Below, in pieces: positions 1-27,784 of a DNA stretch of 27,784 bases. A program made the position numbers and the translations under genes. The notes under the pieces are model-generated. The model was given only the letters and a program-made list of their open reading frames with translations. It was not told where the DNA came from and ran no database searches. The stretch covers positions 1 through 27,784 of the IMG/VR virus record IMGVR_UViG_3300008450_000353, one strand, 5' to 3'. The DNA comes from a virus. Position 1 is the stretch's first letter. Each line of letters opens with the position of its first letter.

Positions 1-617
1 TGACATACACATCGTTGGCCGCCGATATCGATAGCTATCTTGAGCGTACCGACACTGCCACGATCAATAAGATCCCCACTTTTATTATGCTGGCTGAGCA
101 AATCATTGCAAGCCAGATCAAATTTCTTGGCACATTGACTGTGGATACCGCAACTATGGTATCTGGGAATCCAGTAATTGCCAAGCCGGCTCGTTGGCGT
201 AAAACGGTGTCTATGTCCATTACTGTTAATGGCGAGAAAAAGCCAGTTCTATTGCGCAAGTATGAGTATTTGCGTAATTACTGGCCTGATGCCACTGATA
301 CAGATGTGCCACTGTATTACGCTGACTATGATTATACGCATTGGTTGATTGCGCCTACGCCTGCTGCAGCGTATCCATTTGAGGTAGTTTACTACGAGCG
401 TCCGCAGCCTTTGGATGCGACCAATCAAACCAATTGGTTTACTGAATACGCGCCACAAGCTTTGTTATATGGTAGCCTCTTGCAGGCTATGCCATTCTTA
501 AAGAACGACAGCCGAATTGGCGTATGGAAAGCGCTGTATGATGAGAGCATGGCGACTCTAAAAGCTGAAGATATACAGCGTACAGGCGATCGACAAACTG
601 TGGCGGTTGACTCATGA
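1..617 (+). CDS. Phage head-tail connector/adaptor-like protein (5' end cut by window edge)
   Basis: The reading frame is open to the first base of the window. The window begins TGACATACAC, so an A just outside it would give ATG ACA TAC ACA and a protein starting MTYTSLAADIDSYLERTD. That start is more natural than the internal TTG at base 15. The product is about 204 residues, with the motif pattern DIDSYLERTD, then LAEQIIASQIK, then a middle part on small-molecule-like contacts (KPARWRKTVSMSI) and a conserved LLYGSLLQAMPFLKND helix. This arrangement is typical of phage adaptor proteins that sit between portal and tail and make a helical bundle with a beta insertion. Its stop overlaps the next start (ATGA at 614-617), so the two are translationally coupled. 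The assignment rests on remembered family pattern, without a search. Confidence 0.6.
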   Translation, partial: TYTSLAADIDSYLERTDTATINKIPTFIMLAEQIIASQIKFLGTLTVDTATMVSGNPVIAKPARWRKTVSMSITVNGEKKPVLLRKYEYLRNYWPDATDTDVPLYYADYDYTHWLIAPTPAAAYPFEVVYYERPQPLDATNQTNWFTEYAPQALLYGSLLQAMPFLKNDSRIGVWKALYDESMATLKAEDIQRTGDRQTVAVDS

Positions 618-1852
618 CATCTTATGTCTCACCATTTACTGGCGACGTCATTCAGCCTACTGACGTAAGCTATCGCTCGTTTACGCTATCTTCTAATACG
701 ACGCTGTCATGGCCCATCAATGGCAATGCTACTGGCAACTATGCTGCACGTATTATGGAGGTTACGCCATCTACAAGCGGCTTATCATTGATTATGCCGC
801 CTGCCAACCAGACTTCTGTTGGCACTGACTCGTTGATTCGCAATCTTGGCGCAACAGCATTCACTGTTAAAGATAGTTCTGGTGGTACCATCATTTCTAT
901 TGGCTCAGGTCAAGCGGAATATATCTATGTCACTTCTAACTCTACTGCTGCTGGTACTTGGGGTATCATTGCATTTGGTACAGGAACATCTAGCGCAGAT
1001 GCTGCAACCTTGGCAGGCTATGGCTTATTGGCCATTTCAGCAACACTAAATCAAAGCCATCCTGCAACCAATATTACCAATGGCTACACTTTTGTAGCTG
1101 CGGATAGAGCACAAACAAAAATTTGGCCTAGTGGTGCAGGCAGTGTAACATTGCCAGCTGTTGCTACGTTAGGCAATAACTGGTTCACCATCTTTAAGAA
1201 TAATGGCTCAGGTACGTTAACCATCAACACCACAGGCGTAGAGTTAATTGATGGTGGCGCATTTAAGCAATACGCGCCGGGTGAAGCCTCATTTGTTATT
1301 TGCACTGGTACGGAGTACGTTACTGTAGGATATGGCACTAGTAGTCAATTTGTATTTAATGCCATTACAAAGCCTGTAGTTTCAGGCGCATATACACTGA
1401 CACCGTCAGAAGCATCTAATATTATTCAGGAATACGTAGGGACTTTGTCAGGTAATGTTGTAGTAACGTATCCACCTATCGTCAATCTATACGTTATTAG
1501 TAATCAAACTGTTGATAATGGTTATACATTAACAGTTACAACAGGCATTCCAGGCTCGTTTTCAGCAACTATTCCACCTGGGCAGCAGGCAACGCTAGTT
1601 TGTGATGGCACTAACTTTTTCAATGCAAATACTACGCAATCCGGCGCAACTGCCATTAGCATAGTTTCAGGCACGGCATCTACACCGGGTCTTAATTTTG
1701 CTGCAGAAACTAATACTGGTATATATCGTAGTGGTGCAGGCGCATTTGACATCTCAATTTTAGGCACACAAAGATCATCTTTAACAGCAACGGGGCTAAC
1801 AATTACTGGTTCAGGTACGTTTACAACTGGCGTTAGTGGAGGCACATTCTGA
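614..1852 (+). CDS. Tail fibre-like virion protein with beta-rich repeats
   Basis: A protein of 412 residues, rich in Ser, Thr, Gly and Asn, with no charged clusters, as expected for an extended beta-structured tail protein. Several modules follow the same plan: a hydrophobic strand, then a Gly-rich turn, then a line such as SGTLTINTTGVELIDGG or SGGTIISIGSGQAEYIYV. The last 75 residues carry a motif common in phage fibres (PGLNFAAETNTGIYRSGAG followed by LTATGLTITGSGTF), which usually continues into a longer fibre or a chaperone domain. Here it stops soon after, at GGTF. It overlaps the upstream gene by 4 bases and the downstream gene by 1 (TGATG at 1850-1854). The likely role is a tail or receptor-binding component; an adaptor for a separate fibre is an alternative. 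Confidence 0.6.
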   Translation: MTSYVSPFTGDVIQPTDVSYRSFTLSSNTTLSWPINGNATGNYAARIMEVTPSTSGLSLIMPPANQTSVGTDSLIRNLGATAFTVKDSSGGTIISIGSGQAEYIYVTSNSTAAGTWGIIAFGTGTSSADAATLAGYGLLAISATLNQSHPATNITNGYTFVAADRAQTKIWPSGAGSVTLPAVATLGNNWFTIFKNNGSGTLTINTTGVELIDGGAFKQYAPGEASFVICTGTEYVTVGYGTSSQFVFNAITKPVVSGAYTLTPSEASNIIQEYVGTLSGNVVVTYPPIVNLYVISNQTVDNGYTLTVTTGIPGSFSATIPPGQQATLVCDGTNFFNANTTQSGATAISIVSGTASTPGLNFAAETNTGIYRSGAGAFDISILGTQRSSLTATGLTITGSGTFTTGVSGGTF

Positions 1853-3669
1853 TGTCAGATGAAAAAGTATTTGCGCTAGATACCGCAGCCGGCATACAGC
1901 GAGATGGTACTGTATTTGATCGTCAATTTTATGCAGATGGCCGTTGGGTGCGTTTTCAGCGCGGCCGCCCTCGTAAAATGGCAGGATATCGTGAGATTTC
2001 TAATGACTTTGCAGGCCCATCGCGCGGCATTTATGTTAGCCCACAAGCAGGTTTGAGTTACGTTTTTAGCGGCTACGCTGCAGGTTTACAAGTTAACCCC
2101 ATTAACAATATTGGTGTAGGCACCGGTGTTCTGGATTTTACTTTATCTAACTTTGCTGCTAATGCCAATAATCTATGGCAGTTTGATACGTTTTATGATG
2201 TAGCTGGTGCAGCCAATACGCTTGTTGCGCATCCTGGACAAAATCTATCAGATATTGCATCTGAAATTAACACGCCTGTATTGCAAGGTTTGATTACCGG
2301 TACGTCCATGGCGCAGTTAGCAGATACCGGCGGTTCGGCGCCTACAAATAACCCTATTTCAGTTAGTGGCGGCCTTGTTGTGCTGCACCCTTACATTTTT
2401 GTTTACGGTAATAATGGACTCATTAAGAATTGTGCTGCAGGTGATTTTACTGATTGGAATTCTGCTGATGCTAACGAGACTAACGTAGCAGGCACAAAAA
2501 TTGTACAAGGGCTGCCTGTACGAGGTGGCTCTAATGCGCCATCTGGGCTGTTTTGGTCTTTGGACTCATTAATTCGAGTTTCATACAACCCAACTACAAT
2601 TGGCGCGCAAACTTTATTTTGGCGTTACGACATTATTTCAAGTCAATCGTCCATTCTATCAAGCCAATCAGTAATTGAGTATGACGGAATTTATTATTGG
2701 TGTGGTGTTGATCGCTTCTTGCTATATAACGGCGTGGTCAAAGAAATCCCCAATGATATGAATCAAAACTATTTCTTTGACAATCTAAACTATGCGCAAA
2801 GAAATAAAGTTTGGGCATCCAAAGTGCCTCGCTTTGGCGAGATTTGGTGGTTCTATCCACGTGGCAACTCGACAGAGTGCAATGACGCCATTATCTACAA
2901 TATTCGTGAGAATCGTTGGTACGACGCAGGCCAAGCATTAGGCGCTCGTAGATCAGCAGGCTATTTCTCACAAGTATTTAGGTACCCAATTAATGCAGGT
3001 TGGGATCCAGAATCTCTTTATGCAGTTAACGCTGTTAGTATTACTAATCCTGGTAGTGGCTATACCAATGGCACATATACCGCTGTTGTTCTAACAGGTG
3101 GCACAGGCACAGGCGCGTATGCCACTATTACAGTGGCAGGCAATATTGTAACAGCAGTTCAGATTACTGCACACGGGCAAAGTTATACAGTAGGCGACAT
3201 TCTTACCGGTACGTTTGGTGGAGGCGCAGGATTTCAATTAACTGTTGATAGCACATATAATACAGTCTCTCTTTGGCAGCATGAGATTGGTACTGACGCA
3301 GTTAAAGGCACTAACGTTAACGCCATTGAGTCATATGTGGAAACCAATGACTTAGGTTGGGTAAGCGGCGGGCCTTCTGAACCGGCCATGGTAGGTAATA
3401 ATGTATGGCTGGATGTGTCCAGAATTGAGCCAGATTTCATACAATCCGGCAATATGGAGCTTTACATTACCGGTAGACCATATGCTCAAGCGGCGGATAA
3501 AGTATCTGATGCTTACACATTTAGCCCTGGTACTAACAAAATCGATCTACGTGAGCAACGGCGTGAGCTGCGATTGAAGTTTGTTAGCAATACTGCTGGC
3601 GGTGATTTCCAAACAGGCCGCATTCTATTGGTAGGCAATATTGGTGACGTAAGAGGCTACAATGGCTGA
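1852..3669 (+). CDS. Large phage tail/virion structural protein with an inserted GSGYT-type domain
   Basis: A protein of 605 residues. The first 60 residues contain the pattern IQRDGTVFDRQFYADGRWVRF and GRPRKMAGYR, found at the start of a family of podovirus virion proteins, and the body is beta-rich, with repeated Trp and Tyr (for example WWFYPRGNSTECNDAIIYN, NRWYD). Residues about 394 to 467 (bases 3031-3255) look like a separate inserted module: ITNPGSGYTNGTYT, then TGGTGTGAYATITVAGN and GQSYTVGDILTGTF. Sequence on either side (SLYAVN and SLWQHEIGTDAV) reads as one interrupted segment. The start ATG overlaps the previous stop, and its end overlaps the next gene by 8 bases. Probably part of the tail hub or stabilisation complex; the exact position in the virion is not visible. 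Confidence 0.6.
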   Translation: MSDEKVFALDTAAGIQRDGTVFDRQFYADGRWVRFQRGRPRKMAGYREISNDFAGPSRGIYVSPQAGLSYVFSGYAAGLQVNPINNIGVGTGVLDFTLSNFAANANNLWQFDTFYDVAGAANTLVAHPGQNLSDIASEINTPVLQGLITGTSMAQLADTGGSAPTNNPISVSGGLVVLHPYIFVYGNNGLIKNCAAGDFTDWNSADANETNVAGTKIVQGLPVRGGSNAPSGLFWSLDSLIRVSYNPTTIGAQTLFWRYDIISSQSSILSSQSVIEYDGIYYWCGVDRFLLYNGVVKEIPNDMNQNYFFDNLNYAQRNKVWASKVPRFGEIWWFYPRGNSTECNDAIIYNIRENRWYDAGQALGARRSAGYFSQVFRYPINAGWDPESLYAVNAVSITNPGSGYTNGTYTAVVLTGGTGTGAYATITVAGNIVTAVQITAHGQSYTVGDILTGTFGGGAGFQLTVDSTYNTVSLWQHEIGTDAVKGTNVNAIESYVETNDLGWVSGGPSEPAMVGNNVWLDVSRIEPDFIQSGNMELYITGRPYAQAADKVSDAYTFSPGTNKIDLREQRRELRLKFVSNTAGGDFQTGRILLVGNIGDVRGYNG

Positions 3670-3910
3670 TGTTAGTCTTATTTACGACCCAAGGTACCAT
3701 AGTTTTATGTCATGGGCGTCGTTAATGTGTGAGCTCTACGCGCCACAGCAATTACAAATACCATCAGATGAGATGAAATGGCAAGACTGGGGCGCAGGCC
3801 TAATCGCCATTGACGTGTTTGTTAATGAAGGCATTCCGGGCCCATACAAGTTTGATAATTGGCAAGATTGGGCCGCTGCATTAGTTGGCGCCATCAATCC
3901 TAGAGGCTAA
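3662..3910 (+). CDS. Small virion-associated protein, unknown function
   Basis: An 82-residue protein starting inside the last codons of the preceding structural gene (8-base overlap) and ending one base before the next ATG. The sequence has two similar short motifs, MKWQDWGAGLIAI and FDNWQDWAAALVGAIN, so it may contain an internal duplication of a W-Q-D-W-x-A-x-L helix. No signal peptide, membrane segment or enzyme motif is visible. Small acidic proteins of this kind lie between tail and internal virion genes in several podoviruses, so a virion or assembly role is likely from position. Function unknown. Confidence 0.65.
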   Translation: MADVSLIYDPRYHSFMSWASLMCELYAPQQLQIPSDEMKWQDWGAGLIAIDVFVNEGIPGPYKFDNWQDWAAALVGAINPRG

Positions 3911-3911
3911 T

Positions 3912-6900
3912 ATGGCATACACCGCTGTAAAACTAGCAGATGTACAAAAAGCGATTAACGCAGTCACTGCTGCAAACAAAAAATACACAGATGCACAAGC
4001 GTCGTCAAAAACTAGCCAGACTGCTGTTACTAACGCGCAAAAAGCTTTAGATGCGGCGCAGGCAAAGCTTGATAAGTTGACTGACGCGCTTAATGATGGC
4101 TCATATCTTTCTAAGAATGCCGCGTACCAGAATGCTCTTAAGGCTATTACAACTGCTGAAGCCGCTCGTGACAAAGCATACAATAGTATGTTTGATAGCG
4201 ACTACAAAAAAGCAAAAGCAGGTGAGGTTGCGTATGGAAAAGCTGTTACTGCAGTTGATAAAGCCTACGCTACACTAGATACAGCAAGAGCAAACGCAGA
4301 AAAAGCGTATCAAAATAGCACTATTAAGCCTGCGCAAACTGCTCTTAATACTGCCAACAAGACTTTTGATACAGCGCAAACTAAATATCAAAGTATTGTT
4401 GATTCAATTCAACCATATCTTGATCAACGCAACGAAGCAATTAGCAATGTTAGCAGTTATGTAGATACTATTAGAAATAGCCTTGGCGATGTCACTAAGA
4501 TGGCAGACGCAAAGCAGGTTCAAACTTTGCTGGGGCAAATTCAAACTGCAGTTAAAAATACTAAGTTACAAGATTTAATTACACCTGTTGTTGGCATGGC
4601 GTCTCAGATTGACCCTCTGAAGATGTCTGCAATTCCAACTGTAAATATTCAGGGCGCAAACCCTGACGCCTTTAGCAATATTGACCCCAATACAAAGTTG
4701 CCTATTCTTGATCAAGGTGGCTTAGATGCTGTGCTTGATCGCTACAAGAGCAACAAAATTGATGAACAGCAGTACCGTGACAACTGGAACAAATTTGGTT
4801 GGAACGTTAAATCTGACGCCTCTACTGCGATGCGTGGGCCTGCCATTGTTGGTCTGGACATGGGAACTGTTAGTGCCGGTATGTCTGGTGGCGCAAGAGG
4901 AATTGTAAAAGCTGGCACCAATCAGGCTGCATCAGATGCTGACTTCAAAAAAGCAGCGGAACAGGTTGGTCTAAACGTTAACGACTATTACACAACGCAA
5001 GAATTTTCTGGTGCTTATGGGACAAAAAGTACACAGAAAGTTCTTGATAAACAATCTTTATATAACGACATTGCGGATCGTACAAAAGACTTCTACATGG
5101 TTGCCAACTCTATTGATGGCAACAAACATGCTGCGTTGCTGTTTCGCGCTGATGGTTCAGGAAACTTAGTTCCTGTAACCAATGAGCAAGGCGCGCCTAT
5201 GGCGAATTACTACAACGCCACTAGAAACGTCACCGGAGAGACTTGGTATGGTGATCTATTACCTATTGCTGCAATAGGGTTGTCTTTTGCTATGCCAGGT
5301 CTTACCGGCGCGCTAGCAGGAAAAATTGGCGCGGCTACAGGCTTAGGCGCAGCTGCCAGTGGCGCACTTGCAGGCGCAGTAACCAACGCAGGCTTGGCGG
5401 CATTAACAGGCGGCAATATTGGGCAAGCTGCTCTTATGGGCGGTGCGGGTGCATTGGCACAAGTCAAATCCGCAGATATTGCCAATACTGCGCTAGGTGG
5501 CGTTGAAAATGTAAAGAAAGTTGCAGACTTTGCAGGCGTATCGTTAGGTCAAGCGCAACAAACCATTGCGCAAGGTATTAGTACAGGCTTGGCATCTGCA
5601 GCAATAGCGCCTGAAAAACTAGGTGAGAATATACTTGCCAATGTGGCAGGTAATTTTGCGTCAGCACAAGCGCAAAACGCCGTTACTAAATACATGGGCG
5701 AAAGTGGTGCATTACCTTTTATGGTGGATGCCGCAGGCAACGTAGCTCAAGTAGGGTCTGAAGCGCTTGTTCGTGGCGAGGATCTATATACTGCATTGCA
5801 AGCGGCAGCGCCTTCCATTGCAGCATCTGGTTTGAAAGCGCAACAAGCAGATACGCCATCTACAACGCAAAAAACAGCAGGTCTGCCTGTTGACCAAGTC
5901 ATGGCCATGGGCGATATGGGGCCTGACTATTCAAGCATTACTGGTCAAGCTGGTGCGGGCGCATTAAGCGGCTTTGGTACAGGTGCTGCAACGCCTACCG
6001 ATTGGAAATTGACTACGCCATTGCCTGGCTACGCAACAGGCCAATATGGCTATGAGGATATACAAAGACAAGCAGCTTTAGGCGCCTTAGGCTCAATAGA
6101 TGGCTCATCTATTGTCACGAGGCCTGTTGACCCGCGTACTTTAGAAGAAGTTGAAGTTATAGGTCAGCGTGAAATTGAAATGCAGCCTTGGCGATATTTG
6201 CCTAGTGAAGAGCAAGATACGCCTGAGTTTGATGAGTATACAAAAGCGTCGCAAGAATTCCCACTAACTGAATATACTCCAGAAGCTTTAGCAGGCATGG
6301 GGAATATTAGAACTGCTGCAACAGGCACATCTGGCGCTGGATCATTAGGTTTATTGTCGACGCCTACTCTGTCAGGCGCAACGCCACAAGCGCCTACACC
6401 AACAATGTTGCAAACTAAGATGCCGCAGACAGCGTACGACCAGCTCTTAGAATTGCAGCAGTTATACCCTGGCTTAGCCGACGTGGATCGCGGGCTATTG
6501 GATGTAATCTCATCGCGCCTGCCTGATCAAAGCTATTACACATATGGTGCGCAGCAACAACAGTCGCCACTTGATATGTATACGCAGTTCTTAAAACAAG
6601 AAGATGGCATGCAACAACCACAACAACAAGTAGGCCTTGGCCCTACAGAAATGGAAAAAACTAGCCTTATTCGACCTGATGAGTTTAGTTTTGACGCAGC
6701 CCGTATGGCAGGCTTACAACGCTCCGATCGAGCAGAGCCTTTTATGTTTAGAAGTGGTGGCGATGTGCATGTTCCACAGTTTATTACAGGTAAAACAGGA
6801 TATTATGTAGAAGGCGAAGGCGATGGCCAATCTGATAGCATACCGGCTATGTTGGCTGATGGTGAGTACGTATTTGATGCAGATACTGTAGCAGCTTTGG

Positions 6901-7034
6901 GGAATGGTTCCAATAAAGCTGGTGCAAAAATGTTGGATAAAATGAGAGAAAATATTCGTAAGCATAAGCGGGGGGCTTCGCATAAGAAGATTCCGCCAGC
7001 TGCGAAATCACCTCTGGAATATTTGAAAGGCTAA
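3912..7034 (+). CDS. Large internal virion / ejection-type protein
   Basis: A protein of 1040 residues. The start at 3912 was chosen over an in-frame TTG at 3885 because AGAGG at 3902-3906 lies 5 bases ahead of it. Residues 1 to about 160 are Ala/Lys/Asp-rich with heptad spacing and are probably a long coiled coil (KALDAAQAKLDKLTDAL, TALNTANKTFDTAQTKYQS). Residues about 445 to 530 are strongly Gly/Ala-rich and hydrophobic (IAAIGLSFAMPGLTGALAG, GLGAAASGALAGAVTNAGL), like the membrane-interacting parts of DNA ejection proteins. The last 100 residues carry a widespread phage virion motif: GYYVEGEGDGQSDSIPAML, DGEYVFDADTVAALGNG, then a basic tail. It heads a run of four similar long proteins. Internal virion or DNA-ejection function is inferred from composition and position; a tail-assembly role is possible. 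Confidence 0.6.
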   Translation: MAYTAVKLADVQKAINAVTAANKKYTDAQASSKTSQTAVTNAQKALDAAQAKLDKLTDALNDGSYLSKNAAYQNALKAITTAEAARDKAYNSMFDSDYKKAKAGEVAYGKAVTAVDKAYATLDTARANAEKAYQNSTIKPAQTALNTANKTFDTAQTKYQSIVDSIQPYLDQRNEAISNVSSYVDTIRNSLGDVTKMADAKQVQTLLGQIQTAVKNTKLQDLITPVVGMASQIDPLKMSAIPTVNIQGANPDAFSNIDPNTKLPILDQGGLDAVLDRYKSNKIDEQQYRDNWNKFGWNVKSDASTAMRGPAIVGLDMGTVSAGMSGGARGIVKAGTNQAASDADFKKAAEQVGLNVNDYYTTQEFSGAYGTKSTQKVLDKQSLYNDIADRTKDFYMVANSIDGNKHAALLFRADGSGNLVPVTNEQGAPMANYYNATRNVTGETWYGDLLPIAAIGLSFAMPGLTGALAGKIGAATGLGAAASGALAGAVTNAGLAALTGGNIGQAALMGGAGALAQVKSADIANTALGGVENVKKVADFAGVSLGQAQQTIAQGISTGLASAAIAPEKLGENILANVAGNFASAQAQNAVTKYMGESGALPFMVDAAGNVAQVGSEALVRGEDLYTALQAAAPSIAASGLKAQQADTPSTTQKTAGLPVDQVMAMGDMGPDYSSITGQAGAGALSGFGTGAATPTDWKLTTPLPGYATGQYGYEDIQRQAALGALGSIDGSSIVTRPVDPRTLEEVEVIGQREIEMQPWRYLPSEEQDTPEFDEYTKASQEFPLTEYTPEALAGMGNIRTAATGTSGAGSLGLLSTPTLSGATPQAPTPTMLQTKMPQTAYDQLLELQQLYPGLADVDRGLLDVISSRLPDQSYYTYGAQQQQSPLDMYTQFLKQEDGMQQPQQQVGLGPTEMEKTSLIRPDEFSFDAARMAGLQRSDRAEPFMFRSGGDVHVPQFITGKTGYYVEGEGDGQSDSIPAMLADGEYVFDADTVAALGNGSNKAGAKMLDKMRENIRKHKRGASHKKIPPAAKSPLEYLKG

Positions 7035-7037
7035 ATC

Positions 7038-7937
7038 ATGGCTCTTACCGTCGGCGAAGCGCTACCTGATGTAAATGTAGCGCAAACACAAAAAACCACA
7101 GCACCTAGTTGGTACACCGACTACCTTAGCAATATTGCGCAACAAGGTATGCAAGCTGGGCAGCAAGCTCAGTTTGTAGGCGCGACGCCTTTGCAGCAAC
7201 AAGCTTTTGATTTGACCAAAGCCAATGTAGGTACATACGCGCCTACGCTGCAAGCCGCTGTTAATATGGCCCAAACAGGCGCTGGTACAACAGCGCCATC
7301 TGTGGTAGGCCAATACATGGATCCCTACACTTCACAAGTTGTAGGTGAGATTGGGCGACTTGGGCAACGTAATATTGTAGAAAATCTTGCCCCTGGTGCA
7401 GTATCTGGCGCAGTAGGTACTGGCCAATTTGGCTCACAACGTGGAGCTCAGGTGCTAGGCCGTACCATTCGTGACGCATTAGCAGATATTGGTGGCCGCC
7501 AGTCGATGGCGCTTAGCCAAGGATACCAAAATGCTATGACGGCTGCGCAAAACGACTTAGCACGTCAATTGATGGGCGCGCAACAGCTTGGAAGCTTGGC
7601 CGGTACGCAACAACAGCTTGGTTTAGGCGACGTTAATGCGCTGGCTACACTAGGTGCGCAGCAACAGCAAATTGGGCAGGCGCAACAATTATTCCCATTG
7701 CAAACGTTAGGCACCACGTCGCAGCTTATTAAGGGCTATAGTATACCTACAGATGTGGCATCCACATACAAAGGCCCATTGCCTGGTGCGTATGCTGCTT
7801 CGCCATTGGCGCAAATTGCGGGTCTTGGCTCATTGCTTGGTGCAAACGTAGGTTCTAATACAGTAGGCGGCACATTAGGTGATGTTATTTCCAAGGGCGC
7901 ATCAAGTGCTTGGGATTGGCTAAGCAAGCAATTTTAA
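7038..7937 (+). CDS. Gln/Ala-rich internal virion protein
   Basis: A protein of 299 residues beginning 3 bases after the previous stop, with GAAAGG at 7025-7030 as ribosome binding site. The pattern SWYTDYLSNIAQQGMQ, then TPLQQQAFDLTKANVGTY, VGQYMDPYTSQVVGEIGRLG and GAVGTGQFGSQRGAQVLGR is characteristic of a family of phage virion proteins placed between the tail hub and the ejection proteins. The middle is rich in Gln/Ala (LGAQQQQIGQAQQLFP), and the C-terminus is Gly/Ser-rich with a final SAWDWLSKQF amphipathic helix. No catalytic motif is seen. It is probably packaged in the capsid or the tail lumen and released on DNA entry; this is inferred from family and neighbours. Confidence 0.6.
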   Translation: MALTVGEALPDVNVAQTQKTTAPSWYTDYLSNIAQQGMQAGQQAQFVGATPLQQQAFDLTKANVGTYAPTLQAAVNMAQTGAGTTAPSVVGQYMDPYTSQVVGEIGRLGQRNIVENLAPGAVSGAVGTGQFGSQRGAQVLGRTIRDALADIGGRQSMALSQGYQNAMTAAQNDLARQLMGAQQLGSLAGTQQQLGLGDVNALATLGAQQQQIGQAQQLFPLQTLGTTSQLIKGYSIPTDVASTYKGPLPGAYAASPLAQIAGLGSLLGANVGSNTVGGTLGDVISKGASSAWDWLSKQF

Positions 7938-7946
7938 GAGGCTATT

Positions 7947-9329
7947 ATGGCACTACCAACAATTCCTAAAGCGCCTACAGGCATTGGCCTTGATGAAGGC
8001 GCGCAATCAGAATATCTTGACGCGCTAAATAAAACGTTAACCGCTCTTGAAGCGCGCCAAGGTACCAATATGTGGAACGTGGCAGCGCAGTTTCTTGATC
8101 CTGGCCGCACCGGTACATTTGGCGAGGCTCTTGGTCGAGCTGCCGGGGCTGTGGCGCAAGATCAAGCTAAGCAACGTGAGCTTGAACTACCTATTGCGCA
8201 ATTACGTGCTCAAATTGCAGGCCAAAAGTATGAACTGGCCAACCAGGCTGAGGGTATGAAAATGCTGGGGCAATTGCTTGGCACTTCACCAGAGCAAACT
8301 GCCGAAGGCGTACAAACAGGTCGCTTCCCAGCAGGTATAACTCGCAAAATTACACCTGATATTTACGCCGCCTTTGCTGCCAAGTACCCTAAGCTTGGGG
8401 AGATTCTAAAAAACTCAGCGGCAATGGAAAATGATGCCATTAAGAACTTTCTTGAGATGGTCAAATCTGGAGTTTCTTTGGCTGAGATGGAAGCCAAGTT
8501 TGGCCCTGAGTTTTTGCAAATGATACCACCTGAGTATCTCAATGCTTTGCGCCCTGGCTCAACTGGTACAACTGTGCCTACAACACCTTTGGCGCCTAGT
8601 GGTCGTGCAGCGCCATCACCTGTACAACAGCCACCTACAACTATCGACACATCCCGCAGTGATGCTGGTGTGCCATTGGCTGTTCGTGCTGAGGGTATGA
8701 AAGAGCGTCAAAAGCTGTCTGATGAAGAATGGAAAGAGCAACGCAACGTTTTCAATTCTTGGACACCGGATCGAGTTAATACCAACGTCAGAGATCTAAA
8801 AGAGTTGCATGACTTGGCTGATAAGTACCCACAAATTTGGGGCTTAATGCAACAGCAAGGTCTCTTGGCTGGTTTGCAAGCTGCAGCAGATAAGGGTGTT
8901 GCTACTCCATGGGGCGCATTCTCAGTGCCTGTACAAGAATTCTTATCCAAAGTTAAACTGTCGCCTGATGAACAAAAAGTCTTGGCTCGTGCCAGTACCA
9001 TCATTGCCCGTCAATTCTTTGAAAATGCTCGAGTCAATAAGTCAGTTCTTGGCCCACAGATTTCTAATGCCGACGTAACTCTATTGCAAGCCCCAATGGT
9101 ATCTCCTCGGGATGCTGCTGACGCCATCAAATACTACGCCAAAGAAAGTATTCTAGGCATGAAGATGCGCCAAGATTACTTTACTGCATTACGTGATTGG
9201 GATAAGCAAACAGGTTTGCGTGTGCCCTTTGGTGACTTCTTTGGCTCAAGGCCTTATAACGATATTGCAACTCGCTACCAAAGTCTGTACGGACAATTAT
9301 ATGAGCAACACTACCCATACAAGAGGTAA
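7947..9329 (+). CDS. Internal virion protein, helical
   Basis: A protein of 460 residues. The ribosome binding site AAGAGG at 7936-7941 overlaps the upstream stop codon. The N-terminus has the pattern NMWNVAAQFLDPGRTGTFGEALGRAAGAVAQDQAKQRELELPIAQLRAQ, seen in a large family of phage virion proteins of unknown structure, given here in two parts: WNVAAQFLDPGRTGTFGEAL and GRAAGAVAQDQAKQRELELP. A Pro/Thr-rich linker at residues about 200 to 235 (TGTTVPTTPLAPSGRAAPSP) separates it from a helical C-terminal domain (residues 250 to 460) with many charged residues. No peptidoglycan hydrolase motif is visible. It belongs to the set of long proteins at 3.9-10.5 kb and is probably a DNA ejection or internal core protein; evidence for that is composition and order. 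Confidence 0.55.
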   Translation: MALPTIPKAPTGIGLDEGAQSEYLDALNKTLTALEARQGTNMWNVAAQFLDPGRTGTFGEALGRAAGAVAQDQAKQRELELPIAQLRAQIAGQKYELANQAEGMKMLGQLLGTSPEQTAEGVQTGRFPAGITRKITPDIYAAFAAKYPKLGEILKNSAAMENDAIKNFLEMVKSGVSLAEMEAKFGPEFLQMIPPEYLNALRPGSTGTTVPTTPLAPSGRAAPSPVQQPPTTIDTSRSDAGVPLAVRAEGMKERQKLSDEEWKEQRNVFNSWTPDRVNTNVRDLKELHDLADKYPQIWGLMQQQGLLAGLQAAADKGVATPWGAFSVPVQEFLSKVKLSPDEQKVLARASTIIARQFFENARVNKSVLGPQISNADVTLLQAPMVSPRDAADAIKYYAKESILGMKMRQDYFTALRDWDKQTGLRVPFGDFFGSRPYNDIATRYQSLYGQLYEQHYPYKR

Positions 9330-9331
9330 TC

Positions 9332-10516
9332 ATGGCAGATCGTCTTGAAGATCTAGACCCTATTTTTGCAACGCCAAGTGCGCCTGCGCCAAAGAAAACT
9401 GATCGGCGCCGTAAGCCTCGTGAAGTCTCAACTGAGCCTTTGCCGCAAATACCGCAAGACTCGACTGACTTATCTGCTGTGGATGAGGTCTTTACCGCTG
9501 GGCCTACGACTGGGCCTGCACCAAGTACTACAGTTCAGCCTACAACTAAGCAGGCGCCTGTTAGCAAAGAGTCTGCAGCACTTTCTGGCGCAGCAATTGG
9601 GTATGGCCTAAACCGCCAGCCTTTTCCACGGCCGTTGCAGCGTGAAGCACGTATTCAAGAGCTCGAGGCTACATCAAAGATTGGGCAAAAAGAAGCGCAA
9701 TCAACCTCACGGCAATTGCAAAGTCTTATGTCTCGGCAGCAATCATTGGAGATTGCGCTAGATGACGCGCAACGTGAGCTATCTCAGGCACGAGCACAAG
9801 CAGCTCGCTATAATCTACCTACTGAGATCTCTGCTCCTGGCGAGGCTGCCGGTGATAAATGGTCACGTAAAGTTGTAGGTAGTATGGGCCCAGGTGGCGA
9901 GTCAGTTACTGAGGCTACTCGTGGCTATCGTCTACAGCAAGAGCTTGAGAAAACCGGCGAGGCTGCAAAATTTAAAGCCGCTCGATCTGGTTTGATTGTC
10001 CCCAATGCGCCAGAGTTCTCAGGCCAATTCACCTCACCTGTGCAAGAACAAGCATATAATCGTTTGCAGCAGGCACAAGCCAAGTTTGAGCAAGCCAGTT
10101 CGGCTCTCAATCAGACCAAGCTGGAACTTGAGCAATTGCAAAAAGGTCTTACCTCGACTCAAACGGCTGCTTCCAAAGCTGGCCAGCGTGCACAGCTTTT
10201 GCAAGAGATGAATCAGCCAGGCGTAATGAAGCGACTTGGCTACGCTGTTAAGAACTTCCCACTAGGTAGTACCCTTGGTGGCGGTATGGCCGGCTACGAG
10301 GGCGTACAAGCCTATGAAGCTGGCCAACGTGGTGATATACCTGGCGCCGTCATGCATGGCCTCTCAGCCACAGGTGGTGCCCTCATGACCTTACCTCATC
10401 CGGCAGCCAAAGGGGCTGGCTTGTTATTGTCTGCTCCACCTTTGGCATACGAACTGTATAAGGGTTATACCGGCGAATCTCCCCTTTCCCCCGCCGCAAC
10501 GCCACAACCTAGGTAA
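9332..10516 (+). CDS. Coiled-coil virion protein with Gly/Ala-rich hydrophobic C-terminus
   Basis: A protein of 394 residues starting 2 bases after the preceding stop, with AAGAGG ahead of the ATG. The first 95 residues are Pro/Thr/Ser-rich and probably disordered, with a basic patch (KKTDRRRKPREV). Residues about 105 to 165 and 245 to 295 are long charged heptad segments (QLQSLMSRQQSLEIALDDAQ, QAKFEQASSALNQTKLELEQ) that should form coiled coils. Residues about 305 to 385 are Gly/Ala-rich and hydrophobic (LGGGMAGYEGVQAYEAGQRG, GAVMHGLSATGGALMTLPHP). This coil-plus-hydrophobic plan resembles ejection proteins. It is the last gene of the plus-strand late run; a terminator follows within 25 bases. 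The final codons and stop lie within a second hairpin. Function inferred only. Confidence 0.55.
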   Translation: MADRLEDLDPIFATPSAPAPKKTDRRRKPREVSTEPLPQIPQDSTDLSAVDEVFTAGPTTGPAPSTTVQPTTKQAPVSKESAALSGAAIGYGLNRQPFPRPLQREARIQELEATSKIGQKEAQSTSRQLQSLMSRQQSLEIALDDAQRELSQARAQAARYNLPTEISAPGEAAGDKWSRKVVGSMGPGGESVTEATRGYRLQQELEKTGEAAKFKAARSGLIVPNAPEFSGQFTSPVQEQAYNRLQQAQAKFEQASSALNQTKLELEQLQKGLTSTQTAASKAGQRAQLLQEMNQPGVMKRLGYAVKNFPLGSTLGGGMAGYEGVQAYEAGQRGDIPGAVMHGLSATGGALMTLPHPAAKGAGLLLSAPPLAYELYKGYTGESPLSPAATPQPR

Positions 10517-10535
10517 TCTCGCACCTAGTTTGTGG
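10502..10535. repeat. Imperfect inverted repeat over the stop codon of the last late gene
   Basis: CCACAACCTAGGT (10502-10514) pairs with ACCTAGTTTGTGG (10523-10535), 12 of 13 positions, with an 8-base loop. It covers the final codons and the stop of the plus-strand gene ending at 10516 and is followed by TTTTA. It may assist the main terminator just downstream or protect the 3' end of the transcript. Confidence 0.5.
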
Positions 10536-10698
10536 TTTTACCCCCGTCTAGTACGGGGGTCTTTTTTTCTGCAAACAGCGTTGCAACGTGCCAAGCTTCA
10601 AGCCAGACGTTGTAAGGGTCTCTAAGTAAGTCAGTATTCTTGGTCTTGATGAGCAAGCTCATCCATTCGTGATACTGCTCTTTTACTTGGTCTTCCAT
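10525..10698 (-). CDS. Small conserved-type phage protein (57 residues), unknown function
   Basis: A 57-residue reading frame too short for a usual length cut-off: it begins MEDQVKEQYHEWMSLLIKTK, passes through DPYNVWLEAWHVATLFAEKK and ends GGKTTN. It starts inside the 3' end of the upstream gene (16-base overlap) with GGAAGGG about 9 bases before the ATG at 10698. The mix of acidic and aromatic residues (PYNVWLEAWH) looks like real protein, and this W-x-E-A-W pattern recurs in small phage proteins. Its last third is encoded by the opposite strand of the late terminator hairpin (KKTPVLDGGK), so one DNA element serves as terminator on one strand and code on the other. Last gene of the minus-strand block. 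Function unknown. Confidence 0.6.
   Translation of the reverse strand: MEDQVKEQYHEWMSLLIKTKNTDLLRDPYNVWLEAWHVATLFAEKKTPVLDGGKTTN
10540..10568 (+). terminator. Rho-independent terminator of the late structural run
   Basis: A perfect 8-bp stem, ACCCCCGT (10540-10547) with ACGGGGGT (10553-10560), a 5-base loop CTAGT, then C and seven T (10562-10568). It faces plus-strand transcription leaving the gene that ends at 10516. On the minus strand the hairpin is followed by TAAAACC, with no T-run, so it should not be an efficient terminator for the opposing genes. It lies inside the coding sequence of the minus-strand gene 10525-10698. Confidence 0.85.
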
Positions 10699-10916
10699 TG
10701 AATAACCCTTCCGGCGTTGTCGTGTTTACGATCATTAATCGGGTCTTCGTGAGCTTCAAGACTCTCAATGCCTCGAGCAGATTGCGCTCTAAACTCAGCC
10801 CATTTCTTTTTAAAGTTTTCTTGCTCAGTAGGTGGCACCCAGCCATATTTGATACGCCAACGAATAGTTACATCCGTAGTTGAAGGCGTGTATACGTACT
10901 CAAAGGGAATGCTCAT
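10683..10916 (-). CDS. Small phage protein (77 residues), unknown function
   Basis: A 77-residue protein, with AAAGGAG placed 7 bases ahead of the ATG, whose start overlaps the preceding stop by 4 bases (ATGA). The sequence contains TTDVTIRWRIKYGWVPPTEQ and then FKKKWAEFRAQSARGIESLE. The DVTxRWRxxxGWVPPTE pattern resembles small conserved phage proteins of unknown role. It is basic and rich in Trp and Arg, which would allow nucleic acid contact, but no known fold is recognised. The gene order with the 240-residue protein upstream suggests they are made together. Confidence 0.7.
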   Translation of the reverse strand: MSIPFEYVYTPSTTDVTIRWRIKYGWVPPTEQENFKKKWAEFRAQSARGIESLEAHEDPINDRKHDNAGRVIQWKTK

Positions 10917-11635
10917 AGTTCAACTCCTTTAGTCGATAACCAACCCCGCAACGCCGTCATGCCCCCATCAATCAAGACGTAATTTTTATAGATTTGGTAC
11001 TTCTCAAAAACTGCATGTGAGATGAAATTTTTCATCAGCAAATACGCATCAGCGTCAGTTGCAATAGAGCCTTTGGCGTCGTCAGCCGTAAGAAACTTAA
11101 AGCTGTATCGATTGGCGTATTCATGCTCAATCATAGACATTTGATCTTCACGTAGTCCAATAATAGTAACACGGGGCTTGGACTTACCATTGGCTTCGTA
11201 TTCTGGATTATTGCGTGCAACTTTAAACTCATGCTCAAGCTCTTTAACAGCCTTAACAATTTCAGTTTTTACGGTGCTGGCAATTCTACGAGCTATGGTG
11301 TCAATTAGGGCATCAATAGAACCTTCTGCTTGAGGCACTGGATGTGCACTGGAGACCACAACTTTTTGCTGTATAGGTTGCATATTGGCTTTAGCCATTG
11401 CAATATCCACACTATGTTTTGGAGGCACTGTAGCATTGGCCAATTTACGCGCCGCTGCAATAATATCTGCGGCATTGTAAAGACTTGTTTCCGGGCGTCG
11501 GCGATCTGGCTCAAGGACATATTGGGCTGCTCTTAAAGCGTCACCAATTTTATAGCCTTCATTGAGCTTTTTGGCGGCGGCGGTAATAACCTCGCCACGC
11601 TCTCTGGATGTCCAACGTATACGATTGAGGGTCAT
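10913..11635 (-). CDS. Unknown protein with HTH/Myb-like N-terminus and a Rossmann-like C-terminal part
   Basis: A 240-residue protein starting after the repeated leader TGACCATTGAAAGGAAC. Residues 1 to 75 (RIRWTSRERGEVITAAAKKL, then DALRAAQYVLEPDRRRPETS) follow the W-T-x-x-E-R pattern seen at the start of phage proteins with a SANT/Myb-like DNA-binding helix set. A linker and a charged helix (TVKTEIVKAVKELEHEFKVA) follow. The last 90 residues (PRVTIIGLREDQMSMIEHEY, FKFLTADDAKGSIATDADAY) look like an alpha/beta domain of the kind used for sensing or pairing of proteins. It is first in a short transcript with its own promoter candidate. A DNA-binding regulator is possible; a role in replication or modification cannot be excluded. 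Confidence 0.6.
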   Translation of the reverse strand: MTLNRIRWTSRERGEVITAAAKKLNEGYKIGDALRAAQYVLEPDRRRPETSLYNAADIIAAARKLANATVPPKHSVDIAMAKANMQPIQQKVVVSSAHPVPQAEGSIDALIDTIARRIASTVKTEIVKAVKELEHEFKVARNNPEYEANGKSKPRVTIIGLREDQMSMIEHEYANRYSFKFLTADDAKGSIATDADAYLLMKNFISHAVFEKYQIYKNYVLIDGGMTALRGWLSTKGVEL

Positions 11636-11640
11636 GATAA

Positions 11641-11657
11641 GTTCCTTTCAATGGTCA
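11641..11657 (-). promoter_or_regulatory. Repeated 17-base ribosome-binding leader, copy 1
   Basis: On the minus strand it reads TGACCATTGAAAGGAAC and lies just ahead of the gene starting at 11635. It is one of about six near-identical leaders (consensus TGANNATTGAAAGGANN); the AAAGGA core is the ribosome binding site, but conservation extends well upstream of it. Confidence 0.6.
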
Positions 11658-11699
11658 GGTGCTACACGTGAATTATACATTAAGGAGCCAGCGTGAGAA
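11658..11699 (-). promoter_or_regulatory. Minus-strand promoter with conserved TGTAGCACC start-site element
   Basis: On the minus strand: TTCTCA (11699-11694) as -35, a 16-bp spacer, a perfect -10 box TATAAT (11677-11672), 5 bases, then TGTAGCACC (11666-11658). The stop codon of the TS-family gene lies within the -10 box. The promoter at 23206-23247 has the same layout. It would drive the three genes from 11635 to 10525. Confidence 0.55.
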
Positions 11700-12458
11700 C
11701 GCATGAGAACTGTCAATGTGCTTATCCATCAACATATGAGCCTCGTATCTCTGAATCCTTGGGGGTGGGTCAGCTACAGGTTGATGCGTTGACTTTTCAA
11801 TAATGTCTTTAAACATCTTCATTCTGGACTCGTAAACGTGGAATGAGCCAACAGATATTGTCAATGTACCTACTTCTGCATTAAGCAAAGCTGCTACAAT
11901 TTCTTGTAAGAATGAGAAAGTAGGAAGATCATTAGCCATCCCCCATAGAATGTCTTGGCTACGCATTATGGCTCTTGCGTTAAGCCGGCCTCGGCGTAGA
12001 CGAAACTCAATGGCAGTTGTGCAAGGCACGTCTTTGGCCTCGCTATCCATATGAGCAACGTCAGTGCCGTACATAGGAATAACTGCACGACGGCTCATAG
12101 GGTCTTTTTGAAGTACACTAACAACATGGCGTACGCCATATTTACCAAACCAATAAGAACCATAGTTGCTATTTAACTTGCCATTAACGACAATTTTGCC
12201 CCATTGCGCAGCATGCTCGGCAATAGAGGTATCAAATGGATCAGCCTTTATGTACCAAGCCATTTCACGCTTAAGATAATTAAGATTAAAGTTACGACCG
12301 ACAAAGTTGTTAAAACGCACGAAAGGATTAACAGTATAAGTAAAGTTCTCAATTTCCAAAGTACCCTCTCCCCGTGGCTCAGATCGAGTTCCACGGTATT
12401 CAAGTGCTTTATATATGAGAATGAGATCTTCTTCACGATGAATGAGTGGTATTTCCAT
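11673..12458 (-). CDS. Thymidylate synthase family enzyme; probable deoxycytidylate (dCMP) hydroxymethylase
   Basis: A 261-residue protein, close to the 264 residues of E. coli thymidylate synthase. Visible TS-family features: DPMSRRAVIPMYG (SRR phosphate-binding arginines), VPCTTAIEF with the nucleophile at Cys146, MRSQDILWGMANDLPTF, and SFHVYESR with His207 and Tyr209. Counting without gaps, catalytic and base-binding residues fall on the same numbers as in E. coli TS. The base-reading position, Asn177 in TS (LPFN), is Asp177 here (MAND). In phage T4 dCMP hydroxymethylase the equivalent residue is Asp, which favours cytosine. So it probably transfers a one-carbon unit from methylene-tetrahydrofolate to dCMP; a deviant dTMP synthase is the alternative. 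The ATG at 12458 replaces an upstream in-frame start; it overlaps the kinase gene by 26 bases. Confidence 0.75.
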   Translation of the reverse strand: MEIPLIHREEDLILIYKALEYRGTRSEPRGEGTLEIENFTYTVNPFVRFNNFVGRNFNLNYLKREMAWYIKADPFDTSIAEHAAQWGKIVVNGKLNSNYGSYWFGKYGVRHVVSVLQKDPMSRRAVIPMYGTDVAHMDSEAKDVPCTTAIEFRLRRGRLNARAIMRSQDILWGMANDLPTFSFLQEIVAALLNAEVGTLTISVGSFHVYESRMKMFKDIIEKSTHQPVADPPPRIQRYEAHMLMDKHIDSSHAFSRWLLNV

Positions 12459-13377
12459 AATCGCTCTCAGTAATGTGGTATGGCAAATGCGGGAAGTGCT
12501 GCATATGATATAGCGGCGGTGGCAGTTTGTACACTTGTACACCGGCGTTAATAGCCCAACTATAGGCGTTATTGCCTAAGGCAAAGATTCGGCTAGGCTT
12601 AAGCTGATTAATGAATTTTGCGTCAGTTGGTGTGCCTAGATAATTTTGTGTGTTGATCCAGTAAAGATCTTTCTCAGGCACGCCTTCGTTTTCTAGTGCA
12701 TGAGCCAACATACGACTGGGGCCATCATCGTCCAAAAAGTTAATGAATGGCACAACAGCTGCAGATGCTCGCATATTAGTGCGAGGGCCTTTATCACAAA
12801 GCATAAGGATATTGCCTTCTTTAAAGCAACCACCACCGGATGCTCGATTAGGCACTGACTTTGCCATGACTTTTTCTAATAGGTCACTAACAGTATCTTT
12901 TTCATAATCATAGTGCACGATGGGCAAGCATGTATGCATAGGCAGCGTTTCATACGCATCATATACTTTGCCTAGTTGCTCAGTGGTGTCAAGGTATTCA
13001 ATATCTTTGCGTGTCTTGAAAGTATCAACGCATAAAGCAAACTCAGGTTGGCAATGGATAACCACGGCGCCACGAGTTAATGCCACACGTTCTAGCATTC
13101 GATGGCGTGGCATATCTACACGAGTTACGCCATTACGATAGACCTCGCCATAGATTGGCTCTGATAACCAACTGCGATCAAGAATAACGTGGTCATCATA
13201 GGTTAATGCTTGTGACATCGATCTGAAGTATGTCTTGCATAATTCTTCAGACGACATACCGGTATAAGGGCCATGTTTTACGACATTGGTCAATCTTTCA
13301 TGATTAAGCATTTGTCGCAACTTTTCAGATAGCGTGGTTTTACCCCCACCATCTGGCCCTTCAAGAATTATGATCAT
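12433..13377 (-). CDS. P-loop deoxynucleotide kinase fused to a uracil-DNA-glycosylase-like domain
   Basis: A 314-residue, two-part protein. Residues 1 to 175 are a thymidylate-kinase-type P-loop kinase: Walker A EGPDGGGKTT (6-15), the DRSW motif at 67-70 (VILDRSWLSEPIYGEVYR), and a helix with RGAVVIHCQPEFA. It should phosphorylate a (deoxy)nucleoside monophosphate. After a Gly-rich linker (about 178 to 190), residues 190 to 314 (GNILMLCDKGPRTNM, LKPSRIFALGNNAYSWAINA, and a late His-rich segment LYHMQHFPHLPYH) resemble the fold of the uracil-DNA glycosylase superfamily, where a P-x-x-I-x-A-L-G-N-x-A segment is usual. Start ATG at 13377 overlaps the upstream stop (ATGA), with GGAAGG 11 bases earlier. 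A kinase for the product of the neighbouring TS-family enzyme is a natural reading. Confidence 0.65.
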   Translation of the reverse strand: MIIILEGPDGGGKTTLSEKLRQMLNHERLTNVVKHGPYTGMSSEELCKTYFRSMSQALTYDDHVILDRSWLSEPIYGEVYRNGVTRVDMPRHRMLERVALTRGAVVIHCQPEFALCVDTFKTRKDIEYLDTTEQLGKVYDAYETLPMHTCLPIVHYDYEKDTVSDLLEKVMAKSVPNRASGGGCFKEGNILMLCDKGPRTNMRASAAVVPFINFLDDDGPSRMLAHALENEGVPEKDLYWINTQNYLGTPTDAKFINQLKPSRIFALGNNAYSWAINAGVQVYKLPPPLYHMQHFPHLPYHITESDYGNTTHSS

Positions 13378-14264
13378 GCAAGCCACCCTTCCACTTTTTG
13401 CATTGTTTCATGCAAAGTTGCAACGTTTAGTTTGTCTGCTTGCAACCAGGCCAAGTATTCTCTTGCCTCGTCGCCCATTTTCTCTATTTCTTTTAGTGTG
13501 TATCCATATGCAGGATGGATCATCCCGGTTTCTTTGGGGTCGCTACCGAGTATAGCTCCAGCATGTGCAGCATGTAAGTATCTGACGCGCCACCATCCGC
13601 ATCCGGCATGTTCATAGGTAGGACAAAGCACGCCTTTATAGGATCCATATTCCCAGACAATTTGAGACTCCAAAATCCTAGGTTGTCCAAGTGATTTTCC
13701 ACCCACGGCACGAACAGGCCAGGTAAGATTTTGCCGATCTGCCCACTCATGCGCATCCTTTGATAATGAGGCGTTGTACCATTCAGTTTTTCTTTCTTGC
13801 CAACGTAGTCTATGTACTTTAGGCAAGTTGTACAAAGGTGATGGGTCCCAATGACGTATATCATCGACCGGCAGACCCATCTGTTTAACGTCGCCCCATG
13901 GAAATAAAGGTGCTAACCATGTACGATTGGTAAGTAGCTTGGTGTCAATAAAGTTGCCCCACGTAGGTAGCAATTTTTGAAACGACCAATCATCAAGACA
14001 AAGCCAAGCGTCTGGCCGTTGTTGCAATGCCCATATAGCGCCATTAACATTAACTGCGTTATGGTCTACAGGGTACAGGTAGATGAAGACCTTTTGATAC
14101 TCAGAAAGATCCTCACCTGCCCCTACTGCTCGATGATCTACATCATGTACCAGTCGCTCAAACGCGTTACGCATCAACTCAGGTACTGACACAAACTTTG
14201 TGGAACTTGCACGCTGTGGATGATTTGTATGCGTCTCGGTGACGCCGGTTATAAGGATCTTCAT
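13374..14264 (-). CDS. Putative glycosyltransferase-like phage protein
   Basis: A 296-residue protein. It opens with a Rossmann-like strand and loop (MKILITGVTETHTNH), followed by TKFVSVPELMRNAFERLVHD, then a second strand FIYLYPVDHNAVNVNGAIWA and a DDW motif (PDAWLCLDDW). The C-terminal half has GCGWWRVRYLHAAHAGAILG and DPKETGMIHPAYG. The overall plan (two Rossmann halves and a WWRxRYxxAxxAGAIL site near the end) matches phage proteins that I associate with GT-B type glycosyltransferases, but no catalytic residue can be fixed by eye. It sits directly upstream of the kinase and the TS-family enzyme with ATGA and TAATG overlaps, which is what is expected for a sugar transfer step onto a hydroxymethylated base. 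GGAAG precedes the ATG. Confidence 0.45.
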   Translation of the reverse strand: MKILITGVTETHTNHPQRASSTKFVSVPELMRNAFERLVHDVDHRAVGAGEDLSEYQKVFIYLYPVDHNAVNVNGAIWALQQRPDAWLCLDDWSFQKLLPTWGNFIDTKLLTNRTWLAPLFPWGDVKQMGLPVDDIRHWDPSPLYNLPKVHRLRWQERKTEWYNASLSKDAHEWADRQNLTWPVRAVGGKSLGQPRILESQIVWEYGSYKGVLCPTYEHAGCGWWRVRYLHAAHAGAILGSDPKETGMIHPAYGYTLKEIEKMGDEAREYLAWLQADKLNVATLHETMQKVEGWLA

Positions 14265-14473
14265 TAGTCTTCCAGTTCGATATACCCTGCAGCAACGTCA
14301 TGTGCAATATCGCCTGTACGGCCGCCCGCAGCAACGTATTCCTCGACTGTCATACCATTTTCATATAATGCAAACCGGTCTGCGGCTAGCGTATTATTGC
14401 GCTTAGGGTTTTCCTCAACCAGCACTTTAATCTTTGCTTGCTTATTGACACGGCGGCGCTTTACCTCTGACAT
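14264..14473 (-). CDS. Small basic/acidic phage protein (69 residues), unknown function
   Basis: A 69-residue protein. The start at 14473 was chosen because AAGGAGA lies 7 bases upstream; an earlier in-frame ATG at 14515 has only a weak site (TTGAAAAG). The N-terminal 25 residues are very basic (VKRRRVNKQAKIKVLVEENP), the C-terminal part is acidic (TVEEYVAAGGRTGDIAHDVA, ending YIELED). It may be a small nucleic acid-binding protein; its NPKRxxxxA region looks like the end of a helix-turn-helix or ribbon fold, but no family is recognised. It lies between the helicase and the putative glycosyltransferase and shares a TAATG junction with the latter. Confidence 0.65.
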   Translation of the reverse strand: MSEVKRRRVNKQAKIKVLVEENPKRNNTLAADRFALYENGMTVEEYVAAGGRTGDIAHDVAAGYIELED

Positions 14474-14516
14474 AGCAGAATCTCCTTGTGTAAAAATAGT
14501 GGTGGTGTATGACATG

Positions 14517-14534
14517 CTTACTTTTCAATGATCA
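14517..14534 (-). promoter_or_regulatory. Degenerate copy of the repeated ribosome-binding leader
   Basis: Minus strand reads TTGATCATTGAAAAGTAA, the leader consensus with one change in the AGG core. It overlaps the helicase stop codon and precedes an ATG at 14515, which is probably no longer the main start. It looks like a decayed leader. Confidence 0.35.
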
Positions 14535-15913
14535 ACAGCAATTTCAATTTTATCACGTTGCACGTAATCGCGTACCGCATTTAACAGATTTTGTTGAGTC
14601 TTGTCTTTGCGTTTTACAGCTGAGACAATGGCCTCATCAATGGTATCTTTTGCAATAATGTGGTGGACTACGATGTGATTTTTTTGACCTTGTCTCCACA
14701 GGCGTCTAATGAATTGCTCATAAACTTCAAGCGACCATGTGAGCGAGTACCAAATGACTGCATGGCCAGAGCCTTGAAGATTGAGACCATGCCCAGCAGA
14801 CATCGGGTGCGCAAGTAAAACTGGAATTTCCATGGCATTCCATGCGCTAACAATGCTATCAAGTCTAGAACCAACAACGCCAGAACCAATGACTGGAGCC
14901 TGAGGAAACGCAGCTTTGAGTCTTTCCAGGTCGTGTTGAAAATGAAAGCCAATAATGCAAGGTTGGCCTGACAATTCGTCAACCAGATCTTGAACGGCTT
15001 GTGTCTTGGCGTCGTGTATGTGTATTGTCTCTTTGTTCTCCCCATCTAGGTATGATCCTCCATTGGCAACTTGTTGACATTTCATGACCGCCACGGCTGC
15101 GTTCGCAGCTGTTATATTGCCATACTGCAAGTCAATGGTAAGGTCATCCTCGAGGCGCTTGTAAATTTTCTTGGCGGCCTCAGGTAGTTCTACATAAATA
15201 TTGTTGTATGTTAACTCAGGCAAATCTAGATGGTCCAGCGCTGCCATACGCAGTACCTTTCCCTCCAAGGCATCATAGATACGCTTTTCGCCATCAGGTT
15301 TGATTTTCCACTCATACCCACCAAAGCCGGACGGGTAAAAGTACTCATTTTTGAATCGAGTAATGTAAGGCCCAAATGTAGCGCCTTGGTCAATCACATA
15401 TTGAGGGCCAAAGATATCCAGCAACCCATTTGGCGCAGGCGAGCCAGTCAAACCCCAGCGGCGATCAAACTTATTTAGCAATGGCTTCAATGATTTGTAA
15501 CGTTGTGATTGCGTATTCTTCAAGTATGAGATCTCATCCACAACCAAAATCTCAAAAGGCCAAGGCTTGCCATTGAGTTGAGATGAGAGCCAGCCAATGC
15601 CTTCGTAATTCATTACGTAGATATCGTGGTTTTGCTTAAGAACTTTGTTCTTATTGCCACCATGCAGAATGCCTACAGAATAGTTTTCGAACTGCTCCCA
15701 CTTTTTGACTTCGTTAGGCCATACAGAATACGTAGGCCGCAGAGGGGCTAGCACTAGCATCTTTTTGCAATGCCCTTTGGTCTTTAAGATTCTATACGCC
15801 GATAGAACAATTGAAGTTTTACCAAGACCGGGGTCAAGCCAAAGACCGCCAGAGCCTCGAGTAATGAGAAACTTTACAGCTTCCTTTTGATACTCATGCG
15901 GTTCCCAAAACAC
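14525..15913 (-). CDS. SF2 helicase of the SNF2 type (DNA-dependent ATPase)
   Basis: A 462-residue protein with the helicase motifs in order: Q-like entry HEYQKEAVKFL, motif I LDPGLGKTS (Walker A lysine near residue 32), motif Ia LAPLRPTYSVWPNEVKKW, motif II VVDEISYLK (D126-E127, with Ser replacing the usual His), motif III GLTGSPAPNG, motif V GHGLNLQG and motif VI IRRLWRQGQ. This is a short, phage-type SNF2-like ATPase. It would translocate on double-stranded DNA and may act in recombination or fork processing with the neighbouring nucleases. The start is the GTG at 15913 after AGAGGGG; a TTG 6 bases upstream would be too close to the ribosome binding site. It overlaps the VRR-NUC gene by 20 bases. 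Confidence 0.85.
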   Translation of the reverse strand: MFWEPHEYQKEAVKFLITRGSGGLWLDPGLGKTSIVLSAYRILKTKGHCKKMLVLAPLRPTYSVWPNEVKKWEQFENYSVGILHGGNKNKVLKQNHDIYVMNYEGIGWLSSQLNGKPWPFEILVVDEISYLKNTQSQRYKSLKPLLNKFDRRWGLTGSPAPNGLLDIFGPQYVIDQGATFGPYITRFKNEYFYPSGFGGYEWKIKPDGEKRIYDALEGKVLRMAALDHLDLPELTYNNIYVELPEAAKKIYKRLEDDLTIDLQYGNITAANAAVAVMKCQQVANGGSYLDGENKETIHIHDAKTQAVQDLVDELSGQPCIIGFHFQHDLERLKAAFPQAPVIGSGVVGSRLDSIVSAWNAMEIPVLLAHPMSAGHGLNLQGSGHAVIWYSLTWSLEVYEQFIRRLWRQGQKNHIVVHHIIAKDTIDEAIVSAVKRKDKTQQNLLNAVRDYVQRDKIEIAVDH

Positions 15914-16181
15914 TGTCAATCCCCTCTTTAGAATCTAATACGTAAACTGTATGGTTAAGATCTTTTAGTTGCTTGTGTACTTTGTCCTGTAGAGGCGTTG
16001 TCTTTCCCCCAGGTTTTTTCAACTCCACCCATAATGTATGCCCACCAGATAAGACCACGATCCGGTCGGGCCACCCTCTCGCATATCGGACATGTAGTTT
16101 GAGGGTGAGCAGGTTTAGCTTTTTGCATTGTCGTGTAAAGTATGCCTCAAGGTCGCGTTCGAGTAATGCTCGAGTCACCAT
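15894..16181 (-). CDS. VRR-NUC domain nuclease
   Basis: A 95-residue protein consisting almost wholly of the VRR-NUC fold. The key elements are ARGWPDRIVVL (Asp39) and the catalytic VELKKPGGKTTPLQ segment (Glu53 and Lys55 with the following Gln), then HKQLKDLNHTVYVLDS. VRR-NUC enzymes are PD-(D/E)XK nucleases found in phages next to SNF2-like helicases and acting on DNA junctions or flaps. The ATG start at 16181 has GGAGG 9 bases ahead; a TTG 6 bases upstream was rejected. The 3' end overlaps the helicase start and the 5' end the Cas4-like gene, so the three are made together. Resolution of recombination intermediates is inferred. Confidence 0.85.
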   Translation of the reverse strand: MVTRALLERDLEAYFTRQCKKLNLLTLKLHVRYARGWPDRIVVLSGGHTLWVELKKPGGKTTPLQDKVHKQLKDLNHTVYVLDSKEGIDSVLGTA

Positions 16182-16813
16182 TGGCAAGGACCTCCATTGG
16201 ACTTCCTAAAATGACACCATTTACATCCTTGCGATGGGCGTGGTGCAAAGATATCGTCATTCTCAATCTTGGTAATTCGAGTAGTAACCCATTCTTTAAG
16301 CTTCTCATGCTCTAATCGCGAATATGTTTGCCCCGCGTGGCGCTTGTTAAGATCAATATAGCAGATTTCAGTGGTAACAGTTTCTACTCTTGGATACTCA
16401 GCCATTATGATAGTTGCGTAAAGCTTGAGCTGATCGCCGTAATCCCTTTCTTTACCTGTCTTCCAATCCATAACGTGAGCAGTAGCGCCATCAAGCCACA
16501 GCACATCATAAATGCCACGAAGCCAAGCATCGGCAGCAAGAAAATCAGTGCGAGTCCAGTCTTTTTTGATAGCGAATTGCATCTCACTCTTGGCCCCTTT
16601 TGAAATTAGCTCGGCAACGTAGTCATTCCAATACTCAAAAGTATCTTCCAACTTTTGTTGATGATCAATAGCATTTTCAAATGCTGTATGTATATCTTTA
16701 CCACGTTGCGCAGCGTCCCCGGTAGGTTCTTTAAGGCCATCAATACGAGTTAGCCGGTACTTATATGGGCATTCTTCGTATGACTTAATGGATGAGTGAG
16801 AAAAGCTACGCAT
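16175..16813 (-). CDS. Cas4/RecB-like PD-(D/E)XK nuclease with probable Fe-S cluster
   Basis: A 212-residue protein. The N-terminal SHSSIKSYEECPYKYR, AQRGKDIHTAFE (His42), GIYDVLW (Asp103), VMDWKTGKERDYGDQLKLYA (Asp116, Lys118, Gln128, Tyr132) are the ordered motifs of the RecB-family nuclease domain. Cysteines at 15, 197, 200 and 210 follow the one-plus-three pattern that holds an iron-sulfur cluster in Cas4 and AddB proteins. No CRISPR genes are nearby, so a Cas4-like exonuclease for phage DNA ends is more likely than a spacer-acquisition role. It lies between polymerase (TAATG junction) and VRR-NUC (7-base overlap). It likely acts as a 5' exonuclease in recombination or end resection; inferred from family. 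Confidence 0.85.
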   Translation of the reverse strand: MRSFSHSSIKSYEECPYKYRLTRIDGLKEPTGDAAQRGKDIHTAFENAIDHQQKLEDTFEYWNDYVAELISKGAKSEMQFAIKKDWTRTDFLAADAWLRGIYDVLWLDGATAHVMDWKTGKERDYGDQLKLYATIIMAEYPRVETVTTEICYIDLNKRHAGQTYSRLEHEKLKEWVTTRITKIENDDIFAPRPSQGCKWCHFRKSNGGPCQW

Positions 16814-18630
16814 TATTTAGTTTCCTGATAAGAGTTACCAACTTTATAGTCACTCACCATAGGCACATCCATGGGCAAAGCATGGCACATAGCCTGTGTT
16901 AAGCATTCTGCCTCACGTTCCACAGTATCCTCAGGTGTAGAAATAACCAGTTCATCATGGACGCTTAACAATAGGCGACTACCTTGCCGTGTCTTTTGGA
17001 ATAGCAACATGGCCGCCTTAGCTTGATCAGCAGCTGAGCCTTGAATGAGTAGATTAACACCTTTGTAATCAAACTCACGTAGCCGGCCATTGATAATCTT
17101 AGGTGGCTCCATTTTGACCAGACGCCCGCCAAGGGTTTTGATGGGTTGGCCTAATTTGTACCTTGTCCTCATGGTGGCTTGCATCGCCTTGAGGCCTGGA
17201 GCCACGGCTGTGGTATAGGCATCCATCAATGTCTTGGCCAAGTCGTAGTCGATCTCAAGCATCTCACTGATTTTCTTTGGGCCAGCCCCATAGAGAATAG
17301 CAAATGAGACGCCTTTTGAGTAAGTACGACTAACCTCACGGCCGGATGCCTCGGTCATCATCTTGGCTGCGTAGGTATGCAAATCAGCACGAGCATCTTG
17401 CTGGTATTGCTGCATAAGATTGCCACCTTCAAAATGAGCAAAGATACGCAACTCTTGAGCATTGAAGTCGCAGGCTACCAGTTTATGGCCTTCATCCGGT
17501 AGAATGAAACTACGTACCAAAGGCAATGGCGCCACATTGAGATCCGGTGGTAGGTTTACCTTCGGATATCTAATGGGTGCATTTTGGAAATTAGGAGTGC
17601 TACTGAGCCGTCCTGTTCGTGTGCCTCCACGCTCACCTCTAACACTGTTCCAATTGGTATAGATTCTGCCGGTATGCTGGCCCGATGTGAGCCAAGGGTC
17701 AATGAAAGTTGAGAGGCATGTAGATAGATTTGCACGATACCTAAGGACATCTCGCAAGTGTTCATGAGTAAGCATCTCCTCTAGTGCTTCTTTAGTGGCT
17801 TGTTTCTGGCCTTTGTCTGTGGTAGGCCAGGCTTTATTTTTGTCCCAATGCTCCGATTGATAAATACTTTCGACCAGCTGAGAATCGCTGTCGACATTCA
17901 ATTCAGGAGAATTCAACAATGCACGAACCCAAACATTACAAGCCTCAATATCTTTTATGGCCTGTTCTTTTGCTGCTGATAACCCAGCCACATCAACTCG
18001 AACGCCTAAACGTGAGTTTTCAAGCAACAGTGGGATCAGTTCAAGTTCACGTATATACGGCGCCTGCTGAGCCGGTAAAACGTTTGAAGCGGTAAACTCA
18101 AATAGCTTAGCAGTAAGCCGCACGTCAGCCTTGGCGTAACGACCTACCAGCTCGACGGGTCCTTTGCTGATGTGTGCGCCCCATTGTGACTTTTTTCGTT
18201 TAGCGTCAGGGACGTTATTAATGATCCATTCTTTAAGCTCATCTCGTTCTTCTGGGGTGTCGAGGCTCCAATGGACCACGAGATCTTTGAGCGATAATGA
18301 AGGTACATGTGGATCGAAGAGAAAAGAGAGAATGAGAGTGTCGTGTAACCTAGATGCGTCGGGGATAGCCAAGCCAAAATGAGTATCAGCAACATCCAAG
18401 TCAAATAGGGCGTTATGAAAGCATAGCGGTCGATTTGAATCATACATTTCTCCCATCATGCGCCTTACGGCGTCAAAAGTAGAATTATTACCTGTAATAT
18501 GGCCAAAAGCAAAATAGCCATCAGCGAACTGACCTGTAGGATCATACACAGCAAGACCCACCGGTTTAGGCGGATACGTCGGGCGAGCCTCGATGCCTTC
18601 TGTCTCAAAGTCAAGGAATATAGGTATCAT
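16813..18630 (-). CDS. Family A DNA polymerase with 3'-5' exonuclease
   Basis: A 605-residue protein. The exonuclease part has motif I FLDFETEG (Asp7, Glu9), motif II FHNALFDLD and motif III YAKADVRLTA. The polymerase part has motif A VACDFNAQELRIFAH (Asp388), motif B SRTYSKGVSFAILYG (Arg435, Lys439, Phe443, Tyr447) and motif C SVHDELV (His558, Asp559). Phe at the 443 position predicts discrimination against dideoxynucleotides, unlike T7 polymerase. Length and layout match phage replicative family A enzymes that lack the 5' nuclease domain. Start at 18630 (ATG in a TAATG junction with the lipoprotein gene) is preferred over a TTG 24 bases upstream. It is the replicative polymerase of the phage. 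Confidence 0.95.
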   Translation of the reverse strand: MIPIFLDFETEGIEARPTYPPKPVGLAVYDPTGQFADGYFAFGHITGNNSTFDAVRRMMGEMYDSNRPLCFHNALFDLDVADTHFGLAIPDASRLHDTLILSFLFDPHVPSLSLKDLVVHWSLDTPEERDELKEWIINNVPDAKRKKSQWGAHISKGPVELVGRYAKADVRLTAKLFEFTASNVLPAQQAPYIRELELIPLLLENSRLGVRVDVAGLSAAKEQAIKDIEACNVWVRALLNSPELNVDSDSQLVESIYQSEHWDKNKAWPTTDKGQKQATKEALEEMLTHEHLRDVLRYRANLSTCLSTFIDPWLTSGQHTGRIYTNWNSVRGERGGTRTGRLSSTPNFQNAPIRYPKVNLPPDLNVAPLPLVRSFILPDEGHKLVACDFNAQELRIFAHFEGGNLMQQYQQDARADLHTYAAKMMTEASGREVSRTYSKGVSFAILYGAGPKKISEMLEIDYDLAKTLMDAYTTAVAPGLKAMQATMRTRYKLGQPIKTLGGRLVKMEPPKIINGRLREFDYKGVNLLIQGSAADQAKAAMLLFQKTRQGSRLLLSVHDELVISTPEDTVEREAECLTQAMCHALPMDVPMVSDYKVGNSYQETK

Positions 18631-18878
18631 TAGTAGAAATAGAGAGGTGCGCAAGTTACGTCAACGACGACATCTGTTGTATGGTTACCAATCTTACGCT
18701 TACCCATAACCAATACAGCGCGCATACGACTAACTTCGCATTCTTTGACTGCAATGATAACTTCATTGCGGCTCATGGCATTGATCTCTTTATCAAGTAT
18801 CAAAGCCTGCGATGGGTTGGATGTTGATGAGCAACTCACCAGCATCGTACATACAAAGATTAATGTAAACATTTTCAT
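18630..18878 (-). CDS. Small phage lipoprotein
   Basis: An 82-residue protein starting MKMFTLIFVCTMLVSCSS. A short basic start, a hydrophobic run, and the lipobox LVSC with Cys16 mark a bacterial lipoprotein signal processed by signal peptidase II. The mature part is small, with two more cysteines (ECEVSRMRAVLVMGKRKIGN, VVVDVTCAPLYFY) that could form a disulfide. The ATG follows TTGAGGATTGAA, so an earlier in-frame TTG is part of the ribosome binding site. It lies directly ahead of the polymerase (TAATG). A lipoprotein in the replication block points to the host outer or inner membrane, for example superinfection exclusion or receptor blocking. That role is unproven. Confidence 0.75.
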   Translation of the reverse strand: MKMFTLIFVCTMLVSCSSTSNPSQALILDKEINAMSRNEVIIAVKECEVSRMRAVLVMGKRKIGNHTTDVVVDVTCAPLYFY

Positions 18879-18970
18879 TTCAATCCTCAAGAAAAGGTGG
18901 GGTACTCGCTGCTTCTGCCTTGATCACAGACCGGTTAATCAAATTGGCAGCATCCGCTTTCCCCCATAAA

Positions 18971-19165
18971 CTACACCATAATGCGACCTGTCGTATCTTC
19001 TACAAAACGCTTGGCTGCATCATAAAATGCGTCCTTGCCTTTTGTTACGTAAATGTCGTACAACCACATGGCGTCAAATACGTGCAGGTCACGCAATTTC
19101 ATTTCCTCGATAAGATCCTCATCAGAAAACTCATCAAGGTGTACGTCAACGCTAATGAAGGTCAT
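18971..19165 (-). CDS. Small acidic phage protein (64 residues), unknown function
   Basis: A 64-residue protein with a strong ribosome binding site (AGGAGG, 6 bases before the ATG). Its N-terminus is acidic (SVDVHLDEFSDEDLIEEMKL), followed by a helical part (FDAMWLYDIYVTKGKDAFYD, AAKRFVEDTTGRIMV). The DEFSDEDLIEE pattern is common in small phage proteins of unknown role. It sits between the zinc-type protein and a 92-base gap ahead of the lipoprotein. That gap holds 39 codons open in another frame (18880-18999), starting inside this gene and lacking a start codon, so either the gene is longer than it seems through a frameshift or the extra frame is chance. No function can be named. Confidence 0.65.
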   Translation of the reverse strand: MTFISVDVHLDEFSDEDLIEEMKLRDLHVFDAMWLYDIYVTKGKDAFYDAAKRFVEDTTGRIMV

Positions 19166-19176
19166 AAAGCCTCCTA

Positions 19177-19923
19177 TTAGAAGCGATCTGACTCAGCAAC
19201 AGGCGCAGCAGGCGCATCATCTTCCATTTGGCCTACAGTCTCAATAGCTCTTTGAACCTCGTCCTGAGAGCGCTTGATAATTGCCTGCACAATCGCCGGA
19301 TCGTCAATCGCCTTGACCATACTGAAGGTTACCTTGAATTGCGTCTTAGGATCCGGTACAACAGCAACCTCAGTAATGACAGCCAATGGTGGGCGCTTTA
19401 GCGTTGCGGCGACTGTTTGTACATAGTTGGAATAATTCTTAATGCTGGTGACCGGCGGTCGAAGCGCCGCGACCTCTGCCGCAGCCACAGACTCCGCAGT
19501 GGTAATGCTATCTGCTGGGATGAGAAGGAGTCGACGTGTTTCACGGCAGGCTTTACCTTTACCACCGGTTGGTGACGAGCCCCACTGGTTTTGTGGGCAA
19601 CCTTCGCAGTTTTCATGTTGTGGTGCCTCCGCAGTTGTGGCAGGTCCCATGCCGGTAGCTACCGGAGCAATGGCAAAGCACTTAGGTCCTACTATCTTGG
19701 TAGGATCATAACGATCCGAGTAGTACAGGCGCTCAATTGGAGCTGCAAGAATAACGCAGGCCAGTTTATTGCCAGTGATAGGGTCACCGCGGTAAGTTAG
19801 AACTCCACCTTTGGTTGACAGGAACGTGGCCGTAAGACCGGATTGTTCGGCCTTGACATTCTCTGTGGCCATAGCGGCCAGTTGATCTTCAAACAGTGCA
19901 ACAGCATTATTAGTTTTGGCCAT
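19177..19923 (-). CDS. Zinc-type phage replication protein, possible ssDNA-binding protein
   Basis: A 248-residue protein. The start ATG at 19923 follows TTGAAAGGAG; a longer in-frame extension upstream lies within the opposite reading of the preceding gene and was dropped. The centre has C82, then HENCEGCPQNQWGSS (C106, C109), and GGKGKACRETRR (C126), a likely zinc site of the kind present in a widespread phage protein family coded between recombination and polymerase genes. The N-terminal third has short strands (ATFLSTKGGVLTYRGDPITG), and the C-terminus is acidic (VGQMEDDAPAAPVAESDRF), like the acidic tails of ssDNA-binding proteins. A ssDNA-binding role is a guess from the acidic tail, position and family memory. 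Confidence 0.5.
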   Translation of the reverse strand: MAKTNNAVALFEDQLAAMATENVKAEQSGLTATFLSTKGGVLTYRGDPITGNKLACVILAAPIERLYYSDRYDPTKIVGPKCFAIAPVATGMGPATTAEAPQHENCEGCPQNQWGSSPTGGKGKACRETRRLLLIPADSITTAESVAAAEVAALRPPVTSIKNYSNYVQTVAATLKRPPLAVITEVAVVPDPKTQFKVTFSMVKAIDDPAIVQAIIKRSQDEVQRAIETVGQMEDDAPAAPVAESDRF

Positions 19924-19942
19924 GATGGCTCCTTTCAACGAG

Positions 19943-20308
19943 TTACTTGCGACGAACGGAAAGTTCCCAGACGGAAGACATTTTCGTACCGGGTATAAGA
20001 TCTCCAGACTCCCACCGCTCACGGAAGACTTGAGAGGATAAACGCTTGTGAAGAAGTTCAAATTGATTTGTCTTTGCAACATGATCGTAGAAGACGTTCC
20101 AATCCTCAATGGATGGATGATGCGTTTCACGCATGGTGCAGCTTGCTTTTTCCGACGCGGCTTGCGTAATTCCTGCAAGAGCCATTTGTTCCATAATGTC
20201 GGCTTCAATGGCGGCCAACTTTTCGTTTGCCTTTTTGATGTCCTCATTTAAGCTTTCCTTCAAAGCTTTGGTTTCGACATACTTATCAATTAGGTCGGAG
20301 ATTTTCAT
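19943..20308 (-). CDS. Coiled-coil phage protein, unknown function
   Basis: A 121-residue protein. Residues 1 to 45 are a charged helix likely to form a coiled coil (ETKALKESLNEDIKKANEKL). The second half has HHPSIEDWNVFYDHVAKTNQ followed by ELLHKRLSSQVFRERWESGD and LIPGTK, a pattern of a conserved phage family found upstream of ssDNA-binding-like genes. Its position just before the zinc-type protein and its overlap with the MazG-like gene (ATGA) suggest a helper role in replication. No catalytic motif is visible. Confidence 0.65.
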   Translation of the reverse strand: MKISDLIDKYVETKALKESLNEDIKKANEKLAAIEADIMEQMALAGITQAASEKASCTMRETHHPSIEDWNVFYDHVAKTNQFELLHKRLSSQVFRERWESGDLIPGTKMSSVWELSVRRK

Positions 20309-20706
20309 TCGCCACCTTTGTATTGTGAGAGGATAGCAATCATCTCGCCTTCGGGGCCAGTCCAGCCAATGGGTTTGACCACATCGTATTGGCGACCTCG
20401 AGTAGAGCGTATGAAATCATCGGCCGGTTGCTTTTTCATATTTGCCGCATGTACCACTTCAAATAGATCATCAAAAGGTAGGCCCATTGCATGAGCACAA
20501 CCAAGAGCAACATACACAAGATCGACAATGGCGTCAGCAGCATCAACCAAAGAATTTTCTTCATAGGCTTTCATGTACTCAGAAATTTCCTCGAGGATGA
20601 ATCGCACAAAATAGGACGACTCTTCAGGTGAAAGCAAATGAGGAAAGGTTGATATTGGCAAGCCCATTTTTTTCCTGAACTTACCTACTTGCTCAAAGGT
20701 AGTCAT
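20305..20706 (-). CDS. MazG-like all-alpha NTP pyrophosphohydrolase
   Basis: A 133-residue protein. It has the metal-binding pattern of the all-alpha nucleotide pyrophosphohydrolase superfamily: ILEEISEYMKAYEE (Glu39, Glu40, Glu43) followed by DAADAIVDLVYVALG (Asp55, Asp58, Asp62). A conserved C-terminal part (HAANMKKQPADDFIRSTRGR, VVKPIGW) is typical of phage versions. The superfamily includes MazG, HisE, dimeric dUTPases and T4 dCTPase/dUTPase. It should hydrolyse a (deoxy)NTP to the monophosphate and pyrophosphate; the base preference is not readable. If it takes dCTP it would supply dCMP to the TS-family enzyme at 11673. Its start overlaps the small gene upstream and its stop the coiled-coil gene downstream. 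Confidence 0.8.
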   Translation of the reverse strand: MTTFEQVGKFRKKMGLPISTFPHLLSPEESSYFVRFILEEISEYMKAYEENSLVDAADAIVDLVYVALGCAHAMGLPFDDLFEVVHAANMKKQPADDFIRSTRGRQYDVVKPIGWTGPEGEMIAILSQYKGGE

Positions 20707-20864
20707 TCTAGCTCCTCAATGCCTTCAGCATTGGCAATGTATACGTCAGCAATTGCGCCAAATTGTGTGCCTAAAAGATCTAATTGCTCAGTAAATTCTT
20801 GCACAGCGTCATCAAGGCTATCACCATGGACAAGAATTACGCATTCGAGACGATAGAGACTCAT
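20703..20864 (-). CDS. Small acidic phage protein (53 residues), unknown function
   Basis: A 53-residue reading frame beginning MSLYRLECVILVHGDSLDDA, below usual length limits, linked to both neighbours by ATGA overlaps (20861-20864 and 20703-20706). GGAGG lies 6 bases before its ATG. The protein is acidic (FTEQLDLLGTQFGAIADVYI and an ending of NAEGIEELE) and looks like a ferredoxin-like single-strand alpha/beta unit. The perfect overlap at each end makes it very likely real. Function unknown. Confidence 0.75.
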   Translation of the reverse strand: MSLYRLECVILVHGDSLDDAVQEFTEQLDLLGTQFGAIADVYIANAEGIEELE

Positions 20865-21388
20865 GCGGCCTCCAAGGCAGTAGACTGATGCTCGTTGATA
20901 TAGTCACTGAGCCAGATTGGCATGGGTCGCTCACCACGGTGATAAAGCATGGGCATGGTTGCGGACTTAGAAGCGTAGTAGCGACGGTAGGATTCGATAG
21001 CGTCATTGGATTTGTATTGGTCAGGCATAGCTAGAGGTGGGTCGGACCATGTAGCAGGCATGTCATACATGGCAGGTGGAGCTTTGAGTAGCTCGGCAAC
21101 AAGTACGTCGCGTGATTTGTGGTTTTTGCCGTAACGTACAAAGAATTCGCGGCCAAGGTAGGTGGCTAGAGTAACGACGTAGTCATAATGCAAACGTGAC
21201 TGGCGAGTCCAGATGGCGCTAGGATGGTTGACATGCGTAGATTTGTAGGATACTGCATGGCCATTGCCATGGACGTGATGCGCTGTGGCTAGGAGTTGGC
21301 AGGATTCGATAAGCATTTTGCCAACATGCTTGTCGCAATGCATAGCTGCAGCAACAGGAGCCAGGCGGTGCAAAAAGAAGATATTCAT
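20861..21388 (-). CDS. Conserved phage protein, His/Cys-rich N-terminus, unknown function
   Basis: A 175-residue protein beginning MNIFFLHRLAPVAAAMHCDK, then HVGKMLIESCQLLATAHHVH, STHVNHPSAIWTRQS and YLGREFFVRYGKNHKSRD. The C-D-K-H-V-x-K-M-x-x-E-S-x-Q pattern and THxNHPSxxW motif are a recognisable phage family of unknown biochemical role; the HxxHP element gives a weak likeness to pyrimidine-dimer glycosylase folds, which I do not rely on. The ATG at 21388 follows TTGAAAGGTAGTCAT, so a TTG start inside that leader is artificial. It begins after the tandem repeats at 21413-21428 and a weak promoter. Confidence 0.65.
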   Translation of the reverse strand: MNIFFLHRLAPVAAAMHCDKHVGKMLIESCQLLATAHHVHGNGHAVSYKSTHVNHPSAIWTRQSRLHYDYVVTLATYLGREFFVRYGKNHKSRDVLVAELLKAPPAMYDMPATWSDPPLAMPDQYKSNDAIESYRRYYASKSATMPMLYHRGERPMPIWLSDYINEHQSTALEAA

Positions 21389-21392
21389 ATGA

Positions 21393-21409
21393 CTACCTTT
21401 CAATAATCA
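21393..21409 (-). promoter_or_regulatory. Repeated ribosome-binding leader, copy 2
   Basis: Minus strand reads TGATTATTGAAAGGTAG, ahead of the gene that starts at 21388. One base differs from the consensus inside the core (AAAGGT). Confidence 0.6.
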
Positions 21410-21412
21410 ACA

Positions 21413-21428
21413 ACGAGTGGACGAGTGG
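21413..21428. repeat. Two tandem 8-base repeats
   Basis: ACGAGTGG occurs twice in direct succession (21413-21420 and 21421-21428), with CAACGAGTGG on the left and ACAAC on the right. It lies between a promoter candidate and the leader of the gene at 21388. It could be a protein-binding site or a slipped repeat. Confidence 0.6.
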
Positions 21429-21439
21429 ACAACAGAACA

Positions 21440-21467
21440 AATATACACCATATTACTCGGTTGTAAT
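21440..21467 (-). promoter_or_regulatory. Weak minus-strand promoter candidate
   Basis: On the minus strand ATTACA (21467-21462), 16 bases, TATATT (21445-21440). It lies in the gap after the gene ending at 21453 and would serve the gene starting at 21388. It does not carry the TGTAGCACC element. Confidence 0.25.
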
Positions 21468-21674
21468 AGGAATTTGCTGCATAACTTTCATGGCATAGAT
21501 CCGAGCTTCGATAGGAGTATAGTTGGCCATCAACCGGTCACGAATTGATTTGAACTCAGTTGTCATAGTGTTATGCAATGCAAAGTGCTCATCGACAGTA
21601 AGGGCCAGGTAGTCATCAAGGGCATGGCACAGAGCATCCAGTTGGGCCAGAGTGAAGGTGCGATTGGTATCCAT
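21453..21674 (-). CDS. Small helical phage protein (73 residues), unknown function
   Basis: A 73-residue protein starting MDTNRTFTLAQLDALCHALD. The true start is the ATG at 21674, 5 bases after AAAGGA; an upstream TTG inside the leader was rejected. The helices (LTVDEHFALHNTMTTEFKSI, RDRLMANYTPIEARIYAMKV) are typical of small phage accessory proteins. It begins just after a terminator hairpin (21695-21715), and its leader starts in the terminator's T-run, so it depends on readthrough or on a promoter within the upstream gene. Function unknown. Confidence 0.65.
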   Translation of the reverse strand: MDTNRTFTLAQLDALCHALDDYLALTVDEHFALHNTMTTEFKSIRDRLMANYTPIEARIYAMKVMQQIPITTE

Positions 21675-21678
21675 GGTA

Positions 21679-21695
21679 GTTCCTTTCAATAGTCA
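21679..21695 (-). promoter_or_regulatory. Repeated ribosome-binding leader, copy 3
   Basis: Minus strand reads TGACTATTGAAAGGAAC, ahead of the gene starting at 21674. The first T of the leader is the last T of the terminator T-run. Confidence 0.6.
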
Positions 21696-21715
21696 AAAAA
21701 GGCCCCGAAGGGCCT
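21695..21715 (-). terminator. Rho-independent terminator with UUCG tetraloop (minus strand)
   Basis: On the minus strand AGGCCC (21715-21710), loop TTCG, GGGCCT (21705-21700), then T-run through 21695. The C(UUCG)G loop is especially stable. It follows the stop of the gene ending at 21719 by only a few bases and would limit transcription into 21453-21674 and beyond. Confidence 0.85.
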
Positions 21716-21718
21716 GGA

Positions 21719-22123
21719 TTAGTCTTCGATCATTTCGCGGAGATTGGCAACAGCCTCTTCCGGAGTGGCGCCGTAGGCATGCACATCATCGCCGCAAGCA
21801 CCTTTTTCGTAGGCTACGTATGCCAGTTGGGGGAACAGAGTGGCGCCATCGGAGATGAAAGTCTCGTATTGGCGATAGACCAGGTTGGCACCAACCATCT
21901 TGCCAAAGGTATGCACACGCTCGGGAGGCAGAACCGGATTGAGAGTCATATACCGCGTAGCAGCCTCGTTAGCTGAGGTATACGCATAGTCATTGGAGAG
22001 TGAGTTGAAGCCAGCATGCTTAACCCATTGGCCATTTTCGAGGACCTCAACCACGACATCGTGCGTGACTTTGAACGGGTCGCCGGAGGTGTTGATGCGT
22101 ACATTACTTGCAAGCTGTCTCAT
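21719..22123 (-). CDS. Phage protein, unknown function (134 residues)
   Basis: A 134-residue protein. The start is the ATG at 22123, 7 bases after AAAGGA; a TTG inside the leader 15 bases upstream and another ATG at 22129 are less well spaced. It reads MRQLASNVRINTSGDPFKVT, then VEVLENGQWVKHAGFNSLSN and FPQLAYVAYEKGACGDDVHA, ending in an acidic helix (TPEEAVANLREMIED). The last part follows a G-x-T-P-E-E-A-V-x-N-L pattern seen in HicB-like small domains, but the fold is not certain. It has its own promoter and terminator, so it is a single-gene transcript when termination works. Confidence 0.65.
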   Translation of the reverse strand: MRQLASNVRINTSGDPFKVTHDVVVEVLENGQWVKHAGFNSLSNDYAYTSANEAATRYMTLNPVLPPERVHTFGKMVGANLVYRQYETFISDGATLFPQLAYVAYEKGACGDDVHAYGATPEEAVANLREMIED

Positions 22124-22127
22124 GGTC

Positions 22128-22144
22128 ATTCCTTTCAATTATCA
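22128..22144 (-). promoter_or_regulatory. Repeated ribosome-binding leader, copy 4
   Basis: Minus strand reads TGATAATTGAAAGGAAT, ahead of the gene starting at 22123. Confidence 0.6.
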
Positions 22145-22150
22145 GTTTGG

Positions 22151-22178
22151 TCATGTGGCGGTGTTGCTTGCCACATGA
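22151..22178. repeat. Perfect 9-bp inverted repeat at the expected transcription start
   Basis: TCATGTGGC (22151-22159) and GCCACATGA (22170-22178) with a 10-base loop, beginning 4 bases after the -10 box (minus strand). There is no T-run, so it is no terminator. It would be an operator or a 5' stem-loop in the leader mRNA. Its right arm is a variant of the TGTAGCACC start-site element of the other promoters. Confidence 0.65.
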
Positions 22179-22181
22179 GCC

Positions 22182-22209
22182 ATAATACCATTTCGCCAGG
22201 GAAAGTAAA
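22182..22209 (-). promoter_or_regulatory. Minus-strand promoter of the gene at 22123
   Basis: On the minus strand TTTACT (22209-22204), 16 bases, TATTAT (22187-22182), then GGCTCATGTGGCA. Its spacer length is the same as in the promoters at 11658-11699 and 23206-23247. Confidence 0.55.
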
Positions 22210-22214
22210 CAAAT

Positions 22215-23174
22215 TTATGCAAGAGTCAGCAATTCTTCTGCTGCTTTTGCCTTAACATTAACACCGCCACCAAACCAGGCATTTGCCATTCTAGCATCCG
22301 GTGTACGAGCCGTTTCCCAATCCATCAACTGCGTGACGGCGTTGAGAGCGCCCCAGGCTGTACCTTTGGCAGATTCCAGCTCAGCACCGATGCCTGCGCC
22401 TTCGAAGAGAGCCAGTGCTCGAGTTGCTGCGCGGCTTGGCTTCTTATCGTCGCCGCCAAGAATCTTGGTAAAGACACCCATTGCTTGAGTGGAATCAATC
22501 TTAATCTTGGCCAGGAGCTTGGCGGTGGCCTCGAAGTCCTTGAAGGCTTGGTTGAACTCGCCAAGAGAAGTTTTGACATGAGCTGCGTTAAAGACTGAGT
22601 TATGACGAACCTTGACGACGTCGCCATTGCGTGAGCCAGCGGCAATTTGCAGAGTGTTATTGCATACAACGCGGACCGAGGTGAGCCTTGCCTGAGTGGC
22701 TAGCGAGCCATCGCAACTGGAAGCCATAAGGAGATATTGAGCCACTTTGTCGCCAGCCACAGAGAACTCGCCATCCATTTTAGCCAGTGCCCAGTAATGA
22801 GCACCATTGCGAAGCACACCGGCAGTTTCCAGATGCGCAATGCTGCCAATCATGTCACGGAAGAATTCCAGCACTTCCATTGGCTGCACAATGTTGTATT
22901 TATCTGAGACCAGACCAAGTGGCAGGTTGGAGTCAGCGCGGTAAAGAACCTTCTTGCCTTCATAGGGAAGCAATTGTTGCTTTGACCATGCTGTATTTGG
23001 CGTTTGAAACTGGACGCCAGCAGATTGGATCATGAAGTCCAGACCGGATTCCTCGGCCCAAACTTCCAAAGGTGCGTTGTCGGTCAGCTTTTGACCAAGG
23101 CCGTGCCAAGGGGTGTCGCCAACGTAGGCCATTGCGGCTTTGCCGGATGCAGTGGTTGCAAGCATGTGAGCCAT
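22215..23174 (-). CDS. DUF932 family phage protein
   Basis: A 319-residue protein. It opens MAHMLATTASGKAAMAYVGD and TPWHGLGQKL, then has LYRADSNLPLGLVSDKYNIV, QPMEVLEFF, ALAKMDGEFSVAGDKVAQYL, SVRVVCNNTLQIAA and a C-terminal NAVTQLMDWET segment. The WHGLG, L(G)xVSDxYxxVQP and RVVCxNT motifs mark the DUF932 (phage/plasmid-like TIGR03299) family, full length. The biochemical role of this family is not established; it is frequent in large plasmids and phages. It is single-gene, with its own promoter and leader, and followed by the promoter of the 21719 gene. Well supported as a gene, function unknown. Confidence 0.85.
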   Translation of the reverse strand: MAHMLATTASGKAAMAYVGDTPWHGLGQKLTDNAPLEVWAEESGLDFMIQSAGVQFQTPNTAWSKQQLLPYEGKKVLYRADSNLPLGLVSDKYNIVQPMEVLEFFRDMIGSIAHLETAGVLRNGAHYWALAKMDGEFSVAGDKVAQYLLMASSCDGSLATQARLTSVRVVCNNTLQIAAGSRNGDVVKVRHNSVFNAAHVKTSLGEFNQAFKDFEATAKLLAKIKIDSTQAMGVFTKILGGDDKKPSRAATRALALFEGAGIGAELESAKGTAWGALNAVTQLMDWETARTPDARMANAWFGGGVNVKAKAAEELLTLA

Positions 23175-23179
23175 GATGT

Positions 23180-23196
23180 ATTCCTTTCCAAGTTCA
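23180..23196 (-). promoter_or_regulatory. Repeated ribosome-binding leader, copy 5 (variant)
   Basis: Minus strand reads TGAACTTGGAAAGGAAT, ahead of the DUF932 gene at 23174. It has two changes against the consensus but keeps TGA, TTG and AAAGGAA. Confidence 0.5.
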
Positions 23197-23205
23197 GTTA
23201 AGTGG

Positions 23206-23247
23206 GGTGCTACATGAGCATATTACACCAATCTTTCGTCTTGGAAA
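23206..23247 (-). promoter_or_regulatory. Minus-strand promoter with TGTAGCACC element (DUF932 gene)
   Basis: On the minus strand TTTCCA (23247-23242), 16 bases, TAATAT (23225-23220), 5 bases, TGTAGCACC (23214-23206). The layout is identical to that at 11658-11699. The boxes are 4 of 6 consensus each, so strength may depend on an activator or phage factor. Confidence 0.5.
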
Positions 23248-23301
23248 CAGGCAAAATGCACAAATTTACGAAAAAAGCGCACAAATAGTTGCCAAAAAGT
23301 A

Positions 23302-23547
23302 TCATTGCCGTTGCGTAGGGATACGATTCCTTATCTTCTCGGCAATATCTGGCTGCCCTTCAGCCTCTGCGACCTTGGCGCATTCTTCTCTTTCTATAAA
23401 GATAGCCTGCTTTGTGGTCTCAATGGCAACAGTCATGATCTCAGCCTTGGCCAATGTAAGGGCGTCATCAAATTCTTTTTGCGTAAAAACTTGTACGTGG
23501 CCTGAGTTGGCCAAGAATTGCTTTTGAAAGTTGCTGAGCTCAGTCAT
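23302..23547 (-). CDS. Small phage protein (81 residues), unknown function
   Basis: An 81-residue protein. The start ATG at 23547 follows AAGGAGAAG, so the long upstream extension is not used. It overlaps the upstream gene by 8 bases. The sequence is helical (MTELSNFQKQFLANSGHVQV, then FDDALTLAKAEIMTVAIETT, KQAIFIEREECAKVAEAEGQ) and ends RNRIPTQRQ. The E-R-E-E-C-A-K-V-A-E motif is the same as in the gene at 25005 (AEREACAKVCE) and occurs in many small phage proteins. Last gene of the accessory run from 25354; a 54-base AT-rich stretch and the DUF932 promoter follow. Function unknown. Confidence 0.65.
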   Translation of the reverse strand: MTELSNFQKQFLANSGHVQVFTQKEFDDALTLAKAEIMTVAIETTKQAIFIEREECAKVAEAEGQPDIAEKIRNRIPTQRQ

Positions 23548-23776
23548 TTTCTTCTCCTTTTTTCCAAGGTATGACGTTAGGGGGTAGATTGTTGGTAGGC
23601 TCTGGTTGTGAGAGTATGAAGCGGGCGTATTCAAGCATACGGAAGTAAAGATCATCTAATACGTCGCCTTGAGCAGTGCGAAATGCTGCCATCTTTTCAG
23701 GGTCATCCGCGCAAAGCTGTATGGCGGCATCATAAGCTAGTACAGCACGTGCTAATTCTTTATGCATCTGCTTCAT
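23540..23776 (-). CDS. Small phage protein (78 residues), unknown function
   Basis: A 78-residue protein starting MKQMHKELARAVLAYDAAIQ. It is helical in the first two thirds (LCADDPEKMAAFRTAQGDVL, DDLYFRMLEYARFILSQPEP) and ends in a Pro/Asn-rich tail (TNNLPPNVIPWKKGEEND). The start overlaps the HTH gene stop (ATGA) and the stop overlaps the next gene. No known family is recognised. The tight coupling with the HTH regulator suggests the two are expressed at a fixed ratio; nothing else can be said of its role. Confidence 0.65.
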   Translation of the reverse strand: MKQMHKELARAVLAYDAAIQLCADDPEKMAAFRTAQGDVLDDLYFRMLEYARFILSQPEPTNNLPPNVIPWKKGEEND

Positions 23777-24024
23777 AGTTTATCCTTGGCAATCTTCTTT
23801 TTAAACATGTTGCGAATATCTTCGATTGGTAAACTTGTACGGTCATAAATGTAAAGGATCATCTTTGGCGTTAAGCCGCGTCTGCCATTGTTAATACGAC
23901 TTATGGTTGGCGCTGATGCTGCCAAGAACTTAGCCAAAGCGTAATCACTTTGTAAGTTGTATTTGTTTTTGAGGTATTCAAAGAGCTCGTTAGATTCATA
24001 TGACTCACTGCGTGGTGTGACCAT
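23773..24024 (-). CDS. HTH (Cro/C1 type) DNA-binding regulator
   Basis: An 83-residue protein. The central part, YNLQSDYALAKFLAASAPTI followed by SRINNGRRGLTPKMILYIYD, has the helix-turn-helix spacing of the lambda-repressor-like family: L-x-S-D-Y-A-L-A-K-x-L as helices 1-2, then SAPTISRINNGRRGLT as the recognition helix and following turn. It is close in size to phage Cro-type regulators. The ATG has AAGGAA upstream and overlaps the zinc-knuckle gene by 20 bases. It is the only clear sequence-specific regulator in the window, and the palindrome between the divergent promoters at 25409-25427 is a natural target candidate; that pairing is a guess. Confidence 0.8.
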   Translation of the reverse strand: MVTPRSESYESNELFEYLKNKYNLQSDYALAKFLAASAPTISRINNGRRGLTPKMILYIYDRTSLPIEDIRNMFKKKIAKDKL

Positions 24025-24208
24025 GTGTTATTTTCCTTTTTGTTGAGAAGCCAGATTCACGTGTACGTTTTATGCAATGCATACATACCCAACGCCTTGT
24101 AGATCTTGTAGCCTTATACTCACCGCCGGCCTGTTCTTGGTGCACGCGACAGCTGGAGCAATATTTGCGTCCATAAAGATCACTTTTGATTTTGTATACG
24201 TCATTCAA
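24005..24208 (-). CDS. Zinc-knuckle protein, TTG start
   Basis: A 67-residue basic protein with two CxxC pairs (Cys17-Cys20 in KYCSSC and Cys42-Cys45 in WVCMHC), a probable zinc ribbon. It resembles small nucleic acid-binding proteins of phages. The best start is TTG at 24208, coupled to the stop of the gene upstream (CTTGA) and 8 bases from AAAGGAG. An ATG 4 bases downstream is in another frame and would give a 44-residue peptide without these motifs. A TTG start on a zinc protein suggests low, coupled expression. Function: nucleic acid contact likely, target unknown. Confidence 0.7.
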   Translation of the reverse strand: MNDVYKIKSDLYGRKYCSSCRVHQEQAGGEYKATRSTRRWVCMHCIKRTRESGFSTKRKITHGHTTQ

Positions 24209-24555
24209 GTATTCTTCTCCTTTAGCTTGGCTTCGACTAAAGCCATGATATACCCCCTGTCCTTGGATTCTGTTTCATTGATAATTTCACGCTTGTCTTC
24301 ATTCGTTAGCCCTTGCCATTCACGCTGCGCTGCCGATTCCAATTCCTCGATGCGCTTTGCCATGCGCTGCTGTTCCTCAACCATTACAGCCATCGCATCC
24401 CAGTCAGGATTGAATTCGTTCGCTAGTGCTGCGCGGAGGGCTTCGATTGCATGAGCGCTGCGGTAAAAAGCCGCTGGGTCGTCAATATCAATAGGTTTGC
24501 TTTCTTGAAGCGCATGCAGCGCCATCTGAGCCGCTTCTCGTAGTTTGTCAGTCAT
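24205..24555 (-). CDS. Helical phage protein (116 residues), unknown function
   Basis: A 116-residue protein starting MTDKLREAAQMALHALQESK at 24555, with AAGGAG ahead; the earlier in-frame ATG at 24579 lies inside the tiny membrane gene. The L-R-E-A-A-x-M-A-L-x-A-L-E pattern and A-I-E-A-L-R-A-A-L-A are typical of a widespread small phage protein family. A coiled coil follows (VEEQQRMAKRIEELESAAQR) and the C-terminus is charged (MALVEAKLKEKNT). Its stop overlaps the TTG of the zinc-knuckle gene. No biochemical role is known. Confidence 0.65.
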   Translation of the reverse strand: MTDKLREAAQMALHALQESKPIDIDDPAAFYRSAHAIEALRAALANEFNPDWDAMAVMVEEQQRMAKRIEELESAAQREWQGLTNEDKREIINETESKDRGYIMALVEAKLKEKNT

Positions 24556-24565
24556 TTCTGCTCCT

Positions 24566-24649
24566 TCACCATGCGCCAAAAAAGCCGCGCAGAAAAATCA
24601 AAAGACAACCAAAGACAACGCCAAGTAGGAAGTAAACGATGTCAGTCAT
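24566..24649 (-). CDS. Tiny single-pass membrane protein (27 residues)
   Basis: A 27-residue reading frame beginning MTDIVYFLLGVVFGCLLIFL and ending RGFFGAW, far below usual length limits. It starts inside the upstream gene (8-base overlap, ATGACTGA) with AAAGGAAA about 6 bases ahead, and ends 11 bases before the next ATG, whose ribosome binding site AAGGAG follows directly. A short acidic N-terminus, about 16 hydrophobic residues and a basic residue after them fit an inner-membrane segment with the C-terminus inside. The fit to both neighbours supports a real gene. Role unknown; small phage membrane proteins often act on host envelope or phage exclusion. Confidence 0.6.
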   Translation of the reverse strand: MTDIVYFLLGVVFGCLLIFLRGFFGAW

Positions 24650-24806
24650 TGCTATTTCCTTTCACCACTCGCTTACCTTCACGAGCCTCGTCAACCATTC
24701 TTTGCAAGTCGCTAAGGTAGTACCATCCTTCAAAAAGATAAATGGAGGCGGCGTCTTGTATTTGCTTCTCAACCAGCTCTGCTTCTATATTCTTGTAGTC
24801 GCTCAC
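24642..24806 (-). CDS. Small phage protein (54 residues), GTG start, unknown function
   Basis: A 54-residue protein beginning (GTG) MSDYKNIEAELVEKQIQDAA and ending EGKRVVKGNSND. The GTG at 24806 is 6 bases after AGAGG and gives a compact acidic helical protein; the 27 codons further upstream in frame lie within the preceding gene and read as membrane-like nonsense. It overlaps the upstream gene by 38 bases. A middle segment (YLFEGWYYLSDLQRMVDEAR) matches small phage proteins that pair a Trp-Tyr cluster with a helix. No function is known. Confidence 0.6.
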   Translation of the reverse strand: MSDYKNIEAELVEKQIQDAASIYLFEGWYYLSDLQRMVDEAREGKRVVKGNSND

Positions 24807-25008
24807 GGTATTCCTCTTTTTGTTTTGTATTGAGATGAAAGAAATCATGTATAGGGTACACGCCATCAACAGGCTCATCACCCTCAAACTTGACCAAAGC
24901 TACCTCAACAACGTCGCCATCAAGAATCTTAGTGATTCGCCATAATGTAGCATTGACGAACGTATCCGTCACCACGATATCGCCAACCTTAAGTGTTTGT
25001 GGTTTCAT
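24769..25008 (-). CDS. Small beta-rich phage protein (79 residues), SH3/KOW-like, unknown function
   Basis: A 79-residue protein starting MKPQTLKVGDIVVTDTFVNA. The first 50 residues (LKVGDIVVTD, LWRITKILDGDVVEVALVKF) look like an SH3-like or KOW-type barrel of the kind used in RNA or protein contacts; the last 25 are a charged helix (NTKQKEEYRERLQEYRSRAG). AAGGAG precedes the ATG, which overlaps the upstream stop (ATGA). It belongs to the accessory run read from 25354 leftwards. The barrel reading is a fold impression only. Confidence 0.65.
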   Translation of the reverse strand: MKPQTLKVGDIVVTDTFVNATLWRITKILDGDVVEVALVKFEGDEPVDGVYPIHDFFHLNTKQKEEYRERLQEYRSRAG

Positions 25009-25229
25009 TGTTTTCTCCTTGCGCGGATAGCGTCAGCAAACTTTGCTTTGACATCAGTCCACACATATATCGAATCGGGATAGTTCTCGCATACCTTCGC
25101 ACACGCCTCACGCTCGGCTGCTGCGACTAAGGCTGCGAAGCGTTGGAGTTCTTTTGGGTAATTGATGATGGCATCGTGAGATTCAAAGCCAGCCTCCCGC
25201 GCCATGCGGATAATGTCTTCTTTAGTCAT
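25005..25229 (-). CDS. Small conserved phage protein (74 residues)
   Basis: A 74-residue protein beginning MTKEDIIRMAREAGFESHDA. The ATG at 25229 sits in a TGATG junction with the tiny membrane gene ahead, so the in-frame extension upstream is not used. LQRFAALVAAAEREACAKVC is the trademark of a family present in very many tailed phages of Gram-negative bacteria, always small and in accessory runs. The family has no known biochemical role. It ends ATGA-coupled with the SH3-like gene. Confidence 0.75.
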   Translation of the reverse strand: MTKEDIIRMAREAGFESHDAIINYPKELQRFAALVAAAEREACAKVCENYPDSIYVWTDVKAKFADAIRARRKQ

Positions 25230-25354
25230 CAGTCGTTCTCCCATGGGTCGCGTATTTCTAATGCTTCTATAAACCACAGCACGCCTATGATACCTAGAAC
25301 AGCTACAATCGCACCGCAGAATAAGATGATTATGATAGAGAGTAATTGGGACAT
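25229..25354 (-). CDS. Tiny membrane protein (41 residues)
   Basis: A 41-residue reading frame below usual length limits. It begins MSQLLSIIIILFCGAIVAVL, continues GIIGVLWF and ends EALEIRDPWEND. About 25 hydrophobic residues without charge form a clear transmembrane segment, followed by a charged tail on the other side. It carries the repeated leader TGACTGTTGAAAGGAGC ahead of its ATG and ends in TGATG with the next gene. It is the first gene of the minus-strand accessory run and lies next to the divergent control region, so it is probably among the earliest products made. Role unknown; a membrane-acting early protein is a fair guess. Confidence 0.7.
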   Translation of the reverse strand: MSQLLSIIIILFCGAIVAVLGIIGVLWFIEALEIRDPWEND

Positions 25355-25357
25355 AAA

Positions 25358-25374
25358 GCTCCTTTCAACAGTCA
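25358..25374 (-). promoter_or_regulatory. Repeated ribosome-binding leader, copy 6
   Basis: Minus strand reads TGACTGTTGAAAGGAGC, ahead of the 41-residue membrane gene starting at 25354. Confidence 0.6.
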
Positions 25375-25391
25375 GACATTACACAAAGAAA

Positions 25392-25420
25392 ATATTACAT
25401 ACATTTTTCATCCATGTACA
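25392..25420 (-). promoter_or_regulatory. Minus-strand promoter candidate for the accessory run
   Basis: On the minus strand TGTACA (25420-25415), 17 bases, TAATAT (25397-25392). Each box matches 4 of 6 consensus positions. The -35 box lies within the palindrome at 25409-25427. It would start the transcript leading to 25354-23302. Confidence 0.4.
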
Positions 25421-25427
25421 ATGGATG
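25409..25427. promoter_or_regulatory. Palindromic operator candidate between divergent promoters
   Basis: CATCCAT (25409-25415), GTACA, ATGGATG (25421-25427): perfect 7-base arms. It covers the -35 region of the minus-strand promoter and the -35/spacer region of the plus-strand one, so a bound protein could control both. Confidence 0.45.
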
Positions 25428-25438
25428 GTGAATATAAT
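25410..25438 (+). promoter_or_regulatory. Plus-strand promoter candidate for the primase/helicase gene
   Basis: A perfect -10 box TATAAT at 25433-25438; the -35 position (near 25410-25415, ATCCAT) matches poorly, which suggests an activated promoter. GGTGCTACC, the complement of the start-site element in the minus-strand promoters, lies 7 bases downstream (25446-25454). The leader to the ATG at 25592 is about 145 bases. Confidence 0.4.
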
Positions 25439-25539
25439 AGTGGCAGGTGCTACCGAAAGGTGGCGCTTACACTCTGCGGTTGCGAATTTCTGATTGTTGA
25501 ACAAGCAAAATCCGATTTACGCAGTCATGATAAAAAATA

Positions 25540-25568
25540 AGGCTCTCTATCTGCACAATAGAGAGCCT
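25540..25568 (-). terminator. 11-bp hairpin with T-run on the minus strand, in the leader of the primase gene
   Basis: AGGCTCTCTAT (25540-25550) and ATAGAGAGCCT (25558-25568), 7-base loop. On the minus strand it is followed by TATTTTTTA, giving a terminator for transcripts coming leftward out of the primase gene. On the plus strand no T-run follows, so there it would be a stable leader hairpin about 23 bases before the primase start. Confidence 0.6.
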
Positions 25569-25591
25569 CACTTTCACTACAGGGATTACGA

Positions 25592-27664
25592 ATGTCATCC
25601 GGTTTCGCCGCCCAAACAACATCACCTGAGCAATTATATACCAGCTTCACAGCAGATAGACAGTTCGATGATACCGATTGCAAGATTCTCGGCTTAGAAC
25701 TTCTGACACCTGATGAGACATACGACCTTCTTGGCCACACCAAAGAATGGTCCGTCAAATTACCTTATTACGATTTCTCAGGCCAACCAACTGGCTTCAA
25801 TCGAGTCAGATTGCTCTTCCCCAAGAGCAAAATGAAATACTCTCAGCCTAGAGCTTCAGGTTCTCATATCTATTTCCCACCTGGCGCCAATTGGAAAGCT
25901 ATTGCTCAGGATGTGGATATTCCCATCATCATCACCGAAGGGGAATTCAAAGCATATCAGATTCTGAAGCAAATTACCGCTGACGGCAGCCTCTACGCGC
26001 CTATTGGCTTGGCAGGCGTCACCAGTTGGACTGACAAATCTGGCCTGCCTCTACACGCCGACCTGATGAAAATAGCTTGGAGGCGCAAAACCAGCTTCCA
26101 AGAAAAACACCGAACTGTTTATATTGTCTTTGATTACGACGGAAAAGAAGAAGATGGCGAGCCCAATGAACAAGTTGCCATGGCTGAAACTAAGTTGGCT
26201 GTCACTCTACGTGGCCTGGGGGCTGTGGTTCACCTTTGCCGCGTTGGCAAATTTGGCCCTGGCGTGGGCTCTAAGTATGCTATTGACGACCACCTATTAA
26301 GCAATGGTAGCCTTGCAAGTGTATTAACTGCCACATCGGTGGTGATGAATGGTGTTGATACAATGGAAACTAAGCTTTATGAGTTCAAGACTCAATACGC
26401 TCTCTTCAATGGAGATGTGATTCGCTTAAAGGACGGGCTCATTCTTAATTGGAACAAAGCCAAAATCGATAGTGCGCAGCAATACTTTACTCAGGTCAAT
26501 ACTAGCAGTCGTGGTAACGTTACCACCAAAGATATAGCGCTTTTGGATGAGTACAAAAAATGGCCACGCTGCTGCAAAATAGAGCAGGTAGGTATGTATC
26601 CGGAGTTCCAAGGTTTGCAGATTACGCCGGATAAGAAATATAACCTATTTAAAGATTGGGCTCATGAGCCTATACCTGGAGACCCCAGCCCATATCTAGA
26701 TTTTTGTGATTACTTCTTTCAGGCTGAGCCAGAGTTTGTCAAATACTGGCATGATTGGGTAGCCAATATCATTCAATACCCATGGAGGCGTAATAACACC
26801 ACGCCACAGTTCATTCATGACATGGAAGGTATGGGCAAATCAGCCATTCCTGAATTCATCGCTGAAATGCTTGGTATGGGAGAAAACTCTCCGGCTGCTA
26901 CGCTGGGGCCAGATGATCTTTTCTCCAACTTCAACGGCGTCATGAAAGGAAAGATCTTTGTGGTGGTCAATGAGCCAAGCTCAGACCGCGATGACCATAG
27001 CGCTAAATTAAAGAATCTCATTACCGGCAAGGAGATTCTTATCAACAACAAATATGGCGCTCAATACACCGTCAAGAATTACGTGAATTATGTATTCACA
27101 TCCAATAAGCCCTACATCACTCATATGGGCGCCAGTAGCCGTCGAGAAGCTATTTATAAGTGCCCTACCTTCAGTCAACAAGATATTCTGGAACGTGTTA
27201 GTGCCATGATGCGCTGGGCTCGATCCAACCAAGGCTCTGGCTTCTCAGCTGTTCTTGACTGGTATTTGAGTCGTGATATTAGTAATTTTGATCCCTACGC
27301 TCCAGCGCCAATGACGGCGTATAAGCAGAAAGCGATTGAGCTAAGCAAGTCTCCATTAGAAGCTTTTGCCAAAGAATTGGCTGACTGGACACGTGAGCAT
27401 TGCAACGGAGAAGCTGCTTTTACTCCTGCGCAACTATCTGTTTTATGCGAACGCTGGGGCTACGACGCTAAAGCTAAAACGCAATATATTCGTCGCGCAA
27501 TGGAGGCTCAAGGTGAAAGTGAGCCCAGCAAAGTGATCAAAATCAACGGGAAAACGCATCGATATACAACTTTTGTGGTTACACAGTCGAAGGTTACACA
27601 ACGTAGTTGGGTTGATATTGTAGCAATTACTGAAAAAGCAATATTGTCAGAGTTGGAAGGATAG
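25592..27664 (+). CDS. Phage primase/SF3-type helicase with TOPRIM-like (DUF3854) domain
   Basis: A 690-residue protein. Residues about 95 to 235 form a TOPRIM-like domain: DIPIIITEGEFKAYQIL (Glu116, Glu118) and RTVYIVFDYDGKEED (Asp181, Asp183), the layout of DUF3854 primase-associated domains. Residues about 370 to 560 are the SF3/D5-type helicase: PQFIHDMEGMGKS with Walker A around 412-417, KGKIFVVVNEP as Walker B near 453-463, and YVNYVFTSNKP as the sensor strand. The C-terminal 100 residues (FTPAQLSVLCERWGYDAKAK) look like a winged-helix end. No zinc-binding or clear catalytic primase motif is seen before the TOPRIM, so priming needs support. AGGG precedes the ATG. It is alone on the plus strand, opposite the early run, and likely starts phage DNA replication. 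Confidence 0.85.
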   Translation: MSSGFAAQTTSPEQLYTSFTADRQFDDTDCKILGLELLTPDETYDLLGHTKEWSVKLPYYDFSGQPTGFNRVRLLFPKSKMKYSQPRASGSHIYFPPGANWKAIAQDVDIPIIITEGEFKAYQILKQITADGSLYAPIGLAGVTSWTDKSGLPLHADLMKIAWRRKTSFQEKHRTVYIVFDYDGKEEDGEPNEQVAMAETKLAVTLRGLGAVVHLCRVGKFGPGVGSKYAIDDHLLSNGSLASVLTATSVVMNGVDTMETKLYEFKTQYALFNGDVIRLKDGLILNWNKAKIDSAQQYFTQVNTSSRGNVTTKDIALLDEYKKWPRCCKIEQVGMYPEFQGLQITPDKKYNLFKDWAHEPIPGDPSPYLDFCDYFFQAEPEFVKYWHDWVANIIQYPWRRNNTTPQFIHDMEGMGKSAIPEFIAEMLGMGENSPAATLGPDDLFSNFNGVMKGKIFVVVNEPSSDRDDHSAKLKNLITGKEILINNKYGAQYTVKNYVNYVFTSNKPYITHMGASSRREAIYKCPTFSQQDILERVSAMMRWARSNQGSGFSAVLDWYLSRDISNFDPYAPAPMTAYKQKAIELSKSPLEAFAKELADWTREHCNGEAAFTPAQLSVLCERWGYDAKAKTQYIRRAMEAQGESEPSKVIKINGKTHRYTTFVVTQSKVTQRSWVDIVAITEKAILSELEG

Positions 27665-27763
27665 TTGATTGTGTGGTATCAAAATGGGTGAAACCTGAAA
27701 CTTTTTTGTAACCCTCAAAGCCTTTGGCTCCATTGGGAAGTTACATAGTTATAGAAGGTTACA
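27577..27763. repeat. Cluster of GTTACA/TGTAAC repeats, possible origin or regulator sites
   Basis: GGTTACACA at 27577-27585 and again at 27592-27600, TGTAACC (inverted) at 27707-27713, GTTACA at 27740-27745 and GGTTACA at 27757-27763. The first two lie in the 3' end of the helicase gene and encode VTQSKVTQ; the rest are outside it. The region from 27665 to the window end is AT-rich and holds no gene I can support. Repeats next to a replicative helicase are compatible with iterons, but this is unproven. Confidence 0.5.
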
Positions 27764-27784
27764 GTAATTCTAAAAAAATATAAA

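Follow-up and report, generated by a model that had tools for sequence, protein, structure and literature searches.

A putative cluster for glycosylated 5-hydroxymethylcytosine in a phage sequence, with a kinase fused to a uracil-DNA-glycosylase-like domain

Does a compact group of genes in a phage unlike T4 supply the enzymes for T4-style replacement of cytosine in DNA? The question is raised by a viral sequence of 27,784 nucleotides (IMG/VR record IMGVR_UViG_3300008450_000353), the whole of which is called the window here. A preliminary description had placed three overlapping genes at 11673-14264 and a MazG-like NTP pyrophosphohydrolase at 20305-20706. The three genes were found on the minus strand, overlapping as described, and the MazG-like product matched PF01503 with 55.5 bits against a cut-off of 21.3. 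The features of the locus are the following.

11673-12458, minus strand: thymidylate synthase (TS)-family gene, ATG at 12458, 261 aa
12433-13377, minus strand: two-domain kinase gene, ATG at 13377, 314 aa
12436-12828, minus strand: uracil-DNA-glycosylase (UDG)-superfamily domain of the kinase, about residues 184-314
13374-14264, minus strand: glycosyltransferase gene, 296 aa
14264-14515, minus strand: 83-aa gene with no assigned function, upstream of the glycosyltransferase
16813-18654, minus strand: family A DNA polymerase (PHROG 17 'DNA polymerase', E 5.3e-92)
19177-20247, minus strand: open frame with no assigned function, of which the part 19264-19770 matches Xp15 gp40
20305-20706, minus strand: MazG/PRA-PH-type nucleotide pyrophosphohydrolase (PF01503), candidate dCTPase

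The glycosyltransferase and kinase genes overlap in an ATGA, and the TS-family gene overlaps the end of the kinase gene by 26 nt. A GTG at 13386 is a possible alternative start of the kinase, and a GTG at 12542 would give a longer TS-family product. The 83-aa gene meets the start of the glycosyltransferase gene in a TAATG overlap and is translationally coupled to it; it precedes the glycosyltransferase in many related loci, not all, and it gave zero Pfam and zero PHROG matches. The product of 16813-18654 matched a DNA polymerase I-type PHROG too. The part 19264-19770 is 28.9% identical to Xp15 gp40 (E 1.9e-12), which sits within the carbamoyltransferase-MazG-kinase-TS cluster of Xp15.

Our reading, which we hold to be quite probable, is that the cluster makes glycosylated 5-hydroxymethylcytosine (hmC) that replaces cytosine in the phage DNA. 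The MazG-type enzyme would convert dCTP to dCMP and the TS-family enzyme would convert dCMP to hm-dCMP, the latter step being strongly supported by the active site. The kinase could then phosphorylate hm-dCMP en route to hm-dCTP, its UDG-like domain probably serving in pyrimidine recognition. The phage DNA polymerase (16813-18654) would build the modified base into DNA, where the GT-B enzyme may use a host nucleotide-sugar to glycosylate hmC at its hydroxyl, both acceptor and sugar being presumed. DNA that carries glycosylated hmC instead of cytosine would be shielded from restriction and from other defences that target DNA.

The TS-family enzyme

The TS-family protein matched Pfam PF00303 with 71.3 bits (cut-off 24.3). 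Its best matches among PDB sequences were the CMP hydroxymethylase MilA and T4 dCMP hydroxymethylase, with E. coli thymidylate synthase close behind. The family assignment made in the preliminary description is borne out by a comparison with the active site of T4 gp42, in which 16 of the 20 positions compared were identical. These include E60, W82, S94, Y96, R123, R124 and D145, and further C148, R168, D171, D179, H216 and Y218; all catalytic positions of gp42 are kept. The enzyme differs at K28 (Arg), F174 (Trp), R220 (Ser) and S144, which has no counterpart in one alignment and is Lys in another. These four are folate/pterin contacts in T4, and their value in defining the family is doubtful.

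In an alignment of 28 non-redundant sequences, the window's own included, C146 (the T4 catalytic Cys148) is invariant, as is D177, which aligns with T4 D179; the dCMP-type specificity residue claimed earlier is thus upheld. The T4 hydroxylation residues Ser94/Tyr96/Asp145 are S97/Y99/D143 in this enzyme, and D143 is Asp in 28/28 clade sequences aligned. In the window and its clade, Asp occupies the position of Asn177 of thymidylate synthase (E. coli numbering); the FBB1 and Aes508 Td proteins, taken as a control, have Asn there. The residue after the catalytic Cys is Thr, not His. According to PMC6400193, the T4 mutants C148S and D179N form negligible product, and mutants of S94, Y96 and D145 are strongly deficient, the authors linking these three residues to hydroxylation. 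Our background for Asp versus Asn is the contrast published in the MetaGPA study, in which Asp at the cytosine-specifying position marks modified-cytosine contigs (PMC8670742). The prediction that the TS-family enzyme is a dCMP 5-hydroxymethylase is strongly supported by these residues.

The kinase fusion and the glycosyltransferase

The N-terminal domain of the kinase (about residues 1-175) matched PHROG 761 with an E-value of 1.8e-21 over residues 4-175 of the 317-aa form; its Pfam matches were all below cut-off. The motifs GxDxxGK and DRxW are invariant in an alignment of 43 sequences. This domain is predicted to be a thymidylate-kinase-like P-loop nucleotide kinase with a dNMP as substrate, and the name of nucleotide kinase given earlier agrees with both the PHROG match and the invariant P-loop motifs. 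Relatives across nearly the full length of the protein occur in AXL3, PW916 and MW202621.

The preliminary description had overlooked that a UDG-like domain is fused to the kinase. Of 42 members, 14 had a Pfam UDG match in the C-terminal domain, the best at 9.7e-6; the domain of the window was not one of the 14. The model of the domain has a pLDDT of 79.8, and VIA-align matched it best to UdgX (Z 9.0), with UDG/SMUG/MUG filling 49 of the 50 rows among the matches listed; Foldseek alone was weak (best E 7.2e-3). The C-terminal domain has the UDG fold. The active-site motifs of UDG are a GExPG-type motif A and an HPS-type motif B. The window clade has CDKGPR and a PPPL-type sequence at these sites, and the glycosylase motifs are lost; most distant rows shown in the alignment have HPQ at the second motif. 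In this phage the domain probably lacks glycosylase activity, and it probably helps to recognise the pyrimidine. The kinase-UDG fusion adjoins an Asp-type synthase in 25/25 distant loci examined, AXL3 being counted apart from these. A glycosyltransferase is present in 1 of the 25 loci and in 1 of 13 kinase-UDG records and, since most such loci are without it, the fusion is not tied to glycosylation. A literature search on UDG domains in phage polymerases gave nothing usable.

The third protein was modelled by AlphaFold2 with a pLDDT of 92.2. A structure-based search, which had been proposed earlier as a check, was run on this protein with Foldseek against the PDB, and T4 DNA beta-glucosyltransferase took each of ranks 1-6 (best E 1.8e-8, TM 0.59/0.52). 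VIA-align also put this enzyme on top with Z 18.6 (280 residues aligned, 3.6 A, 10% identity), and gave Z 17.3 for the selenosugar synthase SenB and Z 16.4 for T4 alpha-glucosyltransferase. What had been called a possible glycosyltransferase is thereby supported by both fold comparisons. The sequence compared with Pfam and PDB sequences returned nothing usable, and it was the fold search alone that gave a match. In hhalign against T4 beta-glucosyltransferase the probability was 4% with E 0.0096. An equivalence of T4 D100 with D91/D92 of the protein is not claimed, the alignment being unreliable. The protein falls in PHROG 14998, a family of no known function (E 8.5e-20), and 454 relatives were found in one viral scan made with a mixed alignment. 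The model points to a GT-B glycosyltransferase, for which hmC in DNA is the predicted acceptor and a host nucleotide-sugar the presumed donor.

UDP-galactopyranose mutase, which would be a clue to the sugar, was found in 0 of 14 related records; it adjoins a relative of the glycosyltransferase in Aes508, FBB1, DSL-LC01 and C48C1. Galactofuranose as the sugar is unsupported, the mutase having no match in 14/14 clade records. A host sugar donor must be assumed because no gene for a special donor was found.

Linkage, related systems and competing explanations

Among 111 related loci, which include the window itself (L001) and many repeats of a single contig, the order glycosyltransferase-kinase-TS is constant, and where a gene is missing the locus ends there. 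Because this order never differs, the arrangement of the trio is not due to chance. MazG was found in 18/18 related records searched, and the window MazG, a candidate dCTPase of presumed dCTP specificity, has 42% identity over 109 residues to the product of the MazG gene adjoining the AXL3 kinase and is also related to the gp38 hydrolase of Xp15. It should be noted here that MazG sits 6 kb from the trio and that MazG proteins are common housekeeping enzymes. Dihydrofolate reductase, dCMP deaminase, ThyX and carbamoyltransferase were each found in 0 of 14 clade records, and TET had no match in 12/12 window-clade records. Terminase and portal matches were obtained in one 58.6-kb relative. MW202545 and Caulobacter phage RW have related terminases and gave no glycosyltransferase match and no TS match; not every relative, therefore, carries the module. 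A literature search did not show the clade or the kinase-UDG fusion, and absence from print is not claimed.

Relatives of the glycosyltransferase were followed into 29 distant records, chosen for carrying one. A TS-family gene was found in 27 of them, in each case with at least one of the Asp type (17 clusters at 90% identity and 6 at 50%). In one of the remaining two, C48C1, a TET/JBP dioxygenase gene immediately precedes that of the glycosyltransferase, and the hydroxymethyl group there is presumably made on DNA by oxidation, in contrast to the window. The other, G023, measures 38 kb and could be a fragment. The position of T4 S94 is Gly, not Ser, in 25 of the 27 linked Asp-type enzymes, so that not all of them carry the complete T4 signature.

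In T4 the gp56 and gp1 proteins have the same roles, as pyrophosphatase and kinase, in the glucosyl-hydroxymethylcytosine pathway. By its predicted activities the window holds the same four enzyme kinds as the T4 pathway (gp42, gp56, gp1 and beta-glucosyltransferase), and the T4 beta-glucosyltransferase gene adjoins gene 42 as the glycosyltransferase gene sits near the TS gene here. The genome type, however, is different (most of the longer relatives measure about 50-60 kb), the kinase is fused to a UDG-like domain, and the glycosyltransferase shares the fold of the T4 enzyme at only ~10% identity. Xp15 and the Acinetobacter phages MD-2021a and Effie, whose TS enzymes are among the nearest annotated relatives (34-40% identity), have the same residues as the window at the 14 key positions compared. 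Their clusters are of the MetaGPA type, with 5-carbamoyloxymethylcytosine as the putative product, and a carbamoyltransferase lies within a few genes of TS in 3/3, whereas the window clade has none, carries a glycosyltransferase and has no dCMP deaminase. A carbamoyltransferase of that class is shown to act on hmC DNA in PMC8670742. Relatives of the window MazG (E 1.3e-15), of the gp40-like gene and, weakly, of the kinase (0.002; 4e-6 to a clade relative) also occur in Xp15.

The module of the AXL3/PW916 type (MazG, kinase-UDG, Asp-type TS and dCMP deaminase) shares with the window the two-domain kinase, MazG and the adjacent Asp-type TS. No glycosyltransferase relative was found in AXL3, PW916 or MW202621. 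The AXL3 TS active site differs from that of the window at T4 positions 82, 94 and 124, and its UDG part keeps the HPQ motif which the window's has lost. A point against our reading is that the PW916 enzyme, which has the Asp, is annotated as deoxyuridylate hydroxymethyltransferase. AXL3 DNA resists 35 of 37 restriction enzymes and is cut only at A/T-only sites, a resistance left unexplained in PMC7504290.

The proposal of cytosine hypermodification in the preliminary description is thus supported by the T4 gp42 active site, the T4 beta-glucosyltransferase fold, the linkage and the other phages, and other explanations have to be weighed against it. Database names read thymidylate synthase and thymidylate kinase, and these two enzymes with a dUTPase-like MazG might simply feed dTTP, the glycosyltransferase being an unrelated neighbour. 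This is extremely improbable: Asp stands in place of the Asn that specifies dUMP, and Thr in place of the His that follows the catalytic Cys; dCMP deaminase, ThyX and dihydrofolate reductase were not found in any of the 14 clade records; and the fold of the glycosyltransferase resembles that of a T4 DNA glucosyltransferase. It is very unlikely, too, that the TS-family gene encodes an Xp12-type dCMP methylase and that the DNA contains 5-methylcytosine. The cytosine-specifying Asp alone does fit a methylase; Asn-to-Asp converts thymidylate synthase into dCMP methylase (work cited in PMC8670742), and such an Asp is present in AXL1, which belongs to the same genus as Xp12. However, the T4 D145 position, Asp throughout the 28 clade sequences, is Asn in the AXL1 enzyme, which has Pro at T4 position 149. 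In the AXL1 cluster a dihydrofolate reductase is annotated two genes off, and such a gene was found in 0/14 clade records. This contrast rests on one presumed methylase, that of AXL1 as a stand-in for Xp12, and 5-methylcytosine in AXL1 is only suggested by its authors (PMC9206674). 5-Methylation is disfavoured because D143 is present and dihydrofolate reductase is absent (14/14); moreover, a glycosyltransferase requires a hydroxyl acceptor.

It could also be that hmC is made but stays bare and that the glycosyltransferase acts elsewhere, for example on a host or virion glycan. GT-B enzymes serve many acceptors, and the UDP-galactopyranose mutase adjoining the glycosyltransferase relative in some phages serves surface glycans too. 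Yet the best match is to a DNA glucosyltransferase, an Asp-type hydroxymethylase accompanies the enzyme in 27/29 distant records with TET adjoining in one other, and its position is fixed beside the kinase and hydroxymethylase genes, which makes bare hmC very improbable. A further alternative concerns the kinase-UDG fusion, which might act on hmC in DNA and activate the hydroxymethyl group for further modification instead of making hm-dCDP. Proteins with a UDG fold flip bases out of the DNA helix; the fusion stands with Asp-type synthases in all 25 distant loci, mostly without a glycosyltransferase. Kinases of 5-hydroxymethyluracil in DNA exist (PMC7653180). On the other hand, the glycosyltransferase would compete for the same hydroxyl, the pathway would then need a dNMP kinase from elsewhere, and the kinase of Xp15 seems to be a short form that lacks the UDG part. 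We consider such action on DNA unlikely. It is equally doubtful that the fusion corresponds, for cytosine, to the 5-hydroxymethyluracil DNA kinases, with a dead UDG domain flipping hmC and the kinase phosphorylating the hydroxymethyl. If it did act on DNA, a new class of cytosine hypermodification would be common to the window clade and AXL3-like phages, which we likewise put forward as a slim chance.

Implications for phage DNA modification

If the reading of glycosylated hmC is right, the glycosyltransferase family of PHROG 14998 would gain a likely function, the decoration of hmC that comes from a dCMP hydroxymethylase or from TET. Such enzymes could serve in the labelling and mapping of modified cytosine. 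The kinase-UDG fusion would become a candidate for the unexplained restriction resistance of AXL3, and would give a handle on why a DNA-repair fold joins base modification. Above all, T4-style masking of cytosine would exist, encoded in a compact cluster, in a phage lineage that is unrelated to T4 and measures roughly 50-60 kb.

Gene cluster and its conservation

The preliminary description placed three overlapping genes, for a thymidylate synthase (TS)-family enzyme, a nucleotide kinase and a possible glycosyltransferase, at 11673-14264, and a MazG-like gene at 20305-20706. In the window, a viral record 27,784 bases long, this gene cluster is real. The trio lies on the minus strand with ATGA and 26-nt overlaps, and the MazG-like gene was found in 18/18 related records.

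Features of the cluster
preceding the glycosyltransferase gene: coupled gene of 83 aa
13374-14264, minus strand: glycosyltransferase gene, first of the trio in reading order
12433-13377, minus strand: kinase gene, second, joined to the glycosyltransferase gene by ATGA
11673-12458, minus strand: TS-family enzyme gene, third, 26-nt overlap with the kinase gene
20305-20706: MazG/PRA-PH gene
20861-21403: protein with a strong match to PHROG 624 'DNA binding protein' (E 8.5e-47), adjoining the MazG gene

Scans of viral contigs gave 37 glycosyltransferase, 22 kinase and 59 TS loci. The order glycosyltransferase - kinase - TS was invariant in the 111 loci compared, which include the window itself and many repeats of one contig, and any trio gene absent from a locus was absent at its edge. 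The non-redundant alignments hold 28 (glycosyltransferase), 27 (kinase) and 28 (TS) rows, the window counted. A contig of 58,573 bases encodes proteins 100% identical to all three. Another record, IMGVR_UViG_3300027747_000004, has 110,994 bases, about twice the 50-60 kb of most longer records of its clade; concatemer formation, chimerism or a genuinely larger phage might account for this.

TS-family enzyme and glycosyltransferase

Among PDB sequences the TS-family enzyme matched best the CMP hydroxymethylase MilA (E 9.9e-17), followed by T4 dCMP hydroxymethylase (E 4.9e-13), with E. coli thymidylate synthase behind (7.3e-12). It was found that 16 of 20 compared T4 active-site positions are identical (K28, S144, F174 and R220 differ); the dCMP-type specificity residue noticed earlier, at T4 D179, is one of the 16. 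In the available text on the T4 enzyme, the choice of cytosine is tied to D179 and hydroxylation to S94, Y96 and D145 (PMC6400193). In the accessible part of the MetaGPA study, most TS-family proteins from contigs with modified cytosine have this aspartate (Asp177), and most from unmodified contigs have asparagine (PMC8670742); the accessible part of the MilA study is concordant on the role of the aspartate (PMC5175136).

The trio could also be read as a thymidylate pathway, and the available text on phage AXL3, which has related genes, interprets its cluster as thymidylate synthesis, leaving DNA modification open (PMC7504290). For the window this is unlikely, since dCMP deaminase, ThyX and dihydrofolate reductase were not found in any of the 14 records searched from its clade. 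A further comparison is offered by AXL1, which according to the part of the source consulted shares its genus with Xp12, a phage with 5-methylcytosine (PMC9206674). Its TS-family protein gp63 (8623-9564) has Asp179 but Asn at T4 position 145 and Pro at 149, and two genes away lies a gene annotated dihydrofolate reductase (7674-8162; Pfam 24.1 bits, just below the 25-bit cut-off). As a candidate dCMP methylase, AXL1 gp63 might account for the 5-methylcytosine of the genus to which Xp12 belongs. The contrast between AXL1 and the window, a single case with a putative methylase, favours hydroxymethylation in the window.

Neither Pfam nor the PDB sequences gave a usable match to the third protein. 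Its AlphaFold2 model (41 input sequences) had a mean pLDDT of 92.2, and T4 DNA beta-glucosyltransferase took the first six places among its Foldseek matches in the PDB (E 1.8e-8 to 3.1e-6, query TM-score 0.54-0.60). VIA-align gave T4 beta-glucosyltransferase Z 18.6, the selenosugar synthase SenB 17.3 and T4 alpha-glucosyltransferase 16.4. Because both searches rank T4 beta-glucosyltransferase first, the protein is predicted to have a GT-B fold closest to that of a DNA glucosyltransferase, although SenB follows closely and only 10% of residues are identical. The structure search called for in the preliminary description thus upheld its possible glycosyltransferase.

Twenty-nine distant records were chosen for having a glycosyltransferase relative. 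A TS-family protein is also encoded in 27 of them, with an Asp-type member (Asp at T4 D179) in 27/27; the only Asn-type proteins are the extra Td proteins of FBB1 and Aes508. Grouped by identity, the 27 reduce to 17 clusters (90%) or 6 (50%), which puts the independent count for this co-occurrence at about 6 to 17. Gly occupies the T4 S94 position in 25/27 distant Asp-type proteins. The two records without a TS-family protein are C48C1 and G023, a contig which may be a fragment. In C48C1 the glycosyltransferase relative directly follows a TET/JBP dioxygenase gene; the TET profile matched 2/41 records at E 0.001, above cut-off in C48C1 only. UDP-galactopyranose mutase adjoins the glycosyltransferase relative in Aes508, FBB1, DSL-LC01 and C48C1. 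C5-cytosine DNA methylase (PF00145) was seen in 25/29 distant records versus 0/12 window-clade records. In the viral contig L286, a second gene (7206-8231) comes immediately after the glycosyltransferase gene, ahead of a MazG/dUTPase-like gene, and its start, judged by eye, resembles the glycosyltransferase family; in many relatives there is a gap of comparable size, about 1 kb.

Kinase-UDG fusion and related modules

The kinase identified earlier has a P-loop kinase as its N-terminal part (PHROG 761). From profile matches and modelling, its C-terminal 131 residues are assigned to the uracil-DNA-glycosylase (UDG) superfamily. The Pfam UDG profile matched 14/42 members (best 9.7e-6), the window's own domain not being among the 14. 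The domain model (pLDDT 79.8) gave UdgX at Z 9.0 in VIA-align, with UDG, SMUG or MUG making up 49 of the best 50 matches listed; Foldseek alone was weak (best E 7.2e-3). The sole other entry among these 50 was PDB 9qhs chain A (Z 8.5), a structure of the family A DNA polymerase of phage phiLo with a modified template; its aligned range is very wide, and the presence of a discrete UDG domain in it is conjecture. The glycosylase motifs are absent from the aligned window-clade domains, and base excision is therefore unlikely there. They are partly retained (HPQ) in most distant rows shown.

Twenty-five distant kinase-UDG loci all have an adjacent Asp-type TS gene (22 clusters at 90%, 10 at 50%), with a MazG-like gene in 24/25, dCMP deaminase in 21/25 and a glycosyltransferase relative in 1/25. 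The window MazG matches its counterpart in 22/25 of these loci, and it shares 42% identity with the MazG of AXL3, a phage with the same arrangement. The available AXL3 text reports cutting of its DNA by 2/37 enzymes, both at A/T-only sites (PMC7504290). The contig IMGVR_UViG_3300026184_000291 carries at 282-5361 MazG, kinase-UDG, Asp-type TS and dCMP deaminase together with a window-type glycosyltransferase relative, and so links the AXL3-type module and the window system.

The closest annotated TS-family relatives include Xp15 (40% identity), MD-2021a (38%) and Effie (34%). All 14 key TS positions compared match in the three, and each has a carbamoyltransferase within a few genes of TS, while none was found in 14 window-clade records. 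A carbamoyltransferase of the same class acts on 5-hydroxymethylcytosine (hmC) DNA, according to the accessible MetaGPA text (PMC8670742). Close to the Xp15 TS gene lie a MazG related to that of the window (E 1.3e-15) and a kinase weakly related to the window kinase (E 0.002; 4e-6 to a clade relative). Because of these shared features, the window cluster looks like the supply module of these phages with a different last modification.

Proposed pathway

Gene content, linkage, active-site similarity and folds, all established computationally, make a T4-like reading of the cluster, cytosine hypermodification, well supported as far as sequence and fold go. The MazG-type enzyme would hydrolyse dCTP, the kinase would phosphorylate hm-dCMP, and the modified nucleotide would be incorporated into phage DNA, where the glycosyltransferase could move a sugar onto hmC, protecting the DNA. 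Related sugar-cytosine phages are described in the published text consulted for RB69 (PMC6024577) and Thanatos (PMC12838424). In the available part of another report, T4gt (hmC), T4 (glucosyl-hmC) and Xp12 (5mC) resisted 81.9%, 94.3% and 89.9% of tested restriction enzymes (PMC7653180); all being high, restriction resistance alone cannot separate these chemistries. The window would thus hold a T4-like cytosine hypermodification pathway in a lineage unrelated to T4, the unusual part of which is the kinase-UDG fusion.
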